From positions 62,001 to 126,000 of the forward strand of contig JAHJCT010000017.1 of assembly GCA_018812715.1 (NCBI GenBank): a DNA stretch of 64,000 nt. Direction: 5' to 3'. The position numbers were made by a program, and so were the translations under genes. The first letter of the stretch is position 1, and the number at the start of each line of letters is the position of its first letter. Origin of the DNA: Microcaldota archaeon. GTDB lineage: Archaea; Micrarchaeota; Micrarchaeia; Anstonellales; Bilamarchaeaceae. The notes beneath the pieces are model-generated. The model did not search any database, was not told the DNA's origin, and worked only from the letters and a program-made list of their open reading frames with translations. Positions 1 through 64,000 of the stretch are shown in pieces.

Positions 1-270
1 ATGGCCCATTCAGTCATTTCAACCCCTTATTACACCCAATACATCTGGTTTGATGCCTTTGGCATGAGCCTTGGATTTTTCACTTTCATTGGAATGTTTG
101 TCATTGCAACCAGCATTCTTTTCCTCTGGTTGTCGGTAAAAAGCTTCAAAGGAGAACAGGTAAAATTAAGATACCTCCTTTCGTTTATAGTATTTTATTG
201 GTACTTGATGATAGGTTACAATTCCCTTTTCATTCTCAAAGAGCTTAGAAGAGAGAGCTGTACCTGGTGA
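1..270 (+). CDS. C-terminal end of a membrane protein, cut by the window edge
   Basis: Open reading frame from the first base to a stop at 268-270; the methionine at base 1 is probably internal. The 89 residues hold two hydrophobic segments (about 21-43 and 56-78), and end in a short basic tail closed by Trp. This resembles the C-terminal membrane anchor of some family 2 glycosyltransferases, but the catalytic part is not visible, so the family is a guess. The next gene starts 4 bases after the stop, suggesting co-transcription with the thioredoxin-like protein. Confidence 0.55.
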   Translation: MAHSVISTPYYTQYIWFDAFGMSLGFFTFIGMFVIATSILFLWLSVKSFKGEQVKLRYLLSFIVFYWYLMIGYNSLFILKELRRESCTW

Positions 271-274
271 TCTT

Positions 275-925
275 ATGGAGAGAAAAATATCCTTCCCGCT
301 TTATGCAACTGCCTTTATCATATCATTAATCATATTTCTTGCAGGGGTTTTTGTAGGAACACTTCTTGATAGTGCATCTATTTCAGATATTTCAGAAGAA
401 ATCTCAGATGTTTCGCAACAGGTTTCATCAGTACAACTCCTTCTTTTGATGGAAGGAAACTCATCAACATTCTGCCCGGTTTATTTCTCTGAACTAAGTT
501 CAATTGATGAAGATGTGCAGAACTTTGGTTACAGATTAAGCTATCTGGAAGAAGAAAAAGGCGTCCAGGATATTGATCTGAAAATGCAATACTTTGTACT
601 TGAAGCAGAGTCCTACCTTCTTTCAGAAAAAGTGAAGAAATTATGCGGCGGACAAAGCATCCTCCTCATTCATTTCTACTCCAATACTAAATGTGATGAC
701 TGCCAGCAGCAGGGTATCGAAATCCTCAGGGCAAGAGATGAATCAAACATAAGCATGAGGCTATTCTCGTTTGATGGCGAAATAGGCAGTCCGGTTGCAA
801 AGGCATTCATGGACCGCTACAATATCACAACTTACCCAAGCATTGTTATAAATGGAAAAACATATGCTGGCTATCATACTGCAGATGAGCTCAAAGCAAT
901 TATAAGTGGCGCAAATGATTCTTGA
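275..925 (+). CDS. Membrane-anchored thioredoxin-like protein
   Basis: 216 residues. An N-terminal hydrophobic segment (about 9-30) anchors the protein, a polar, probably coiled stretch follows, and the C-terminal ~90 residues look like a thioredoxin fold with a CDDC active-site motif in the context NTKCDDCQQQG and a later TYPSIVINGKTY segment that matches the cis-proline region. Likely role: extracytoplasmic dithiol/disulfide exchange. Two further cysteines (FCP and KLCGG) lie before the domain. The 3' end overlaps the next gene by 11 bases. The fold is well supported, the substrate is unknown. Confidence 0.75.
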   Translation: MERKISFPLYATAFIISLIIFLAGVFVGTLLDSASISDISEEISDVSQQVSSVQLLLLMEGNSSTFCPVYFSELSSIDEDVQNFGYRLSYLEEEKGVQDIDLKMQYFVLEAESYLLSEKVKKLCGGQSILLIHFYSNTKCDDCQQQGIEILRARDESNISMRLFSFDGEIGSPVAKAFMDRYNITTYPSIVINGKTYAGYHTADELKAIISGANDS

Positions 926-1163
926 TATTACTGTTGTTCCCAATTCCAAAAAATTCCTAATCATCAAAAAGGACGATAAAATCAAAATTTTCCTAAAGAG
1001 CCCCCCAGAACAAAACAAGGCAAACATTGAGCTTATTAAGGAACTTTCAAAAGCTCTTGATGCGGACGTTCGCATCGTCTCGGGGCATACATCAAGACGC
1101 AAACGCCTTGAAATAAATATAACTGAAAAAGAATGGGAAGCAGCTATTATTAAAAATCTGTGA
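915..1163 (+). CDS. DUF167/YggU family small protein
   Basis: 82 residues if started at ATG 915, which has AAGTGG a few bases upstream; a GTG start at 906 would add three residues. The sequence begins ILDITVVPNSKK and contains KSPPEQNKANIELI and IVSGHTSRRKRLEI, typical of the DUF167 (YggU) family, whose molecular function is not settled. It overlaps the thioredoxin-like gene by 11 bases, so the two are translationally linked. Confidence 0.8.
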   Translation: MILDITVVPNSKKFLIIKKDDKIKIFLKSPPEQNKANIELIKELSKALDADVRIVSGHTSRRKRLEINITEKEWEAAIIKNL

Positions 1164-1189
1164 TGTTATTTTATTTCAGGTGAATTATT

Positions 1190-1744
1190 ATGATTGAAAT
1201 AGTACTAATTTGCGTTGGAGGTTTATTTCTACTTGCTTTACTATACATCGTCCTTACTTACAATCGTCTTATTACATTGAGAAACAGGGTTGAAAATGCC
1301 TGGGCTCAGATAGATGTCCAGCTCAAAAGAAGGTACGATCTTATTCCAAACCTTATCGAAACAGTAAAAGGTTATGTTAAACATGAAAGAGAAACCTTTG
1401 AAAACATCACCAAATACCGTGCACAAATAGTAACTGGTTCTGTTGAAGAAAGGGCAAAAGCAAACAACATGCTCACACAAACCCTGAAATCATTATTCGC
1501 AGTGGCAGAAAACTACCCAAAGCTGCAAGCCAGTGAAAACTTCAAACTATTACAAGAGGAGCTTGCAGGCACAGAAAACAAAATAGCATACATAAGAACA
1601 GCTTACAATGATTCTGTTCTTGACTATGACAATGCACTTGAAATGTTTCCAAGTAATGTAATTGCAGGTATTTTCCATTTCAAGCCAAGGCAATATTTTG
1701 AAGCACCAGAAGCAGAAAAAGCAGCACCAAAAGTGAAGTTCTGA
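1190..1744 (+). CDS. lemA: LemA family protein
   Basis: 184 residues with an N-terminal membrane segment (about 3-25) followed by the conserved [21 protein letters not shown] region that defines LemA proteins, then a long helical domain with [28 protein letters not shown] ribosome binding site sits just before the ATG. The gene ends in TGA whose last base is the first base of the HtpX start. LemA next to HtpX is a common arrangement in bacteria and archaea; the role of LemA itself is unclear. Confidence 0.93.
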
Positions 1745-2631
1745 TGGAACGCGTAAGTCTTTTTGATGCTATTGACAGCAACAAGCGTAATTCAGTACTG
1801 TTAATACTTGTTATGTCAGCTATTTTTGCTGGCGCAATCTTTGGTTTTTCTTTTCTTTTTGGTATCAACCCTATAATTACTTCGGTAATAGGATGTTTTG
1901 CATTGTTTTTCTATGCTATTATTACTTACTTTGCAGGTGACCGCGTTATCCTTGCATTAAGCGGGGCAAAAGAAGCAAAGAAAGAAGACTATCCATTTTT
2001 GTATAACGTGGTAGAAGGCCTTTCACTTGCATCCCAGATTCCCATGCCAAAATTATATGTAATTGATGATCGCGCTCCTAATGCATTTGCAACTGGCAGA
2101 GACCCAAAACATGCATCCGTTGCTGTTACTACCGGGCTTTTAGATATTATGAGTCGTCAGGAACTGGAAGGCGTAATAGCTCATGAAATCTCTCACATTG
2201 GCAATTATGATATCAGATTTATGATGCTTGCAGTAGTTTTTGTCGGTGCAATTGGACTTCTTGCCAATATCGGCGTAAGAACTTTCCTTTGGACTGGCGG
2301 CAATCATAGAGACAGAAAAGGAGGGAGTGGCCTTGCAATATTAGGTTTAATTTTCCTGATTCTTGCACCTGTTTTTGCTATGATTGTTCGTCTTGCAATC
2401 TCACGCCAAAGAGAATATCTTGCCGATGCTACCGCTGCAAAGCTTACAAGATATCCAGAAGGACTTGCAAGCGCATTGGAAAAGATCTCAGGGAATGCGA
2501 TGCCAACAAAAAATGCGTCTGATACAACGGCTTCTTTATATATCTCAAATCCATTTCCAAAGAAGATGAGCTTCCTTGGTTCCACCCATCCTTCTATCGA
2601 AGACAGGGTAAAGCGCCTTAGGGCCATGTAG
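1744..2631 (+). CDS. htpX: HtpX-like M48 zinc metalloprotease
   Basis: 295 residues, full length for the family. Two N-terminal transmembrane helices (about 18-40 and 45-65), the zinc motif HEISH at 147-151 preceded by ELEGVIA, two more membrane helices (about 160-180 and 198-220), and the third-ligand region REYLADATAAKLTRYPEGLASALEKI. The ending STHPSIEDRVKRLRAM is typical. Expected role: quality control of misfolded membrane proteins, catalytic domain facing the cytoplasm. Overlaps lemA by one base. Confidence 0.95.
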   Translation: MERVSLFDAIDSNKRNSVLLILVMSAIFAGAIFGFSFLFGINPIITSVIGCFALFFYAIITYFAGDRVILALSGAKEAKKEDYPFLYNVVEGLSLASQIPMPKLYVIDDRAPNAFATGRDPKHASVAVTTGLLDIMSRQELEGVIAHEISHIGNYDIRFMMLAVVFVGAIGLLANIGVRTFLWTGGNHRDRKGGSGLAILGLIFLILAPVFAMIVRLAISRQREYLADATAAKLTRYPEGLASALEKISGNAMPTKNASDTTASLYISNPFPKKMSFLGSTHPSIEDRVKRLRAM

Positions 2632-2688
2632 CAATCCTTTAAATACCTCTCGGAGTTAATTAATAAAATTCTAATCAAAGGTGTATAT

Positions 2689-3411
2689 ATGTACGGTGTT
2701 TCTCCTCAAGCTTATGACCGGGCTATTACTGTTTTTAGCCCCGATGGAAGATTGTTCCAGGTAGAGTATGCTAAAGAAGCAGTGAAAAGAGGCGCTACGG
2801 CTGTCGGCATTACAACAAAAGAAGGTGTTGCACTTGTAGCTTTCAAATCAATTCATTCCCGCCTTGTTGTTCCTGATTCTCTTAGAAAAATCTTTGAAGT
2901 GGATCAGCACATATGTGTTACTGCAAGCGGTCTTATTGCCGATGCCAGAAGATTAGTATACATTGCACGTGTTGATGCACAGAGGCACAGAATAACCTAT
3001 AGCGAGGCACCAACTGTTGACAGCATTGCCAGAAGCGTTTGCGATCTTATGCAGGTTTACACGCAGTACGGTGGCATCAGACCGTTTGGTGTTTCTCTTC
3101 TTATTGCTGGTGCAGATGCTGGCGGAGCAAAATTATTTGAAGCAGAACCAAGCGGTGCAATGACTGCATATACTGCAGATTCCATAGGTGCAAACAAGAA
3201 AGAAGTAGATGAATATCTTGAAGCAAAATACAATGATAAACTTACTCTTGATGATGGGATCAGATTGTGTGTTGAGGCTTTGAGAGAAACTCAGGAAGAA
3301 AAACTTCAGCCTGAAAATGTTGAAATCTCATTCGTTCCAACAAAAACACTGAAATGTACAGTGTTGCCCGATAAACAAATTGGAAAGTATCTGACAAAAC
3401 ACGGCAAATAG
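2689..3411 (+). CDS. psmA: Proteasome subunit alpha
   Basis: 240 residues beginning with the alpha-subunit hallmark YDRAITVFSPDGRLFQVEYA. It lacks the N-terminal catalytic threonine of beta subunits, so it forms the outer, gate-forming rings of the 20S core. The GAKLFEAEPSGAMTAYTADSIGA and LDDGIRLCVEAL segments are typical. An AAAGGTG ribosome binding site precedes the ATG. The stop codon directly abuts the stop of the convergent UMP kinase. No beta subunit lies in the window. Confidence 0.97.
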   Translation: MYGVSPQAYDRAITVFSPDGRLFQVEYAKEAVKRGATAVGITTKEGVALVAFKSIHSRLVVPDSLRKIFEVDQHICVTASGLIADARRLVYIARVDAQRHRITYSEAPTVDSIARSVCDLMQVYTQYGGIRPFGVSLLIAGADAGGAKLFEAEPSGAMTAYTADSIGANKKEVDEYLEAKYNDKLTLDDGIRLCVEALRETQEEKLQPENVEISFVPTKTLKCTVLPDKQIGKYLTKHGK

Positions 3412-4098
3412 TTACTTGACTATTGTGCCGTTGTGTCCTTTTCCTTCGATTGCATTTTCTATATCTTTCTTATTCTTTCCTGAAACAAAATGTGTTTCTA
3501 TTTTTGAACGTGCTATCAATTTGCAGGCAAGCATATCAAATACAAAATGCGTTCCAGCAGTTCTTTTGTCACTCTCTGCAGCAAGCTTATTCAGTTCATC
3601 ATAACTCATTTTTGCATATTTCCTTGCCTTGGGGTTTTTTCTAGGATCAGTGTCGTAAATTGCATCTACATTGCTTATATTCACTAGTCTTTTTGCCCCA
3701 ATGGCCTCAGCAAGCAATACTGCATCAGTATCTGTTGTAATCCCAGGAATAGTTCCACCCATTACTACAACTTTATTCTCAACAGCAGGTTCTTTTGCTT
3801 CCTCAAAATCAGTTATTATTCTGTTATGTGTTTTCAATCCAGCCCCGCGCAGTGCTGCAATAAGGAGCTGTGCATTTTGTCTTGTTGATGTTATAGCTAT
3901 GCTATCTGCTTCGTATTCACTGGCACCAAGTTCACGTGCTGCTTTAGCATAGACTCTGGCCATGGATCCGCCACCAGTAAGAATACCAAAATTATTCTTG
4001 CTCTTTTTAATTATCTGTGCCATTGCTCTCAGAAAATCCAGATCTGGCTCTCCTTTCGGGTTTATGGCACTTCCTCCTATTGATAATACAACGTGCAT
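3412..4098 (-). CDS. pyrH: Archaeal uridylate kinase (UMP kinase)
   Basis: 228 residues of the amino-acid kinase superfamily, archaeal PyrH type. Seen: N-terminal VLSIGGSAINPKGEPD phosphate-binding strand-loop, ILTGGGSMARVY, the nucleotide site GGTIPGITTDTDAVLLAEAI, and NVDAIYDTDPRKNPKAR. It phosphorylates UMP to UDP in pyrimidine nucleotide synthesis. Monocistronic on the minus strand, convergent with psmA. Confidence 0.94.
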   Translation of the reverse strand: MHVVLSIGGSAINPKGEPDLDFLRAMAQIIKKSKNNFGILTGGGSMARVYAKAARELGASEYEADSIAITSTRQNAQLLIAALRGAGLKTHNRIITDFEEAKEPAVENKVVVMGGTIPGITTDTDAVLLAEAIGAKRLVNISNVDAIYDTDPRKNPKARKYAKMSYDELNKLAAESDKRTAGTHFVFDMLACKLIARSKIETHFVSGKNKKDIENAIEGKGHNGTIVK

Positions 4099-4185
4099 AC
4101 ATAGCTCTCGGGGATTAGTTTTTTATGGCATTCGCTACCTCATTTGTGCACTTTTATAAACATTTCTGATTGAATGTTACAGAAT

Positions 4186-4644
4186 ATGAAATTGCAAAAA
4201 ACTTCTTCCAGACAAGAAACTCAACTTGGAACTACTATCAAAAAATTCTCGGTACTTCTTGCAGGTCCAGCTATTTTGGGTTGTAGTGCTAATCATACTA
4301 TAATTTCAAACAACGAACCCGCTTCAGCCTTTACATGTCCTGCACCACAAGATCATACCGACCATCGCGTTGAAATAGCTAATCTTGGCGACATGATTAC
4401 TATCGGTAATTTTGCTATTTTTATTAAGGGTATAGGACAGAATAATGACGTTAAGCACACAACTATTGACATTTATGATCTTGTTAATTGCGTACAAGTA
4501 GTTGAAAATCGCAGAATTGATGAAAGGAACACTGTTGCTTTTTCCCTTCAGGATCCACACACAAGAGAAGCCACACATCTTTTTGTTACAGTCCAATTAG
4601 TCCTACATGATATTGAAAGCAGAGTCGCCATCTTTGTCAGATAA
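4186..4644 (+). CDS. Predicted lipoprotein of unknown function
   Basis: 152 residues from ATG 4186; an in-frame ATG at 4174 would add four. A TATA-like TTTTATAAA at 4152-4160 is about 27-30 bases before 4186, which suits a leaderless transcript. After a long polar N-terminus, FSVLLAGPAILGC looks like a lipobox with the Cys as lipid-modified residue. The remainder is beta-rich with no motif I recognise; two further cysteines (TCPAP and NCVQV) could pair. Unknown function. Confidence 0.6.
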   Translation: MKLQKTSSRQETQLGTTIKKFSVLLAGPAILGCSANHTIISNNEPASAFTCPAPQDHTDHRVEIANLGDMITIGNFAIFIKGIGQNNDVKHTTIDIYDLVNCVQVVENRRIDERNTVAFSLQDPHTREATHLFVTVQLVLHDIESRVAIFVR

Positions 4645-4649
4645 TTAAG

Positions 4650-4769
4650 TTAATCTAATTTATATCTTGGCCAATGTGTATTAGAGCTTATTATTGTTTC
4701 CAATCCACTATCTTTGACTTTGGACAGATAGCAGTTTTCACCTTGGCATACTAATTTACGATACGTCAT
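4650..4769 (-). CDS. Tiny Cys-containing protein, second of a tandem pair
   Basis: 39 residues, read directly: begins MTYRKLVCQGENCYLSKVKD and continues SGLETIISS, ending THWPRYKLD. Start is fixed by a GAGGTG ribosome binding site five bases before the ATG; that site lies inside the last codons of the upstream 41-residue gene, 4 bases away. The aligned core NCYLSKVKDSGLET matches KCCLIKVEDNGDET of the neighbour, so they are paralogues. Two cysteines spaced C-x4-C could bind metal. Unknown family. Confidence 0.6.
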   Translation of the reverse strand: MTYRKLVCQGENCYLSKVKDSGLETIISSNTHWPRYKLD

Positions 4770-4773
4770 TTTT

Positions 4774-4899
4774 TCACCTCTTTATATTTTTACAATTAGG
4801 ATAATGGTGATCGCATCTGCATCCTAATTGCGTTTCATCTCCATTGTCTTCAACTTTAATCAGGCAACATTTGCTTCTGTTACAATTTGTATAAGTCAT
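4774..4899 (-). CDS. Tiny Cys-rich protein, first of a tandem pair
   Basis: 41 residues, read directly: begins MTYTNCNRSKCCLIKVEDNG and ends RCDHHYPNCKNIKR. Six cysteines and two adjacent histidines (C-x4-CC, GCRC, DHH, NC) look like a compact metal site. A GGTGAT ribosome binding site precedes the ATG, and an AT-rich TATA-like stretch (TTTATTATAAAA on this strand) lies about 35 bases upstream. It shares the MTY start and K-V-x-D-x-G-x-E-T core with the next gene. Function unknown; coding status rests on the site, start and paralogy. Confidence 0.6.
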   Translation of the reverse strand: MTYTNCNRSKCCLIKVEDNGDETQLGCRCDHHYPNCKNIKR

Positions 4900-4978
4900 C
4901 TTTATCACCAAATGACCAACCCACTCATTTTATAATAAATCTCGTTTTTATAATCAAAATAGATTTTGAGGTAGTCTT

Positions 4979-5629
4979 ATGCATAAGAAAATCATTATCG
5001 CACCGATCAATTCTGAATCTGAGATGAGTACATTATTCTTACCTGTGCGGGAGTTTCCTACAGAGAGGATGGTTCTACTCACATCTTCTGATGGTATAGT
5101 TAAGGCTGAGGAATTTGTGACGGAACTAAACAAATGGAGCATCCCAGCATCTGTTATACAAATAAAACCCGGCAACATGTGGGAGAATTTTTTTACTGCC
5201 ATTGTTGATCTCATGGAAGGCCAAGAAAAAGACAGTATAATCATCAACATTTCAACTGCTGACAGAATCTCACAGTGTGCCCTTACCAATGCTGCACATG
5301 TTAATGGTCTAAAGGCAATTGCAATAATTGATAACAAAATTATGATGCTTCCTATTCTGAAACTCTCTTACAGTTCTATACTCTCCCAAAAAAAGATGAA
5401 GATATTACATGAACTGGAAAAAGCAGGCTGTTCTGGTTCGCTTGATGAACTTGCAAAAAAAACCAATATGTCATTACAACTGCTTTCCTATCATATTCAT
5501 GGTACTCCAAAATCCCAGGGCCTTTCGCAATTAGAGCTTGTTGATATAGAAGACCATAAAGGCAAAATCAGGGTTTGTTTAAGTACAATGGGGCGGCTTT
5601 TTATGCGAGGCCATTTAAAACAATTTTAG
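4979..5629 (+). CDS. CARF-like domain with C-terminal winged helix
   Basis: 216 residues. The N-terminal ~135 residues show alternating strands and helices (KKIIIAPIN, ERMVLLTSSDG, DSIIINISTADRISQCALTNAA, GLKAIAIIDN) as in the Rossmann-like CARF/DUF6293 regulators. The C-terminal ~75 residues (SQKKMKILHELEKAG, SLDELAKKTNMSLQLLSYHIHG) look like a winged helix. Such proteins are thought to bind a nucleotide-type ligand and control transcription. No CRISPR array or cas gene is in the window, so a CRISPR link is not shown. Translin follows 22 bases downstream. Confidence 0.65.
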   Translation: MHKKIIIAPINSESEMSTLFLPVREFPTERMVLLTSSDGIVKAEEFVTELNKWSIPASVIQIKPGNMWENFFTAIVDLMEGQEKDSIIINISTADRISQCALTNAAHVNGLKAIAIIDNKIMMLPILKLSYSSILSQKKMKILHELEKAGCSGSLDELAKKTNMSLQLLSYHIHGTPKSQGLSQLELVDIEDHKGKIRVCLSTMGRLFMRGHLKQF

Positions 5630-5651
5630 ATAAACTTTATTTGGTGATATT

Positions 5652-6203
5652 TTGGCTCTTCATATTGGTATAAACGAGATTCAGGAAAAACTCTCTGAAA
5701 AAGAGGAACAATTGGATAAGGTACTAACAGAAAACAGGCAGATCGTCCGCATGTGTTCAAATGCCATCAAAGCTATGCATGCATATGATCTGAAAACTGC
5801 AAAAAAACATCTTACTGAAGCTGGGAAGTGCCTTAAAAAATTGAAACCAGCAGCTGCTCAGTTTCCTTCACAACTTAATCACATTTATCAGGAATATGCA
5901 GAAGCACAAATTGTACTTTCAGCTATTGAATCAAAGAAAATTCCAGGTTATACTGAGCTTGACATCCCTGAAATTCCATATTTACTTGGTTTGCTTGATG
6001 CTGTGGGAGAATTAAAACGAGAAATGTATGAATCATTGCGACGCGGCAACAAACATGAAGGTGAGTTCTATTTCAAATTAATGGAGGAAATCTACGACGA
6101 ACTTCTTCCATTACGATTTTCCAATGCAGTTTTGCCTGAATTCCGCAAGAAACAGGATAATGCCAGACGCCAAATCGAACAAGCAAGAGGAGAACTGTTG
6201 TGA
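5652..6203 (+). CDS. Translin family protein
   Basis: 183 residues, nearly all helical, with the translin-like signature IPYLLGLLDAVGELKREMYESLRRG and a C-terminal MEEIYDELLPLRFSNAVLPEFRKKQDNARRQIEQ. Translin/Trax proteins bind and process RNA as octamers; archaeal members are less studied. Start is TTG at 5652, supported by a GGTGAT site ending four bases upstream; no ATG fits. It lies between a CARF-like regulator and an ACT protein, overlapping the latter by 4 bases, so all three probably form one operon. Confidence 0.82.
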   Translation: MALHIGINEIQEKLSEKEEQLDKVLTENRQIVRMCSNAIKAMHAYDLKTAKKHLTEAGKCLKKLKPAAAQFPSQLNHIYQEYAEAQIVLSAIESKKIPGYTELDIPEIPYLLGLLDAVGELKREMYESLRRGNKHEGEFYFKLMEEIYDELLPLRFSNAVLPEFRKKQDNARRQIEQARGELL

Positions 6204-6616
6204 CAGTTTCAGATTTACAAGAGCTTCTCAAAAATATGCAGCCTTCTTTGGTTAAAGGCAAATATTTCATTGCTTCAGTTGATGAATCTGCTATCATGAC
6301 AGTAGCTAATTATCTTGAATATATTGTGGATATTTTTAGGGAAGAAGAAGGGATAAGCATTCTTTTCATGGAAAGTATTGTTGATGAGATGAAAGAGCTT
6401 TCTGATTTAGAAATTGCCGGCCCCTTTGCAATGATCACCCTAAACGTTTATTCTGATCTTATGGCAGTTGGTTTTCTTGCAAAAATGACTGAGGTCCTGG
6501 CAGCCAAGAAAATAAGTGTGAATGCATTTTCTGCATATCACCATGATCATATTTTCGTTCCTTATGAGAAAAAGGATGAGGCTATGGTTATACTAAAAAC
6601 CCTTTCAAAAGCTTAG
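6200..6616 (+). CDS. ACT-domain protein
   Basis: 138 residues from GTG 6200, which shares four bases (GTGA) with the translin stop. The second half (AGPFAMITLNVYSDLMAVGFLAKMTEVLAAKKISVNAFSAYHHDHIFVPYEKKDEAMVIL) has the strand-helix-strand-strand-helix-strand order of ACT_7/CASTOR-like ligand-binding domains, with Tyr-His-His-Asp before the third strand. Likely a small regulatory amino-acid sensor; ligand unknown. Its 3' end overlaps the convergent mutase gene by 29 bases. Confidence 0.7.
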   Translation: MTVSDLQELLKNMQPSLVKGKYFIASVDESAIMTVANYLEYIVDIFREEEGISILFMESIVDEMKELSDLEIAGPFAMITLNVYSDLMAVGFLAKMTEVLAAKKISVNAFSAYHHDHIFVPYEKKDEAMVILKTLSKA

Positions 6617-7874
6617 TAATCTCAGCTTTTCTTTTCTCTAATCGCTCTTTGGTTTTATACTCCATTGTAAGACGGATAATTGGTTCTGTCCCCGAAGCCC
6701 TTATCAAGAACCACCCATCTTCTTCATCTACCCTAATGCCATCATCATCCCTTATTTTTCCTTCAATATTTACGCTCTTCTTTACTTTCTTGATAATATT
6801 ATATCTGTCCTTTACAGGGAATTTTTCCCTTGTTATGAAATACTGTCTGTATGCTTTCTTTAACTCTGAAAACTTCCCTTTTTTACAGAAAATCTCTACA
6901 AATTTTGCAGCCCCAAGGACAGCATCTGGAACATGGACTCCGTCCTTGTAAATATACTCTCCACATGGCTCTCCGCCAAAAATAGCGTTTGTACGTTCTA
7001 GTGCATCCCCTACATATGTACTGCCAACGGGTGTTATTTCTATGTTCCCACCTTTCTTCTCAACTACTTCACGTATTGCTAATGACGCCTCAACAGTTGA
7101 AATTATTTTTTTATTTTTAGATGAAAGTTCATTCTCTATCATCATGGCGAGCTGCACATCAAAGGGCAATACCTCGCCAGTGTCGTCAACAATTACACAC
7201 CTGTCCCCATCGCCATCATGTGCTATTGCAAAATCCGCCTTTGTTTTTCTTACAAGATCACAAAGATAAGTGATATTTTCCTTACTTGGTTCTGATAACC
7301 GATTAAAACAATCCAATGAGGCATTTACACTCGTAACTCTGCATCCTAAATCTGTAAGTATAGAAGGGGTTATCACACAAGCTGCCCCATTACAATCAAC
7401 AAGAATTTTTGGTTTTTTCTTGGCAATCAACTTTCCATCAACCAGAGACATTACTAGATTTTTATGAGAATCTACTGCATCACAGTCAAAATAATATTGT
7501 CCTCCATCTCCTCTTCTCCTTTTTCCAAAATCATTCTGAACTTTTTTTTCTAATTCTTTACATATTTCTTTTCCTTTTTCTATTAGTTTTAGCCCATTAT
7601 ACTCTGGAGGATTGTGAGAAGCAGTTATCATGATTCCTCTACATTTCTTAGCTGCAAGAGCTACTGTAGGCGTTGGTACAATCCCTAAATCAATAAAATC
7701 CGCACCTGCTTCTAAAACACCTTTACTAACAGCATCTCTGAGGCTGGCCCCACTTTTTCTAATATCCCTGCCAACAACAAGTTCTTTCTCTACAAAGATA
7801 TTAGCCACTCCAAATGCAAGTTCTTCTGTAATTTCCTTGCCATATATGCCTCTAATCCCTGAAGTGCCAAACAT
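6588..7874 (-). CDS. glmM: Phosphoglucosamine/phosphomannomutase family enzyme
   Basis: 428 residues starting at MFGTSGIRGIYG; the frame stays open further upstream but that extension has no homology-like sequence and runs into the divergent promoter. Domains: catalytic phosphoserine loop GIMITASHNPPEYNGLK, metal-binding DGDGDRC in domain 2, sugar loop GGEPCGEYIY, and phosphate-binding RASGTEPIIRLTME near the end. Family interconverts hexose(amine) 1- and 6-phosphates; with the GlmU-like enzyme at 37063 a glucosamine role is likely, but substrate cannot be read from sequence. Confidence 0.9.
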   Translation of the reverse strand: MFGTSGIRGIYGKEITEELAFGVANIFVEKELVVGRDIRKSGASLRDAVSKGVLEAGADFIDLGIVPTPTVALAAKKCRGIMITASHNPPEYNGLKLIEKGKEICKELEKKVQNDFGKRRRGDGGQYYFDCDAVDSHKNLVMSLVDGKLIAKKKPKILVDCNGAACVITPSILTDLGCRVTSVNASLDCFNRLSEPSKENITYLCDLVRKTKADFAIAHDGDGDRCVIVDDTGEVLPFDVQLAMMIENELSSKNKKIISTVEASLAIREVVEKKGGNIEITPVGSTYVGDALERTNAIFGGEPCGEYIYKDGVHVPDAVLGAAKFVEIFCKKGKFSELKKAYRQYFITREKFPVKDRYNIIKKVKKSVNIEGKIRDDDGIRVDEEDGWFLIRASGTEPIIRLTMEYKTKERLEKRKAEITKLLKGFLV

Positions 7875-7944
7875 ACCAGAATACACTACCTTCGAAACGT
7901 ATTTATTTGTATACTGGATTAAATTGAGTAATATAGGTGGTTTT

Positions 7945-9309
7945 TTGTCTGCAATAGATGATGTAATGAGGTATGTAGCTACCAATGAAATTAGATGGAT
8001 AGATCTTCAATTTTTTGATATCAAAGGACAGATGCATCGCATTAGTGTTTCAAACAGGAAATTAGAAGAAGCAAGCTTTGGAAAAGGCATTCACGCCGCT
8101 GATCTTGATGACATATTCGGTAAAAGCGATCAAGGCGAACTTGTCCTTCTTCCAGATCCAGATACTCTTGCAAGACTTCCGTGGGAACCTGCAACAGTAA
8201 GGCTTATCTGTGATGTTCTAACTGTAAATCAAGAACGTTTCCTTAAAGATCCACGTTATGTTGCCGAAAGAATGGAAACAAATCTTGGAGCTGCTGGCAT
8301 CAAAACTGGTCTTATCGGAACAGAAGTTGATTGTTATGTCTTTGATACAGCAACAGCAGATAAAACTACTAGATCAAGAGGTGTTGGTCTGCTTATGGAT
8401 TCAAGAGAAGCAACCTGGGGCCCATCACCAATGTCTAATGATCGTGGGGCTTATGTTGCCACACCATATGATTCAATGTATTCAGCAAGAACACAGATAG
8501 CTGAAACAATGGAAGATAGCTTTGGTATGTTAGTTGATGGACATCACCATGGCAAATGCCCAACAGCACAACAGACTTTCCAGCTCTCTCCAAGAACCAC
8601 AAAATCTGCAGCTGATGCAGTAAACACATTGAAATTCATTACCAAGAATTTAGCAACTGCAGTAAATGCCTCAGCTACATTTATGCCCTATCCTGTCGAG
8701 GGCGAAAGAGGCAATACACTTGGTATTTCTACCAGTTTTTGGAAAACAAGTGAAAATAATATATTCTATGATGGAAAAGAGGATTATGCACAGATTAGTC
8801 AGACTGGCCTCTACTTTATTGGTGGACTTCTTGAGCATGCTGAAGCACTTTCACTTTTCACTTCGCCAACTCCAAATTCCTATCATAGATTAGCTATGGA
8901 AAACTATAAGGTGGGGTGGAGCGTTCAGGATAAAACAGCTCTTGTACACGTACCACATGCAAAGAAAAATATAAAGGAAGTAAAAAGAGTAACCTATAAA
9001 GGTGCAGACCCATCAGCAAACCCATATCTTGCATTTGGCCTTGTTGCTGCGGCTGGTCTTGATGGAATAAAGAATAAAATTGATCCAGGAGATCCGGTTG
9101 AGAAAGAGGGAAAGAAAAAGCGTGTTGCAAAAGATCTTCCTACAAATCTCTATCAGGCAATTTCAGCCCTTGAGAGCGATACTAAGTTTATCAAAGGAGT
9201 TGTCCCTGCAGAGCTTCTCGCTGATTACTTGGATCTCAAGCTTAGGCAACATAGAGAAGCAATGAAAGGCGTTTCTGGTTTGGAACTCCAGAAATACTTC
9301 AATGTTTAA
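7945..9309 (+). CDS. glnA: Glutamine synthetase, type I
   Basis: 454-residue GlnA. I place the start at TTG 7945 because GGTGG lies four bases upstream and the product then begins MSAIDDVMRYVATNEIRWID, as other GlnA proteins do; an ATG at 7966 is the alternative. Seen: beta-grasp N-domain, DGHHHGKCPTAQQTFQ, the NSYHRLA region, KTALVHVPH, and SANPYLAFGLVAAAGLDGI. Makes glutamine from glutamate, ammonia and ATP. The usual HxEVxxxGQxE region is replaced by DGHHHGKCPTAQQTF, which differs in acidic residues from textbook GlnA and deserves checking. Followed by tRNA-Val. Confidence 0.85.
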   Translation: MSAIDDVMRYVATNEIRWIDLQFFDIKGQMHRISVSNRKLEEASFGKGIHAADLDDIFGKSDQGELVLLPDPDTLARLPWEPATVRLICDVLTVNQERFLKDPRYVAERMETNLGAAGIKTGLIGTEVDCYVFDTATADKTTRSRGVGLLMDSREATWGPSPMSNDRGAYVATPYDSMYSARTQIAETMEDSFGMLVDGHHHGKCPTAQQTFQLSPRTTKSAADAVNTLKFITKNLATAVNASATFMPYPVEGERGNTLGISTSFWKTSENNIFYDGKEDYAQISQTGLYFIGGLLEHAEALSLFTSPTPNSYHRLAMENYKVGWSVQDKTALVHVPHAKKNIKEVKRVTYKGADPSANPYLAFGLVAAAGLDGIKNKIDPGDPVEKEGKKKRVAKDLPTNLYQAISALESDTKFIKGVVPAELLADYLDLKLRQHREAMKGVSGLELQKYFNV

Positions 9310-9345
9310 GCTTAACCACAACTTTTTCTTTTTTTATATGTAAAT

Positions 9346-9481
9346 GGGCTCGTAGTCGAATTCGCTTTCAAGAAAAGCGACGACTTTGGTTAAGATGTTC
9401 GCCTTACAATTAAAAACATAAAATATCACAAGTTTTTAATAAGAGCGCGAAAGATTCGCGGTTCGATCCCGCGCGAGCCCA
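9346..9481 (+). tRNA. tRNA-Val (anticodon TAC) with two introns
   Basis: Acceptor stem GGGCTCG/CGAGCCC, T arm CGCGG-TTCGATC-CCGCG, anticodon stem TTCGC/GCGAA. The canonical intron is 9409-9445 (after position 37): central helix CTTA/TAAG, two 3-base bulges CAA and AGC, and an inner hairpin TTAAAAAC/GTTTTTAA form a near-perfect bulge-helix-bulge. A second insertion, 9361-9386, sits in the D loop: GTCG/CGAC central helix, bulges AAT and TTT, inner helix TCGCTT/AAGCGA. Removing both gives a 73-base tRNA with loop CTTACAC and D loop AATGGTTA, keeping A14, purine 15, GG18-19 and A21. Confidence 0.9.
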
Positions 9482-9507
9482 TATTTTTTATTTTGTAATA
9501 GGCCCAT

Positions 9508-10071
9508 TCAGTATCTTCTTTGATCTCTTGGTGGAGTTGGGGGTTTGGTAAACAAGTAGTATTTTTCACTCCCCATAAGTTCGCTCAGTATTCTGTGAAC
9601 AAATATCCCCAATGGATCTGAAAGAGCAGGAACTCTTTTATGCATCTCTTCAAATGACTCAAATGGTTTGTTTTCTCTTTCTTTCAACAATGCTGCCATG
9701 CTCTTTTTTCCTATTCCTGGCATCAAATCTAGTGTATGCACCCTAATTGAGATTGGCTTTGCATTATTTACGAAGTTTACAAAATCTGATTCTCTTTCTT
9801 TTACTCCTTTTTTGACCATTACTGGTAAAAACTCTCTTGCTCCGTTGGTAAGATCATCATATTTGAGCCTGCTTTTTATGTGTGCAACTTCTTCTCTTCC
9901 TTCCTTGCCAACATATACTTTTTGTCCTAGCACTATACTTGCATTTGGCTGTACTGTAGCTTCAAGAAGAGTAAAGAATCTAGTTCCAAGTAGTTGCACT
10001 GTAGGTTCTCTTTTGATAGCACGAGCGTGCCCTGCTGGCAAATACTCAATAACCCAGGCATAATCCTCCAT
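9508..10071 (-). CDS. DUF655 family protein with helix-hairpin-helix
   Basis: 187 residues from ATG 10071, chosen because GGAGGTGGAG stands directly upstream; a TTG at 10089 would only translate that site. Seen: MEDYAWVIEYLPAGHARA, an OB-like beta region, then HTLDLMPGIGKKSMAALLKER, a helix-hairpin-helix. DUF655 is an archaeal family usually encoded beside eL21 and Rpo4, as here, suggesting a nucleic-acid-linked role in transcription or translation. The C-terminus is a Pro/Arg-rich tail. Confidence 0.9.
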   Translation of the reverse strand: MEDYAWVIEYLPAGHARAIKREPTVQLLGTRFFTLLEATVQPNASIVLGQKVYVGKEGREEVAHIKSRLKYDDLTNGAREFLPVMVKKGVKERESDFVNFVNNAKPISIRVHTLDLMPGIGKKSMAALLKERENKPFESFEEMHKRVPALSDPLGIFVHRILSELMGSEKYYLFTKPPTPPRDQRRY

Positions 10072-10085
10072 ATCTCCACCTCCTC

Positions 10086-10400
10086 TCAAGAGAGTTCTTT
10101 TATAATTTGATCAATTTCTTCTTCGGACAATTCTATTTTGTCCTTTATAAGAATGGCCTTGAGAGTTGCCGGGTCCTTTGGCCAGACATCTACTATCTTT
10201 GCTGCAACTTCTTCGTTTATCTTTTCATTTTTTGTCAGAGTAGCAATAATTTGTCGGACTGTTTTGCTGTCCTTGTAGAATTTTTCTGCATGTTCTAGAG
10301 CTTGTGTTTGCTCATAGCCTAGCTCGCCATCCTCTTTTCTCTTTTCTAAAATCTCCTTTACTTCTGAAACCGTTATTGTTTTTGAGGATTTTATCTCCAT
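10086..10400 (-). CDS. rpoF: RNA polymerase subunit F (Rpo4/RpoF)
   Basis: 104 residues starting at ATG 10400 behind an AGGTGA site; an upstream GTG adds three residues. The sequence (KTITVSEVKEILEKR, LGYEQTQALEHAEKF, WPKDPATLKAILIKDKIELSEEEIDQII) matches archaeal Rpb4 homologues, which pair with Rpo7 to form the RNA polymerase stalk. Lies between eL21 (upstream, 9 bases) and DUF655 (downstream, 14 bases before its ATG), the conserved archaeal order. Confidence 0.93.
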   Translation of the reverse strand: MEIKSSKTITVSEVKEILEKRKEDGELGYEQTQALEHAEKFYKDSKTVRQIIATLTKNEKINEEVAAKIVDVWPKDPATLKAILIKDKIELSEEEIDQIIKELS

Positions 10401-10409
10401 AAAAATCAC

Positions 10410-10688
10410 CTACGATGCGAGCTTTAAGTGGATTGAACCCACTATTAGTTGCTTCTTCTTTTTATAATCCTGTATTTCAACAACATAGCTTTTGCCACGT
10501 TTTTCCACGACGACACCATACCTGTTTCTATATCTGAGATGTGGCAAGCCTTCGCGTTTGGCTTTTGGACATATACGGATCTTTTCACCAATTTTAAATG
10601 ATCTTACTGTATTGGCAATGCTAACCTTGCTCTTGCCCCTAAGTTTTCTTGTTTGTCCGCTTAATTTACCCTTTGACCTCTTAACCAT
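10410..10688 (-). CDS. rpl21e: 50S ribosomal protein eL21
   Basis: 92 residues from ATG 10688 (MVKRSKGKLSGQTRKLRGKS). The open frame extends upstream to 10778 but that part reads into the divergent TBP promoter. Features: basic N-terminus, IGEKIRICPKAKREGLPHLRYRNRYGVVVEKRG, typical of eL21. First gene of the eL21-rpo4-DUF655 operon. Confidence 0.95.
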   Translation of the reverse strand: MVKRSKGKLSGQTRKLRGKSKVSIANTVRSFKIGEKIRICPKAKREGLPHLRYRNRYGVVVEKRGKSYVVEIQDYKKKKQLIVGSIHLKLAS

Positions 10689-10778
10689 CTCAATCACAAG
10701 CATTAGTCTTGAGAAATTGTTGAGAGAAAGTCTTTTTAAAGAAATGCCCCCTTTATAAATCTTTATTAAGGTGGTCAT

Positions 10779-11345
10779 TTGGCAAAAAAGCCCGAATTTG
10801 TAATTACTAATATGGTTGCATCTGCATCGCTTGGTCTTGAACTCGACCTATATGCTCTTGCTAGTAAGATTCCAGAGATTGAATACGAGCCGGAACAATT
10901 TCCTGGTGCTATACTGAAATATCAGGATCCCAAGGCATCCCTTCTGCTTTTCAAAAACGGGAAGGTTGTTTGTGTCGGCTGCAAAAAAAGAGAAGTTATC
11001 GAAAAGGTAATCCAAAGAACAATCAAGAAGCTTACTCCATATGCAAGAAGAATAACTAAAACAAAAAAACCAAAAATCGAAATAACCAACATTGTTGCTT
11101 CAGCAAGTTTGAATATGGAACTTGATCTTTACAAGATTGCCTATAAAATAAGTGATGTTGAGTATGAGCCAGAACAATTTCCTGGTGCCATACTAAAATT
11201 CAAAGAACCAAAGGCGTCACTCCTGCTTTTCAAAAACGGCAAGGTAATATGCGCCGGAGCCAAAAATGAAAAAGAAATTAGGCAAGCACTTAATAAAGCA
11301 AAAAAGATGCTGGCTCCATATGCCGAGAAACGGCGATCAAAGTGA
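10779..11345 (+). CDS. tbp: TATA-box binding protein
   Basis: 188 residues, two direct imperfect repeats: ITNMVASASLGLELDLYALA...EYEPEQFPGAILKYQDPKASLLLFKNGKVVCVG and the matching ITNIVASASLNMELDLYKIA...EYEPEQFPGAILKFKEPKASLLLFKNGKVICAG. Start is TTG 10779 behind GGTGG; no ATG is available upstream. General transcription factor that recognises archaeal TATA boxes. Divergent from the eL21 operon, and the next gene starts within its stop codon. Confidence 0.96.
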   Translation: MAKKPEFVITNMVASASLGLELDLYALASKIPEIEYEPEQFPGAILKYQDPKASLLLFKNGKVVCVGCKKREVIEKVIQRTIKKLTPYARRITKTKKPKIEITNIVASASLNMELDLYKIAYKISDVEYEPEQFPGAILKFKEPKASLLLFKNGKVICAGAKNEKEIRQALNKAKKMLAPYAEKRRSK

Positions 11346-11860
11346 GGTTATTATTTTTACTTATTTTTTTAACATCTACTACTTTTGCAATCCTAGGTTT
11401 CAAATCAATTACAGAATGTAATAATGATTTAACTATTACACGTGATGCAGAATTAATGCAATGTTATCACACTGCCGCTATTTCATATGCTTACTTGGGG
11501 TCTACATCTACAGCCAGGTCCACATGTCTTGACATCTGGGAACGCTTTGGTTTGGGAGCTGCTGATCCTGACAGTGATATAGTTGTAAAAGCAGGTACTA
11601 CTTCAAATACTTGTTTCTATGATATTGCGATGATTGCACGCGATCCTACTATCTGCGGTTATATAAGTTCAAATCGTGGTTCTTCTGCTGCAACTAGCGG
11701 TCTTTTGGGAGAAGCAGTAACTAAAGACAGATGTTATCGTGAAGCTGAAAGACTTGCACAAATTGCTCCAGAACATTATTATCAAACTGGACAAGACAAT
11801 CTCTGTGCAATAATTTTTGTACTTCCACTTTTACTTATCGGTGCTTTCAAAGGTCCATAA
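11342..11860 (+). CDS. Exported Cys-rich helical-repeat protein
   Basis: 172 residues from GTG 11342, overlapping the TBP stop by 4 bases. A signal peptide (LLFLLIFLTSTTFA) is followed by repeated units of the form D-x-x-x-C-x-x-x-x...C-[FY]-x-x-A, for example NTCFYDIAMIARDPTICGYI and KDRCYREAERLAQ. Similar short two-cysteine helical repeats occur in exported proteins of several uncultivated archaea; function unknown. A C-terminal hydrophobic stretch (AIIFVLPLLLIGAF) probably anchors it. Its tail overlaps the convergent DUF1805 gene by 14 bases. Confidence 0.65.
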   Translation: MRLLFLLIFLTSTTFAILGFKSITECNNDLTITRDAELMQCYHTAAISYAYLGSTSTARSTCLDIWERFGLGAADPDSDIVVKAGTTSNTCFYDIAMIARDPTICGYISSNRGSSAATSGLLGEAVTKDRCYREAERLAQIAPEHYYQTGQDNLCAIIFVLPLLLIGAFKGP

Positions 11861-12131
11861 GTTCAAGTGCTTTTTTAACACTCATTCCTTCCCTTATACC
11901 TAGATCTTCTGCCCAGCTTGTTGTGTGTCTTATTTTTGCTTTCTTCAAATCTTCCAATTCTTTTACACCAGAAACAAATGCAGCTATGTCTCCAACTTTT
12001 TCTGCAGTATCCTTATCTATATAACTGCATGCGACATAACCTTTCTTTGCTTTTACAACAATTAGCGGTAAATTTCCTATCTCATGTTTTACTGCAATAT
12101 ACTTTTTTCCATCGAAGGATACTTCATCCAT
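11847..12131 (-). CDS. DUF1805 family protein
   Basis: 94 residues from ATG 12131. KKYIAVKHEIGNLPLIVVKAKKGYVACSYID and AFVSGVKELEDLKKAKIRHTTSWAEDLGIREGMSVKKALE match the DUF1805 (YunC-like) family; function not established. Its ATG lies inside the last codons of eS26 (8-base overlap), so it is translated with that ribosomal protein. Confidence 0.8.
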   Translation of the reverse strand: MDEVSFDGKKYIAVKHEIGNLPLIVVKAKKGYVACSYIDKDTAEKVGDIAAFVSGVKELEDLKKAKIRHTTSWAEDLGIREGMSVKKALELMDL

Positions 12132-12375
12132 ACATGTCCCTCTCTCTTTTGCGGCGCGCCTGTTGTTTTTTCTTTTCAAATATCCCACGATGTTTAGCAC
12201 AGCTTATACAATAGTACAAATCTTTGAATTCTGTATAAGTTACATTGTCATTTCCTTTCATGTCCGTAGTAAAATGAGTTCTTTTGCTGTATTCAACAGC
12301 TTTGTCTCGTGGCACGGCCCTACCGCAACTAGAACAATTTTCAAGTCTTTCGCGTCCTCTTCTTTTTTTTCCCAT
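12124..12375 (-). CDS. rps26e: 30S ribosomal protein eS26
   Basis: 83 residues from ATG 12375 (MGKKRRGRE). Carries the diagnostic ENCSSCGRAVPRDKAVEY zinc motif, the second pair YYCISCAKHRGIF, and a basic C-terminus. eS26 sits at the mRNA exit channel near the 16S 3' end in eukaryotes and some archaea. Among archaea its distribution is patchy, so its presence is a useful taxonomic clue. It overlaps DUF1805 downstream and follows a phosphoesterase by a few bases. Confidence 0.9.
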   Translation of the reverse strand: MGKKRRGRERLENCSSCGRAVPRDKAVEYSKRTHFTTDMKGNDNVTYTEFKDLYYCISCAKHRGIFEKKKQQARRKRERDMYG

Positions 12376-12380
12376 GTCTC

Positions 12381-13097
12381 TCAACCTAGGTTTTCTAATT
12401 TTCCTAAACAGGTGCCATTCAAGCGAAATACTAATGCATGATTGACTTTAAATAGTTTGTTGTTAAGAGTTGGCCCAAGTTGTTCTTTTTTTGTAAAATT
12501 AATTACAGATCCAACAAGTGGATTAAATGCTGGCATTAATATCAATTTAATTTTTTTATTGAATTTTTTGTAATGCTCTTTTATTTTCTCGCCGTTCAAT
12601 GATGCAATTATCCATGCAGGTTCAATATGTTTTTTTCCAATTGTATCTGTAATTTTTATCATTGGATGCTGATGTCCCATTACTAAATAATTACAGCACA
12701 TAAGTTTTTCATCAGGCCATGAGTGGCCGTGCACAAGACCAAGATTTTCATAAACTAATCCTCCTGATCCGCTTATTTCTGCATGCATAAATCTTTCTAT
12801 GCTTCCATCATGATTGCCTCTTACTATCGTAATATCGCATAATTCTGACAAATCTGAAAGAATTTTTTTTGTACAATCATCCAGTATGGTTATGTTTTCT
12901 TTTACATCTCCCAGAAAAATAATTTTTTTGCATTTGTGTTTTTTCACCAGTTCTTTTAATTTTTCAAAAAGCCGCAAACTAAATCCTTCATCATATATTC
13001 CTCTATTTCTTAATTTCATTTCCATTCCAAAATGCGTGTCTCCTACTATCAATGCCCCTTTGTGGAGGATTGCTGGAGCATTGTAAAGGAATTTCAT
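12381..13097 (-). CDS. Calcineurin-like metallophosphoesterase
   Basis: 238 residues if started at MKFLYNAPAILHKGALIVGDTHFG (ATG 13097), which looks like the usual beginning of this COG1407-type family; ATGs at 13130 and 13151 are alternatives but the latter overlaps the divergent helicase start. Metal-site motifs in order: GDTHFG, GDVKEN, RGNHDG, HGHS and MGHQHP. Members are predicted phosphoesterases, often near DNA repair genes; here XPD and RfcL are adjacent. Substrate unknown. Confidence 0.82.
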   Translation of the reverse strand: MKFLYNAPAILHKGALIVGDTHFGMEMKLRNRGIYDEGFSLRLFEKLKELVKKHKCKKIIFLGDVKENITILDDCTKKILSDLSELCDITIVRGNHDGSIERFMHAEISGSGGLVYENLGLVHGHSWPDEKLMCCNYLVMGHQHPMIKITDTIGKKHIEPAWIIASLNGEKIKEHYKKFNKKIKLILMPAFNPLVGSVINFTKKEQLGPTLNNKLFKVNHALVFRLNGTCLGKLENLG

Positions 13098-13149
13098 GCA
13101 GTTATCTAGCTTGTAAGCCATTAAATCCATTCCTGCACAATCTCTTTGC

Positions 13150-14982
13150 ATGCAGCTCTATTTCAGGCATGAAAAAGTCCGACCACATCAAAAAGAATTA
13201 ATGTCGGATATTTGCAATGCCATTCTAAATGGACAGAACTTCATGGCCCAGGCGCCTACCGGTTCTGGAAAAACTGATGCTGCACTTTCTGCTGCCATAA
13301 GCTGTGCTGTTGAAAATGATCAAACCATATTCTTCCTAACACCAAAGATATCCCAACATAAAATTGCAATGGATGTTGTCAGAGGCATAACTGATTCACA
13401 TTCTTTAGATGTTCGTGCTGTTGATCTTGTCGGCCGCAGCCATTGTTGTATTAGTTCTGATCTACAAAATCTTGATAATGATAGTTTCCAAACTAGTTGC
13501 GGCAAGAAAATCAAAGAAAAACAATGCGAATTTTACATTAATGCAAAAGGCTATAGTAGATTTCATGAAGCCAAAGCAAAAGTACGTTTTGAACAAATGC
13601 TAAAAAAGTATGGTTCAGGCATTGACCATCATGATGTGATAAAATTAGGAATAAAGGCACAATGCTGTCCTTATGAGTGGCTACTTCAGTTGGCTACGAT
13701 TTCCAATGTAATAATTGCAGATTATTACCATCTTATGATTCCATTTATAAGAGACATTTTCCTTTTAAAGACAAAAAAAAGGATTGAAAACTCTATTATA
13801 ATAATAGATGAAGCCCATAATCTCGCCCCGCGTATAAGGGATAGCATGTCAAAAAGCATCAATTCCTTTACTTTTTCTAAAGTTTCCAAAGAAATGCAGT
13901 TTTTAGGTCTTGATGCCGGTCCGATTGAAGAAGAGTTTCAAAAATGGGCAACAGAACTACTTGGCAACACCAAAGAACGTACAATTCCTATTGACAATTT
14001 TCATGAATTTGTAGGGCGTTTTGGAATTACAATGGAAGATACAATAGAACGGCTTCGCGATGTCGGTTCAACATATGTAGAGAAATATAACAAAAAGAGT
14101 GCCTGCCTATGGCTTGCTAAATTCATGCTTGATTGGGATGATGATTCATTTGAATGTGTACGGGTACTCAAACAAAAAGGAGGCAGATTTTTCCTTTCAA
14201 AACGACTTCTTGATCCTTCTCCGGTAACACGCATTCTCAATGATTGTGCGTCATCTATCCTGATGAGTGGCACACTGATTCCACTAGAAATGCATCGCGA
14301 CATTCTTGGTCTTGACAAATCAAGAACAGAAATGCGTTCCTATCCATCGCCATTCAACGCTGAAAATGTTGTGAATATTATTACAGAAGATCTTACAACC
14401 AAATATACCAAAAGAGATCTTGAAAATTATACTGCAATAGCAAACAAACTTGATGCTATTATTGAAAAAACACCTGGGGGCACCGCAATCTTTTTCCCAT
14501 CCTATGGTGTAATGGATAGTGTTCTCCCACTTCTAAAGCCAAAAGAGCTTCTCATCCAAAAAGCTGGTATGAAACCATCAGATATTCGAAGAATGCTCCG
14601 TAGTTTCAGTTCAGGCGGAGTCTTGTGTGGTGTCCAGGGTGGATCTCTTGGCGAAGGCGTTGATTATTCCCAAGGTGAAATAAAGACCGTTGTCATTGTT
14701 GGTATTGCCCTCGAAGAAATGGATGTTGAAACACGAGCCCTCATAGATTATTATGATCAAAAATTTGGAAGGGGGTGGGATTACGGATACCTCTACCCAG
14801 GTACAATTAAAGCCCTCCAAGCAGCAGGAAGGGCAAGAAGAAAAGAATCAGATCGCGTTGCAGTAGTTTATATGGACGAGAGATTCAAATGGAAAAAATA
14901 TAATTGGATTTTAAATAGAAATGAGAGAACTATCATAACAAATATACCTGAAAAACATATAGCAATGTTCTGGGAGGATTAG
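13150..14982 (+). CDS. xpd: XPD/Rad3-type DNA helicase with Fe-S cluster
   Basis: 610 residues. Walker A APTGSGKT (35-42), DEAH box in IIIIDEAHNLAPR, motif V/VI region GGSLGEGVDYS and QAAGRARR. Between Walker A and DEAH lie Cys 99/100, 117, 126 and 172/173, suitable ligands for the 4Fe-4S cluster of XPD helicases, which unwind DNA 5' to 3'. ATG 13150 overlaps the GCAT at the divergent phosphoesterase's longest start. RfcL starts 2 bases after the stop, so the two are co-transcribed. Confidence 0.93.
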   Translation: MQLYFRHEKVRPHQKELMSDICNAILNGQNFMAQAPTGSGKTDAALSAAISCAVENDQTIFFLTPKISQHKIAMDVVRGITDSHSLDVRAVDLVGRSHCCISSDLQNLDNDSFQTSCGKKIKEKQCEFYINAKGYSRFHEAKAKVRFEQMLKKYGSGIDHHDVIKLGIKAQCCPYEWLLQLATISNVIIADYYHLMIPFIRDIFLLKTKKRIENSIIIIDEAHNLAPRIRDSMSKSINSFTFSKVSKEMQFLGLDAGPIEEEFQKWATELLGNTKERTIPIDNFHEFVGRFGITMEDTIERLRDVGSTYVEKYNKKSACLWLAKFMLDWDDDSFECVRVLKQKGGRFFLSKRLLDPSPVTRILNDCASSILMSGTLIPLEMHRDILGLDKSRTEMRSYPSPFNAENVVNIITEDLTTKYTKRDLENYTAIANKLDAIIEKTPGGTAIFFPSYGVMDSVLPLLKPKELLIQKAGMKPSDIRRMLRSFSSGGVLCGVQGGSLGEGVDYSQGEIKTVVIVGIALEEMDVETRALIDYYDQKFGRGWDYGYLYPGTIKALQAAGRARRKESDRVAVVYMDERFKWKKYNWILNRNERTIITNIPEKHIAMFWED

Positions 14983-14984
14983 TC

Positions 14985-16163
14985 ATGCTCTATACAACAA
15001 AATACGCCCCTAAAAAACTCGACGAAATTGTCGGAAACAATGACAAAGTAGAACAGGTCAAACAATGGATACTAAAATGGCTCAGTGGAAAAAAGTCAAA
15101 GGCATTGTTGATCTGGGGACCTCCAGGTACTGGCAAGACAAGTATTGTTTATGTTCTCAAGCAACAATTTGATTTAGATATTCTTGAAATGAATGCCAGT
15201 GAACTTAGAAATAAAGCACGTGTAGAACGCATCCTTGGTGCTTCATCTTTAGCTGGTAGTCTTTTCGGCAGACAGCGCCTTGTTCTAATTGATGATGCAG
15301 ATGTCCTTGCTGGCAGAAAAGATTCTGGTGGATCGACTGCCATAACAAAATTCCTCAAGGACCCGTCCTGCCCGGTGATAGTAACTGCCACTAACATTTG
15401 GGACAAAAAATTTGCTTCCATAAGAAATGAATGTGAAAAGATTGAGATGAAAAGAGTGAACAAAGCCTCAATCAGAAAAATACTGAAAGATATAGCCAAA
15501 GCCGAACAATTAGATCTTTCTGATGATACCATCCAACAAATAGCCGACAATGCAAATGGTGATATGCGTGCTGCACTTAATGATCTCCAAACACTATCTC
15601 CTTCAGCCCGAATGCATGAGAAAGACATATTCCAAATGATTAGAAATATTCTCAAAGCAACTAGCTATCAAACTGCACGCGAAGCAATAGAAGGAGACAT
15701 TGATTATGATTCTATAAAACTCTGGTTAGATGAAAACATCCCTAATGAGTATCAAACTTCTGAAGATATTGCTGCAGCATATGATGCACTTTCTAAAGCT
15801 GATGTGTTTGACGGTAGAATAAGAAAAACCCATTGGAAATTGCTCAAATATTCTATAGATTTGTCTGTTGTCGGTGTTGCATTAGCCAAAAAAGGTGTTT
15901 ACAGACATTTTACTAAATACAACTTTCCAACCTATCTTAGAGAAATGTCAAGAACAGTTGAAAGAAGGGCAATGTTGAAATCAATAGGACTCAAAATAGG
16001 TAGTAAAGTCCATACTAATGCCAAGTATTCTCTTATCTATCTCCCTATAATAAAAGATCTTGGCAAAACTCAGGTTTCTGAACTGATAGACTTCTATAAA
16101 TTCACTGAAGAAGAACTTGCCTTTATATTAGGAACAAGCGTAAACAAGCTGAAAAAAGACTAA
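14985..16163 (+). CDS. rfcL: Replication factor C large subunit
   Basis: 392 residues. Starts MLYTTKYAPKKLDEIVGN, Walker A GPPGTGKT (45-52), Walker B LVLIDDAD, sensor region DPSCPVIVTATNIWDKK, and NGDMRAALNDLQTL, all typical of archaeal RfcL. It works with RfcS to load the PCNA clamp. The C-terminus ends soon after the collar domain; there is no long basic tail or PIP box at the end as in some euryarchaeal RfcL. Two bases after XPD. Confidence 0.94.
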   Translation: MLYTTKYAPKKLDEIVGNNDKVEQVKQWILKWLSGKKSKALLIWGPPGTGKTSIVYVLKQQFDLDILEMNASELRNKARVERILGASSLAGSLFGRQRLVLIDDADVLAGRKDSGGSTAITKFLKDPSCPVIVTATNIWDKKFASIRNECEKIEMKRVNKASIRKILKDIAKAEQLDLSDDTIQQIADNANGDMRAALNDLQTLSPSARMHEKDIFQMIRNILKATSYQTAREAIEGDIDYDSIKLWLDENIPNEYQTSEDIAAAYDALSKADVFDGRIRKTHWKLLKYSIDLSVVGVALAKKGVYRHFTKYNFPTYLREMSRTVERRAMLKSIGLKIGSKVHTNAKYSLIYLPIIKDLGKTQVSELIDFYKFTEEELAFILGTSVNKLKKD

Positions 16164-17614
16164 TTAAAATCTTCTATTTTTGTTTGTCCAGTTAATTTTG
16201 ATATTTTTTTGTTCTGCATTCCAGTCAATATCCTTTTCATTTTCTTTTCTTTATTAGCAGAAGCATAGTGGTAATATTCATCTCTTGTTCCCCTAGTCAT
16301 AAGTACAATTACTTCTCCTTCTTTCAGTCTTGCTGCCCTGCCTCTTCTTTGAATGCTTCTTATCTCACTTGGTACTGGTTCATAAAATACTACAGCATCT
16401 ACTTTCGGAATGTCCAAACCTTCCTCACCAATAGATGACGCAACCAACACGTCAAATTTACCTTCTCTAAAATCTGCTATGGTCTCTTCTTGTATTTTTC
16501 TAGTAATCCCATCCTTTTTTCCAACAAATTTTCTTGCTTTTATGCCATGCTCCTGCAAGAAATTTTCAATACGTGCTATCTGTGATCTATATTGTACGAA
16601 AACTATCATTTTTTTGCCATGCAATCTCTCAACTTGTTTAAGCAAAATTGGCATTTTTGGATGATCTTCATCCTTTTCACAGAGCTGTTTTATTTTTGCG
16701 AATGCTGGTTCTCTTAACAAAAGCTTTGCTGATTTGCTTGTTTTTGCCTCTAATTTTGAAACATATTCCCGCAAAGGGTAAATCCCCTGTGTTTCAAGCA
16801 GTTCGCTCATATGAAGCAAATGGAGCAGAACAGAGTATTGTATCATTGCTGGGAATTTGATATTGTGATTAGTATTCAATATCCTTTCTCTTAAGGCCAT
16901 AAATCGTCCTTTATGTTTTAATGGAGGAACAAATCCCATTCCAGCTAATCTCTTTGCATATTTTGCTGTGAGTAATTCAAGTTCGTTTTTTATATGTTTG
17001 AAATGATCAGACAACATTACCGGTACCCAAGTTAGCGAGCTTTTTTGTACATATGGAGAAACATCTGGATCTTCATGCCCCCTAATCTCAACATTCTCAA
17101 TCTTTAAGGCGCCCATCACCTCTTCAATCCGCGTCTTTTTCCCTCCTGGCGATGCAGTGAGCCCTACAAATAAAGCATCTTTATTGTGCGCTTTCTCAGC
17201 AATAGTGGTGTAGGCATAATCCCCAACCGCACGATGAGCCTCATCAAATATTATCAATGAAAAACTAGGCTCAACAATGCCCTTATCAATATCATTTCGT
17301 ATTGTTTGTGGTGTACTAATGATCACATCTGTATTGTACATTTCTTTTCTTTTTTTGGGTGTTATCTCTCCAGTCACCAATACCACGTTTTTATCTGTAA
17401 GCTCCAAAGTGTCGATTACAGAATCATAATGCTGTTTGGCAAGTGGTTTGGTTGGGGTAAGAATGAGGCATCTTCCTTTTTTCATCCTCTCTTTAATTAG
17501 CATTAGTGCAATGAGGGTTTTACCCAAACCCGTCGGTAAAACAACTAATGTATTTCCATTTTTCATTACAGAATTATATATGGCAAGCTGGTATTGCCTT
17601 GGTGTGAGTTTCAC
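16160..17614 (-). CDS. Hef/FANCM-type helicase without nuclease domain
   Basis: 484 residues. Walker A LPTGLGKT (26-33), DEAH at about 124-127, helical insert between the two RecA lobes as in Hef/FANCM, ASIGEEGLDIPKVDAVVFYEPV and QRRGRAARLKEGEVIVL (motif VI). Hef normally continues into an ERCC4-type nuclease and HhH domain; this protein stops after the helicase and ends GQTKIEDFN, where QTKIEDF resembles a PCNA-interacting peptide. Likely acts on stalled forks. Its stop overlaps the convergent rfcL stop by 4 bases. Confidence 0.9.
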   Translation of the reverse strand: MKLTPRQYQLAIYNSVMKNGNTLVVLPTGLGKTLIALMLIKERMKKGRCLILTPTKPLAKQHYDSVIDTLELTDKNVVLVTGEITPKKRKEMYNTDVIISTPQTIRNDIDKGIVEPSFSLIIFDEAHRAVGDYAYTTIAEKAHNKDALFVGLTASPGGKKTRIEEVMGALKIENVEIRGHEDPDVSPYVQKSSLTWVPVMLSDHFKHIKNELELLTAKYAKRLAGMGFVPPLKHKGRFMALRERILNTNHNIKFPAMIQYSVLLHLLHMSELLETQGIYPLREYVSKLEAKTSKSAKLLLREPAFAKIKQLCEKDEDHPKMPILLKQVERLHGKKMIVFVQYRSQIARIENFLQEHGIKARKFVGKKDGITRKIQEETIADFREGKFDVLVASSIGEEGLDIPKVDAVVFYEPVPSEIRSIQRRGRAARLKEGEVIVLMTRGTRDEYYHYASANKEKKMKRILTGMQNKKISKLTGQTKIEDFN

Positions 17615-17652
17615 ATTTATTTATTTTCTAATTCTGTTTAAAATCAGATGTT

Positions 17653-18057
17653 CTATGCAGTTCTGCGTGGTACGATACCACCCAAGTCCAATTCACTACT
17701 CTCAGATCCAGCCCTAAGTCTAACCATATACATAAGCATACTTGCTGCAGATATTCGTTCATCCTGATTGTAGGAGTCTGCAACTCCATTCTCCAATGCC
17801 AGCGATCTTGCAGTTGCTCGAAACAATTCATCAACACTCTCTGGTTGCCTTCCCTGTGTGTTTAGAAACAATCTATATGCCTCTTGTATTGCAGTTCTTG
17901 CAACTTCAACTGCCCTTCCAGTTCCTCCCCTACAAGTAATTCCCATTGCTGTTTCGCTGAATATGTGAGTTGATTCTGCCATTCTGTCTAACAATACGTT
18001 TGCTTGATGCAATGATAATGATTCTGATGCTTGTTTTGAATTTTGTTTCATGACCAT
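17653..18057 (-). CDS. Hypothetical protein
   Basis: 134 residues from ATG 18057, selected because GGGTGAT lies just upstream; ATG 18075 lacks a site. Mostly helical (LHQANVLLDRMAESTHIFSETAMGI, AVEVARTAIQEAYRLFLNTQ, SVDELFRATARSLALENGV) with a single cysteine (ITCRGGTG). No signal peptide or membrane segment. I do not recognise a family. It lies between korB and the Hef-like gene. Confidence 0.55.
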   Translation of the reverse strand: MVMKQNSKQASESLSLHQANVLLDRMAESTHIFSETAMGITCRGGTGRAVEVARTAIQEAYRLFLNTQGRQPESVDELFRATARSLALENGVADSYNQDERISAASMLMYMVRLRAGSESSELDLGGIVPRRTA

Positions 18058-18090
18058 CTTATCACCCAGAATCATTTGGATGTTTATATT

Positions 18091-18957
18091 CTATTTCAGT
18101 TCTTTATACGCACCTGATAAGTCTACCTCTCCAATCTTCTGATCCACAAGAGCCTTTTCTTTTATCTGAGGCAACTGCTCTTCATATGTTGGTCTATTCA
18201 CTTTATAGAAAACACCAATAGGCACTTTTTTATAATCAGTTTCTTCATCCTCATACGCCTTTTTCAATGCAGCCCATTTGTCCTCAACATTGTGCCCTTC
18301 AAGTTTGTAGATCCTTTCCTGGAACCATGGATATGTATTAATTTTATTGAATGTCACACATGGCTGGAAAACATCTACAAATGCAAATCCTTTGTGCTGA
18401 ATCGCTTCTTTGAACAATTCCTTAAGATGCACTGGATCTCCAGCATAACCTCTTGCAACAAAAGTGGCACCACCGTTTATTGCAACTGCAAGCGGCCTGA
18501 ATGGCTGTTCAATTACCCCCCAGGGCGTTGTTTTGGTTTTCATGCCAAGCAGGCTTGTAGGTGATGCCTGGCCAGTTGTGAGGCCATAAATTTGATTATC
18601 ATGTACTACATAAGTCAGATTGTAATTCCGCCTCATTATGTGTACAAAATGCTGCACCCCAATTCCATAACCGTCACCATCTCCACCAACTGCAATGACA
18701 TTGAGTTTTGTATTTGCTAGTTTTATTGCAGATGCAACTGGAAGGGATCTGCCATGAATACTTTCAAAGCCATAAGTGTCTACATAATGTGGAAGTTTGC
18801 TTGAGCAGCCTATTCCTGATGTGATTACTGTTTCATGTTGCAATAATCCAAGATCTGCAATTGCTCCTTTGAGTGCCGTTATTAGGCCATAATTTCCACA
18901 GCCTGGGCACCACTGTATTTTTTCCTTAACATCAAAATCTTTTATTGTAGTCGTCAT
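18091..18957 (-). CDS. korB: 2-oxoacid:ferredoxin oxidoreductase, beta subunit
   Basis: 288 residues. Cluster and cofactor motifs: KIQWCPGCGNYGLI, GIGCSSKLPHY, the thiamine diphosphate/Mg site GGDGDGYGIGVQH, and NQIYGLTTGQASPTS. Forms the thiamine-binding subunit of an enzyme that oxidises a 2-oxoacid to acyl-CoA with ferredoxin reduction. GGTGATGGG precedes the ATG, 8 bases after the alpha subunit stop. Which 2-oxoacid is used cannot be told from sequence. Confidence 0.93.
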   Translation of the reverse strand: MTTTIKDFDVKEKIQWCPGCGNYGLITALKGAIADLGLLQHETVITSGIGCSSKLPHYVDTYGFESIHGRSLPVASAIKLANTKLNVIAVGGDGDGYGIGVQHFVHIMRRNYNLTYVVHDNQIYGLTTGQASPTSLLGMKTKTTPWGVIEQPFRPLAVAINGGATFVARGYAGDPVHLKELFKEAIQHKGFAFVDVFQPCVTFNKINTYPWFQERIYKLEGHNVEDKWAALKKAYEDEETDYKKVPIGVFYKVNRPTYEEQLPQIKEKALVDQKIGEVDLSGAYKELK

Positions 18958-18965
18958 CCCATCAC

Positions 18966-20765
18966 CTAAAGGCCATGTCTTTGAGGATTGTAATATTCCA
19001 AATCCTCTTTTTCGTGTATTCTAATTTCCCGTTTTCCTTTGTATTTCGAGGCAATTATCTTTTCTATCTGTTCTACTATCTGTTCTCCAAAGAATTGCCT
19101 TCCATCGTATTTTAATAACAAGAAATCTGGTTGGAAATCACAATACTCTTTAAGTATTCCGGCAAATTGGCCAGTCGAGTTATTCTCTACCATAACTGTT
19201 TTCTTACAGCCTTTGAATGCCTTTTCAACAGCTGCTTTATCAAGTGGGAAAATATATGTAAAGTGTATCACATTTACATCAATTCCTTCTTTCTTGAAAA
19301 TGCCAATTGCATCAAGGACTGGGAGTTTCTGAGAACCCCAACACACAATCGTCACATCTGCTTTCTTTGGCCCATACAATTTTGGTGCTGGCAGATCTTT
19401 GAGTAGTTTTTTTATCTTTCTTGCTCTTTTGTCAACCTGCTTTGTTCTCATGATAAAACTTTCTGTACTAAAGCCAGTTTCATCATGCTCATACGATGTT
19501 CCAACATGCATACCATTTGGCGTACCTGGGAATACCCTTGGGGATATTCCATCATTTGTAAGTTCATATCTCTTGAAGCGCGTATTTGGTGCAAGTGCAG
19601 GAAGACCCTTCACAATTTTTCCTCTTTCTATTTTCAGTTTTTCATTAAATCTGTCTGCAGAAAATAAACCTTCACCGAGAAACTTATCTGATATTATTAT
19701 CACCGGAAGCTGATATTTCTCAGCTAAATTAAATGCCTCAAATCCTAATTCAAAACATTCTTCCAAATCTCCTGGTGCAAGTATTACTCTGAGAAAATCT
19801 CCTTGTGATGCATGCAATGCAAATCTCAGGTCTCCTTGTTCTGTCCAGGTTGGCATACCAGTGCTTGGTCCTATACGCTGCACCAGTGCAACAACTATTG
19901 GTGTCTCAGCTAAGGCAGCCATTCCAAGTGCCTCAACCATCAGTGCAAATCCGCCCCCAGAAGTTCCAGTCATGGATCTTGCACCTGCATATGATGCACC
20001 AACAGTATAATTCATGGCAGCAATCTCATCTTCAGTTTGCTTTACTACAATATTGAATTTTCTTTCATTAGTAAAAAGATAATGTAAGATATTTGAAGCA
20101 GGCGTCATTGGATATGCAGAGTAAAACTTCATTCCGCCTTTCACAGCACCAAGTGCAATTGCTTCATTGCCTGATAATAACATCTTTCGATTTTTTGATA
20201 ATGGCTTTATATCAAATTCAAAATTCTTGCTTTCTACGTAATCATAACCTTCTTTGGCAACAGCAATATTCTTTTTTACTACATCTTCTCCTTTTCTTCC
20301 AAATTCATCCTCTATAACACCTGCAAGAATATCAAAAGGGTAATCAGCCATAGCGAGTGCGCATGCAAGCGCTACAGTGTTCTTCATCTTTGGACTGCCG
20401 CCTGCCTTTTCTATAAGTTTTGCCAGAGGCACTGGGAATACCACGACTCCTTTTGGAATTTTAAATGCGCTAATGTCAAGCGCTTCATCATATATTATTA
20501 CTCCTCCTTTACTTACAAAGTCTTTATGATAAAATACTGCATCTCTGTTCAATGCCATTACAATGTTGCATTTTTGCGGAGGAGAATAAACCTTACTAGT
20601 TCCTATACTAACCTGTACAACATTATGTCCTCCCCTCACTAATGAGGGATACTCAGGATAACAGACAACATGATAATCGCCTCGCGTAAAACATTTGGCC
20701 ATCATCCTTCCCGTAACCATTACTCCTGCGCCAGCTTCGGCGCCAATTCTAATACTAAATAACAT
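18966..20765 (-). CDS. korA: 2-oxoacid:ferredoxin oxidoreductase, fused gamma-alpha subunit
   Basis: 599 residues. The N-terminal ~180 residues are the gamma domain (RIGAEAGAGVMVTGRMMAKC, YPSLVRGGHNVVQVS), followed by the alpha domain with YPMTPASNILHYL and MTGTSGGGFALMVEALGMA, and a C-terminal KLPVLDAIGIFKKEGIDVNVIHFTYIFPL domain. This fusion plus a separate beta subunit is the two-subunit type known from Sulfolobus and others. No ferredoxin-like delta subunit is adjacent. First gene of the korAB operon. Confidence 0.93.
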   Translation of the reverse strand: MLFSIRIGAEAGAGVMVTGRMMAKCFTRGDYHVVCYPEYPSLVRGGHNVVQVSIGTSKVYSPPQKCNIVMALNRDAVFYHKDFVSKGGVIIYDEALDISAFKIPKGVVVFPVPLAKLIEKAGGSPKMKNTVALACALAMADYPFDILAGVIEDEFGRKGEDVVKKNIAVAKEGYDYVESKNFEFDIKPLSKNRKMLLSGNEAIALGAVKGGMKFYSAYPMTPASNILHYLFTNERKFNIVVKQTEDEIAAMNYTVGASYAGARSMTGTSGGGFALMVEALGMAALAETPIVVALVQRIGPSTGMPTWTEQGDLRFALHASQGDFLRVILAPGDLEECFELGFEAFNLAEKYQLPVIIISDKFLGEGLFSADRFNEKLKIERGKIVKGLPALAPNTRFKRYELTNDGISPRVFPGTPNGMHVGTSYEHDETGFSTESFIMRTKQVDKRARKIKKLLKDLPAPKLYGPKKADVTIVCWGSQKLPVLDAIGIFKKEGIDVNVIHFTYIFPLDKAAVEKAFKGCKKTVMVENNSTGQFAGILKEYCDFQPDFLLLKYDGRQFFGEQIVEQIEKIIASKYKGKREIRIHEKEDLEYYNPQRHGL

Positions 20766-20896
20766 CGTATCACTTTGCTGGGCATAAGGCTACTGAAAAA
20801 GGTTTTTTAACCCTAACGAAATGAGTCCCGTCGCTTGTCGTTTGTCATTTTCAATACATTTTTATACTTTCTGTAACATTTATATTATGATATTGT

Positions 20897-22270
20897 ATGA
20901 CTACTAAAATTACTGATTTACTAAAACGTATGAAAGAAGCCCAGGCCCCTAAAGATGAGGGTAAAGTCATAAAACTACCTCTGAAACCAAAACCCCCAGA
21001 ACCATTAGTAGAATCTCTCGGGATAGCAACTGGCTCTAAACCAGAATCAACTGCTTGTAAAGGACATTCAGAAGAGAGGAGTCAAGATAAATCAGAAAAA
21101 CCTATCATACTAACCGATACCGTCAGACGAATTTATTTTGGCAGGGTTATTACTGCTCCTACTCATGATGATTGTGGAGAGCACAGTTATATTCTTGGTT
21201 TCGGTAAAAAACCACTGAACGTCCGGGCTGCACACCTTAGAGAGGTTGGTGCAGAAGAGAACATGGAAAAATCAGGTGACAGTATTTTTCAACAACTTTC
21301 AGTTGCTGTTGCCTATTTAGACCTTTATTCTATGCCTCTTGAAGAAGGACCATATGCTGATAAAGATGGCCTTGTAGCAGAACTTGCAAGAGAAATTGCA
21401 AAGGGTGCAAAAGATACATTAGATCTTGTAGATCGCATTATTGACATTCTTAGACCAGTTGTTGGCACTGAAGTAGAAGCACGTTTTCCCAGGGTTCATG
21501 TGAGTGGAAAATACTCTTTTGAATTAAATGAACATTTTGGCATGCTTCCTGATGAAGCACCAACAGCAGGACAAATTTTAGCCCATGAAGATAGGTATTA
21601 TATGAATCGTTCTACTGGAAGAGAAACCATTGTTTTAGCTCATATGATGGAGCCATTTATTCTTGCTGCCAGTGTTCTTAGAAGAAATGACCTTCATGCT
21701 TATCCCGCACTTGGAATCTTGCCTATTGATTATGGAGAAGAAAGATATGTGCCTCTCATGACTTTAATCGATCTTACTAAGGACGTTCCGCTTACAACAT
21801 TTGCTCTTATGCGTGATCATCCTCCGATGGCTTCAATTGATGTAATAAGTGATACTGCAATGATGGGCGTTCTTTCCACTATTCATGCAGAACAAAGAGT
21901 AAAACATTTAACCCTGGAACTAGTTCAACAGCTCAACACTGGCAAAACACTTTCAGAAGATGAAACAACAAATCAATTAAATCGTGTTGCGGATGCTCTT
22001 TTCGATTGCCATACTGTTTGGCCTGGTTGTCATTTCATTGGAGATTCACTAGTTTTCTTGGCACAAGATGTTGCAGAAACAATGATGGCAATCTATCTTA
22101 ATGATCTCAGAGTCCATGTAGAACGGGCGGCAAGGGAAAATCCAATGCTGGCCATACCGGGAGCGATTGAGCAAGAAGCAAGCCAAACTGCATTCCAGAT
22201 TGGTCAGAGATACAGGGAATATGTCCTGCATCAATTGAAATTGAAAATTGCAACTTCTGCGGCCGAGTAA
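20897..22270 (+). CDS. Hypothetical 457-residue protein
   Basis: Begins with about 70 residues of Lys/Pro/Glu-rich, probably disordered sequence, then a folded mixed domain: TVRRIYFGRVITAPTHDDCGEHSYILGFGKKPL, a helical middle, SGKYSFELNEHFGMLPDEAPTAGQILAHEDRYYMN, YPALGILPIDYGEERYVPLMTLID and a helical C-terminus. No signal peptide or membrane segment; no catalytic motif I recognise. TATA-like TTTTTATACTT about 30-40 bases upstream of the ATG. Single gene, divergent from korAB. Function unknown. Confidence 0.65.
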   Translation: MTTKITDLLKRMKEAQAPKDEGKVIKLPLKPKPPEPLVESLGIATGSKPESTACKGHSEERSQDKSEKPIILTDTVRRIYFGRVITAPTHDDCGEHSYILGFGKKPLNVRAAHLREVGAEENMEKSGDSIFQQLSVAVAYLDLYSMPLEEGPYADKDGLVAELAREIAKGAKDTLDLVDRIIDILRPVVGTEVEARFPRVHVSGKYSFELNEHFGMLPDEAPTAGQILAHEDRYYMNRSTGRETIVLAHMMEPFILAASVLRRNDLHAYPALGILPIDYGEERYVPLMTLIDLTKDVPLTTFALMRDHPPMASIDVISDTAMMGVLSTIHAEQRVKHLTLELVQQLNTGKTLSEDETTNQLNRVADALFDCHTVWPGCHFIGDSLVFLAQDVAETMMAIYLNDLRVHVERAARENPMLAIPGAIEQEASQTAFQIGQRYREYVLHQLKLKIATSAAE

Positions 22271-22280
22271 TAAAAATAAA

Positions 22281-22323
22281 AATTCGGGCCTCAGCTTGAC
22301 CTTCGGTCAAGTCGCCCCGAATT
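22281..22323. repeat. Long interrupted hairpin between a CDS and tRNA-Arg
   Basis: Outer arms AATTCGGG (22281-22288) and CCCGAATT (22316-22323) enclose an inner 7-bp stem CTTGACC/GGTCAAG (22295-22301 and 22305-22311) with a TTC loop. The internal loops are purine-rich on one side. It could end transcription of the upstream gene or of tRNA-Arg, or be part of a structured RNA. The same GAATTCGGGCC word recurs just after the tRNA 3' end. Confidence 0.5.
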
Positions 22324-22368
22324 CCATACTGCGAAACTCAGAACTGGCAACTGCAAACAAAGGGAATT

Positions 22369-22510
22369 CGGGCCCGACGGGATTGTCAGCTTTGCTGGCA
22401 AATTTTGGTCGCCAGACCAAAGCTTTTGAACCCGCAACATTTCGGTTTCTCCAGCTTTTAGGAGAAGGCTTCCGAAGCCGAACACTCTGTCCAAATTGAG
22501 CTACGGGCCC
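22369..22510 (-). tRNA. tRNA-Arg (anticodon TCG) with two introns
   Basis: Acceptor GGGCCCG/CGGGCCC with discriminator G, D stem GCTC/GAGT, anticodon stem TTCGG/CCGAA, T stem GCGGG/CCCGT. Intron 1 (22447-22471, 25 bases) follows position 37: central helix CTTC/GGAG, bulges GGA and AAA. Intron 2 (22383-22424, 42 bases) interrupts the T loop after position 59: near-pairing TTCA/TGAC, bulges AAA and AAT, strong inner stem GCTTTG/CAAAGC plus CTGGC/GCCAG. Spliced product is 75 bases with loop CTTCGGA and T loop TTCAAAT. Confidence 0.9.
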
Positions 22511-22559
22511 TTATCTACTCTTATTTAGATTAGCTTTTATTGCTTCTTTCAAAAAAAAA

Positions 22560-23639
22560 TTATGTAGATGGAACACAGTAGCCCTCCGCATTACAATACT
22601 CGTCTTCCAAACAATCCTCATCCATCTCACAAATAGTACTTGATGAACCAGTTGGAATGCACTCTCCATCTATGCATACTTCATTTTCCAAACAATCCAT
22701 ATCAACTTCACATTCAATTTCAGCAGCTACACATAAGCCATGTAAACATTCCTGCCCAGCAGCGCAATCAGAGTCTTCTACACAAGATGAACTGGGGATA
22801 GGCATGCAATATCCCTCTTCATTACAATACTCATCTTCCAAACAATCCTCATCCATCTCACAAATAGTACTTGATGAACCAGTTGGAATGCACTCTCCAT
22901 CTATACACTCTTCATTTTCCAAACAATCCATATCAACTTCACATTCAATTTCAGATCCAATAGGTGTGCACACCCCTTCTATGCATTCCTCATCCACTTC
23001 ACAGTCTTCATCATCTATGCATGCCGTACAACTCGGAAGTAAATCATGTACACACGCATTATTTTCACACCAATCATCAGTACATGGATCTCCGTCATCA
23101 CAGTCTGGTTCACAGCCTGCTAATACCTTAGCACAGTATCCTTCTTCATTACAGTATTCATCCTCGAAACAATCCAAGTCATCTATGCATTCTATAGGTG
23201 GAGTTACTGGAACACAGCTTCCATTTAGACATTCTTCATCTTCCAGACAATCAAGATCATCCAGACATTCATATTCAATAGCAACACAAAGTCCATGTAA
23301 ACATTCCTGGCCTGCAGCACAATCAGAGTCTTCTACACAAGATGAACTGGGGATAGGCATACAATATCCCTCTTCATTACAATACTCATCTTCCAAACAA
23401 TCTTCATCCATCTCACAAATAGTACCTGATACATTAACTGAAGTACAAACTCCACCTAAGCATTCTTCATCCATCTCACAATCTTCATCATCTATACATT
23501 CTACAGTGCTAACATTCACACAAGCACCATTCTCGCATATCTGATTGTCTGCACAGTCAAAATCGTCTTCACATCCCATTGTTGGGCTAAGACAACCATA
23601 TAAAACAAAAACTAACAGTATTGCATATAGTTTTGACAT
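22560..23639 (-). CDS. Cys-rich EB-like repeat lipoprotein
   Basis: 359 residues. Signal sequence ending VFVLYGC (lipobox) followed by twelve units of about 22-27 residues of the form C-x5-C-x5-C-x4-C, for example CIDDEDCEMDEECLGGVC and CEMDEDCLEDEYCNEEGYC, plus one different unit (CEPDCDDGDPCTDDWC). Pattern resembles EB/Dickkopf-like disulfide modules. Very acidic. Several units are near-identical at DNA level, showing recent internal duplication. Two bases separate it from the upstream EF-like gene, whose last codons provide its GAGGTG site. Role unknown, surface-exposed. Confidence 0.8.
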   Translation of the reverse strand: MSKLYAILLVFVLYGCLSPTMGCEDDFDCADNQICENGACVNVSTVECIDDEDCEMDEECLGGVCTSVNVSGTICEMDEDCLEDEYCNEEGYCMPIPSSSCVEDSDCAAGQECLHGLCVAIEYECLDDLDCLEDEECLNGSCVPVTPPIECIDDLDCFEDEYCNEEGYCAKVLAGCEPDCDDGDPCTDDWCENNACVHDLLPSCTACIDDEDCEVDEECIEGVCTPIGSEIECEVDMDCLENEECIDGECIPTGSSSTICEMDEDCLEDEYCNEEGYCMPIPSSSCVEDSDCAAGQECLHGLCVAAEIECEVDMDCLENEVCIDGECIPTGSSSTICEMDEDCLEDEYCNAEGYCVPST

Positions 23640-23641
23640 TA

Positions 23642-23902
23642 TTACACCTCAATTTTGTATACAAGATTTCCGGTATGGACCTTGCCATCTATTCCAATAG
23701 CAACATCCTGACCTGCATTTGCCGATTGTACGGCATCATGTTCAATTTGCATTGATTCTACTGTTTGTTCCAAAACAACTGCACCATCTTTGTGCTCAAT
23801 TGATATGCGGTCACCAACCTTCAAATCTCCGCTTAGTTTAAGGGCTGCAGCATTTACTTTGCTGAAAAAGTGTACTACTTCCCCAACCAATATCTTGGAC
23901 AT
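23642..23902 (-). CDS. Elongation-factor domain-II-like small protein
   Basis: 86 residues forming one beta-barrel-like domain: VGEVVHFFSKVNAAALKLSGDLKVGDRISIE, TVESMQIEHDAVQSANAGQDVAIGID. This matches domain II of translation GTPases (EF-Tu, IF2) without any GTPase domain; such stand-alone proteins are annotated in archaea as elongation-factor-like, function unknown. It is co-transcribed with the Cys-rich lipoprotein gene. Confidence 0.75.
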   Translation of the reverse strand: MSKILVGEVVHFFSKVNAAALKLSGDLKVGDRISIEHKDGAVVLEQTVESMQIEHDAVQSANAGQDVAIGIDGKVHTGNLVYKIEV

Positions 23903-23940
23903 GTTTCTAAGTCGATAATTAATTATTAATAAGTAGCGGT

Positions 23941-24837
23941 TTATTTTGTCAAGACTTCACATCCATCATTTGTTACTAGCACTGTGTGTTCTGCTTGGGA
24001 AACCAGTCCTCTGCTAACTTCTCTAAGCACTGGATAACCTCGTATGAAATGATTTTGCAATAATTCTTTCAATGCTGCACTTACAAGAAGTTTTGATTTG
24101 AATTCCTTTCTTATCCAACGCTCAGCAAAAGGAAGCATTCCATAATTCTTAATAGCAAATTCTATGATTTTTCTTGATTGTCTCATCCGTACCTTAGATG
24201 GTGAATAAATGGAAAATATTTCTACCTGTTCAAGATCTTCTACGTACCCATTTCCAGTTGTTGCAAAAGGCTCTACTGCAAATATATCTCCTTCCTGCAG
24301 TGTATATGGGTCGTTTGTTCTGATATTTGGTATTTCTACACCTGCATGAAGTTCGTTGGATTTTATCATGTGACCAGAGAGATTTGCTATTGGTTTATAG
24401 CCATAGCTTTTGATCACGTCTTCTATATTTCCCCCTACTTCTCCAACAGCTACTCCCGCCTTTATTACTGCTATTGCTTTTTCCAATGCCTTTTCAGCAG
24501 CCTCTACCAGTTTTTCATTCTTCTCACTTAAATCTACGGTATAAGCAGTATCCGAAAGAGCACCATTCATCTCAATTCCTAAATCAATCTTTACCAAGTC
24601 CTCTTCTCCCAATGTCATTGTTGATTCAAATTCTGGAGTGTGATGTGCTGCAATATCATTAATGGAGATGTTAACAGGAAACGCTGGTCTTGCCCCTTCC
24701 TCTAGCATCATTTTTTCTATAGTTTCAGCTATATCTAACAACGATTCCCCTACCATGATCATGCTTTTACTTTCCTCACGTAATCTGGCAGCTAACTTTC
24801 CAGCCTCTTTGAAATTCTCAAGTTCAATATCATCCAT
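23941..24837 (-). CDS. map: Methionine aminopeptidase, type II
   Basis: 298 residues from ATG 24837 (MDDIELENFKEAGKLAARL), with AAAGGGAT upstream; ATGs at 24855 and 24852 are possible. Archaeal type II enzyme: AHHTPEFE, VKIDLGIEMNGALSDTAYTVD (metal Asp residues), NLSGHMIKSNELHAGVEIPN (metal His), GDIFAVEPFATTG (metal Glu), and final HTVLVTNDGCEVLT. Removes initiator Met from new proteins. A TATA-like CTTATAA lies at about 24861-24867, next to the insertion sequence end. Confidence 0.95.
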   Translation of the reverse strand: MDDIELENFKEAGKLAARLREESKSMIMVGESLLDIAETIEKMMLEEGARPAFPVNISINDIAAHHTPEFESTMTLGEEDLVKIDLGIEMNGALSDTAYTVDLSEKNEKLVEAAEKALEKAIAVIKAGVAVGEVGGNIEDVIKSYGYKPIANLSGHMIKSNELHAGVEIPNIRTNDPYTLQEGDIFAVEPFATTGNGYVEDLEQVEIFSIYSPSKVRMRQSRKIIEFAIKNYGMLPFAERWIRKEFKSKLLVSAALKELLQNHFIRGYPVLREVSRGLVSQAEHTVLVTNDGCEVLTK

Positions 24838-24883
24838 ACCTATCCCTTTCATCAATAGATTATAAGTTTTTATGTGACGTGAA

Positions 24884-25936
24884 CTAGCACCTATTAAAAT
24901 AGGTGGCTTCCAAAGTCATTGATTGCCAAAGCTTCGGTTCGGGCATGTCCACATATGCCCCTATGCTTGAGAGATTCCCAAGCAGTCGTTTTCCTATGTT
25001 TATTGCACCATTTCTGTCTGCATTATCCGAGTAGCCACAGGAACATTCAAACAATCCCTGTGTTCTTCTGTTGCCTTCTCTGATACATCTATTGCAGATT
25101 CTACTGGTGAATCCCTCATAGGTTTCTACTACTAAAAGCCCTTCCTGTTCTGCCTTGTATCTTATCATATTTGAGAGCTTGAATGACGGCATTGAATTGA
25201 CTTTTCTGGTAGATTTTTTTCTCCATTGCCCTTTCCGCTTCCTGACATTTTGCAGGATTCCAAGGACAATCAGAGAATCGGTTTTCTTTGCGTAGTCTAC
25301 AATATTTCTGCTGATTTTATGCAGACAGTCATTGACTTTCCTTTGCTCCGTCCTGCCAATCTTCTTTATAGTTTTCAATGCTTTCTTCTCTCCAAGCTTC
25401 CTTCGCAGATGGAAGAAGTGCCCTCTTATTTTCCTTACATCCCTGCCATAGAACGTAGTATGTCCATCACTGAACGCCACAGACGTTGCTACATTCCTGC
25501 TCCCCAAGTCTATTGCAAGGATATTGGAATATGATTTTTTGAAAACAACCTCTTTCTCCAAAACAAGATGCAATTGGTATTTGCCTTTTCTTCGTATGAT
25601 TTTGCTTTCGCATACCCTAGCTCCCAAATCTATTGGCTTATGGGGTTTCACAGCAACCCACATGCCCCCTCTGATTTTTTTGACTGGAAGTCTGACCCAG
25701 AACTCGGCTATTTTGGTATCTCTTATCTCTATTTTCAAGAGGTCGTTTCTGATGCTGAGAGGGTATTCTCTGAGCTTTTTCCTCTTGTAGAATCTGAATG
25801 CCTGTTGTTTGTTTGCGGAATAGAGTGGTGCATCCTCACCTTTAAGGACTTTCTGAAGGTTGTCGTATTCTGTGTCTAAGGCATCCTGCTTGATATTTGT
25901 CAAGGCTACAATGCCACATTGAACTACTGAACGCAT
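24884..25936 (-). CDS. tnpB: TnpB, RNA-guided nuclease of the IS200/IS605 element
   Basis: 350 residues. RuvC-I Asp143 in ILAIDLGSRNVAT, zinc finger C281-C284 and C298-C300, and RuvC-III Asp307 in NADRNGAINIG. The position where many TnpB proteins have the RuvC-II glutamate reads LIVLGILQNVRKR, with Gly226 and no acidic residue; Glu271 or Glu274 just before the zinc finger could substitute. TnpB is known as an RNA-guided DNA nuclease that helps the element persist. The 3' end, with its hairpin, is where the guide RNA would be expected. Confidence 0.93.
   Translation of the reverse strand: MRSVVQCGIVALTNIKQDALDTEYDNLQKVLKGEDAPLYSANKQQAFRFYKRKKLREYPLSIRNDLLKIEIRDTKIAEFWVRLPVKKIRGGMWVAVKPHKPIDLGARVCESKIIRRKGKYQLHLVLEKEVVFKKSYSNILAIDLGSRNVATSVAFSDGHTTFYGRDVRKIRGHFFHLRRKLGEKKALKTIKKIGRTEQRKVNDCLHKISRNIVDYAKKTDSLIVLGILQNVRKRKGQWRKKSTRKVNSMPSFKLSNMIRYKAEQEGLLVVETYEGFTSRICNRCIREGNRRTQGLFECSCGYSDNADRNGAINIGKRLLGNLSSIGAYVDMPEPKLWQSMTLEATYFNRC
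24888..24905. repeat. Terminal hairpin at the tnpB end of the IS element
   Basis: CACCTATT-AA-AATAGGTG, 8-bp arms, overlapping the last codons of tnpB just before its TAG. IS200/IS605 transposases recognise such subterminal hairpins as single-stranded DNA. Confidence 0.75.
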
Positions 25937-25988
25937 AGTATATATTATGCCATCACAAGGGTAAAAACCTTATGTTTAATATTAAATT

Positions 25989-26396
25989 ATGGAAAACAAA
26001 ACAAGCTCTGTGATCTGCAACATTAACTATCACATTGTCTTCTGCCCGAAATACAGGAAGGCAGTCCTCAAAGGAGATATTAAAAAATTCCTTGAAACAT
26101 GCTTTGAAACAATAGCCGAAACAAAAGGCTGGAAAATCCATGAGTTCAAGGTGATGCCAGACCATATCCATCTTTTCTTATCCCCACATCCGTATGATAG
26201 TCCAACTGCCATAGTGAAAATCCTCAAAGGAGTTTCAGCATTACAATTATTCAAACGGTTTCCTGAACTGAAACAAGAGCTATGGAATGGACACATCTGG
26301 TCGCCAAGCTACTATGTCGGAACGGCAGGAAAAGTCTCAGCAGATACTATTGAGAGGCATATCCGTGAACAGGAGCGAAATTCATCCACCGTTTGA
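25989..26396 (+). CDS. tnpA: TnpA, Y1 HUH transposase of the IS200 family
   Basis: 135 residues. HUH motif His59-Ile-His61 in MPDHIHLFLSP, catalytic Tyr at 108 or 109 in WSPSYYVGTAG, and a C-terminal helix SADTIERHIREQE. NYHIVFCPKYRK is the classic family start. It moves single-stranded element DNA using the end hairpins. The stop codon lies in the loop of the right-end hairpin. Confidence 0.95.
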   Translation: MENKTSSVICNINYHIVFCPKYRKAVLKGDIKKFLETCFETIAETKGWKIHEFKVMPDHIHLFLSPHPYDSPTAIVKILKGVSALQLFKRFPELKQELWNGHIWSPSYYVGTAGKVSADTIERHIREQERNSSTV

Positions 26397-26405
26397 AAAC
26401 GGTGG
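26386..26405. repeat. Terminal hairpin at the tnpA end of the IS element
   Basis: CCACCGTTT and AAACGGTGG arms around a 2-base GA loop, overlapping the tnpA stop codon. Counterpart of the hairpin at 24888-24905; the two differ in sequence but share the CACC/GGTG base. Confidence 0.75.
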
Positions 26406-26459
26406 TCTTCTTTCGCAAAAACTTATAAATTTAAAAAAAGTGTCAACTAATAACTTATT

Positions 26460-26693
26460 ATGATACGGTCACCTGCTGACTGTTCAAAGAGGCCGGTTCC
26501 ATCCTGGATCCCTCCACCTTGGAAAAGAGAAAAACCACAAAAAAGAGATGACAGGCCATTTGTTGAACTTCCCCATAAACTTCCGCCTGATGAACCTAAC
26601 ACCCCCAGACCCAAAAAAGAAGATCCAGATCGTGGTGTTGTTATTATCCCTCCAAAAGAGCCTTCAGATAATGAAATTATAATCAAGATGTAA
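26460..26693 (+). CDS. Possible small proline-rich protein
   Basis: 77 residues, rich in Pro, Lys, Asp and Glu (SWIPPPWKREKPQKRDD, PPDEPNTPRPKKEDPDRG), with no predicted secondary structure or membrane segment. A CTTATAAATTT TATA-like element lies about 40 bases before the ATG. No ribosome binding site. It precedes the Lhr helicase gene by 14 bases. Compositional bias without homology makes coding status uncertain. Confidence 0.4.
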   Translation: MIRSPADCSKRPVPSWIPPPWKREKPQKRDDRPFVELPHKLPPDEPNTPRPKKEDPDRGVVIIPPKEPSDNEIIIKM

Positions 26694-26707
26694 CCAATAC
26701 TATTTAC

Positions 26708-29254
26708 ATGCCAAGTGTAGCACAACTTGTCAGAGAAAGGTTTGGGGAGCTTACGCCTATTCAAAAGCTTGCCATACCAAAAGTACTGTCTGGACAAAAT
26801 GTTCTCATTTTAGCACCTACTGGATCAGGAAAAACTGAGAGCGCTCTTCTCCCTATTCTAGAAAAAATAAAAGATCGCAAGCACGGCATATGTGCTCTTT
26901 ATATCACTCCATTACGTGCGCTTTCAAGAGATCTAAAAGAGCGTTTCAATTGGTGGTGTGATCGTCTCAATATAACTCACGATATCCGTACTGGTGATAC
27001 CTCACAGCATACACGTACCAAACATCGACAAAATCCCCCAAAAATACTATTAACAACTGTTGAATCTCTACAGGCACTTTTACTAGGAAGTGTAATGAGA
27101 AAACATCTTGCGAATATTGAATTTGTTATTATTGATGAGGTCCACGATATTCTTGATAACAAGCGAGGCGCACAACTTTCTTTGGGCCTTGAAAGATTAA
27201 ACGAAATAGCTAATTTCCAAAGGATTGCAATCAGTGCTACTGTTGCAAATGAAAATGAAGCAGCCAAACTCGCTTTTGGAGAAAGAATGTTTGCGATTTG
27301 TGAAACTGGAAAGCATAGAAAAATGGATATCACTGTCGAAAACGTCAGTTCTCAGGAAAAAAGCATTGAATACATCACTGATCTTGTGAAAAAAAACCGA
27401 AGCCTTGTTTTTGTAAACACGCGAAGTACTGCAGAAGAATTAGGTGCATCTCTGAAGAAAGCAGGAGCACCTATTGCAGTTCATCATGGTTCATTAGCTA
27501 AAGACGTCAGATTAGATACAGAAGATCAATTCAAATCTGGTGAAATCAATTCAATACTTTGTACTTCATCATTGGAACTTGGAATAGATGTTGGGGATGT
27601 TTCTTTATCAGTTCAATATGGCTCTCCGCATCAGGTTTTCCGTTTAATCCAAAGAATAGGAAGGAGCGGCCACAGTATGGAAAAAACGCCCAAAGGAATT
27701 GTTTTTACTTCTGATTTTGATGATATGCTCGAAAGTACTGTACTGAAAATATTTGCTGGTAATGGTTGGATTGAAGAAAAAAAAGCAGAACGCGGAGCAT
27801 TTGATGTTATTGCGCATCAGCTTGTTGGATTATGTTTGGATTTTGGAAAGATGCCTCTTTCAAAAGCACATTCAATTCTTTCTAGTTCTTATGCTTATGG
27901 CATATCCTATGATAAACTGCGCATGATTGCTCTTCAGCTTTATGGCGAAAGTATTCTTTACTATGATGAAGTAGGTGATGATGTTTTTGTAAAAATCAAG
28001 CCACGCGCAAGAGAATACTATTACACATTCCTAAGTACTATCCCCAAAACAAAACGTTTCATTATGAAAGATATAACTACAAACAAAATAATCTCCAATC
28101 TTGATGAGGAATTTGTTGTTAATCTTGAAATTGGTGCAAGTTTTCTTTCTCAAGGCATGCCCTGGCATGTTGTTGATATTACTGATGATGCAGTACTTGC
28201 AGAGTCAACTTCAGGAACTGACATCATGGTTCCTTCCTGGACTGGTGAAGATATTCCAGTTTCATTTGAAGTGGCACAGGAAGTAGGGAAGATGCGTAAA
28301 ATAAGAAATGACGTTTCCCCATTACCTGATGATAAAACAATGATACTTGAAATACTTGATGACATTGTTGTTGTGCATGCCTGTTTTGGAAGCAAGGTCA
28401 ACGAAGCACTTGCCCGTATTTTCTCAAAAAAACTTTCCCATCTTGTTGGTGAAAGCGTATGGGCAGTTTCAGATCCCTATCGCATAATAGTAAAAGTACC
28501 ATTCCCACTCAAAGAGGAGCACCTAACGAATGCTTTTCTAACTATGAAGAATATTAGGATGGAGTTGGAGGAATCAGTAGCTAATTCTCCATTACTGAGG
28601 TTCAAATTTCTTCATGTAGGAAGAATGTTTGGCCTTCTTTCTGAAGATGCAAACGTAAATAGCAGATTTGTCAATGCTATGAAGTATTCAGTTGTTTATG
28701 AAGAAACTGTTCGTTCTATTTTTTTCAGATACTTTGATGTAGAAAAATCTGAAGAAATATTAAAAGATCTAAGGATGGGAAAAATAAAACTCATTATAGA
28801 TCAAAGGAAAAAACCAAGCTTTTTTGCACGTATTGGACTGGAAAGAGCATCAGGCGGCGAATCCATTGGCATGTTTGAACCAAGAGAAAGAATAATTGCA
28901 GCATTCAAAGAAAATGTACTTTCCAAAACCCTTCATTTGAAATGCCTAAACTGCGGGGCGACAAGATTTCTTCATTTGGCTGGTGCTCCAGAACATATTA
29001 AGTGCCATAGATGCAGTGAAAAAGCATTCTCTCTTCTTAAAGACGGAAAGCTTATGCCAGAAGCTGAATTTTCTGCAGGCCTGATACGAAGTTATGGAAA
29101 AAGAGCATTGATTGCCCTTTCTACCTATGGTATTGGCCCTTCAACTGCGGATCGAGTATTGAAAAGACTTCAGAAAAAAGATGATGCATTTTATCTAGAT
29201 CTGATTGAAGCACAAAAATCTTTCATAAAAAATAAAAAATATTGGAAATTTTAA
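26708..29254 (+). CDS. lhr: Lhr-type superfamily 2 helicase
   Basis: 848 residues, the size of archaeal Lhr core enzymes. LTPIQKLAIPKVLSGQNVLILAPTGSGKTES (Walker A 36-43), DEVH at 143-146, SATVANENE, SSLELGIDVGDVSLSVQYGSPHQVFRLIQRIGRSGH (motifs V and VI), then winged-helix and Lhr-specific domains. Near the C-terminus CLNC...CHRC forms a zinc finger. Lhr proteins are 3'-5' DNA/RNA helicases linked to DNA repair. Its stop overlaps the convergent MgtC stop by 4 bases. Confidence 0.95.
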   Translation: MPSVAQLVRERFGELTPIQKLAIPKVLSGQNVLILAPTGSGKTESALLPILEKIKDRKHGICALYITPLRALSRDLKERFNWWCDRLNITHDIRTGDTSQHTRTKHRQNPPKILLTTVESLQALLLGSVMRKHLANIEFVIIDEVHDILDNKRGAQLSLGLERLNEIANFQRIAISATVANENEAAKLAFGERMFAICETGKHRKMDITVENVSSQEKSIEYITDLVKKNRSLVFVNTRSTAEELGASLKKAGAPIAVHHGSLAKDVRLDTEDQFKSGEINSILCTSSLELGIDVGDVSLSVQYGSPHQVFRLIQRIGRSGHSMEKTPKGIVFTSDFDDMLESTVLKIFAGNGWIEEKKAERGAFDVIAHQLVGLCLDFGKMPLSKAHSILSSSYAYGISYDKLRMIALQLYGESILYYDEVGDDVFVKIKPRAREYYYTFLSTIPKTKRFIMKDITTNKIISNLDEEFVVNLEIGASFLSQGMPWHVVDITDDAVLAESTSGTDIMVPSWTGEDIPVSFEVAQEVGKMRKIRNDVSPLPDDKTMILEILDDIVVVHACFGSKVNEALARIFSKKLSHLVGESVWAVSDPYRIIVKVPFPLKEEHLTNAFLTMKNIRMELEESVANSPLLRFKFLHVGRMFGLLSEDANVNSRFVNAMKYSVVYEETVRSIFFRYFDVEKSEEILKDLRMGKIKLIIDQRKKPSFFARIGLERASGGESIGMFEPRERIIAAFKENVLSKTLHLKCLNCGATRFLHLAGAPEHIKCHRCSEKAFSLLKDGKLMPEAEFSAGLIRSYGKRALIALSTYGIGPSTADRVLKRLQKKDDAFYLDLIEAQKSFIKNKKYWKF

Positions 29255-29646
29255 ATCTTAATTTTATTCAATGGTTTTTTGGAATAAACAATTCCTAATG
29301 TAAGTACTGTTCCAAGACCAGCTTCCATCCACATCCCAATACCAATAAGAACGCCTATTGCTGCCGTAACCCAAATAGCTGCTGCAGTTGTAAGACCTAC
29401 TGGTTTTCCCTCATTCTTCCATATAACCCCCAAACCAAGAAAACCAATCCCAGCAACTATCTGCGCTATAACTCTCATCGGATCCCAACTGCTTGTAATA
29501 GATATAACTGAAAAAATTGCTGAACCGAGGCAGAGTAGAGCAAATGTTCGCATACCTGCGGCCTTTTGTCTTCTTGCATATCCAATCAAAAGTCCGACCA
29601 ATGCAGCAGCAATTAACTTGACAGCTGTTCCATCTTCGAGAAGCAT
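29251..29646 (-). CDS. MgtC/SapB family membrane protein
   Basis: 131 residues from ATG 29646 (MLLEDGTAVKLIAAALVGLLIGYARR); upstream frame to 29790 runs into a neighbouring gene. Four membrane helices with family motifs RRQKAAGMRTFALLCLGSA, QIVAGIGFLGLGVIWKNEGKPVGLTTAAAIWVTAAIGVLIG. MgtC proteins are linked to magnesium and phosphate homeostasis; the mechanism here is unknown. The soluble C-terminal domain of longer MgtC proteins is absent. Confidence 0.9.
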   Translation of the reverse strand: MLLEDGTAVKLIAAALVGLLIGYARRQKAAGMRTFALLCLGSAIFSVISITSSWDPMRVIAQIVAGIGFLGLGVIWKNEGKPVGLTTAAAIWVTAAIGVLIGIGMWMEAGLGTVLTLGIVYSKKPLNKIKI

Positions 29647-29707
29647 ATAGTGAATTTTGTGACACTTGTTTATAAATTTTATCCGTATTCCTACATACGT
29701 GACCACC

Positions 29708-30256
29708 ATGCAACGTGCTACATCAAAACGAGTAGAGCCGCCTCCTTTACAAAGAAGTGGTTTCAAAGTGCCTGTTCTGCATACCTGCACACTTCCTGAT
29801 AGCGATGTTAGAGATTTGTTATCACGTTACAATCGAAGAGGCACTGTTGATCGTGAATTTTCTCGTTATCTTGATGCAAAAGCCACCCTTCAAAAGCATG
29901 TGGCAACAATCGAATTGGTAGATACAGAATGTGGTCTGAAAATCAAAATCAGATTAGAACTTCCAACAACCAACAAAACTATTGATCGAGAATTACATCG
30001 CACCGTTACTGGAATGGGTTTTGATCTCACACTTCAGATTCGTTCAGATGATCAGAAATATCTTATCACTGAAAGAAAAGAGCACAATATAGCTAGAATT
30101 GTGGATATGGCTGAAGATCTTTTGAGACTTGTTGCAATACTCCGAGAACCAGAATATCAAGCAATTCTTTCGAAACTGCCGCCATCTTATACCCCCTCAG
30201 AGCAAGAAAAACCAGAACCACGCAGCAACATTGTTCCTTTGTTCAGAACTTCCTGA
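29708..30256 (+). CDS. Hypothetical protein
   Basis: 182 residues from ATG 29708; an upstream ATG at 29666 would overlap the TATA-like TTTATAAATTTTA at 29669-29681, so the later start fits better. No signal peptide. A mixed alpha/beta central part (HVATIELVDTECGLKIKIRLELPTTNKTI, GFDLTLQIRSDDQKYLITERKEH) and a helical part, then a Pro/Glu-rich tail. No family recognised. Confidence 0.55.
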   Translation: MQRATSKRVEPPPLQRSGFKVPVLHTCTLPDSDVRDLLSRYNRRGTVDREFSRYLDAKATLQKHVATIELVDTECGLKIKIRLELPTTNKTIDRELHRTVTGMGFDLTLQIRSDDQKYLITERKEHNIARIVDMAEDLLRLVAILREPEYQAILSKLPPSYTPSEQEKPEPRSNIVPLFRTS

Positions 30257-30286
30257 TTTTATTTCTTTTCCTTTTATCTTATTCAT

Positions 30287-30637
30287 ATGTATAAACAGAC
30301 AATCGTAGTTCGTGCAGATCTTGGCATGGGGAAAGGCAAACTAGCTGCGCAATGTTCACACGCCTCCCTTACTGCATACAATAAAGTTAGACAATCTCAT
30401 CTTATTATTGCAAAGGCATGGGAAACAGAAGGCCAGAAGAAAGTAGTTCTTAAGGTGAACAGTGAAAAAGAGCTTTTTGAGTATTTCCAAAAGGCAAAAG
30501 ATGCAGGCATACCATGCGAACTCATCCGTGATGCTGGGCATACGCAATTAGAATCAGGAACAATCACCTGCTTTGCAGCCGGGCCATGGAAAGAAGAAGA
30601 ATTGGATAAGATTTTCAGAGATTTGAAATTATTGTGA
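30287..30637 (+). CDS. pth2: Peptidyl-tRNA hydrolase, archaeal/eukaryal type
   Basis: 116 residues matching Pth2: [74 protein letters not shown]. Releases tRNA from stalled peptidyl-tRNA. Start ATG 30287; the membrane protein gene begins 4 bases after its stop. Confidence 0.96.
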
Positions 30638-30641
30638 TCTG

Positions 30642-31403
30642 ATGTTTGATGACGTTTTTCTACTTAAATTATTTATTTCATTTATTGTCTCAGGTGCTTA
30701 TCTAGTTCTCATTCTTCGAATTGCAGAAAAAGTGGGGACAAAATTGGGAAGCATAATCCTTTCTCTGCCATCCACCACTCTTTTTTCATTGCTTTTTATT
30801 GGATGGACTAGCGGTATTACGGTTGCAACAGATGCTGCTCTTATTGCCCAGATCGGATTTATTGGCATCTTTGTATTTGTCCTTACTTTCGTATTATCAA
30901 CTTCCTTCCTCTCATTACTTCTTGCCCTACTTCTCTGGGCGATTAGTGCATTTTTCCTTTCAACACTTCAACTTGATATCTTCTATTCATTTGGTCTTGC
31001 CATAATTGCACTTATCCCGTGCTTTCTGATCCTGAGAAAAGTAAAACCTGAAAAAACAACAATGAAATCCACCACAAGGCAAAATATTTTTCGCTTTATT
31101 CTTGTTGGTTCCCTTATTTCTTTTACTATTATAGTATCAAAATTAGGCGGCCCGGTTCTTGGAGGCATTTTCAGCATCTTTCCAGCAATGTATACCTCTA
31201 CCTTTTATCTTGCGTATAAAGATTATGGAAAGAATTTTGCACGGTCTATCGCAGCCAATACTGTTTATGGATTTTTAGGATTTGCAATTTATCCCTTTGC
31301 CGTTTATCTATTATATCCTGTTTATGGATTGATAATCGGAACAATGGCCTCTTACTTAATTTCACTAATAATAACCTATCTCTTCAATATTCTATTCAAG
31401 TGA
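30642..31403 (+). CDS. DUF3147-like multi-pass membrane protein
   Basis: 253 residues with about eight membrane helices arranged as two similar halves: GTKLGSIILSLPSTTLFSLLFIGW and GGPVLGGIFSIFPAMYTSTFYLAYKDYG. The glycine/proline-rich repeated loop is typical of DUF3147-type proteins; function unknown, transport is possible. Lies between pth2 (4 bases) and an alpha/beta hydrolase (4 bases). Confidence 0.75.
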   Translation: MFDDVFLLKLFISFIVSGAYLVLILRIAEKVGTKLGSIILSLPSTTLFSLLFIGWTSGITVATDAALIAQIGFIGIFVFVLTFVLSTSFLSLLLALLLWAISAFFLSTLQLDIFYSFGLAIIALIPCFLILRKVKPEKTTMKSTTRQNIFRFILVGSLISFTIIVSKLGGPVLGGIFSIFPAMYTSTFYLAYKDYGKNFARSIAANTVYGFLGFAIYPFAVYLLYPVYGLIIGTMASYLISLIITYLFNILFK

Positions 31404-31407
31404 GACA

Positions 31408-31953
31408 ATGAAAGCATTTATTTTCCATTGCTGGGGCGGGGATTCAAGAGCATGCTGGCGTGGCTGGCTTGCAGATGAGTTACGCAATAGAAATTATGAA
31501 GTTGTTGCACCTAATTTTCCAAATACAATGGAACCTAAATTAGAAGAATGGTTGGATGAAACAAGAAGCCATGTAAAAAAATTCAATGAAGAATGGGTGT
31601 TGATTGCACATAGCCTTGGTTGTCCTACAATACTTCATCTTTTGGAAACATTTAATGATGAAAAAGTTAAAGCAGTAATTCTTGTTGCTGGATTTGCAAT
31701 AGATCTTGGAATTCCAGAAATAGCAAATTTTACAGATCAGGATTTTAACTGGGAGAAAATCAAAAAAGGTTCAAACAAATTTATTGTAATTAATTCAGAT
31801 AACGATCCTTTCATTGAATTAGAAGAAGGAAAAAGAATGGCAAAACTTCTTGGTGCGGAGTTTATTGTAGAACATAATGGCGGGCATATAAATGAAGGAT
31901 CTGGTTTTACAAAATATCCGAAACTTCTTGAATTAATGGAAAAATTAAGATAA
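31408..31953 (+). CDS. RBBP9/YdeN-type serine hydrolase
   Basis: 181 residues with an alpha/beta hydrolase fold. Nucleophile Ser in LIAHSLGCP, Asp in VINSDNDPFI, His in EHNGGHINEGSG, and the N-terminal FIFHCWGGDSRACWRGWLADEL. RBBP9/YdeN proteins are small cytoplasmic hydrolases of uncertain substrate. Last gene of the pth2 operon. Confidence 0.88.
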   Translation: MKAFIFHCWGGDSRACWRGWLADELRNRNYEVVAPNFPNTMEPKLEEWLDETRSHVKKFNEEWVLIAHSLGCPTILHLLETFNDEKVKAVILVAGFAIDLGIPEIANFTDQDFNWEKIKKGSNKFIVINSDNDPFIELEEGKRMAKLLGAEFIVEHNGGHINEGSGFTKYPKLLELMEKLR

Positions 31954-32014
31954 CATTATTTCCCAGGAAATCAACTGTCTGTATGAATAAAAATCCTGGA
32001 AGAAATTTTTTAAC

Positions 32015-32719
32015 ATGGAAAACTTTCAACTAGATGCTGATATGGCTGAATTATGCGGAATCATAATGGGTGATGGTAATCTTTGGACTAATAATAGGAA
32101 ATATGAAATAACATTTACTGGACACAAGATTGACGACAAGCTATATTTCGATGATTTGTATTCTTACATAGATGCGAATATCAAGAGAAAACCTTACTAT
32201 CGAATCAGAGGTCGTGGTCGTAGATTAACCATTTACTCAAAAAAGTTCTTCATGTTTGTGACAATAACACTTGGAATTCCAAGCGGCATGCTAAAGAGAA
32301 AGTCTGGAATTCCCTTACTTATTGCTAGAAATCCTCTTTTTCTTAGGAGATTCATACGTGGTATGTTTGATACTGATGGTTCAGTGTTTACTTCAAAAAA
32401 GCCAGGAATAAGTCATTATCCTACTTTGGAGATATCAAATTCAAATTTTGTTCTCTTAAAAGATATTGATCGTGCTCTAAAGGCACTTGGTTTTCTTTCT
32501 AATCTCAGAAAAACATCAAAAGGAGGCTATAAAATTTCGTTATATGGTAGAAAAATGTTAGAGAAATGGGATTCATTAATTGGATCTTCAAATCCATATA
32601 AGAAAGCAAAAATAGAACATATTCTGATGTACAATAGTAATAGAAAAAATGCCGCACGTTTGAACCAAGTTCAAAGTGGCAACATTTTTATGAATAAAAA
32701 TGCCGCAGGCCTGATTTGA
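32015..32719 (+). CDS. LAGLIDADG homing endonuclease
   Basis: 234 residues with two LAGLIDADG motifs, AELCGIIMGDGNL (about 11-23) and FIRGMFDTDGSV (about 112-123), each with a catalytic acidic residue; enough for a single-chain enzyme. No host intron or intein surrounds it. The last codons run into the 3' end of tRNA-Phe on the other strand, and an incomplete copy of that tRNA end lies 51 bases inside the gene (32645-32669), so the C-terminus contains two related pieces, NAARLN and NAAGLI. Likely mobile. Confidence 0.88.
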   Translation: MENFQLDADMAELCGIIMGDGNLWTNNRKYEITFTGHKIDDKLYFDDLYSYIDANIKRKPYYRIRGRGRRLTIYSKKFFMFVTITLGIPSGMLKRKSGIPLLIARNPLFLRRFIRGMFDTDGSVFTSKKPGISHYPTLEISNSNFVLLKDIDRALKALGFLSNLRKTSKGGYKISLYGRKMLEKWDSLIGSSNPYKKAKIEHILMYNSNRKNAARLNQVQSGNIFMNKNAAGLI

Positions 32720-32859
32720 ACAAGCGACCCCTCCGTTTCAAAACTTTTAGAAAAAAGTTTCACCAAAACTGGGCATTGTCCAGTTGAGAGTTCTTCAGCT
32801 TCACCGATTCATTTTTTTCAAAAGGAATCTGGAGTGCTCTCCCACTGAGCTACTGCGGC
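32701..32859 (-). tRNA. tRNA-Phe (anticodon GAA) with two introns
   Basis: Acceptor GCCGCAG/CTGCGGC, D arm GCTC-AGTGGGA-GAGC, T arm GCTTG-TTCAAAT-CAGGC. Intron 1 (32800-32830, 31 bases) lies between positions 30 and 31 in the anticodon stem: central helix CACT/GGTG, bulges CCA and AAG, inner stem GATTC/GAATC. Intron 2 (32737-32792, 56 bases) is at the canonical 37/38 site. Splicing restores stem CTCCG/CGGAG and loop CTGAAGA, giving 72 bases, as expected for archaeal tRNA-Phe. Overlaps the 3' end of the endonuclease gene. Confidence 0.9.
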
Positions 32860-32964
32860 AATAAAGTTTATACTCAGACATAAGGTTTTTATATACTAGG
32901 ACAAAGCCTTATTTTATAAGAAAAAACAAGCATTTTTAAAGTCGTATTACCACATTAATTTTAG

Positions 32965-33324
32965 ATGTCCTCAGCGGCAATAATACCAAAGCTTCACTTT
33001 GTATTTGGCCTTATAATGTTTCTTTTTGTTGCTATGATGGTCGTAGAGGAAGACCTGTCAAAAAGAGCCCTACTTCTTCTTCCGATTATTATCTTTGACA
33101 TGATCTCAAAAGTTTTACTTACAATGGATCAAGTTGGGAGACTGGATAGCATCTTAGACGTGTATAAAGAAAATATTAATGGATATAAAGAAAAAATCAA
33201 ACTCCAAATCTCCTCTTTCTTCTACTATACTCAGCCAGAGCAGCTTCAAAATCTTCTTTGGAAAAGTTTGGCCATAAATTCTTACAGAAATAAAATTCAC
33301 TGTAGCAGCATTGCCATGGCATAA
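32965..33324 (+). CDS. Possible small membrane protein overlapping uppS
   Basis: 119 residues. Two hydrophobic segments (about 8-24 and 34-50) and a polar tail. The last 128 bases overlap the 3' end of uppS on the other strand, and that part of the product looks uppS-shadow-like (Gln/Ser/Asn-rich). The real gene may have lost its original end. ATG at 32965 follows an AT-rich stretch with ATTTTTAAAG about 30 bases upstream. Confidence 0.4.
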   Translation: MSSAAIIPKLHFVFGLIMFLFVAMMVVEEDLSKRALLLLPIIIFDMISKVLLTMDQVGRLDSILDVYKENINGYKEKIKLQISSFFYYTQPEQLQNLLWKSLAINSYRNKIHCSSIAMA

Positions 33325-33886
33325 GGCCTGAAAGCCTTTGTTCTCCCGAAGTTCTTATTATCAAATCCGGATCAGGCAATTCACGAGTATACATATGTTC
33401 ACTGATTATTTCTTCATCAACTTTCTCTAGCTTTTCCGATATTATCTTATTGACTGCATCAACAATTTCTTCTCTTCCACCATATGAAAGAAGCAGGTTG
33501 AGCTGATACTTACCATTCTTAGCACTCACTTCTTCTGCCTTTTTTATCATCATCTGTATTTCTCTTGGAAACAAGTGCAATCTACCAAAAAATCTTACTT
33601 TAAGTTCATCTTTATTTTTGTCATCACTTTCAATAGCTTTCTTTAAATTCTCCTTAAACAATTCGAAAAGACCACCAATTTCTTCTTTGTCTCTTTTGAA
33701 ATTATCCGTAGAAAATCCCCACATTGTAAGCATCTGGACATTATGCTCTTTGCACCATTTGAGCACATCACCTATCTTTCTGATGCCTGTTGCATATCCT
33801 TCTTGTCTGCTAATACCCTTCTGTTCACTCCAACGACGGTTTCCATCTGGTATAATAGCGATATGTTTAGGTACTGAGTCTTCCAT
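33197..33886 (-). CDS. uppS: Polyprenyl diphosphate synthase (UppS family)
   Basis: 229 residues, cis-prenyltransferase. [13 protein letters not shown] with catalytic Asp14, [27 protein letters not shown], and the substrate loop [29 protein letters not shown]. Makes long-chain polyprenyl diphosphate, the lipid carrier for glycan and protein glycosylation. Starts 8 bases after the upstream PurP-like gene with an AGGTG site; the pair is one operon. Confidence 0.95.
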   Translation of the reverse strand: [229 protein letters not shown]

Positions 33887-33894
33887 TTTTGCAC

Positions 33895-34938
33895 CTAGTA
33901 TACTATCTTAGTGAGCTTTTTCTTTTTAGCAGCTGTTTTCAATTCTCTTGCAATCCTTCTGCCAACACTCATTGGTTCATGGTAGTAATAACATGAGTAT
34001 GGAGAACCTTCTGGATAAATATTTGTTCCAGCAACTATTCTTGCACTTACTTCGAAAGCAAATATCTCAAGATCTTCTGTTATGATAGTCTCAACACAAA
34101 ATGGACCAGTAAGACCGCCAAAAAGTTCAAATGATTTTTCACTAATTTTCTTTCCGATTTCCATATATTCAGTTAATAGTGATTCTCTCAACACCATCGA
34201 TTCGTTTCCTATAACTGTAAATGCCATATCTCTTGCCATTCCGATAGAATGCGCCCTGGCTATTTCATCAGCACTGCTTTCAACCCTTCTATCAACACCT
34301 AATAATTCCAAACATCCATGTTCTGTTTTGTATCCATGATTGTTGAATGCTGAGAAGAAGTAATGCGGGTATGCTCTAACACCAATTATAAACTCCTGCA
34401 AGATGTACTCTTTTTCCTTTACCCGTTTGTCAAATTCTTCTTTTGATTTTACAATAGTATACCCGCGTCCTCCGCGTGCACCGGGAAACTTTACCATCAC
34501 TGGTCTGTCTATGTCATCAGGTGTTTTCATTAGTGTTGGAGTTTTTACGCCTGCTTTTCTTATCCACGAGAGCATTTTCTCTCTGTTGCGCTCCCAATTT
34601 ATGCTTGCACGATTTCCATATATGGGCACTGGCAATTCATCAAATTTCTTGCCCGCATATTCAACAAAAGATCCGTGCGGTATTATTATTGCCTCCTTTT
34701 CTACGAGCTCTTCATAAGGAAGTTTTTCGTAACTATCCACTTCTATAAATTCGTCAGGCCTTCCAAGTGGAAATGATTCATATACCTTTCTCCTATCCTT
34801 CTGGACAATACCTATTGTTTTGATTCCTTCCTCTCTAGCTCCTTTGAATATCTGCAAAGAAGAATGAGAACATATGGTAGCTATCTTGAATCCCTTATAA
34901 TCTGATAAAATTTCCTCTACTTTTCCTCTGTTAAGCAT
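33895..34938 (-). CDS. purP: PurP-like ATP-grasp ligase (FAICAR synthetase family)
   Basis: 347 residues. ATP-grasp enzyme matching archaeal PurP: ATICSHSSLQIFKGAREEG, IIPHGSFVEYAGKKF, VPIYGNRASINWERNREK, MVKFPGARGGRGYTIV, GPFCVETIITEDLEIFAFEVSARIVAGTN. PurP adds formate to AICAR in archaeal purine synthesis. Paralogues with other or unknown roles exist, and no other purine gene is in the window, so the exact reaction is not certain. Confidence 0.85.
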   Translation of the reverse strand: MLNRGKVEEILSDYKGFKIATICSHSSLQIFKGAREEGIKTIGIVQKDRRKVYESFPLGRPDEFIEVDSYEKLPYEELVEKEAIIIPHGSFVEYAGKKFDELPVPIYGNRASINWERNREKMLSWIRKAGVKTPTLMKTPDDIDRPVMVKFPGARGGRGYTIVKSKEEFDKRVKEKEYILQEFIIGVRAYPHYFFSAFNNHGYKTEHGCLELLGVDRRVESSADEIARAHSIGMARDMAFTVIGNESMVLRESLLTEYMEIGKKISEKSFELFGGLTGPFCVETIITEDLEIFAFEVSARIVAGTNIYPEGSPYSCYYYHEPMSVGRRIARELKTAAKKKKLTKIVY

Positions 34939-34987
34939 ACTATCTTTAAAAATAAAGTCATTAAAAAACTTACTGAAAGTGGTGAAT

Positions 34988-35605
34988 ATGGCCGGACCAA
35001 TAACAAGAGAACCTGAAAGGGATATGGCAACTTTACAAGAATTAGACGATTTGCTTCAAAGACTTCAACAAATGAACCTCACTCCAGAACAACAACAATA
35101 TCTCGTTGATATGCTTGAAAGTGCACTTGAGCAGATGAGGGCACCGCAATCAGTATCTCCAGATTTGATTCCAAGGAGAAGCGAGGAAGCCCCCCAAAGG
35201 CAACTAACTCATTATGTATATGAAGTAGACATTAACGGTGATAGATACTGGCTAGATTTCAATACTGCAAATCCTAATCTAACAGAAGAAGATCGCCAAG
35301 CTCTTCGTAATGGAACTTTTGATGGAGAGAGATTACACGATCTTCTGCTGCACAATCGTCTTGTTGCTAGTGGGGCTAATGAATATGTTACAGTAATACC
35401 GCGCGGCACTCCATTACCGCCAGAAGAGCAACTACAACGTAATGTTGAATATGTGACATTCACTCCACAGCAAGAAGAATTTGCACGCCAATCACAGGAT
35501 GCTCGTTTAGATATATTTAGAGATCACTATCTCGCATTAACAAATAATCAAGATCAATATGTGGCGAGTGCGGACGTAACAATTACATACCGCGCGGCCA
35601 GGTGA
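34988..35605 (+). CDS. Hypothetical protein, first of a paralogous pair
   Basis: 205 residues from ATG 34988 with GGTGAAT just before it. N-terminal helical region (TLQELDDLLQRLQQMNLTPEQQQYLVDMLESALEQM), then LTHYVYEVDINGDRYWLDFN and a mixed C-terminal domain. The core Y-E-V-x-I-N-G-x-x-Y recurs in the next gene, indicating duplication. No signal peptide or known domain. Confidence 0.6.
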   Translation: MAGPITREPERDMATLQELDDLLQRLQQMNLTPEQQQYLVDMLESALEQMRAPQSVSPDLIPRRSEEAPQRQLTHYVYEVDINGDRYWLDFNTANPNLTEEDRQALRNGTFDGERLHDLLLHNRLVASGANEYVTVIPRGTPLPPEEQLQRNVEYVTFTPQQEEFARQSQDARLDIFRDHYLALTNNQDQYVASADVTITYRAAR

Positions 35606-35610
35606 TAACT

Positions 35611-36261
35611 ATGGTAGGAAGACAAGTTGTAAGAGAAGAAACAGCTGAACAGGTGTTTATGGGAGCATTTACTGCTGCGGGCTATACGAATGAACAGGCC
35701 CAAAACATGGTGGCTTATCTTGACACTATGTTACGCGGAAGAAATCCAACCATGTCTTCAGAAAACATGGCAAATGATTTGACCAGCGTTTCAGGTAGGT
35801 GGGCGGAGCTTGCTGAGGGCGGAGATATCAGTGCAAGATCTGTTTCTCAACTAACTGAAGATGATGCGCATCAGATTCTTCGTGGTCTTATGCTTGTAGG
35901 GCCAGAACATGAAATACCAGTTTTTGCAGAGCGTGAACCTGCCCCCATTACAACACATGCTTATGAAGTCATAATCAATGGCGAAACATACCAAGTAGAA
36001 ATGAACCGAGAACTTGAAGCAGGAAGCAGCACTACACTTAGGGCTAGTAGAGCTGGCCAACTTTATACTTTGCTTAATACTGACGCTATCATCGCTATTA
36101 CAGCTCCGGATGGATCTAGTTTCACACCTGCAGATCCAGCTTATCGGGATTTCAGAAGCCTTTATAGAGATGCGTATGCACAGATGGACCGGGAAATAGA
36201 ACGAGGTGAAAGTAGCGACAGAATAGCTATCTCAACTATCAGGAGATCTGAGAGAACCTAA
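35611..36261 (+). CDS. Hypothetical protein, second of a paralogous pair
   Basis: 216 residues from ATG 35611, preceded by GGTGAT six bases after the previous stop. N-terminal helices with AAGYTNEQAQNMVAYLDTML, then ITTHAYEVIINGETYQVEMN, alignable to the core of the preceding protein, and a C-terminal region rich in Arg/Glu. Its tail overlaps the convergent gene's stop by 4 bases. Unknown function. Confidence 0.6.
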   Translation: MVGRQVVREETAEQVFMGAFTAAGYTNEQAQNMVAYLDTMLRGRNPTMSSENMANDLTSVSGRWAELAEGGDISARSVSQLTEDDAHQILRGLMLVGPEHEIPVFAEREPAPITTHAYEVIINGETYQVEMNRELEAGSSTTLRASRAGQLYTLLNTDAIIAITAPDGSSFTPADPAYRDFRSLYRDAYAQMDREIERGESSDRIAISTIRRSERT

Positions 36262-36977
36262 TTCTCTCTTCCTGTTATTTCTATTCTTTCTCCATTTTGA
36301 TCCCCAAAGTATAGTCTATCATTTATAATAAAGAATGCTGGATTTTCAACATCCAAAAGAAGCAATCCTCTCCTGACGTTTAGAACAGCACCAAATTCTA
36401 TCATCAATACATTTCCAGAAGCAGCAATGAAAAGCGTATTGTCAAAATAAATCATATCTGCTGTGCTGACATCCAGAGGAATCCCATACGCAGAAATCGT
36501 ATCGCCCATATTCTCTAATGGAATGACCCTCAGCATATTGTCCCGAGTTAAGAAGTAACAATTATCATCTGATTGTGCCCAGGCAATTAATCCATGCCTT
36601 AATATTCCTTGCATATCCGTTCGAGTATAACTTAATCTAAATGTTATTCCATCTTCATCAGTCATATCATTTACATGATGTAATACTAGCAAACTCGTGT
36701 TTGTCAGAACAAATGTTTTATCATCTTTGCAGACAATCTCTTGTACTACCTCTCCATCACGCAGTAAAGATTCTACTTCTTCACCGCAAACTCGTTGCTG
36801 TATTGTTGGTACGATTTCTGTTTGTCCTATTGCTGTTGCCGCACAAGCAGAAAGAGCAGTTAAAACACATGCTGCCGAAAATCCAAGTTTTTTTCTACGA
36901 TTCTCTCCAGAGAAAAATAGTTTTTTTGTTTGTTCAGGTCTTTCATTTCCATAAGCAAGTTTTTTAGTTAGGTGCAT
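36258..36977 (-). CDS. Predicted lipoprotein with propeller-like repeats
   Basis: 239 residues. After a basic N-terminus, LGFSAACVLTALSAC gives a lipobox. The remainder is beta-rich with repeated short strands (KTFVLTNTSLLVLHHV, NCYFLTRDNMLRVIPL, NTLFIAASGNVLMIEF, PAFFIINDRLYFGD) spaced by about 45 residues, suggesting a small beta-propeller-like fold. No family recognised. Confidence 0.6.
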   Translation of the reverse strand: MHLTKKLAYGNERPEQTKKLFFSGENRRKKLGFSAACVLTALSACAATAIGQTEIVPTIQQRVCGEEVESLLRDGEVVQEIVCKDDKTFVLTNTSLLVLHHVNDMTDEDGITFRLSYTRTDMQGILRHGLIAWAQSDDNCYFLTRDNMLRVIPLENMGDTISAYGIPLDVSTADMIYFDNTLFIAASGNVLMIEFGAVLNVRRGLLLLDVENPAFFIINDRLYFGDQNGERIEITGREN

Positions 36978-37062
36978 GTCTATCCTATTTCATTGTTACA
37001 GTTTATAAAATATTCTGTTTGTGAATCAAAAAGAACTTAAACAATAACCGAGGAAAGGATGT

Positions 37063-38283
37063 ATGAAAGCAGTAGTGCTTGCAGCAGGTGAAGGAAAGCG
37101 CCTTCGTCCTCTTACGGAGACTAGGCCAAAGGTCATGTTGCCATTAGCAGGTAAACCTATTCTTCATCACCTTCTTCTTGAAGCAAAAAAAGCAGGAATT
37201 ACAGAAGCCGTAATTATAATTCGATATATGAAAGACAGCATAATCAATTATTTTTCAGCCATTGATCTTGGAATGAAACTAACCTTCATAGAACAAAAGG
37301 AAAATGATGGAACTGGTGCGGCATTACTTTATGCAAAAGATGAAATAAAGGATACATTTGTTGCCCTTGCAGGAGATATTGTAACAGAAGCTTCAGTAAT
37401 AAAAAGTGTAATTGATGCACATGAAGGCGGCATCACACTTGCTGTAAAAAAGGTTTCCAACCCTCGTGAATATGGCGTTGTGGAGCTTTCAAATGGCAAA
37501 GTCAGTCTTTTTGAAGAAAAGGTTATGCATCCAAAAAGCGATCTTGCAAACCTCTCTGTTTATTGCATGGAACCTACAGTATTTGGTGAATTGCAATCTC
37601 TTGGCAAATCAGATCGGGGGGAATATGAAATTGTCGATCTTTTTATCGGTGCAAAGGCTGTTGAAGTAGAAGGTTACTGGAGGGATATTGGCTATCCGTG
37701 GGATCTTTTTGATGCATTGGAATTTTTACTTTCAAAAATGGAATCAAAAAATGGGCATATAGAAAATTCTACTATTGAAGGAAAAGTGATAATGGAAGAA
37801 GGTGCAAAAATAATCAATAGTTATGTTGAAGGGCATGTTTATCTCGGCGCAAATACTGTGATAGGTCCAAATGCAATTCTTCGTGGAACAAATTCTATTG
37901 GAAAAAACTGTTCTGTTGGCGGAAGTTCAACACTAAAAAACAGTATCCTTTTTGATCATGTAAATGCAAAACATCTTGCTTATATTGGCGATAGTATACT
38001 TGGGGAACATGTTAATCTTGGTTCAGGTACACAAATAGCAAATTTCCGTTTTGATGGAAGTACAATCAATGTTCTTACAGAAAAAGGTTGGGTAAATTCA
38101 GGAAGAAAAAAACTGGGTGTTTTTGTTGGTGATCATACAAAGTTTGGTGTGCTTTCCTGTACCATGCCAGGAAAATTGATTGGTTCAGATTGCTGGATTT
38201 ATTCCGGCGTTATTGTAAACAAAAACGTCCCTTCTAAAACAAAAGCATATGTAAAGCAGCAGATGGAATTTGCAAAAGAATAA
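37063..38283 (+). CDS. glmU: Bifunctional GlmU-like sugar-phosphate nucleotidylyltransferase
   Basis: 406 residues. N-terminal nucleotidyltransferase: MKAVVLAAGEGKRLRPLTETRPKVMLPLAGKPI, ALAGDIVTEASVI, DRGEYEIVDL. C-terminal left-handed beta-helix with repeated I-x-G/N hexapeptides (IENSTIEGKVIMEEGAKIINSYVEG, YLGANTVIGPNAILRG). Resembles Sulfolobus ST0452-type enzymes that make dTDP/UDP-sugars and acetylate glucosamine 1-phosphate. Together with GlmM could provide UDP-GlcNAc. Monocistronic, followed by tRNA-Leu. Confidence 0.88.
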   Translation: MKAVVLAAGEGKRLRPLTETRPKVMLPLAGKPILHHLLLEAKKAGITEAVIIIRYMKDSIINYFSAIDLGMKLTFIEQKENDGTGAALLYAKDEIKDTFVALAGDIVTEASVIKSVIDAHEGGITLAVKKVSNPREYGVVELSNGKVSLFEEKVMHPKSDLANLSVYCMEPTVFGELQSLGKSDRGEYEIVDLFIGAKAVEVEGYWRDIGYPWDLFDALEFLLSKMESKNGHIENSTIEGKVIMEEGAKIINSYVEGHVYLGANTVIGPNAILRGTNSIGKNCSVGGSSTLKNSILFDHVNAKHLAYIGDSILGEHVNLGSGTQIANFRFDGSTINVLTEKGWVNSGRKKLGVFVGDHTKFGVLSCTMPGKLIGSDCWIYSGVIVNKNVPSKTKAYVKQQMEFAKE

Positions 38284-38298
38284 AACTTACATTCGTTC

Positions 38299-38436
38299 GC
38301 AGAGGTCGCCCAGTGGTCAAAGGCGCTAGGTTCAGGTGCGCTTTTTTAGAAAAAAAGCGCCCAAAAAACGGGCGCTAAAAGCGCTGTGAAGCCTGGTCGG
38401 TTAGTCCGTTCGGGAGTTCGAATCTCCTCCTCTGCA
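38299..38436 (+). tRNA. tRNA-Leu (anticodon CAG) with one intron
   Basis: Acceptor GCAGAGG/CCTCTGC, D stem GCC/GGC, anticodon stem CTAGG/CCTGG, variable arm CGG-TTAGT-CCG typical of class II tRNA, T arm GGGAG-TTCGAAT-CTCCT. The 54-base intron 38337-38390 at 37/38 contains a GCGCTTTTTT/AAAAAAGCGC hairpin overlapping a GCGCCC/GGGCGC stem. Splicing leaves 84 bases with loop TTCAGGG. Confidence 0.9.
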
Positions 38437-38752
38437 ATAAACTTTCCTTAGTTTCAACTTCAGTTAAAGTTTAATCAAACTTCAGCCGTACATACTTATG
38501 CAGAGAGGTTCTTGAAATGAAATTTCAAGGTCTCCTCCTTATAGACGCCGGTCATGTTTTTGTTGCAAAGCAACAAAACAACCCTTGTTGCTACTGCAAC
38601 AAGTGGTAAATTTAATTAAACATCCTGTCCGGTGAACTTTACTTAGTTCTTACAGCTGTCAAAGTTCAATCAAATATCCTGTTCGGTTTGCTTAGATCGA
38701 TCTTTGAGAAAACTTTAGTAAAAATAATTAATCTTAATCTGGAAACAGTGAT
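38437..38752. other. 316-base intergenic region rich in hairpins and tRNA-like words
   Basis: No convincing gene. Contents: an ATAAACTTTCCTTA word just after the tRNA (also starts the repeat copy at 56914), AAGTTTAATCAAACTT (38467-38482, nearly identical to a palindrome in the tRNA-Leu(TAA) intron), GCAGAG followed by a CTTGAAAT/ATTTCAAG hairpin, the 92-base dispersed repeat (38549-38640), and a degenerate TCAAATATCCTGTTCGGT partial copy. It looks like accumulated tRNA-Leu- or repeat-derived debris. Confidence 0.55.
38549..38640 (+). repeat. 92-base dispersed repeat, copy 1
   Basis: From CCGGTCATG to CCGGTGAACTT. Differs from copy 2 (56935-57026) at only three positions I can see, in the same orientation. 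Two stem-loops: TTTTGTTGC-AAA-GCAACAAAA and CTTGTTGC-TACT-GCAACAAG. CCGG words mark both ends. Confidence 0.85.
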
Positions 38753-39637
38753 ATGCAAAGAGAACAAGAACATTATAGTGGCATGGTTATTGCCAATTCT
38801 TTGGAACAGGCAACTGATGTTTTACGGCAAAGAATAGACGACTTCTCAGAAAGAGTTGCAGCAAATTATTCTAGATATGTCGACAGGATTCCACCTAACG
38901 AATTCAGTGCAGGTTGGGAAAGTCTTTGGTGTTATATATGTGATCATGCAACTGGTGAACTTCCTGATTTTGACAGGATTGCAGATGAACTTGCTCCCCA
39001 TCAACCAGAACAGCCATTTGATTCTTCTTTAATTAATTTTGAATCCATTGGTTTGCCTCCGAGATTTTCAACAAAAACATCATTGTTGCTTGAAAGATTT
39101 CCTCCATTTTTTGTTGTTGTTTCAGATGAATATCTTGACAACAGTCGAGCACAGCACACACTAGCAATGGCAATTGACCATTCAAATGTTATTGCAATAA
39201 GAGAAAGTACATACCGGGAAATGAGTTCAGATGATTTTCAATCAGTAATGGTTCATGAAACATTACATTACATTGCACGGGCATTCAGACAACAAGATGT
39301 TCCGCATTGGCTTGATGAAGGATGCACAGAATACTTAGCACAAACATTTTGCAGAAGAAATGGAATATCGCCAAGCCACGATACATATTCCCGTTACACA
39401 CATTCTACAGTCTACCTTGCCCGAATTGTAGGTGATGATACTCTTGCAGAAGCCTATCTGACAGGAGATTTTTCTGAAGTGCAAATAAGGGTTGACAGAA
39501 TTGGTGGATTTGGAACATTTGACAGAATAATGAATGTAGGTAATTACGAAGATGTTATGAGAATTCTTGGAAGTCTATGCGAAGGAACTTCTGAATTAGA
39601 TCAAGAGGTTCGCAGTTGGGGGAAACAAATTCCATAA
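38753..39637 (+). CDS. Predicted zincin-type metallopeptidase
   Basis: 294 residues, no signal peptide. HETLH at 168-172 in SVMVHETLHYIARAF, followed after 16 residues by HWLDEGCTEYLAQTF, where Glu189 or Glu193 would be the third zinc ligand, as in gluzincin/peptidase MA-like proteins. The N-terminal ~150 residues are unlike any family I know. Its stop is adjacent to that of the convergent PLP enzyme. Confidence 0.7.
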   Translation: MQREQEHYSGMVIANSLEQATDVLRQRIDDFSERVAANYSRYVDRIPPNEFSAGWESLWCYICDHATGELPDFDRIADELAPHQPEQPFDSSLINFESIGLPPRFSTKTSLLLERFPPFFVVVSDEYLDNSRAQHTLAMAIDHSNVIAIRESTYREMSSDDFQSVMVHETLHYIARAFRQQDVPHWLDEGCTEYLAQTFCRRNGISPSHDTYSRYTHSTVYLARIVGDDTLAEAYLTGDFSEVQIRVDRIGGFGTFDRIMNVGNYEDVMRILGSLCEGTSELDQEVRSWGKQIP

Positions 39638-41029
39638 TCACCGTTCTTCCATATACATATCAAAAAATCTATCCTGCAAGGGCCTGTTTTCCTCACTATC
39701 TATTTGCCTCCTTCTTCGGAATTCATCTGTTAAGCTTGGAACTTGCCGTGCCCACATTCCATGGTCCATTTCCAACCGCCTAAACCTAACATAGTAATCT
39801 AATTCTACTTCAGAAAAATCATAAATCGCCAGAGGCCGTTCTTCTCCATTACACTCTCTCTCAGGAATAATCCGACATATACTCAACAATTCTTCAGAAC
39901 TAACAAACGTATCCCCATCTCTATTGGCATAGAATGAGGCCTCTGTGACCAATGCTCCAAGTCTTTCTTTTTCCAATTCTCTTTCAAGAGCTTTTTTTTG
40001 CATCTCATTATACCAGTAACCTATAAGTCCAGCAGCTGTTATTGCTACACCAACAAGAAATACTGCGGCGTATTTTGCCACTCTCAGGAGTCTTTTTTTC
40101 CATATTTTTTCAACAGAACTTTGATCATAAATGCCTTTTCCCGTGTTTATAATCACGACTACGTCCTGTGGTTTTAAGTCATACCTGGCTGCCCCGCAAA
40201 ATGCCGCAGCAGCAGACGGCTCTGCTGTCATTCCGATTTCTTTGAGATAGTCATACTCTTTTGCAATATCGTTCTCTCCAACCACCATAAGTTCAGCATG
40301 CCCTTTATCGACAAAGTTCAAAAGCAGCCTCTTGAATTTTGAATATCCGTTGAGCAGCTTATCTGCTATGCTTTTTCCTGGTTTTTCAAGAAAATCTTCT
40401 TGTCTGACTATGACATTTTGATCAATTGTTACTCCTACGATCTTTGGGCTTTTTTCTCCCCATTTTTCTTCAGAAGCAGCTGCCAATTCAACAGCCAATT
40501 CCCCCTCGCCAACAGGGCAGAATATGTATTCTGGTTTAATCCCGGCATCTGCTATTTCCCCTATTATTTGTCTGTAGCCGCCTTCAAGGCCATAATCCTC
40601 TACCCCCACCACATGCTCTCCTTCATGGCCTGAAAGCTCTCTTGCAATCCTATGCATTTCTTCCTGTGTTATCAATCTTTTTCCAACTTCCATTTCATGC
40701 ACTAAGGAACATGCCTTTAATCGTTCTATTATCGTTTTAGACGTACCTTTTGGAACTATGTTAACTACGGTTCTTTTATGCCCTGTTTCTGTTTCCCATT
40801 GCTTTGCCATCATTCCAAGGCTGTATCCAGAGTTTCCAGACGTTACATGAACAAAAATCACTTCCGGCTTGCTTGCATGCAATTCCAGCAGTGCAGCACA
40901 TCTTCTATCCTTAAAAGTTCCGAATGGATTTTTGCTCTCATCCTTGACAAGTACTGTTGCTCCTTTGCATTTTCCACATAGTTCAATAGATTTAAGCAAA
41001 GGCGTCCTGCCAACTACTACTCCTGCCAT
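39638..41029 (-). CDS. PLP-dependent threonine-synthase-like enzyme fused to membrane segment and EF-hand-like loop
   Basis: 463 residues. Residues 1-310 are a fold-type II PLP enzyme: RTPLLKS, NPFGTFKDRR with Lys40 as PLP lysine, HVTSGNSGYSLGMMAKQW, CPVGEGELAVELAA, and VVVIINTGKGIYD. Residues 318-340 form a transmembrane helix, and 369-380 (NRDGDTFVSSEE) fit an EF-hand loop, followed by a charged Arg-rich tail. The catalytic domain is on the N-terminal side of the membrane segment. I know of no such combination. Could be threonine synthase or another beta-family enzyme. Confidence 0.82.
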   Translation of the reverse strand: MAGVVVGRTPLLKSIELCGKCKGATVLVKDESKNPFGTFKDRRCAALLELHASKPEVIFVHVTSGNSGYSLGMMAKQWETETGHKRTVVNIVPKGTSKTIIERLKACSLVHEMEVGKRLITQEEMHRIARELSGHEGEHVVGVEDYGLEGGYRQIIGEIADAGIKPEYIFCPVGEGELAVELAAASEEKWGEKSPKIVGVTIDQNVIVRQEDFLEKPGKSIADKLLNGYSKFKRLLLNFVDKGHAELMVVGENDIAKEYDYLKEIGMTAEPSAAAAFCGAARYDLKPQDVVVIINTGKGIYDQSSVEKIWKKRLLRVAKYAAVFLVGVAITAAGLIGYWYNEMQKKALERELEKERLGALVTEASFYANRDGDTFVSSEELLSICRIIPERECNGEERPLAIYDFSEVELDYYVRFRRLEMDHGMWARQVPSLTDEFRRRRQIDSEENRPLQDRFFDMYMEER

Positions 41030-41203
41030 AGTATCTGTAGATATCTATATGCCTATTTGTGTTTTTAAATGTTTCTTTATGATTTTGCAATACTCCACAA
41101 TGCATCGGAAAAATTCCTTAAAACAAAGGAAAAACTCCAAAAATACATCTTAGATCATCTTGAGAGAAGCCACTCTTTAGATTTGAATATTTATAACCTT
41201 CAA

Positions 41204-41234
41204 CCGCTCCAGAACGGCTCTAGCGATATATATC
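41204..41234 (+). promoter_or_regulatory. Promoter block shared with the Cys-rich operon (HerA-like gene copy)
   Basis: Contains CCGCTC, three bases, AACGGC, one base, CTA, two bases, GATATATA. All these conserved words occur with identical spacing at 47858-47888 (minus strand) ahead of the Cys-rich operon. The GATATATA end is a TATA box, about 70 bases before the HerA-like start. The upstream GC-rich block would be a binding site for a regulator beside BRE/TATA. Confidence 0.7.
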
Positions 41235-41303
41235 AGTTACAGCAGATATAATAGTGTGTAAAAAGGGGCAGTTCAGACATACCCCTTTATTTAAGTGAAA
41301 ATT

Positions 41304-43217
41304 ATGGATGCAAGAGAAATGCACCTCTATTCTCCAAAAGTAGAGGAGGCCGATGTAGAAAATTTCTTCAATCTAATAGTCAAATCCAGATTTCCATTCC
41401 TTGGTTTTCTTGATTTCTCAGATATTTTTTCATTAAATTCCATCAATCTAGTTCTCAGACGAAAAGAAAATACCTTAAGAGTTTATGTCAAAGAAAAACT
41501 CTGCCTACAAAATCTTTCTGCCCTAATTTTTCCCTTCAGATTATGTGAACTCTCCAATTTAGATTCTGTTCAAGGGTCACTCCTGCCATTACCTAAAGTT
41601 TATATCATAAATGGCTTTTCCCACGATATTCTTGATTTTGTGCTTAAGGAAGACATCCATGAGCTTTCCCTGGGCGTAACAAAGTTCTTCGGAAGATTCA
41701 TTGCTCATGGCACAGTAACAGATACTAATGGAAAAAAGGGCATGGTCATTGTTTTCAGTCCACAGAAATTCCTTAGGGTGGATCTTGAAAAAAACCCCTC
41801 AATTTACATGGAACTTTTGGAACCATTGCCAAAGAAAATGCACATGACTTCCAATTATCCTGTTTTTGAAGAAACTGGCATGAGCATTGGGGTTGACAAT
41901 TATGATTCACTGCAACATAGTCTTGTTGTTGGTACTTCCGGGTCTGGTAAAAGCAAAGCACTTTATGTTCTTCTAAAGGCTATCGAGGCCAAACATAAGG
42001 ACAATGCAAGAATCATCATTCTTGATCCTCATGGAGAATTTGCAAGGATGATGCATAATTCTAAAATCATAAACTTTGTAGATAATTATATTGAACCTTT
42101 AGACATTGGCGGGGAAAAATCCCCAATGCTTACTCAATTGATCTCTCAACTTATAACCTCAGCTATTGGCCAAGAAAATAAATACTCAGAGCGCGTATTG
42201 TTTTATGCAGTTCATCTTCTGTCTTCAATTGATAAGCTTGATCTGGGTAATATAAGTCGGCTTCTTACTGATTCTTCAGCCAAGGCCGAATTTGTAAGTA
42301 TGTCAGATAATGCTGAGGTTAAACGCTTTTTTGATGAAGAATTCAACGATATTTACATTCATCATTTCAACAATGCTATTCTCCCAATCCTTAATTTTAT
42401 CGGAGAATATGAACTTTATTTAGGGAAAGAAAAAAAGCGCGAAAACCTGATGAATACTTTGAAAAAAAACCGTGTAACGGTTGTATCATTTGATCCACAC
42501 TTTTTTGGGAGAAGAATGATACGATTTCTTGCCGGCGCGATAATCAACCAAATGTATATCCTTGCTGTTACTGGAAATCTCCAGGATAAGCCAACCGTAC
42601 TTGTTGTTGACGAATTTCCACGTGTTGAAACTAGTGTTGCAAGAGATATTCTTTCTGAAACAAGAAAGTTCAATCTTTATACTTATCTTTCCTGCCAATA
42701 TCTCGGACAACTCAGTAAAGAAGTTCTTGATGCCATCATCTCCAATGTAAGGAATATCGTGGCCTTTAAGCTTACCAGACAGGATGCGGCCATGCTCAGT
42801 TCTATTATGGAAATAAAAGTAGAGGAATATTTCAAAAAAAGCAGAGGCCAGACAGAGCTTGAAGAATCAAAGAAAGAGATGTTTGTCAGGTTGCATCAAA
42901 GGGAATGCATAGTAAGGTTATTTGATGGTGTCAAATACCTTCTTCCAATGAAACTCAGAATTGTTGATGCAGCTAAATGGGGGCTGAAAGAGGGCGTTTA
43001 TCAACCCTCCCAAAATGAAGAACCAGATGATGGATCTGCTGAACTTCCTACAACTGACGACCCTATTTCTTCTGAAGAAGTTGAAAAACCAGAATTGCCA
43101 GACCCAATAATTGATAAACAATACCCATGTGTTGGCTATGCTGTTTCAGTTTCAGATGATGAAGGAAAAATCAAAAGACGAAAAAGAACCCTTAGGAAAA
43201 AAGAAATGGGGCTTTAA
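41304..43217 (+). CDS. HerA/VirB4-like ATPase
   Basis: 637 residues from ATG 41304; an in-frame GTG at 41295 lies in the AAGTGA that probably serves as ribosome binding site. Walker A GTSGSGKS (about 210-217), ILDPHGEFA, Walker B VLVVDEFPRVE, and RNIVAFKLTRQDAAML arginine-finger region identify the FtsK-HerA superfamily. N-terminal ~180 residues are probably a beta-rich accessory domain. The C-terminus is an acidic then very basic tail ending in RRKRTLRKKEMGL. No NurA neighbour; stop overlaps that of the Cys-rich operon. Confidence 0.85.
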   Translation: MDAREMHLYSPKVEEADVENFFNLIVKSRFPFLGFLDFSDIFSLNSINLVLRRKENTLRVYVKEKLCLQNLSALIFPFRLCELSNLDSVQGSLLPLPKVYIINGFSHDILDFVLKEDIHELSLGVTKFFGRFIAHGTVTDTNGKKGMVIVFSPQKFLRVDLEKNPSIYMELLEPLPKKMHMTSNYPVFEETGMSIGVDNYDSLQHSLVVGTSGSGKSKALYVLLKAIEAKHKDNARIIILDPHGEFARMMHNSKIINFVDNYIEPLDIGGEKSPMLTQLISQLITSAIGQENKYSERVLFYAVHLLSSIDKLDLGNISRLLTDSSAKAEFVSMSDNAEVKRFFDEEFNDIYIHHFNNAILPILNFIGEYELYLGKEKKRENLMNTLKKNRVTVVSFDPHFFGRRMIRFLAGAIINQMYILAVTGNLQDKPTVLVVDEFPRVETSVARDILSETRKFNLYTYLSCQYLGQLSKEVLDAIISNVRNIVAFKLTRQDAAMLSSIMEIKVEEYFKKSRGQTELEESKKEMFVRLHQRECIVRLFDGVKYLLPMKLRIVDAAKWGLKEGVYQPSQNEEPDDGSAELPTTDDPISSEEVEKPELPDPIIDKQYPCVGYAVSVSDDEGKIKRRKRTLRKKEMGL

Positions 43218-43969
43218 TCTCCAATGCTATATATGTCTAATTTTAGATTCTTTGTTTTCTCTAATTCCTCTACAATTTCATCTAAGATCATTTCTTTTAT
43301 CTCTTGATACTTCTTTGGTCCAAGCGGTACATTAGCTATTGCATATCTTAGATTTTTTGCATTGAAGCAAAACATGCAATCGACTAAGTTTTCGCAGTTA
43401 TGACAAAAATAACAATCACTGCACTTATTGGAATCACTAACCTCAAAACATCTTGTTAGGCTATTTGAGTTGTAACATTTTAAGCAAAACTGGCATGAAA
43501 AAGCGTAATAACAGCCAATGGCATAATCCGATGCTCTTGGCCAAAAAGAACAAACGCATCCTTTAGAACGGTTGCCGCCACATGTCTTATAGCACGAGTG
43601 AGAACTATAGTAAAAAGTGCAATCCTTCATTTTACTACTCTCACCATAAATTGTATTCGGGGTAGTTGTGCTTATTTTACTAAGAACTTTTTTTGCATTA
43701 CTAAAAGACAATGATTCAAGCTCTTGTTGAGAAATCTGCTTTTTTCCTAATGTGCCATATGCCTCTTCTATGGTAACTATGTTGTGCTTTACATCACTAT
43801 AGAAATCAAATGGGGGAAGGTAAATATGTTCTTCGCTTATTACTGATTTTCCATACTCATAATTGGTAACATTTTTGAATAACCATTTCTCATAATTTTT
43901 GTAGTTTTCTAATGGTTTTCCTAAAATTATCGACGTAACCTTTTGGAATATTTTTTCATATTCATCCAA
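43214..43969 (-). CDS. Cys-rich paralogue 5 of array, type B
   Basis: 251 residues from TTG 43969 (MDEYEKIFQKVTSIILG), chosen because GGTGAT lies four bases upstream and the start then aligns with the type B neighbour. N-terminal domain with NYEKWL and KSVIS; central Cys-rich region (SCYKTCGGNRSKGCVCSF, CQFCLKCYNSNSLTRCFEV, CSDCYFCHNCENLVDCMFCF); C-terminal NAKNLRYAIANV and helix EIKEMILDEIVEELEKT. About 20 cysteines. Overlaps the preceding gene by 8 bases. Family and function unknown. Confidence 0.8.
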   Translation of the reverse strand: MDEYEKIFQKVTSIILGKPLENYKNYEKWLFKNVTNYEYGKSVISEEHIYLPPFDFYSDVKHNIVTIEEAYGTLGKKQISQQELESLSFSNAKKVLSKISTTTPNTIYGESSKMKDCTFYYSSHSCYKTCGGNRSKGCVCSFWPRASDYAIGCYYAFSCQFCLKCYNSNSLTRCFEVSDSNKCSDCYFCHNCENLVDCMFCFNAKNLRYAIANVPLGPKKYQEIKEMILDEIVEELEKTKNLKLDIYSIGD

Positions 43970-44738
43970 TCCAATCACCTTTTTGACTTATAATCTCAAT
44001 TACTGATGGAATAGTTTTCTTCTTCTCTAATGTTTCTGCAATTTCACTAAGTAATTTTGATTTCAAATCAGCAAATTTGTTTTTTTCCAGTTGAATATTT
44101 CCAATAAGATTATGTTTGTTCTTTTGATTAAATGAAAAAAGACAACCACTACAATCTTCCAGACTTGCAGAATAATAACTGTCTGAAACAACATTACAAT
44201 GAAAAGTTTCCATACATCTGGTTTGTTTATACGGATCCAAAACTTTGATACAAAACTGTATGTCCCCTCCAAAACAACAGCCAAATGAATATTCTGGATT
44301 TCTTATTGATGTTGTATATGCTGTATACTTCCCATCATGAACATCCTGACAACCAAGTATATATGATGTATTCATACAACGATGTGAGTTTAAGAAATTT
44401 TGAGAGTTTCCAAGTACAATATCTCCAGCATAGCATATGTTTTCATTCAATTCTTCTAAAATTGAATCAATATCTTTTATCTTGTTAATATCCAACTTAA
44501 AATCTCTTTTTGCATATTCATTTATTTCATTATAACCAATGACCTTAGTATTTTTTGAAAGTCGATTAGATGAGATCGTTATCTCCTTTCCTGAAATTAC
44601 GGAGGTTCTTTTCTCAATTGGATCCGTATATCTTTTTAGATATCCTTCAAATTCTTGAAGTTCTCCAACCTCACGACCAAGAAGAACACCACATGTCTTT
44701 TTCCATGCACGGTTAAGTTGGTTATATGTTTCATCCAT
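43962..44738 (-). CDS. Cys-rich paralogue 4 of array, type A
   Basis: 258 residues, GGGTGA before ATG. Same plan as its neighbours: N-terminal LNRAWKKTCGVLLGREVGELQEFEGYL, SVISGKEITIS, then a segment specific to type A (DINKIKDIDSILEELNENICYAGDIVLGNSQNF), Cys-rich strand repeats (RCMNTSYILGCQDV, TRCMETFHCNVVSDSYYSASLEDCSGCLFSFN), NKHNLIGNIQL and a C-terminal helix. Starts 4 bases after the previous gene's stop. Unknown function. Confidence 0.8.
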   Translation of the reverse strand: MDETYNQLNRAWKKTCGVLLGREVGELQEFEGYLKRYTDPIEKRTSVISGKEITISSNRLSKNTKVIGYNEINEYAKRDFKLDINKIKDIDSILEELNENICYAGDIVLGNSQNFLNSHRCMNTSYILGCQDVHDGKYTAYTTSIRNPEYSFGCCFGGDIQFCIKVLDPYKQTRCMETFHCNVVSDSYYSASLEDCSGCLFSFNQKNKHNLIGNIQLEKNKFADLKSKLLSEIAETLEKKKTIPSVIEIISQKGDWIG

Positions 44739-44742
44739 TTTT

Positions 44743-45504
44743 TCACCCTATATTGAAAATATCATATTTCAGATTCTTTGTTTTCTCGAGTTCCTCTATA
44801 ATCTGAGCTAAAATCATGGATTTTATTTTCTTGTATTGTTCAGGAGAGAAAGGAACGTTTCCAATAGCATGCTGTAAATTTTTTGCATTAAAACAGAACA
44901 TACTATCATGTACATTTTCACAATTATGGCAGAATAAAAGTCCACTGGAATTTGAACATCCATCTACCTCAAAACATCTCGTTACCTGGGATGAATTATA
45001 TGCATGAATGACAAAGCTTGAACGTATGATTCCATGGCATCCAAATCCATTTTGACAAAATAATGCATAATTGGCATAAGCAATATTTTTCACTCCAAGA
45101 TAAACATCTTCGCAATACCAAATATTTCTTCCATCCCCTGCCCCACTTGATTTCTGAATGTTTTCACTAGTTCGATAACGAAAATTTCCACAATGATACC
45201 GGACGGGGTTGAGCAGTTTTAATACTTGTTTTATCGAAGCATCAGCCAAATCATCTGCTTTGTATGGAGATTCTTCTATTTTTTTCATCTCATCTAATGA
45301 TATGACATTTTCTAAGTTGAAACTTTTTCCCATGTAGATAAATGATGGGGGAACCCAAACTTCTTTCCCTGTAATGGCCGAAGTTGTCTTTTTTGGAAGC
45401 GGCACTCTTTTTCCTAACCATTCTCCATATTCCTCCAATCCACTCAGGCCGGTTCCAAGTAAAAGCTTACTGGTATTTTCAAATTCTTTTTCTATTTCAT
45501 TCAT
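44743..45504 (-). CDS. Cys-rich paralogue 3 of array, type B
   Basis: 253 residues from ATG 45504 with GGGTGGG upstream. Type B: MNEIEKEFENTSKLLLG, GLEEYGEWL, TSAITGKEVWVPP, a Cys-containing centre (FCQNGFGCHG, TRCFEVDGCSNSSGLLFCHNCENVHDSMFCFNAKNLQHAIGNVPF), C-terminal KIKSMILAQIIEELEKTKNLKYDIFNIG. Overlaps paralogue 2 by 8 bases. Many positions identical to the genes at 43214 and to the C-terminal half of the gene at 46246. Confidence 0.8.
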   Translation of the reverse strand: MNEIEKEFENTSKLLLGTGLSGLEEYGEWLGKRVPLPKKTTSAITGKEVWVPPSFIYMGKSFNLENVISLDEMKKIEESPYKADDLADASIKQVLKLLNPVRYHCGNFRYRTSENIQKSSGAGDGRNIWYCEDVYLGVKNIAYANYALFCQNGFGCHGIIRSSFVIHAYNSSQVTRCFEVDGCSNSSGLLFCHNCENVHDSMFCFNAKNLQHAIGNVPFSPEQYKKIKSMILAQIIEELEKTKNLKYDIFNIG

Positions 45505-46273
45505 TTTCCCACCCATTCATAACATCAATTATGGAAAATTCGAATCGTTTTTTCTGTTTTAATCCAGAAGCAATTTCCCCAATCAATTTTTTCTTTAATT
45601 CAAGATATTTCTCTTTTTCCAGTTGGACGTTTGCTATGCTGTGCTGCTTAGCCCTGAGGTTAAATGAAAACATGCAGTCACCACAATTCATTAAATTGTA
45701 AGAAAAATAGCAATCAGCACTTTTGACGCATGTGCAGCATTCAAAGCAGCGTCTCAAACTGTTATTGTTGAAACATCGGATGATATGGGATGATTGCCCG
45801 CTGGAGGTAGATCCAAAAACATATTCGCTATCCTGCATGAGGATGGCATATGCTACATATTTACTTCTCATCATGATCGAAGAACTCAGGATATTGTTAC
45901 TATCTACTACAGCATCAGAATCAGCTACATTCTTTGAATTTCCCAATACTTTATTTCCGCTGTAAATTAATCGTTCTTTTATTTCTCCTAGCAGGGAATC
46001 AATATCCTTTATTTTGTTTATGTCAAATGGCGTTGAGAGCTCTGCAAATCTTATGCCTTCTTTTTCATAATCAAAGAATTTGGCATTTTCATTATATTGT
46101 TCAGATACAACCCGCACTTTTTCACCTGAAAAGCAAGAGGTTACTGATTTTCCAACTAATCCTTCTTTTAGATATTTTTCATATTCATTTAATTCTCCAA
46201 TCTCTTCGCCAAAAACAAGCTTACCGGTTGTTTTCCATGCTTTATTCAGCACTTCATAAGTTTCGAATACCAT
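45497..46273 (-). CDS. Cys-rich paralogue 2 of array, type A
   Basis: 258 residues. Type A: YEVLNKAWKTTGKLVFGEEIGELNEYEKYL, then DINKIKDIDSLLGEIKERLIYSGNKVLGNSKNV, repeats around DSDAVVDSNNI and RCFECCTCVKSADCYFSYNLMNCGDCMFSFN, KQHSIANVQL and C-terminal helix LKKKLIGEIASGL. The ATG sits 28 bases inside the end of paralogue 1, with a GGGAG site. Unknown function. Confidence 0.8.
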   Translation of the reverse strand: MVFETYEVLNKAWKTTGKLVFGEEIGELNEYEKYLKEGLVGKSVTSCFSGEKVRVVSEQYNENAKFFDYEKEGIRFAELSTPFDINKIKDIDSLLGEIKERLIYSGNKVLGNSKNVADSDAVVDSNNILSSSIMMRSKYVAYAILMQDSEYVFGSTSSGQSSHIIRCFNNNSLRRCFECCTCVKSADCYFSYNLMNCGDCMFSFNLRAKQHSIANVQLEKEKYLELKKKLIGEIASGLKQKKRFEFSIIDVMNGWENE

Positions 46274-47835
46274 AATCTCCCTCCTCTGTAATTTATATTA
46301 AAAATATCCAATTTGCTCTCTCCAGTTGTTTTCAATTCTTCTACAATCTGCCCTAGTAGCTGATTCTTCAATGTACGGTATCTTTCAGGATCCAAAACCA
46401 GATTTCCTATTGCGTAATGTTTTCCTTTTGCATTGAAACAAAAGATGCAATCTGAAAGGCCCTCTGAATTATGACAGAAAAATGAATCAGAGCATTTGCT
46501 TGACGTATCAACCTCAAAGCATCTGTTGAGATAAAGAGAATTATAACAATTAATACAAAATTGAGATTCTAGTATTCTACCGCAGCCAAAAATATATTTT
46601 GAATTCCCGGCCATAGAACTAAATCCAACATACTCAGAATGTGTACCATCATATGTTTTGTATATGTTTGATGCATTGAATACTACTGGCGTTTCAATCC
46701 TGTTTTTTGAAATACCACTTACAAATTCAGCACTAACATACCCTATCTTTGTTAAATTTTCTTTTATTTTTTCAAGTGAATCCAAATCTTTTTCATCTAA
46801 TGTCATCTTGCCTAATTCCATTCCTTCTTCAAATGAAACAATTCTGTTTTCTGGAAAGCGTGAGAAAATAGAGTATTGCCTGCTTTCTGGAACATAAGTT
46901 TCAATTCCAAATGGTGATTTTATTCTCTTTATTGTTACTGTGTGTTTTGCAAGCCATTTTCCATACTGGTCTATTCCATCTATTTCTTTTCTAAATATTG
47001 TTCTGAAGGTTGATGAAAATGCCCTTTCTATGCTTTCTTTATCCACTATGCTTTTCTTATTTGGAATTTTCAGTTCAACATCTTCGTGCATATCTCCACA
47101 TAGTTCAAAAAGTGACGGAAATCTTTTTGATTTTTTTAGTTCACTTGCGATTTCTGCTAAAAGTTTCTTCTTGAGATTAGCATATCTATCTTTCGGAAGC
47201 TGCAAATTTCCAATACAATATCTTTTGTTTCTTTGAAAAAAAGAAAAAAGCAATTCAGTACATCCAGCACAATTGTATGAGAAATAAATATCACTGCTGT
47301 CTGTGATGAAAAAACTCTCAAGGATTCTCTTTATGTTGTATGCAGCAAAAACCCTTACTATAAATTCTCCTATCCCAAAGCATCCTCCGCCATAGACGTA
47401 TCTGCTTCCTTTTCGTATCATATATGATAAAAAAACGTCAGAAGATTGCTGGATATTTGCTGAATCTGCAACATATTGTGAATCCATCACAAGATCTGAT
47501 GCTTCCACAGACTTGGAATTTCCTAAAATTTTATTTCCCGTATACTCCCATTTTTCTGCAAGAGCTTCTAGTATGGAATCAATATCCTTTACTTCATTAA
47601 TTGTCAAGGCGTCTTCCTTGATCTCATCAGCTGAAATAAATTTTGCATTGCAATACTGGTTACTTTCAAGCAAAACTGGCTTCCCGGAAACTGATGATCC
47701 CTTTTTTCCAAATGACGGCAAATATTCCCCGAGCCATTCTTCATACCCGTTAAGGTCACCAATTTCCTCTCCAAACAGTGTTCTGCTTGTTATTTTCCAG
47801 CCTTTGTTCAATCTCTCATAAAGCTCTGGTTGCAT
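46246..47835 (-). CDS. Cys-rich paralogue 1 of array, fused types A and B
   Basis: 529 residues. Residues about 1-258 are type A (ERLNKGWKITSRTLFGEEIGDLNGYEEWL, EVKDIDSILEALAEKWEYTGNKILGNSKS, FSYNCAGCTELLFSF), 262-515 type B (SIERAFSSTFRTIF, DGIDQYGKWL, CINCYNSLYLNRCFEVDTSSKCSDSFFCHNSEGLSDCIFCFNAKGKHYAIGN). The linker is short. The last about 14 residues, beyond the point where other B proteins stop, run into the next gene's start. TATA box about 28 bases before the ATG suggests a leaderless mRNA. First gene of the operon. Confidence 0.82.
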   Translation of the reverse strand: MQPELYERLNKGWKITSRTLFGEEIGDLNGYEEWLGEYLPSFGKKGSSVSGKPVLLESNQYCNAKFISADEIKEDALTINEVKDIDSILEALAEKWEYTGNKILGNSKSVEASDLVMDSQYVADSANIQQSSDVFLSYMIRKGSRYVYGGGCFGIGEFIVRVFAAYNIKRILESFFITDSSDIYFSYNCAGCTELLFSFFQRNKRYCIGNLQLPKDRYANLKKKLLAEIASELKKSKRFPSLFELCGDMHEDVELKIPNKKSIVDKESIERAFSSTFRTIFRKEIDGIDQYGKWLAKHTVTIKRIKSPFGIETYVPESRQYSIFSRFPENRIVSFEEGMELGKMTLDEKDLDSLEKIKENLTKIGYVSAEFVSGISKNRIETPVVFNASNIYKTYDGTHSEYVGFSSMAGNSKYIFGCGRILESQFCINCYNSLYLNRCFEVDTSSKCSDSFFCHNSEGLSDCIFCFNAKGKHYAIGNLVLDPERYRTLKNQLLGQIVEELKTTGESKLDIFNINYRGGRLWYSKLMKC

Positions 47836-47857
47836 ATAGTGGTTTGTGGGTTTGACC

Positions 47858-47888
47858 CCTATATATCATTAGTGCCGTTGAAGAGCGG
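47858..47888 (-). promoter_or_regulatory. Promoter block of the Cys-rich operon
   Basis: Minus strand: CCGCTC, three bases, AACGGC, one base, CTA, two bases, GATATATA, the same words and spacing as at 41204-41234. The block overlaps a 17-base imperfect palindrome at 47879-47895 (TGAAGAGC and GCTCTTCA arms). The TATA box is about 28 bases from the first ATG. Confidence 0.7.
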
Positions 47889-47896
47889 CTCTTCAT

Positions 47897-48619
47897 TTAC
47901 ATTTTTTTCAAAACCTTCCAAAAAATAGGCAATAATTTTGTTTCAGCTTTTCTTAAATGTTCTGCGAGAGTTGACGGTGCTATCCCGGTTCTTTCTGCAA
48001 GCTGCTCTATAGTTACCATTTTTGGTATTTCATAATAACCATAATCACATGCAAGCCTGAATACTTCAAGCTGTTTTTCACTTAGCAATTCTTTTGCAGC
48101 TTTAAGGTCGAAAAATCCGCTTGTACTAAATACATTAAGGCCATGCGCATCCTCTGGCTTCACATATTTCTTCTTCTTTAATTTAATTTCATAGTAATCT
48201 TTTTGGTCCTTCCATTTACTTAACAATTCATTCATAGCTTTATGTGAATCAGCCAGAAGAATTTCAGAATCAATACCATCAGTGGTTACTGGGGATTCTA
48301 ACAACGTAACATTTGTCTGATGAAGAATTTTGTAGGTCATAGCTTCGTAGCTTGAAACTACTTTTAGCAATGCATTATTTGGTTGTAACATTAATACTTC
48401 CACACTTTTAACAAGCTGGTGATTTTTTATGAAATTTATGTCTTTTTTTGGAGTTGGAGAACTAAGTTGTACTATATTAGTTATATTATTGCCGTGAATT
48501 GACGATATTGTTGATACTAATGAAGCGTCTCTATTTTTTTCAGTAACGTCACAGAACCAACAAAGATGGTTTACGTTTACCTCAAAAATAACTGAATCAG
48601 ACATGAATTCAACTCTCAT
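47897..48619 (-). CDS. Bat-type HTH_10 transcriptional regulator
   Basis: 240 residues. N-terminal ~170 residues form a mixed alpha/beta domain with a WFCDVTEKN cysteine and KSVEVLMLQPNNALLKVVSS. C-terminal LLSEKQLEVFRLACDYGYYEIPKMVTIEQLAERTGIAPSTLAEHLRKAETKLL is the HTH_10 domain of bacterio-opsin-activator-type regulators. Stop is 62 bases before the Cys-rich operon start, same strand, so it may control it. ATG 48619, alternative at 48604. Confidence 0.85.
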   Translation of the reverse strand: MRVEFMSDSVIFEVNVNHLCWFCDVTEKNRDASLVSTISSIHGNNITNIVQLSSPTPKKDINFIKNHQLVKSVEVLMLQPNNALLKVVSSYEAMTYKILHQTNVTLLESPVTTDGIDSEILLADSHKAMNELLSKWKDQKDYYEIKLKKKKYVKPEDAHGLNVFSTSGFFDLKAAKELLSEKQLEVFRLACDYGYYEIPKMVTIEQLAERTGIAPSTLAEHLRKAETKLLPIFWKVLKKM

Positions 48620-48874
48620 TTTGGTCTTTTAACTATATTTACTGCATAATTGTTTAAAAAACCACTAGTTTACACAAAAAAACACGCATCACCAGCTTCC
48701 TGGACGAAAACTTGCTTGTATATTTTTAAACACTAGTAGTAATATATTACTCCCATCCATATTTTCTCTTTCTGTCGTAAGAAGCATAATAGATTGTGAA
48801 AAATGGAAAACAATGGTTTATAAGAATTGTGTTTCAAATAATATATAGCAGTGTTATTATTAGAGGATGGGTAA

Positions 48875-51800
48875 ATGGGAGGATCATCGCTGAGGTATAC
48901 AGAACCTTTTAATTCTAGTTCTAGAGAATCATCTACGGGTCGCCGAGATGGATTTCTCAGGCGTGCTGCCCGTTATGCAGTTTTAACTACTACTGCACTA
49001 GGTGCTTTTATGACTGGAAATGGTGTTATAACAGAAGCTCGTGCTGAAGAGCAGCGAGTAGAATTTAGTGTTATTAGAGATGCACAAACTAATCTTGCAC
49101 TCGGATTGGATGGAATAAGAGGAACATTAATAGACCAGCGAGATGCAGAAATGCCCGTTGGTGTTGGCTATTCTGATCCAAATGTCGTACAACTACTTCG
49201 AACAATTGAAGGTGTTAATGAACAATTGAGGCCACACAACGGTGGTCAAGATGTTGTTCCTCTTACCGGAACAACTGATCAGGAAAAATTCCAATCATTG
49301 AATCGCTGGTTAGGCAGAGATGAAACTGCTCCAATAGATTTTGATGCCCTTAGTGCTCTTGAAGCCAGATTAACTATGGAAGTTATGGGCCTTGCCTCTG
49401 CTGTTGGCGGTGCACAAGAAATTGTAGCTACTGTTGGTGGCGAAGCACCAGTTGTAGCGCAAGAAGCTCCTCCAGTAGTTGAAGAAGAAGCACCAGTAGT
49501 TATCAATACTGAACAAAGAACTCACTACGAGAGTATTGCAGCAGATCTTGATGTTATTGCACAATATGGCCGTACACAAGATAGAACACAAGCAGGGCAA
49601 TATCGTGATCAAATTAGAGAACAATTAGCAAGTGATAATCCTGATTTAGAAGCGCTTGCACAAGTTGAAACAAATAGTCAGAGTTTGAGAGATCGTAGAC
49701 TTGCTGCCGCTCAAGCAAATCGTGATGAAGCACAACAACAAGAACTCGCGCAGGCTGCTGATCAGGCTGAAGAACAAGAAGGTCGACCTTTTGCACTTAC
49801 TGGTGATTTACTACAAATTCAAAGAGATCTTCAAGCTATTCAAGACAGTCAACCCATTGCAGCTGAAATTCTAACTATGCTTCCACGTGCATATTTATGC
49901 GGTCCAGGCACAAGAGAACAATATGTCAGATTCCTCGGAGAAGCACGCAATGCATTAACTGCTGAAGAGCCAAATCTTGTTCAAGCAAGAGAAAGAGTTG
50001 AAAGTGCACGCGCAATTGATCAAAGAGAACAAACACTTTATGCATTATTCTTAAGACAGGTTATCATTCCTGGTGCAACAGTTTACAGTGAAGCACTGGC
50101 AGGAAGTACTGTTCCTACTGAAGCTCAAATGCAAGAATTTGAAACAAGAGATGAAATTGAAGTTCCAGGAAGAAGAACCAGTACACGTGATCGCGAAAGA
50201 ATGGAAAGAAACAGATATTACAGAACTTCAAATGGCATACACAATGGACGAGAACAATTGGTAAATCCTACAAACGTTCTACTCACTACAGCAACCCAAT
50301 ATCTTGAACATAATGAAGGAAATCTTTCATTCAATTATGTCTGGGATCTTTATCAGTCTCTTCAGACAAATGGACAAGCAGTAACATTCCTTATTGATGT
50401 TTGGGATTATGCACAGGCCCATGGAATCAATGATGCTCCTGTGGAAGTAAGAAGAAACTTCATGCAGGCATATGCTGTTGCTGCATTAACATTTGCTGAT
50501 CCAGAGTTTAATCCATATCCAAGTTATCCTGAAGGACTTAGAAGATTACTTTTTGATCAGTATCGAGAAGCAACTGGGAATAGAGATGCAACAGATGCAG
50601 ATGTAATGGCTGCACTTATGCGTTCTCATCATACAAGAGTTCAGGATGCTTTAATTGGTGTTTATCAATGGAGTGCAACACTTGCTCCTGAACTTTCTGG
50701 TGATGTTGCAACTTCAATCTCCCGTTTAAGAGCAGGAAGAATGGTTTATATGGAAGAATATGAACCATACATCCGCGATAGATACAGTGGTGTAACTGAT
50801 GCTCAAAGGCTTGAAGATACCCGTTATTTCTTAACTAATGCAGTACAATTAGCAGAAGAATCTGGCATGTCTTCTGAAGATGATTTAATTCAATATGCCA
50901 GAGCCCAGCTTGCAATTAATACTGATGATTATGCTCCAGAACAACTGCAAAATCTGGCTGACAGATACTATGCAATGTCATTGGATCTTTTGGCAATAAG
51001 AGAAGCAGAACTCTGGCTTGCAAATCCTGATCTTTGTCGTACAGCACCAGAGCTTGATAGAGCACGTGGCCTAATAACAGAAGCAAGAATGGTGTTTGAA
51101 TGGAATTTCTCACACCCTGAAGTTGAATCAACATTCTATTCTTTCTTATCTAGGAATATAGCTGATGAAGTAACAACCTTGCTCGCTCCATTTGCACTTT
51201 CTTCAATTGAATCTCATGCAACCTATCTTTCTCTTACCGCAATTGACAATGCACAATCCAATGTTATGGATTATTTATTCCCTGAAGGTCAAGAACGTAC
51301 ACTTGATGAAGATCCTGTAGCTTATAGGGAAGCAGTAATAGCTGATAGAGAAGCGGCCTTTATTGCAGCAACTAGCAGCGAACAAAACCATTTGAGAATG
51401 CTCGTAAGTTTAAGAACTGATCGTGATTTTGGGCCTCTTCCTCTTGTACCAACTACATGGGAAAATGATTTAGAAGTTCTAAGTCCACAACTAGGAAGAG
51501 CAGAGGTAGTTGGTTCTGGCGTTGATATCAGTCTCATAAGTGTTGGTGGCGAGAGATCAAGACTCACATTAGCTCCTGCAGATCCTGGACGTGCTATTAT
51601 AGGCGGCGGGCAATATCGTAGGGAATTGGCTGCACTATATCCACAAGGTCATGCATTTGCAGAAATTCACAGGCAAACATTGCTTCATATTGATGAAGGA
51701 GCACCAGCACTTCTAAGGCAAATGAATGCAGATGGTTTCAGAACTACCCTGGATGGCATAGCAGAAAGATATGATCAGCCGCAGGTTCTTACACAATCAA

Positions 51801-52726
51801 ATGCTCTTCTCAACGAAATACTGAGAACAAGATTGGATGAACTTGAAACCAGACTCGGATCTCGCAGAGAAGATGGAGTCGTTATTTCAACCATTCCAAC
51901 ACGCAGTGATGATCCACATGCATATTATGTTGTAAGGGCACAGGAAGCACAAAGAAATGGCAGACGACACCTGGAAAGATTCAATACTAATCTAGATTCA
52001 GATCTTTTTGAAGGACAAGTTGATCCAAGGATGGCAATCATGGAAGTTGAAGCTGCAATTGCAAGCCTTTCTCCTGAATTTGTGGATGGTATACCAGTTA
52101 GAGATGTAGAAGAACAAATAACTGCAACACTTGAGGAACTTTCATTCTATGTTCCCAGTACTGACATAAGAATTGACAGGTCTGGTTCAAGACCAGTACG
52201 GGTGCGCTTTACAGCAGAACAAGTAATGGTCAGGCAAGATGAGGGTGCCGAAGTTTCTCTTGAAGAATATGAGCGTTCAACAGGTTCAGATATAACTTTA
52301 ACATATAATTGGTTTATTTATCAGAGCCTTGGCCAAAGCGAAGATGTTAACGCTACACGCTATCTGCTCAATCCCAGCTATCTTGCAGAAGGCGAACAAA
52401 GATATATCGGCCAGGTAATGAGAAACGTAACACTTACAGATGGAACTACTGGAGATTTTGTTGTGCGGGTAAGACCAAGCGGCATGGAACCTACAGAAGG
52501 TCCTGAATGGCTACCTCTGACAGAATTGAATGGAAGGGTGCGGCCTGAAAATGTATTGTATCAGCTCTATGACGGCACACTTGAACCTATGAGAGGCAGC
52601 TTACTCAATGAACATCTTGATGAAGTCGCCAGAAGACGTACCAGCAATGTCAACACAGTCAATGAATATGGTCCTACAATACCAGTGGTTATTGTGTCTC
52701 CAACAGGAATGACACTTCAAGAATAA
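48875..52726 (+). CDS. Very large exported helical protein
   Basis: 1283 residues. N-terminus with two Arg pairs (GRRDGFLRRAARYAVL), a hydrophobic stretch TTTALGAFMTGNGVITEARA, and cleavage expected near ARA-EE, as in a signal peptide. The body is helical, rich in Glu, Gln, Arg and Ala, with some 40-residue patterns, and few cysteines. No membrane segment or catalytic motif. ATG follows GAGGATGGGTAA. First of a group of three exported proteins. Function unknown, possibly surface or periplasm-like scaffold. Confidence 0.75.
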   Translation: MGGSSLRYTEPFNSSSRESSTGRRDGFLRRAARYAVLTTTALGAFMTGNGVITEARAEEQRVEFSVIRDAQTNLALGLDGIRGTLIDQRDAEMPVGVGYSDPNVVQLLRTIEGVNEQLRPHNGGQDVVPLTGTTDQEKFQSLNRWLGRDETAPIDFDALSALEARLTMEVMGLASAVGGAQEIVATVGGEAPVVAQEAPPVVEEEAPVVINTEQRTHYESIAADLDVIAQYGRTQDRTQAGQYRDQIREQLASDNPDLEALAQVETNSQSLRDRRLAAAQANRDEAQQQELAQAADQAEEQEGRPFALTGDLLQIQRDLQAIQDSQPIAAEILTMLPRAYLCGPGTREQYVRFLGEARNALTAEEPNLVQARERVESARAIDQREQTLYALFLRQVIIPGATVYSEALAGSTVPTEAQMQEFETRDEIEVPGRRTSTRDRERMERNRYYRTSNGIHNGREQLVNPTNVLLTTATQYLEHNEGNLSFNYVWDLYQSLQTNGQAVTFLIDVWDYAQAHGINDAPVEVRRNFMQAYAVAALTFADPEFNPYPSYPEGLRRLLFDQYREATGNRDATDADVMAALMRSHHTRVQDALIGVYQWSATLAPELSGDVATSISRLRAGRMVYMEEYEPYIRDRYSGVTDAQRLEDTRYFLTNAVQLAEESGMSSEDDLIQYARAQLAINTDDYAPEQLQNLADRYYAMSLDLLAIREAELWLANPDLCRTAPELDRARGLITEARMVFEWNFSHPEVESTFYSFLSRNIADEVTTLLAPFALSSIESHATYLSLTAIDNAQSNVMDYLFPEGQERTLDEDPVAYREAVIADREAAFIAATSSEQNHLRMLVSLRTDRDFGPLPLVPTTWENDLEVLSPQLGRAEVVGSGVDISLISVGGERSRLTLAPADPGRAIIGGGQYRRELAALYPQGHAFAEIHRQTLLHIDEGAPALLRQMNADGFRTTLDGIAERYDQPQVLTQSNALLNEILRTRLDELETRLGSRREDGVVISTIPTRSDDPHAYYVVRAQEAQRNGRRHLERFNTNLDSDLFEGQVDPRMAIMEVEAAIASLSPEFVDGIPVRDVEEQITATLEELSFYVPSTDIRIDRSGSRPVRVRFTAEQVMVRQDEGAEVSLEEYERSTGSDITLTYNWFIYQSLGQSEDVNATRYLLNPSYLAEGEQRYIGQVMRNVTLTDGTTGDFVVRVRPSGMEPTEGPEWLPLTELNGRVRPENVLYQLYDGTLEPMRGSLLNEHLDEVARRRTSNVNTVNEYGPTIPVVIVSPTGMTLQE

Positions 52727-52747
52727 TATTCATGGGAGGTGAAATGG

Positions 52748-52915
52748 GTGGAACTTAAAAAAATAGACAGTTTGAGGCAGAGGGATGCACCAAACTCTAA
52801 ACACAGAGTTGCAAAATGGGCATCAGCAGCGGCTTTAGGCCTTTATTCGTTTGCCGGATCTCAGGGACAATTTTTAAATTTAGACATCCCAATACCATTA
52901 GTATTCACTATATAG
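52748..52915 (+). CDS. Possible short membrane peptide or broken signal peptide
   Basis: Read directly: GTG at 52748 opens 55 codons, ending TAG 52913-52915, preceded by GGAGGTGAAATG. The product starts with a basic stretch then AKWASAAALGLYSFAGSQGQ, like a signal peptide. The following gene (52926) begins with a residue pattern (SLAQAEEAPREE) that looks like the cleavage end of a signal peptide, but in another frame with an intervening stop, so this may be its separated N-terminus. Confidence 0.4.
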   Translation: MELKKIDSLRQRDAPNSKHRVAKWASAAALGLYSFAGSQGQFLNLDIPIPLVFTI

Positions 52916-52925
52916 GTGACTAAAC

Positions 52926-54875
52926 ATGGGAGGATCCCTGGCACAGGCTGAAGAAGCCCCGAGAGAAGAAGGAACAGATACATTATCATTTATACGAGCA
53001 CTTGATCCAAGCAGAGAAATTACTGATTCTCATCCAACACGTGCTGAAGCACCAGCAATATTGGTTGACAATGCATTGAGAATTCAGGAGCTTATGGAAT
53101 TAGTTCGTGGTGAACGACCTGCTGAAGGAAACGCAATGCGCGGAACTTATGATGAAGCAGTGCGTGTTCTTGGAGAAGGACAAGGAAGAGATGCTGCTTT
53201 GCAAGCTCTTGATCGCATGCTTATTGGCGTATTCCAAACTCTTGAACAAAGAATTCGCGATGGCGATATTACAGATAGAGCTGGGTTTGGTGCAAGTGTT
53301 GATAGATTTGAACAATTGCTCAATAGCATAAATGCAGGAATAGACACTGATCCTGATCGTTACCTGGCCTATGATCCGCACATAAATACAATAACGAGTT
53401 TGCTTACGGTTCTTCAAGGTGGGAGTATAGGCGCTGGTGTAAGAGAACAGGATGAGGCAACAGGGCAAAGAGCATTGCCATTCATAGATATGCCGCTTCA
53501 TGATCTTGGAGCAATTCATCTTATATCAAGTACAGATGATGAAACAATTGTTACAGTCAATGCTGAGGTAACTCCAGTTTTAACGTCGATGTTTGGTGGT
53601 CAAGATATAGCGCAGAATTCATTGAATCAATTGGCAAATGCATATGCTACTTTGACAAACCATCCAAATGATCTGAGCCAGCATCAACAAGCAGCAAATC
53701 TATTGTATGAAGCATTGAACCAAATTCCTCAAGACAAAGAAATTTGGAATTCATCAGTTCATCCGCACTTTACTGCTGCCATGGAGGCATTGCAGCGTGG
53801 TGATCTGAGAACTGCACTTTCTGAATTAACCCAGGAAACTTCATTCAATGCAGTTTATGGCCAATTGAACAATTTCTATACGATTTCGGTGAACCAAACT
53901 GCCGTAGCTGTTATGCGTGCTGGTGTTACAGTTAGATACGAATTTCCTGACAACATGCAACGATTCGAGGAATTTATGGCAGGTGCACGTGAAGGTACAC
54001 TTGAACCTGCATTCATTTGGCTTGCATTAGGTCTTCATTATGAATATCTCTTGATGAGTGGCCAATTGCAGCAATTCCAGCTTGAACTTGGTGGTGAAGA
54101 ACCTACACTTACACAAGTTGGGAGTACGCCTCTCAGCGGAACCGGCAATGTTTTCCGTGTTAGGCCCGAGATTGCCATTGGAGCGGGTGCATGGGGCCAT
54201 CCTATAGAAATTGTTCTCCATGCAGATATTGGCTATAGAGAATGGGCAATGGGTGCTGACATTGAAATGCAAGATGGTTCAACTCAAAGGCTTGAAATCG
54301 GTGATGATGGTGCCTTTATTGGTCTTTGGGGAGTTGAAGTTAGATTCCCAGGCAGGACTGGCGAACGTTCCAGGATTAGATTGGAACGTGTTGGTCTTGG
54401 TGCAGTAGGACATCCAGAAAATGCACTTGCTTACTTGACCCTATCAGGTACATGGACAGAAGGAAATGTTATGAGAATCCAGTCATTTGTAACTCCACAA
54501 TACTCTCACTTCCTCAGACAACACAGAGTGGGCGGTGACATAAGACCTGCAGATTTTACATTCCAATTGGATCCACAATGGTCTCTTTACTTCGGTCCTG
54601 GACTTAGATACGAATATAACATCGGGAATGATTCACATACCTTCGAAGCGTATATGGGTGCAGGCTTTAGGTTTGATAGAGGAGTTGAGCTTGATCTTCG
54701 TGGAGGGTATATAGAAGGAGTAGGCGGACCAGAAGGCGAACGTGTTCCAGGAACAGGTTTTGGTGGACTTAACCTTACACTCACACCAGCCGATTGGTTC
54801 AGATCTGCAGACGACACTCCTATTACACGTGATACTGTCCCAAGAAGGGCAAGAGAGGAGGAACGAGATGAATAA
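52926..54875 (+). CDS. Large exported protein with beta-barrel-like C-terminus
   Basis: 649 residues from ATG 52926 with GGTGAC upstream. N-terminal ~380 residues are helical. From about residue 400 there are many amphipathic strands with alternating hydrophobic residues and aromatic turns (FRVRPEIAIGAGAWG, EIVLHADIGYREWAMGADIEM, RSRIRLERVGLGAVG, WSLYFGPGLRYEYNIGN, FEAYMGAGFRFDRGVELDLRGGYIEG), as in outer-membrane-type barrels. No lipobox, no real signal peptide. Such a barrel is unexpected in an archaeon. Overlaps the next gene by 8 bases. Confidence 0.7.
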   Translation: MGGSLAQAEEAPREEGTDTLSFIRALDPSREITDSHPTRAEAPAILVDNALRIQELMELVRGERPAEGNAMRGTYDEAVRVLGEGQGRDAALQALDRMLIGVFQTLEQRIRDGDITDRAGFGASVDRFEQLLNSINAGIDTDPDRYLAYDPHINTITSLLTVLQGGSIGAGVREQDEATGQRALPFIDMPLHDLGAIHLISSTDDETIVTVNAEVTPVLTSMFGGQDIAQNSLNQLANAYATLTNHPNDLSQHQQAANLLYEALNQIPQDKEIWNSSVHPHFTAAMEALQRGDLRTALSELTQETSFNAVYGQLNNFYTISVNQTAVAVMRAGVTVRYEFPDNMQRFEEFMAGAREGTLEPAFIWLALGLHYEYLLMSGQLQQFQLELGGEEPTLTQVGSTPLSGTGNVFRVRPEIAIGAGAWGHPIEIVLHADIGYREWAMGADIEMQDGSTQRLEIGDDGAFIGLWGVEVRFPGRTGERSRIRLERVGLGAVGHPENALAYLTLSGTWTEGNVMRIQSFVTPQYSHFLRQHRVGGDIRPADFTFQLDPQWSLYFGPGLRYEYNIGNDSHTFEAYMGAGFRFDRGVELDLRGGYIEGVGGPEGERVPGTGFGGLNLTLTPADWFRSADDTPITRDTVPRRAREEERDE

Positions 54876-56916
54876 ATACCTTTTTTCTCTTTTAATTTTA
54901 TTTTCTTCGGTTTATGCAACCAGTATAAACAATGGTGAATTCGAAGGAACAATGTCAACATGGTATTTTGAAACAGACATGCAATTTACTACTGATTTTA
55001 CATTATCTTTAGTTAGCGGTAGTGTAGCCACTGGTGATCCAGCTGATCTTGAAACTGGCGACATTGTATGTATGGGTTCAGTAGTAAGAGTTACCCCGAC
55101 AATAAATACAGAATGGGCAACGCCTGATTTTGATGTTGTTGCCCTTTATCCAGCTTGGGGCCCAGGCTATCCAGCTATGATTACCTATAGTACAGTCAAT
55201 ACTAATAGAGATATAGAATGGCTTTCCTCATCCATATTCAATAATCACAAAACATTTGCTGATGCAAATGATTACTCACAGGATATATCTAGATATGAAG
55301 AACTTGACATTTTTTATGATCAAAGTGTAACCTACAACAATGCAACCGGCCAATTCCACTCAAACAAAAAAGGCGGGGCAAATCTTTTCTGTAAAGGAAC
55401 TCTTCAAACGCGCGATGGCACTACAGAAGAAGGGACTTCATCACTTCCAACTACAAGTTCTGTTGATATTACTTTAGATGGTGGCGGTTCACATGCAATT
55501 TCAACTAGAATTACTGGAACCGAATGCTTCGGGGCTGTTGTAAAACACCCTCTTGATTTGGATGATCCACCATGGTTCTGGCTTGATTATTTCTCTCACA
55601 GCCCTCCATCAGCTCTTTCAAATCCTTTAGGTACAACTACAAAAACACTTACTGTCCAAGAAGGCGGTGGAACCTGCGATTTCCATGAAACCGATGTGGT
55701 TGCAAGCGGATCTACTGATGATGATCTGATAATGGTCCGAGTAACTATGGAGAATGATGGTGCTCAAATCCTCATTACAGATGTATCAAGTTCAAACGTA
55801 GATTATACTGTGGAACCATTCCCAGTAGCATTATGCGATGTTCTTGGTTTCCCTGAATCAATTTGTCCTGCTTCAAATGGATTTGAAGAACCAATCAATA
55901 CTGGCAGTGAAAAAGATCTTTATGTTCTTATACAAAGAGGTGTAGGGGCAAGTGGTGGAACTGTTCTGACATTTGATGCAGAAACCGTTTCAGACTCATG
56001 TGGTGGTGCAGGAACATGCAGTGAGCTTGTCAGCCTTACTGGTCCAATCACATGTGAAATAGAACCACCAGAACTTGAATATGGAACATTAGAAGTAGCA
56101 GAATTCCTTGTATCATGCGAAGATCTTGCAGGAGATCCAATATCATGTGTTGGTGATGATTGGTATTGGGAAACCATTTCCGGAGATTTCATAGAAAGAG
56201 ACAATACACATGCCCTTGCTTATCCAACATCTCCTCCAGGTTCTTCTGGAACATTAAATTACAGATCTGGCATTGCACTGTGTTTCTCTGATATAGATGT
56301 AGTATCTCCAAATTACGAATGCGAATTTATACCACCAAGTGCAAATATGAATACTGGTGATTCACAATACTTTGATCTTAATTGTTTTGTAGGTGGCAGT
56401 GCATCTGAACCTGATGATGCAGATTATGATGCTATCAATGGACTTGATGGAAGTACTAGCGGCTCAAGCACTGCTGGAACAACATTCAATGCAGGTGCTG
56501 AAAGCAGCGGTGATCTCAGAGGATTTGCCCAATGGGATGATCCAACTGATGATCCAGTTTTGGGTGCAGTTGCATTAGCGCCAATAACCATCGGTGCATC
56601 GAATGAAACTGATGGAGACGATGATGGTTCAACCGAATTCTGCACTATTGGTGACGGCCCTCTTACTGTCTATCCTGGTTATAGTAGCTGGCTATCAATT
56701 AAGTGCGGTCCTGATGGAAATGAAACATGCAGTAGTGTTGATTGGTCTATAGATCCTCCTGATGTTGGTTCAGTAAGCGGCAACAATCTTGGTGCAGATG
56801 TAACAATAACTGGCTCACCAGGTGAATCAGGGATAATATGGGCTGTTGTTGGCGAGGATGAAAGCTGCTTTAAACCATTTTTCATCAGTACTCCAGATTG
56901 TTGGGAGTTCTCATAA
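54868..56916 (+). CDS. Exported Ig-like repeat protein
   Basis: 682 residues from ATG 54868 (GAGGAGG site, signal peptide MNKYLFSLLILFSSVYA). Beta-rich, acidic, with paired cysteines; from about residue 380 three similar segments (CEIEPPELEYGTLEVAEFLVSCED, CEFIPPSANMNTGDSQYFDLNCFV, CTIGDGPLTVYPGYSSWLSIKCGP) suggest Ig-like (Big-type) repeats. No membrane anchor at the C-terminus. Third gene of the exported-protein group and likely surface exposed. Confidence 0.7.
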   Translation: MNKYLFSLLILFSSVYATSINNGEFEGTMSTWYFETDMQFTTDFTLSLVSGSVATGDPADLETGDIVCMGSVVRVTPTINTEWATPDFDVVALYPAWGPGYPAMITYSTVNTNRDIEWLSSSIFNNHKTFADANDYSQDISRYEELDIFYDQSVTYNNATGQFHSNKKGGANLFCKGTLQTRDGTTEEGTSSLPTTSSVDITLDGGGSHAISTRITGTECFGAVVKHPLDLDDPPWFWLDYFSHSPPSALSNPLGTTTKTLTVQEGGGTCDFHETDVVASGSTDDDLIMVRVTMENDGAQILITDVSSSNVDYTVEPFPVALCDVLGFPESICPASNGFEEPINTGSEKDLYVLIQRGVGASGGTVLTFDAETVSDSCGGAGTCSELVSLTGPITCEIEPPELEYGTLEVAEFLVSCEDLAGDPISCVGDDWYWETISGDFIERDNTHALAYPTSPPGSSGTLNYRSGIALCFSDIDVVSPNYECEFIPPSANMNTGDSQYFDLNCFVGGSASEPDDADYDAINGLDGSTSGSSTAGTTFNAGAESSGDLRGFAQWDDPTDDPVLGAVALAPITIGASNETDGDDDGSTEFCTIGDGPLTVYPGYSSWLSIKCGPDGNETCSSVDWSIDPPDVGSVSGNNLGADVTITGSPGESGIIWAVVGEDESCFKPFFISTPDCWEFS

Positions 56917-56917
56917 A

Positions 56918-57052
56918 CTTTCCTTATTCTTACTCCGGTCATGTTTTTGTTGCAAAGCAACAAAACAACCCTTGTTGCTACTGCAACAAGTGGTAAATTC
57001 AATCAAACTTCCTGTCCGGTGAACTTATTCTAAATTCAAAATATAAGGAAAG
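56918..57052 (+). repeat. MITE-like element containing dispersed repeat copy 2
   Basis: 135 bases flanked by a perfect 10-base inverted repeat, CTTTCCTTAT (56918-56927) and ATAAGGAAAG (57043-57052). The central 92 bases (56935-57026) match copy 1 at 38549-38640 with three differences and hold the same two GTTGC/GCAAC hairpins. Sits between two convergent stops, so it could also serve as a terminator. Confidence 0.8.
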
Positions 57053-57054
57053 CT

Positions 57055-58350
57055 TCAAATAGAATAAGTTTCAAGAAGTCGCGGTATAGTGACCTCATAA
57101 TCTTTTTCAAGCGCATCCTTAAGATCAGTCTTTTCTCCATGCATGATAAATATTTTCTTTAGCCCTTTGACTGATCGTATAAACTGCAAAAGTTCGTTGT
57201 AATCAGCATGGCCAGATATTCTTACTTTTTCTACTTTTAGTTTTAGTTCGATTTCCTTATCTCTTATTCGTATACATTTTTCTCCGTTTACTATCTTTTC
57301 CCCTGGTGTTCCCCGGGCTTGATATCCTACAAATATCATACTATTTATCGGATCATTTCCTAATTTTTCGAGGTAGAAATGAACTGGTCCACCAGTAATC
57401 ATACCTGATGTTGTTACTATGATGCTTGGCTCTTTCAGTACATCCTCCCTTGTTTTTGTGCGCGCTCTGTGGAAATTAGGGCTGTTGAAAGGATCATCTT
57501 CACTCATCAATATTCTCTTTTTGATATCATCATTAGCATATATTGCATTGTGGCGGTAAACCTTCATTGTTTTTCCTATCATCCCCTCTATGTATATTCT
57601 TGCATGCCTCAATGTTCCAGAGCGCATATAATCATCAAGAGCAAGCAATACTTCTTGCGCCCTGCCCACTGCAAAGCTTGGGATAATAACATGGCCACCA
57701 CGATCTAATGTTTGGTTTATCAAAGTTACAAGCTTCTGATAACTTTCTTTGTAACTTGGAATAATGTCCTCTCTGCCGCCATAAGTACTTTCAACTATTA
57801 GTGTGTCAGCAGTGAGATTCTTTTCGCAAGGGTCAAGAACACGTGTTTTTCTCATGCAAATATCTCCAGTAAATAAGACGTTTCTCTCATCGCCTTTTAC
57901 CAGTGTCATTGCACTTCCCATAACATGCCCAGCAGGATGAAATGTTATCCTGAAATCACTAGTAAATGGTTCATTGTACTCTACAATGCGGGCATCTTTC
58001 ATCACGTTTTCAACATCCTTTATGGTGAACAATCGCTTTCTTCCGCTCGTATGTAGGCGGTGATAATCAGCGAGTAGTATTCCCATCAGGTCTCGCGTTG
58101 GTTTTGTCAAAAATATCTTCGGTTTTATATTCTTGGAATAAACATGCGGCAGATAGCCACTGTGATCAAGGTGGGCATGTGAAATAGTTATATTTCTGAT
58201 TCTTTTCAATTCATCGTCGTGGATTAAAGGATATTCTGTTTTCTCTCCAAATTTTATTCCGCAGTCGAACATCAAATTTTTTCTTTTTTCTTCAAGGAGG
58301 ACACTCGCTCGACCTACTTCTTGTGCGCCTCCAAAAAATGTTAATCTCAT
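57055..58350 (-). CDS. Beta-CASP metallo-beta-lactamase nuclease (aCPSF2-like)
   Basis: 431 residues. HAHLDHSG (motif 2), AGHVMGSAM, LFTGDICMRK, IVESTYGGRE, motif A/B of beta-CASP in VIIPSFAVGRAQEVLLAL and TTSGMITGGP, and ISGHADYNELL, all of the archaeal aCPSF2/RNase J group. No N-terminal KH domains, so not aCPSF1. Likely 5'-3' or endoribonuclease in RNA decay or processing. ATG overlaps the stop of the MIP18 gene by 4 bases. Confidence 0.92.
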   Translation of the reverse strand: MRLTFFGGAQEVGRASVLLEEKRKNLMFDCGIKFGEKTEYPLIHDDELKRIRNITISHAHLDHSGYLPHVYSKNIKPKIFLTKPTRDLMGILLADYHRLHTSGRKRLFTIKDVENVMKDARIVEYNEPFTSDFRITFHPAGHVMGSAMTLVKGDERNVLFTGDICMRKTRVLDPCEKNLTADTLIVESTYGGREDIIPSYKESYQKLVTLINQTLDRGGHVIIPSFAVGRAQEVLLALDDYMRSGTLRHARIYIEGMIGKTMKVYRHNAIYANDDIKKRILMSEDDPFNSPNFHRARTKTREDVLKEPSIIVTTSGMITGGPVHFYLEKLGNDPINSMIFVGYQARGTPGEKIVNGEKCIRIRDKEIELKLKVEKVRISGHADYNELLQFIRSVKGLKKIFIMHGEKTDLKDALEKDYEVTIPRLLETYSI

Positions 58351-58640
58351 AAAATTCCCAATTTCATTTTTGCTTTTTTACTCATTCTTTCTGGTGTCCA
58401 TGGAGGGTCAAAAACAATATCTACCTCTATGTCAACACCTTCTATTTCATCTAATTTTTCCTTTACTTGCTGAAGCATATAATTCATCATAGGACAAGCA
58501 GGAGTGGTAAATGTCATTTTAATGTATACCTTTTCTTTTATTTTTATTTCATAAATAAGTCCCAAATCTACTATACTTACAGCTAATTCAGGATCATTTA
58601 CTTGATTTAGTTTATTAAGAATCTCCTTTTTTGTCACCAT
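58347..58640 (-). CDS. MIP18/DUF59 family iron-sulfur assembly protein
   Basis: 97 residues. NDPELAVSIVDLGLIYEI and the Cys in FTTPACPMMNYML, VDIVFDPPWTPERMS. Members (SufT, PaaD, Cia2-like) help deliver Fe-S clusters. Overlaps the beta-CASP gene start by 4 bases, so the two are one operon. Confidence 0.9.
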   Translation of the reverse strand: MVTKKEILNKLNQVNDPELAVSIVDLGLIYEIKIKEKVYIKMTFTTPACPMMNYMLQQVKEKLDEIEGVDIEVDIVFDPPWTPERMSKKAKMKLGIL

Positions 58641-58700
58641 ATACAGACTACTTTGGAAAAGCTTATTTAAAGTTCAGTTGAGTTATGTATGGGTGGTTTA

Positions 58701-59093
58701 ATGAAAGAAATATTAGTAATATCGGACAATGACGTCGGTGCTCTTGCAGCAGTTGCTGAAGCACTTGGTTCTGTTGGGGTTAATATCGAGGCCATTTCCG
58801 CATATGGACTTGATGGAAAGGCTGTTTTTAGGATTATAACTACTGACGTTACTACTGCACTGAAAGTCCTTTCTAAGCTGCCTGATGTTAAAATTCAAGA
58901 AGGCAATACTATTATCTATAAAATGATCAATCGCCCTGGTGAACTTGGCAAAATTACCCGTAAACTTGCTAATCGAGGTATAAATCTTGAGAGCTTGTAT
59001 ATAGTAAGCAGAAAGCAGGATTTCACCGAAGTTGCTATAAGACCAGCTGAAAAAGATTTAGAAAAAACAAGAGAAGTTTTGGGAATTAAATAA
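58701..59093 (+). CDS. Tandem ACT-domain protein
   Basis: 130 residues from ATG 58701, chosen for the GGTGGTTTA site before it; an earlier ATG at 58689 covers the site itself. Two ACT domains: EILVISDNDVGALAAVAEALGSVGVNIEAISAYGLDG and INRPGELGKITRKLANRGINLESLYIVSRKQDF. Likely an amino-acid-binding regulator. Divergent from the MIP18 operon. Confidence 0.85.
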   Translation: MKEILVISDNDVGALAAVAEALGSVGVNIEAISAYGLDGKAVFRIITTDVTTALKVLSKLPDVKIQEGNTIIYKMINRPGELGKITRKLANRGINLESLYIVSRKQDFTEVAIRPAEKDLEKTREVLGIK

Positions 59094-59108
59094 GGAGGTT
59101 CGTCAGAT

Positions 59109-59744
59109 TTACTCTGACGGAAGGTTTTCGACAGTTATTGTTACTTCTGCAGAACCAGGATTAGTTGTACGCGGATATACAGAGATCTTCTTCCCATCTT
59201 CAGGAACTTCTATTACTGTTGTTTCTCTGTCTTCGAAGACTTCATTCTCCACAACAACTGCATCGCCTCTTACACATCTTATAGTATATCTACCATCGTG
59301 ATTTCCGCCTTCGCCAAGGTATGCGAAAACATATCCACCTACTTCTTGTTCCTCGCCTGCTCTGATATATCCTTCCCAGGTTTCTTCTTCAGTTTCTCCG
59401 CAGAGTGGTTGTTCTTCATTATCAGCATCTAAACTTCCATCAAGCTCAATTTCTGCATCTGGCATACCACCATCATCAGCATCTAAACTTCCATCAAGCT
59501 CAATTTCTGCATCTGGTACGTTACCATCTTCGGTTTCTACGTCACCATCTTGTTCAACATCAGCATCAGGCTCAGGAATATTTCTTGTTCCATTCTCTTC
59601 AGTACATGCAGCCAATCCAAGTGCACTAACTGCACTAAGAACCATAATTCCTTCTTTGAGCGCAGATTTTCCCTTTAATTTACCATCATCTTTTTCTACG
59701 CCATCTTTTCTATTTTTTATATTTTCCTTAGTAAGTTCTACCAT
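59109..59744 (-). CDS. Acidic lipoprotein with internal repeat
   Basis: 211 residues. Basic N-terminus, MVLSAVSALGLAAC lipobox, then a low-complexity Asp/Glu linker in which PDAEIELDGSLDADDGG occurs twice in tandem at DNA and protein level (59415-59510). C-terminal domain of strands (EEQEVGGYVFAYLGEGGNHDGRYTIRC, KKISVYPRTTNPGSAEVTITVENLP). GGGAGG site upstream. Surface protein of unknown function. Confidence 0.65.
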   Translation of the reverse strand: MVELTKENIKNRKDGVEKDDGKLKGKSALKEGIMVLSAVSALGLAACTEENGTRNIPEPDADVEQDGDVETEDGNVPDAEIELDGSLDADDGGMPDAEIELDGSLDADNEEQPLCGETEEETWEGYIRAGEEQEVGGYVFAYLGEGGNHDGRYTIRCVRGDAVVVENEVFEDRETTVIEVPEDGKKISVYPRTTNPGSAEVTITVENLPSE

Positions 59745-59875
59745 ATTTAGACCTCCCTATTGTGTTCTAATAAATCAAATTATGAGACTAAATGTTTATA
59801 AATATTCCTATTAAATCACTTTTTCCCACATTTAGGCCATAGAAATTATTAAATGCAACCTGTCCTATCTATTTT

Positions 59876-60259
59876 ATGCCTTCCAGACCAGTGATATTAG
59901 ATACCAACTTCTTACTTGTACCATTTCAATTCAAGATAAATATAATCAAAGAACTCGTTTACCTCTTGGATTTTAGTCATTATTATGTAATTTCATCAAA
60001 AACTATTGATGAACTTGAAAAGCTAACAAGTACGGTTGGTAAACATGCAGCTGCAGCACGTCTTGCATTGAAACTGATCGAATCTAATGATATTAAAATA
60101 ATTAAGGATAACAGACATGTGGACGACTGGATACTAGAGTATGCTGCAGAAAAAAATGCAATTGTATGCACAAATGATGGGAAATTACGCAGAAAACTGA
60201 AATCGATGAAGATAAAGATTATAACCATGAAGTCAAAATCTAGGCTAGGGTTTGTATGA
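59876..60259 (+). CDS. PIN-domain nuclease-like protein (FCF1/VapC9-type)
   Basis: 127 residues. PIN fold acids: VILDTNFLLVPFQFKI (Asp), SKTIDELEKL (Glu), HVDDWILEYAAEKNAIVCTNDGKLRRKLKSM (Asp, Asp). Small archaeal PIN proteins of this type are single-domain, often without antitoxin partners. The next gene overlaps by 4 bases. Role could be rRNA processing or RNA decay. Confidence 0.85.
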   Translation: MPSRPVILDTNFLLVPFQFKINIIKELVYLLDFSHYYVISSKTIDELEKLTSTVGKHAAAARLALKLIESNDIKIIKDNRHVDDWILEYAAEKNAIVCTNDGKLRRKLKSMKIKIITMKSKSRLGFV

Positions 60260-60555
60260 TAACTGAAATATGTGTTGGTGTGGGCATCCTCTTGCTTTTA
60301 CTAATAATGTTCTACATCATTTTCCTTTCGAAATCATTTAATTATTCAAAAAAGACCAAAGGCGATGTAAGTTCCATTACTGTTGTTGCTAGAAAAAATC
60401 TCGCCAGTGTATCTGTTGTTGCAGGTGACATAACATTTGAAAGAAAAAGGATAATAAAAGGGCAGTTTGTTGAGTTTGATTATCCCTCCACTAAGCAATC
60501 TGTAAAACTTATTGTGGAGGAGGAATCCGGTCGTGTCCAGACCGTCGCGATTTAA
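60256..60555 (+). CDS. Small membrane protein, function unknown
   Basis: 99 residues. N-terminal membrane helix (VGVGILLLLLIMFYIIFL), then a basic turn and a beta-rich domain (VSSITVVARKNLASVSVVAGDITFERKRIIKGQFVEFDYPSTKQSVKLIVEE). Starts in the ATGA overlap with the PIN gene. Its last 47 bases overlap the end of the convergent DUF4349 gene. No family recognised. Confidence 0.6.
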   Translation: MITEICVGVGILLLLLIMFYIIFLSKSFNYSKKTKGDVSSITVVARKNLASVSVVAGDITFERKRIIKGQFVEFDYPSTKQSVKLIVEEESGRVQTVAI

Positions 60556-61321
60556 CTTTTTTCCCATTTACCTTCTTATACGCAAACCATAATCCACCGA
60601 AGACAATTGCTATTGGAATTATAAATCCAGCTACAGCCACTATGAGCATTATAGCCGCTACAAAAGCACCAACAAATATTCCGACTAAATCTTCGAGAGA
60701 AATTGCAATTTGCTCAACCTGGGATTTTTCTTCATATAAAATTATTGTAATTGTGGAATACTCTACCTTTGAAATCAAATCATGCTCATCCTGTTTTAAT
60801 AGTTCTAATTCAGTTTCAACCCTTGCCATTTCACTTCCGATTTCAAGGAGTTCACTCACATCATCAGTCATATTGTAAAGCGTATAAAGTCGTTCTAGCT
60901 CTATTTCTCTGCCATTAATGCGCGTTTCAAGATCTACATACTCTTCAGTAACATCTTCTAATTCTACTGATAGTTGTTTTACTTCTCCAATCTCTTGTAA
61001 TAATTTATTTACTTCATCAAATTTGGCTGGCCTCACTTTTATAGTGACTGAATACTGTTTTCTGTAACTATACTCATAATACTCTATACTGCTCAACTCA
61101 GCTCCTTCAGTTTCCAGCAAGCTGCTCATTTCTTCATATTTTGTTTGAAGTGTTCCTTCCGGGACTTCTATTTCTATGAAGCTTTCTTTTGTTACATACT
61201 CGCCTCCGCCATAAGCACTAGGCGCATAAAGAGCTGATTCATCAACACTTTTTCCTTCGTATTCTCCCAAACAACCAAATGCAAGAAGCAATACGAACGC
61301 GATCAACAGAGCATTTTTCAA
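60509..61321 (-). CDS. DUF4349 lipoprotein
   Basis: 270 residues from TTG 61321 with GGGTGG upstream; this gives a clean signal peptide KNALLIAFVLLLAFGC with lipobox. The DUF4349 core includes IEIEVPEGTLQTKYEEM, VRPAKFDEVNKLLQEIGEVK, DVTEEYVDLETRINGREIELERL, and coiled-coil helices, followed by a C-terminal hydrophobic helix (IFVGAFVAAIMLIVAVAGFIIPIAI) and a basic tail. Function not known; often a membrane-anchored coiled-coil protein. Confidence 0.82.
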   Translation of the reverse strand: MKNALLIAFVLLLAFGCLGEYEGKSVDESALYAPSAYGGGEYVTKESFIEIEVPEGTLQTKYEEMSSLLETEGAELSSIEYYEYSYRKQYSVTIKVRPAKFDEVNKLLQEIGEVKQLSVELEDVTEEYVDLETRINGREIELERLYTLYNMTDDVSELLEIGSEMARVETELELLKQDEHDLISKVEYSTITIILYEEKSQVEQIAISLEDLVGIFVGAFVAAIMLIVAVAGFIIPIAIVFGGLWFAYKKVNGKKVKSRRSGHDRIPPPQ

Positions 61322-61414
61322 ACAAACCACCCAACACTATCCCACGTACATACTTATATCATTTCTCTTTTTTTCCTGCTGAAACCGCATTCTTTTAACC
61401 TATCTCTTCCAAAG

Positions 61415-62365
61415 ATGTCCATGCTTCTATTGTATAGGGGTGAAATATTTGATGCCAATTTCTTTTATCATGCAGGCATTGATCTAGACCACTGCTTTCT
61501 TCTGATTGACAATAATAAAAAAATTTTATTTACCCTTAAAATGAATGAATCACTTGCACGTGACTCTTTTGATGGCGAAGTAGTTGTGCTTGATGATCCG
61601 TTAGCTACCCTTAAACCATATATTAAAAATAAAACTGTTTTCGTCGATGAAAAAAAATTAACTTACAACATTGCAGCAGGCCTTAAGCGTTTTTGCAAAA
61701 TTAAAAACCACTCAGCAGAATTGTTGAAACAAAGAGCAGTAAAAAAATCAGATGAAGTAAGTAAAATACACAGAGCAGTAAAATCTACAAAGGAAATCCT
61801 GGCTTCTTTGGATCTCAAAGCTGCTAAAACTGAGCTTGATTTGAAAAAACAATTGCTTGTAGCTAGTGCAGAACATGGTCTTGAACCGGCTTTTGATCCC
61901 ATTGTTTCTACAGATGCATCCACTGCATATCCCCACTATACTGGAGGTAAAAGAAAATTAGGTTCAGTAGTGCTTATTGATTTTGGTGTTCGTTATCAGC
62001 ACTATTGCTCTGATATTACTCGTTGTTTTATCCTCGATGGGGATAGGAAAAAGAAAAAACAATATGAGACACTCAAAAACATTTGCCATACAATCATAGA
62101 TGAATTACCTAATCTAAAAATTGGTAAAAATATTGCAACATTTACAGAAAAACAAATGAAAAAAGCAGGTTTTCCTAAAATGCTCCATTCCATCGGCCAT
62201 GGTGTCGGACTTGACATTCACGAGTTGCCAAAATTAAATTCATGTTCAAAGGATAAAATAACAAATACAACATTTGCAATAGAACCAGCATTTTATTTGA
62301 AATCTTATGGTATGCGTTACGAAGAAACAGTTTATCTCAAAGGAAACAAATCAAGAATTTTATAA
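61415..62365 (+). CDS. M24 family Xaa-Pro dipeptidase
   Basis: 316 residues. Creatinase-like N-domain and pita-bread catalytic domain: FDPIVSTDASTAYPHYTGG, VLIDFGVRYQHYCSDITRCF (metal Asp residues), MLHSIGHGVGLDIHELP (His), FAIEPAFYLKSYGMRYEETVYL (Glu residues). Removes N-terminal residue before proline from peptides. ATG 61415; a second ATG at 61421. Confidence 0.92.
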   Translation: MSMLLLYRGEIFDANFFYHAGIDLDHCFLLIDNNKKILFTLKMNESLARDSFDGEVVVLDDPLATLKPYIKNKTVFVDEKKLTYNIAAGLKRFCKIKNHSAELLKQRAVKKSDEVSKIHRAVKSTKEILASLDLKAAKTELDLKKQLLVASAEHGLEPAFDPIVSTDASTAYPHYTGGKRKLGSVVLIDFGVRYQHYCSDITRCFILDGDRKKKKQYETLKNICHTIIDELPNLKIGKNIATFTEKQMKKAGFPKMLHSIGHGVGLDIHELPKLNSCSKDKITNTTFAIEPAFYLKSYGMRYEETVYLKGNKSRIL

Positions 62366-62377
62366 AAAGAAAAAAGG

Positions 62378-62403
62378 AAATCAGGTTATTTGCGTCCTGA
62401 TTT
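62378..62403. terminator. Hairpin with flanking T/A runs
   Basis: AAATCAGG and CCTGATTT arms around a 10-base loop, between the end of the M24 gene and the small Lys-rich gene; T-rich on both strands after the stem, so it may end transcription from both sides. Confidence 0.5.
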
Positions 62404-62463
62404 CTTCTTTGTTTTTCCTTTCGTAGTTTTCTTAGTTTTTTTTGCTTTAGCTTTCTTTGCCAT
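62386..62463 (-). CDS. Very small Lys-rich basic protein
   Basis: 25 residues, read directly: MAKKAKAKKTKKTTKGKTKK then KSGRK. A GGTGAGAAT site stands before the ATG. About half the residues are Lys, resembling the basic tails of chromatin proteins, so nucleic-acid binding is plausible. Its stop lies in the loop of the 62378-62403 hairpin. Too short to test by homology. Confidence 0.45.
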   Translation of the reverse strand: MAKKAKAKKTKKTTKGKTKKKSGRK

Positions 62464-62635
62464 ATTCTCACCTTTTGCATAGACTATCGTCGATACAGTT
62501 TTATTTCTTTCTCTTTACCTCGGAAAAATTCTTACGTCTATTCTATGACGTTGAAAAAATGCTCTTTTGTTTAAAAACACTAAAGCGATTTAGCGAGGTT
62601 TTTAAAGAACATATCAAGTAATTGTATTTCCTTAT

Positions 62636-62773
62636 GCAGGAGTAGCAAAGACTGGTCAAATGCGCAGGACTTAAGCAAACTTTCTCCAAATTTTTCCAAG
62701 GGTAAAGTTTGATCAAACTTCAAAGAGATCCTGTCACTTAGTGTGTTCGAAGGTTCAAATCCTTCCTCCTGCA
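62636..62773 (+). tRNA. tRNA-Leu (anticodon TAA) with one intron
   Basis: Acceptor GCAGGAG/CTCCTGC, D stem GCA/TGC, anticodon stem CAGGA/TCCTG, variable arm CAC-TTA-GTG, T arm GAAGG-TTCAAAT-CCTTC. The 52-base intron 62676-62727 at 37/38 contains AAACTTT/AAAGTTT pairing and the palindrome AAGTTTGATCAAACTT (62705-62720). Spliced product is 86 bases with loop CTTAAGA. Confidence 0.9.
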
Positions 62774-63110
62774 TTTAGTACTTAGTACAGTTCCTACCTG
62801 AAAAATTAGCTATTGCGGTGCTTTTTTCACACAGATAATAGAAAGTAGTTCTTGATGAACTATATTCATCGAGAATCTTGAACTTGTTCAAGGATTCCGC
62901 AGGAGTTTGAGGCTAGTTGGAAGTGGTTCTTGTCATAGTTTTGCTTTCTTGATTAAAGGAAAATATGCAGAAGTAATATCAACGCAGCGGAAACTCAAAC
63001 CAAAACCCTATAAATAATAATATGTAATCGGATAAGTACCGACCAGTTGAAAAAAGCAGGAAGTTTGCTTATTAGAAATTGCATTACCATGCGACTGGGA
63101 AGAGATTGAT
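62774..63110. other. 337-base region without a gene
   Basis: No convincing reading frame. One strong inverted repeat, GAATCTTGAAC-TT-GTTCAAGGATTC (62873-62897). Short AT-rich TATA-like CTATAAATAATA at about 63008-63019 may serve the antiporter gene. Confidence 0.5.
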
Positions 63111-64000
63111 ATGATGGATCCGTTTATGCAGTTTGCTTCGATAATTCTACTCGTATTGGGAGTATCCATAATCACGAAACTATTAAAACAGCCGTTGATA
63201 ATAGGCTATATCCTATCTGGGATTATTGCGGGCCCTTTTTTTCTTGATTTGGTCCACGAAAGCGAGATACTATCTGTTTTTTCAGAAATGGGCATCGCGT
63301 TTCTCCTGTTTATAGTCGGATTGCACCTCTCCCCCAAAGTAATAAGAGAAGTGGGCAAAATATCTTTGGTGGCTGGGATTGGGCAGATCGCATTCACATC
63401 AATTATCGGCTTTATTATCGGCATGCTCCTTGGTTTTCCGGTCATAACGTCTATATATCTGGCAATAGCCCTGACATTCTCTTCAACAATTATTATCATG
63501 AAACTGCTATCCGATAAGGATGCCTTGGAAAAGCTTTATGGGAAAATATCGATCGGGTTCCTCCTTGTCCAGGACCTGGTGGCGATTTTGATATTAATGA
63601 TCGTTTCCTCCATGGCAAGTGGGACTGGGATGGATGCGATAGTATCATCATTCATGAATGGTACGCTCCTTACGCTCATCTTAATCCCATTTAGCATCTA
63701 TATCCTCCCAAGGCTGACTGACTATTTTGCCAAATCACAGGAGTTTTTGTTTGTTTTCATCATTTCGTGGGGATTCGGCCTTGCCCTTCTGTTCCTGTAC
63801 GCCGGTTTTTCAATAGAGGTAGGCGCTCTGGTTGCAGGCGTTATGCTCTCGATGTCCCCGTACAGTTATGAGATTAGCTCGAAGTTGAGGCCCCTGAGGG
63901 ATTTTTTCATAATGTCATTCTTTATCATTTTAGGTAGCCAAATGGCTTTTGGCGACATAAGCTCCCTGCTAGTGCCGGCCATAATCTTTTCAGCATTCAT
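63111..64000 (+). CDS. Cation/proton antiporter (KefB/NapA type), cut by the window edge
   Basis: At least 296 residues, open to the last base. Multi-pass membrane protein: KQPLIIGYILSGIIAGPF, MGIAFLLFIVGLHLSPKVI, ALTFSSTIIIMKLLSDK, GFLLVQDLVAILILMIVSS, AGFSIEVGALVAGVMLSMSPYSYEISSKLRPLRDFFI. These are CPA2 family motifs, with the LVQDLVAI aspartate expected in ion exchange. ATG at 63111 or 63114. C-terminal part, possibly with a TrkA-N domain, is outside the window. The sequence looks more GC-rich than its neighbours. Confidence 0.9.
   Translation, partial: MMDPFMQFASIILLVLGVSIITKLLKQPLIIGYILSGIIAGPFFLDLVHESEILSVFSEMGIAFLLFIVGLHLSPKVIREVGKISLVAGIGQIAFTSIIGFIIGMLLGFPVITSIYLAIALTFSSTIIIMKLLSDKDALEKLYGKISIGFLLVQDLVAILILMIVSSMASGTGMDAIVSSFMNGTLLTLILIPFSIYILPRLTDYFAKSQEFLFVFIISWGFGLALLFLYAGFSIEVGALVAGVMLSMSPYSYEISSKLRPLRDFFIMSFFIILGSQMAFGDISSLLVPAIIFSAF

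Follow-up and report, generated by a model that had tools for sequence, protein, structure and literature searches.

Our comparative analysis connects an unnamed family of paired proteins, predicted to fold as beta-solenoids, with an ATPase of the VirD4/HerA superfamily that is found together with the pairs in Micrarchaeota and again, separately, in Gracilibacteria-class CPR, and it reveals a common palindrome that marks the promoters of both the solenoid array and the ATPase in loci of the HTH_10 type. Based on this shared promoter element, the tight linkage and the co-occurrence in two domains of life, we conclude that the ATPase is likely the functional partner of the pairs, an assignment made without data on physical contact.

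The window, by which we mean the whole 64-kb stretch of DNA analysed, carries an array (43214-47835) of five minus-strand genes that encode six domains of ~250 aa in two types, A and B, ordered A=B, A, B, A, B, where A=B denotes a fused pair (Table 1). The genes overlap by 28, 20 and 17 nt at three of their four junctions and are separated by a 4-nt gap at the other. Pairwise identity is 38-43% among the A domains and 33-37% among the B domains, versus 21-28% between the types, and these six are the sole credible copies of the family in the source genome (1.27 Mb, 90% complete, 36 contigs), where they score E-values of ~1e-105 or better with a profile built from the same six domains. The last gene also gave a PHROG match without known function (phrog_15341, E 7e-5). 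The original prediction, made from sequence alone, had described five overlapping minus-strand genes with six homologous domains, sorted these into two types in the above order, and taken the first pair to be fused. The gene and domain counts held in the ORFs and identities, and the types and their order held when the window's domains were placed in a 304-domain tree; overlap held only in part, at three junctions, and the fusion is real, fusion being the commoner arrangement family-wide. The interval it proposed left out the ATPase, the regulator and both operators. A match of any domain to a known unrelated family was to have counted as refutation; none appeared, and searches of the A and B proteins against Pfam, NCBIfam and PADLOC matched no family.

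Table 1. Features of the array, the ATPase and their promoters (window coordinates).
Feature	Position	Strand	Basis or context
Threonine-synthase-like PLP enzyme (PF00291)	39638-41029	minus	Divergent from ATPase; seen in 5 loci
ATPase-side palindrome AACCGCTCCAGAACGGCT	41202-41219	plus	Before ATPase; also faces divergent PALP gene
VirD4/HerA-superfamily ATPase	41295-43217	plus	Convergent to array; 3' ends overlap by 4 nt
Pair 3 B protein, 254 aa, GTG start	43214-43978	minus	ORF, identity, tree, gene order
Pair 3 A protein, 258 aa	43962-44738	minus	ORF, identity, tree, gene order
Pair 2 B protein, 257 aa	44743-45516	minus	ORF, identity, tree, gene order
Pair 2 A protein, 258 aa	45497-46273	minus	ORF, identity, tree, gene order
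Fused A=B protein gene	46246-47835	minus	529-aa ORF
B domain, C-half of fused A=B protein	46246-47082	minus	ORF, identity, tree, AlphaFold model
A domain, N-half of fused A=B protein	47083-47835	minus	ORF, identity, tree, AlphaFold model
Operator-like palindrome AGCCGCTCTTCAACGGCA	47873-47890	minus	Array promoter
HTH_10 (PF04967) regulator	47897-48619	minus	Codirectional, just upstream of array

The 304-domain tree, an analysis that the original prediction had itself proposed, separates A from B without exception and so leaves the two-type scheme unrefuted: the N-halves of fused ORFs fall in clade A (108/108) and the C-halves in clade B (108/108), and the single-domain ORFs divide into 45 A and 43 B. 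Across 62 Micrarchaeota loci A comes before B, 103 times in a fused gene and 41 times in adjacent ORFs; the few exceptions, all partial, fall at contig ends or in broken ORFs. Distances among A domains correlate with those among their cognate B domains (mirror-tree r=0.49); swapping partners inside the locus brings the mean r down to 0.27, and no shuffle exceeds 0.35. Taken together, gene order, the A/B tree and the mirror-tree lead us to view A-B as one duplicated unit, in support of the pair-wise duplication predicted earlier, and A and B are very likely an obligate, ordered pair, lying side by side or fused. Two other candidates were rejected: what seemed to be additional N-terminal domains in some long ORFs (L018, L055 and L138-L145) is upstream read-through of the open frame, and a large BLAST cluster of "opposite-strand" neighbours at 57 loci consists of antisense reading frames of the A and B genes.

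The family occurs in 30 of 59 related genomes, the richest of which encodes 37 domains, and in 53 of the 295 genomes of a phylum-wide sample, mostly within the same order and in some cases elsewhere in the class. Scanning the collection returned 72 loci, nearly all from Micrarchaeota, along with weak matches in Gracilibacteria and one Abawacabacteria genome. Presence is patchy at the genus level (6 of 17 genomes), the ATPase and A-B being gained or lost together. A limitation is that the genomes are incomplete MAGs. We found no homologues in the viral contigs, phages and plasmids searched, so the pairs are not evident mobile cargo. Genomes of near 1 Mb can carry about 18 pairs or more; for reduced cells this is a large investment, which suggests that the function probably matters for how they live.

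AlphaFold modelling of the fused chain with 99 relatives (pLDDT 87, pTM 0.90) predicts each domain to be a helix-capped beta-solenoid of 12 residues per turn, with DSSP bridges in the model recurring every 12 residues (160/172/184/196/208 and 427/439/451/463/475), and predicts A and B to be packed in a fixed arrangement; this arrangement, suggested by the pTM, is what the model offers in favour of the heterodimer originally proposed. The repeat structure is not a product of chance, since lag-12 autocorrelation (0.66 in A and 0.56 in B) exceeds the shuffle maxima (0.37 and 0.30). Foldseek returned nothing below E=1 for the archaeal and CPR models against the PDB or for the archaeal model against BFVD, and searching the PDB with the fused protein likewise gave no match. 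Because no match was found in Pfam, NCBIfam, PADLOC or the PDB, annotation pipelines that use them miss A-B. The outer positions of the first, N-terminal coils are strongly variable, the last coils and the C-terminal helix are more conserved, and no clear membrane segment was found in the solenoids. One rival explanation for this architecture is structural, with A-B solenoids stacking as filaments or as a scaffold in a bactofilin-like manner. The beta-solenoid fold and the high copy number speak for it, but a dedicated ATPase would be unexpected for a scaffold protein, and end-to-end stacking would be blocked because helices cap both solenoid ends; we consider this reading very unlikely.

Another rival explanation holds that the cysteines are metal sites or a thiol store and that the ATPase link is incidental. 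In its favour are the median of 9 Cys per A domain and 12 per B domain, and the CxxCxxCxxC coil found in the N-half of 23 of 30 CPR proteins. However, all frequent solenoid Cys columns of A and B lie at every third position, facing inward, and give way to Ser, Leu, Val or Ala; just two of the 153 A domains and one of the 151 B domains have the full four-Cys coil; and the ATPase link extends across two domains of life. On these substitution patterns a metal site in A and B was rejected. The substitutions and the rarity of the four-Cys coil thus make a metal role unlikely in A and B, while leaving it possible in the CPR N-half, so that metal binding, which the original prediction had suggested checking, is not supported, and a metal or redox function for the pairs appears very improbable.

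Neighbour clustering places the ATPase at array 3' ends, usually convergent and 0-40 nt away. It occupies the 3' end of 11 of the 25 visible arrays of two or more pairs, convergently in 10, and is 51-74% identical to the window copy across 12 loci, compared with mostly 30-55% for the A=B proteins relative to the fused protein of the window. The window's ATPase, a single copy in the source genome at E<=1e-10, matches PF10412 (TrwB_AAD_bind, 9e-10) and has a HerA/FtsK-like P-loop core. Among the 59 Micrarchaeota genomes, 28 hold both ATPase and A-B, 27 hold neither, and each occurs alone in two, the ATPase being single-copy in most carriers (Fisher 3e-12; this test, like its CPR counterpart below, ignores phylogeny). 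A-B is present without a detected ATPase in genomes G018 and G054. Conversely, the ATPase can serve another role, since G040 and G046 keep it without A-B, among other genes and with no A/B match nearby. The ATPase is distant from many of the dispersed single pairs.

The promoters provide a second line of evidence. The array palindrome, located between the HTH_10 gene and the array, starts 23 nt from a TATA-like GATATATAG (47859-47867), and the ATPase palindrome keeps the same spacing to a TATA-like GATATATAT (41225-41233), the consensus being near ACCGCTCTAGAGCGGT. These two are the only strong sites in the window, where a Markov background gives an expectation of 0.6 hits for the matrix per 64 kb, and the palindrome is found at both promoters in 7/7 loci in which both are visible (the window, L037, L038, L040, L069, L074 and L078). 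The consensus was partly built from loci that were later scanned; ATPase-side sites were excluded from matrix building. That the HTH_10 protein binds the palindrome is inferred from its position, without binding data, and the PLP enzyme gene is a possible extra member of the regulon. At dispersed single pairs the divergent regulator is often of another kind, either Lrp-type with two HTH domains or TrmB.

A further part of the original prediction, the resemblance to a beta-helix-like family of CPR and DPANN genomes, proved right: all six window domains are recovered by a CPR profile (E 1.9e-13 to 7.5e-6), which matches nothing in six A-B-free Micrarchaeota, and hhalign of the CPR and archaeal solenoid cores gives 99.5%. 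The search for further pairs that it had proposed found A-B in other genomes, with the ATPase and regulators as neighbours. The CPR relatives, in Gracilibacteria and Abawacabacteria, form tandem arrays with two solenoids per chain and reach 40 copies per genome, with one case of TGA read through. No Pfam or NCBIfam name was found for these two-solenoid proteins; CPR members may carry the annotation "caib/baif family protein". Their model (pLDDT 82, pTM 0.84) has a strand spacing of 12-13 residues and a helix after each solenoid, and at both termini the proteins have additional Cys-containing modules with weak treble-clef matches. TrmB-type regulators are found near the arrays.

The CPR protein that best matches the archaeal ATPase is often encoded inside a CPR array or next to it; the CPR ATPase matches PF02534 (2e-9), and homology between the two ATPases spans 357 columns. 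With solenoids counted at E<=1e-50 and ATPases only when matched over their full length, 60 Gracilibacteria-class genomes comprise 28 with both, 2 with the solenoid only, 0 with the ATPase only and 30 with neither (Fisher 8e-15, or 7e-14 without the seed genomes). Scoring the alternatively coded G317 as ATPase-positive changes one cell (Fisher 2e-13). A solenoid gene lies in the 1.5-kb flanks of 22 of 27 CPR ATPase loci, the chance expectation being about 1.6. The family is found in only 11 of 192 genomes in a sample that covers the whole phylum. In a four-type domain tree, with 30 sequences used for the comparison of the CPR halves, A, B, CPR-N and CPR-C each form a clade and A+B stands apart from N+C (support 0.93), so the two-solenoid doubling apparently occurred separately in the two groups.

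The affinities of the ATPase raise the possibility of export, in which the ATPase would act as a type IV coupling protein and its substrates, the A-B pairs, would be effectors secreted into a host or prey cell. Its matches to TrwB_AAD_bind and T4SS-DNA_transf, the use of one motor in common by many diverse pairs, the host-associated lineages of the carriers and the abundance of orphan VirD4-like proteins in CPR (5,713, only 148 of them near virB4; PMC12102498) all favour this view. Against it, TrbL/VirB6 was undetected in any genome tested, and VirB4 was undetected in the A-B-positive Micrarchaeota G022, G024 and G053 (84-90% complete), which gave HerA-scale hits only. By a crude test the ATPase has no clear membrane segment that might anchor it (highest 19-residue hydropathy 1.60 median, 1.68 maximum). 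The pairs are without variable toxin domains, no fused toxin or enzyme domains having been detected on them, and their core and caps are conserved, unlike those of effectors. Lack of VirB6, of VirB4 in A-B-positive genomes and of effector domains therefore weakens type IV export, which we regard as unlikely. An alternative role in defence, in which A-B pairs, as variable sensors or as binders of nucleic acid, would recruit a HerA-like DNA translocase to act on invading elements, draws support from the HerA-like core of the ATPase, the patchy genus-level presence with joint gain or loss, the variable outer coil faces and the absence of A-B from the viral contigs, phages and plasmids searched. 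Yet no nuclease or known defence effector is a conserved neighbour, the plausible recurrent neighbours being the ATPase, regulators and PALP; PADLOC has no match for A-B and mostly short P-loop matches for the ATPase; and dedicated Lrp/TrmB-type regulators at single pairs are untypical of defence islands. We regard this reading as possible but unlikely.

By a modest margin, we favour a motor-plus-partners model in which interchangeable A-B pairs serve one cytosolic hexameric translocase. The hexameric, cytosolic state of the ATPase is itself inferred, as is the docking of the pair, which would occur through its conserved last coils and C-terminal helix in the absence of any contact data. Each paralogue may bind something specific to it through the variable outer face of its N-terminal coils, no ligand-binding residue having been assigned, and the motor would then pull or remodel the bound nucleic acid or protein, again with no assigned catalytic residue. 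Many pairs would share one motor, each being activated on its own by an HTH_10, Lrp-type or TrmB-type regulator. That A-B is specifically an adaptor, rather than exported cargo or a defence sensor, is more tentative; we favour this role over the others but hold it less likely than not, the biochemical task being inferred. A bolder reading, which we hold slightly less likely than not, is that of an undescribed machine common to ultra-small archaea and CPR, its single VirD4/HerA-family motor exapted from DNA translocation and its adaptors a large set of individually regulated solenoid pairs. If it is true, the two-solenoid unit was built twice in separate duplications, and two solenoids per motor contact would therefore be mechanically required. 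We found no earlier description of an A-B/ATPase system in the accessible literature searched; one cannot be excluded, as subscription papers were mostly outside our scope.

Thousands of VirD4-like ATPases have been described in CPR away from secretion loci, with exaptation suggested (PMC12102498). Most genes that distinguish CPR and DPANN are without function. A subset of these orphan CPR ATPases now gains a partner that is specific, open to testing and present in two domains of life, linked to them by co-occurrence in both and, in archaea, by a shared operator.

Among known proteins, the beetle antifreeze protein TmAFP is a 12-residue beta-helix with an out-in-out-out pattern (PMC8038014) and resembles A and B in its coil length and in inward residues at every third position that are often Cys or Ser. 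Unlike TmAFP, A and B are paired, presumably cytosolic and by prediction helix-capped, show no sequence relation to it and lack its T-C-T ice-binding repeat, neither T-C-T nor a repeated T-x-T appearing in their coil consensus. Pentapeptide-repeat proteins are likewise small beta-solenoids, but with a period of 5/20 rather than the 12 of A and B, whose lag-5 autocorrelation is about -0.2. On the motor side, HerA DNA translocases, in HerA-NurA and in HerA defence, have the same HerA/FtsK-like P-loop core, whereas our ATPase has a different N-terminal region and no NurA or effector neighbour; HerA itself is apparently encoded by separate genes in the same genome. The VirD4/TrwB type IV coupling proteins, including the orphan CPR T4CPs (PMC12102498), belong to the same superfamily and have the same core motifs. 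In contrast to them, the window-type ATPase has, in the Micrarchaeota tested, no clear anchor and no VirB6 or VirB4 partner, and is instead partnered by a solenoid array. The closest counterparts are the Cys-rich two-solenoid proteins of CPR, which differ in their extra Cys-containing modules, conserved four-Cys coil and separately duplicated halves, but share with A-B a homologous solenoid, tandem arrays, a linked VirD4/HerA-type ATPase and TrmB-type regulators.

The ATPase of the VirD4/HerA superfamily is kept in two genomes that lack the A-B pairs of predicted beta-solenoid domains, G040 (locus L117) and G046 (locus L118), the latter with exosome and proteasome-like genes nearby, and this retention suggests that the enzyme may have an older or a second role. 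At another locus, L078, it is adjoined by three genes for threonine-synthase-like PLP enzymes.

Several single A-B pairs are accompanied by divergent Lrp/AsnC-type regulators of ~330 aa (L042, L043, L065, L085, L087, L092 and others). All three examined with Pfam (L087, L065 and L043) carry two HTH domains per chain, which, judged from sequence alone, probably reflects a tandem duplication.

In the window, the Rfam tRNA match stretches across 138 nt, so that an intron of ~65 nt is likely, an inference from the sequence; ARAGORN reported no tRNA across the window. Pfam returned no matches for any of the three long ORFs, the first of which has a signal-like N-terminus and a Glu/Gln/Ala-rich composition.

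Features of the window and their coordinates
Feature	Position	Strand	Remark
tRNA match	38299-38436	+	Rfam
Threonine-synthase-like PLP enzyme	39638-41029	-	operator-like palindrome in common with ATPase
Three long successive ORFs	48875-56916	+	1283, 649 and 724 aa; ORF calls

Among CPR bacteria, the genome of locus L108 (G304), in which TGA encodes an amino acid, holds 40 matches to the Cys-rich two-solenoid family.
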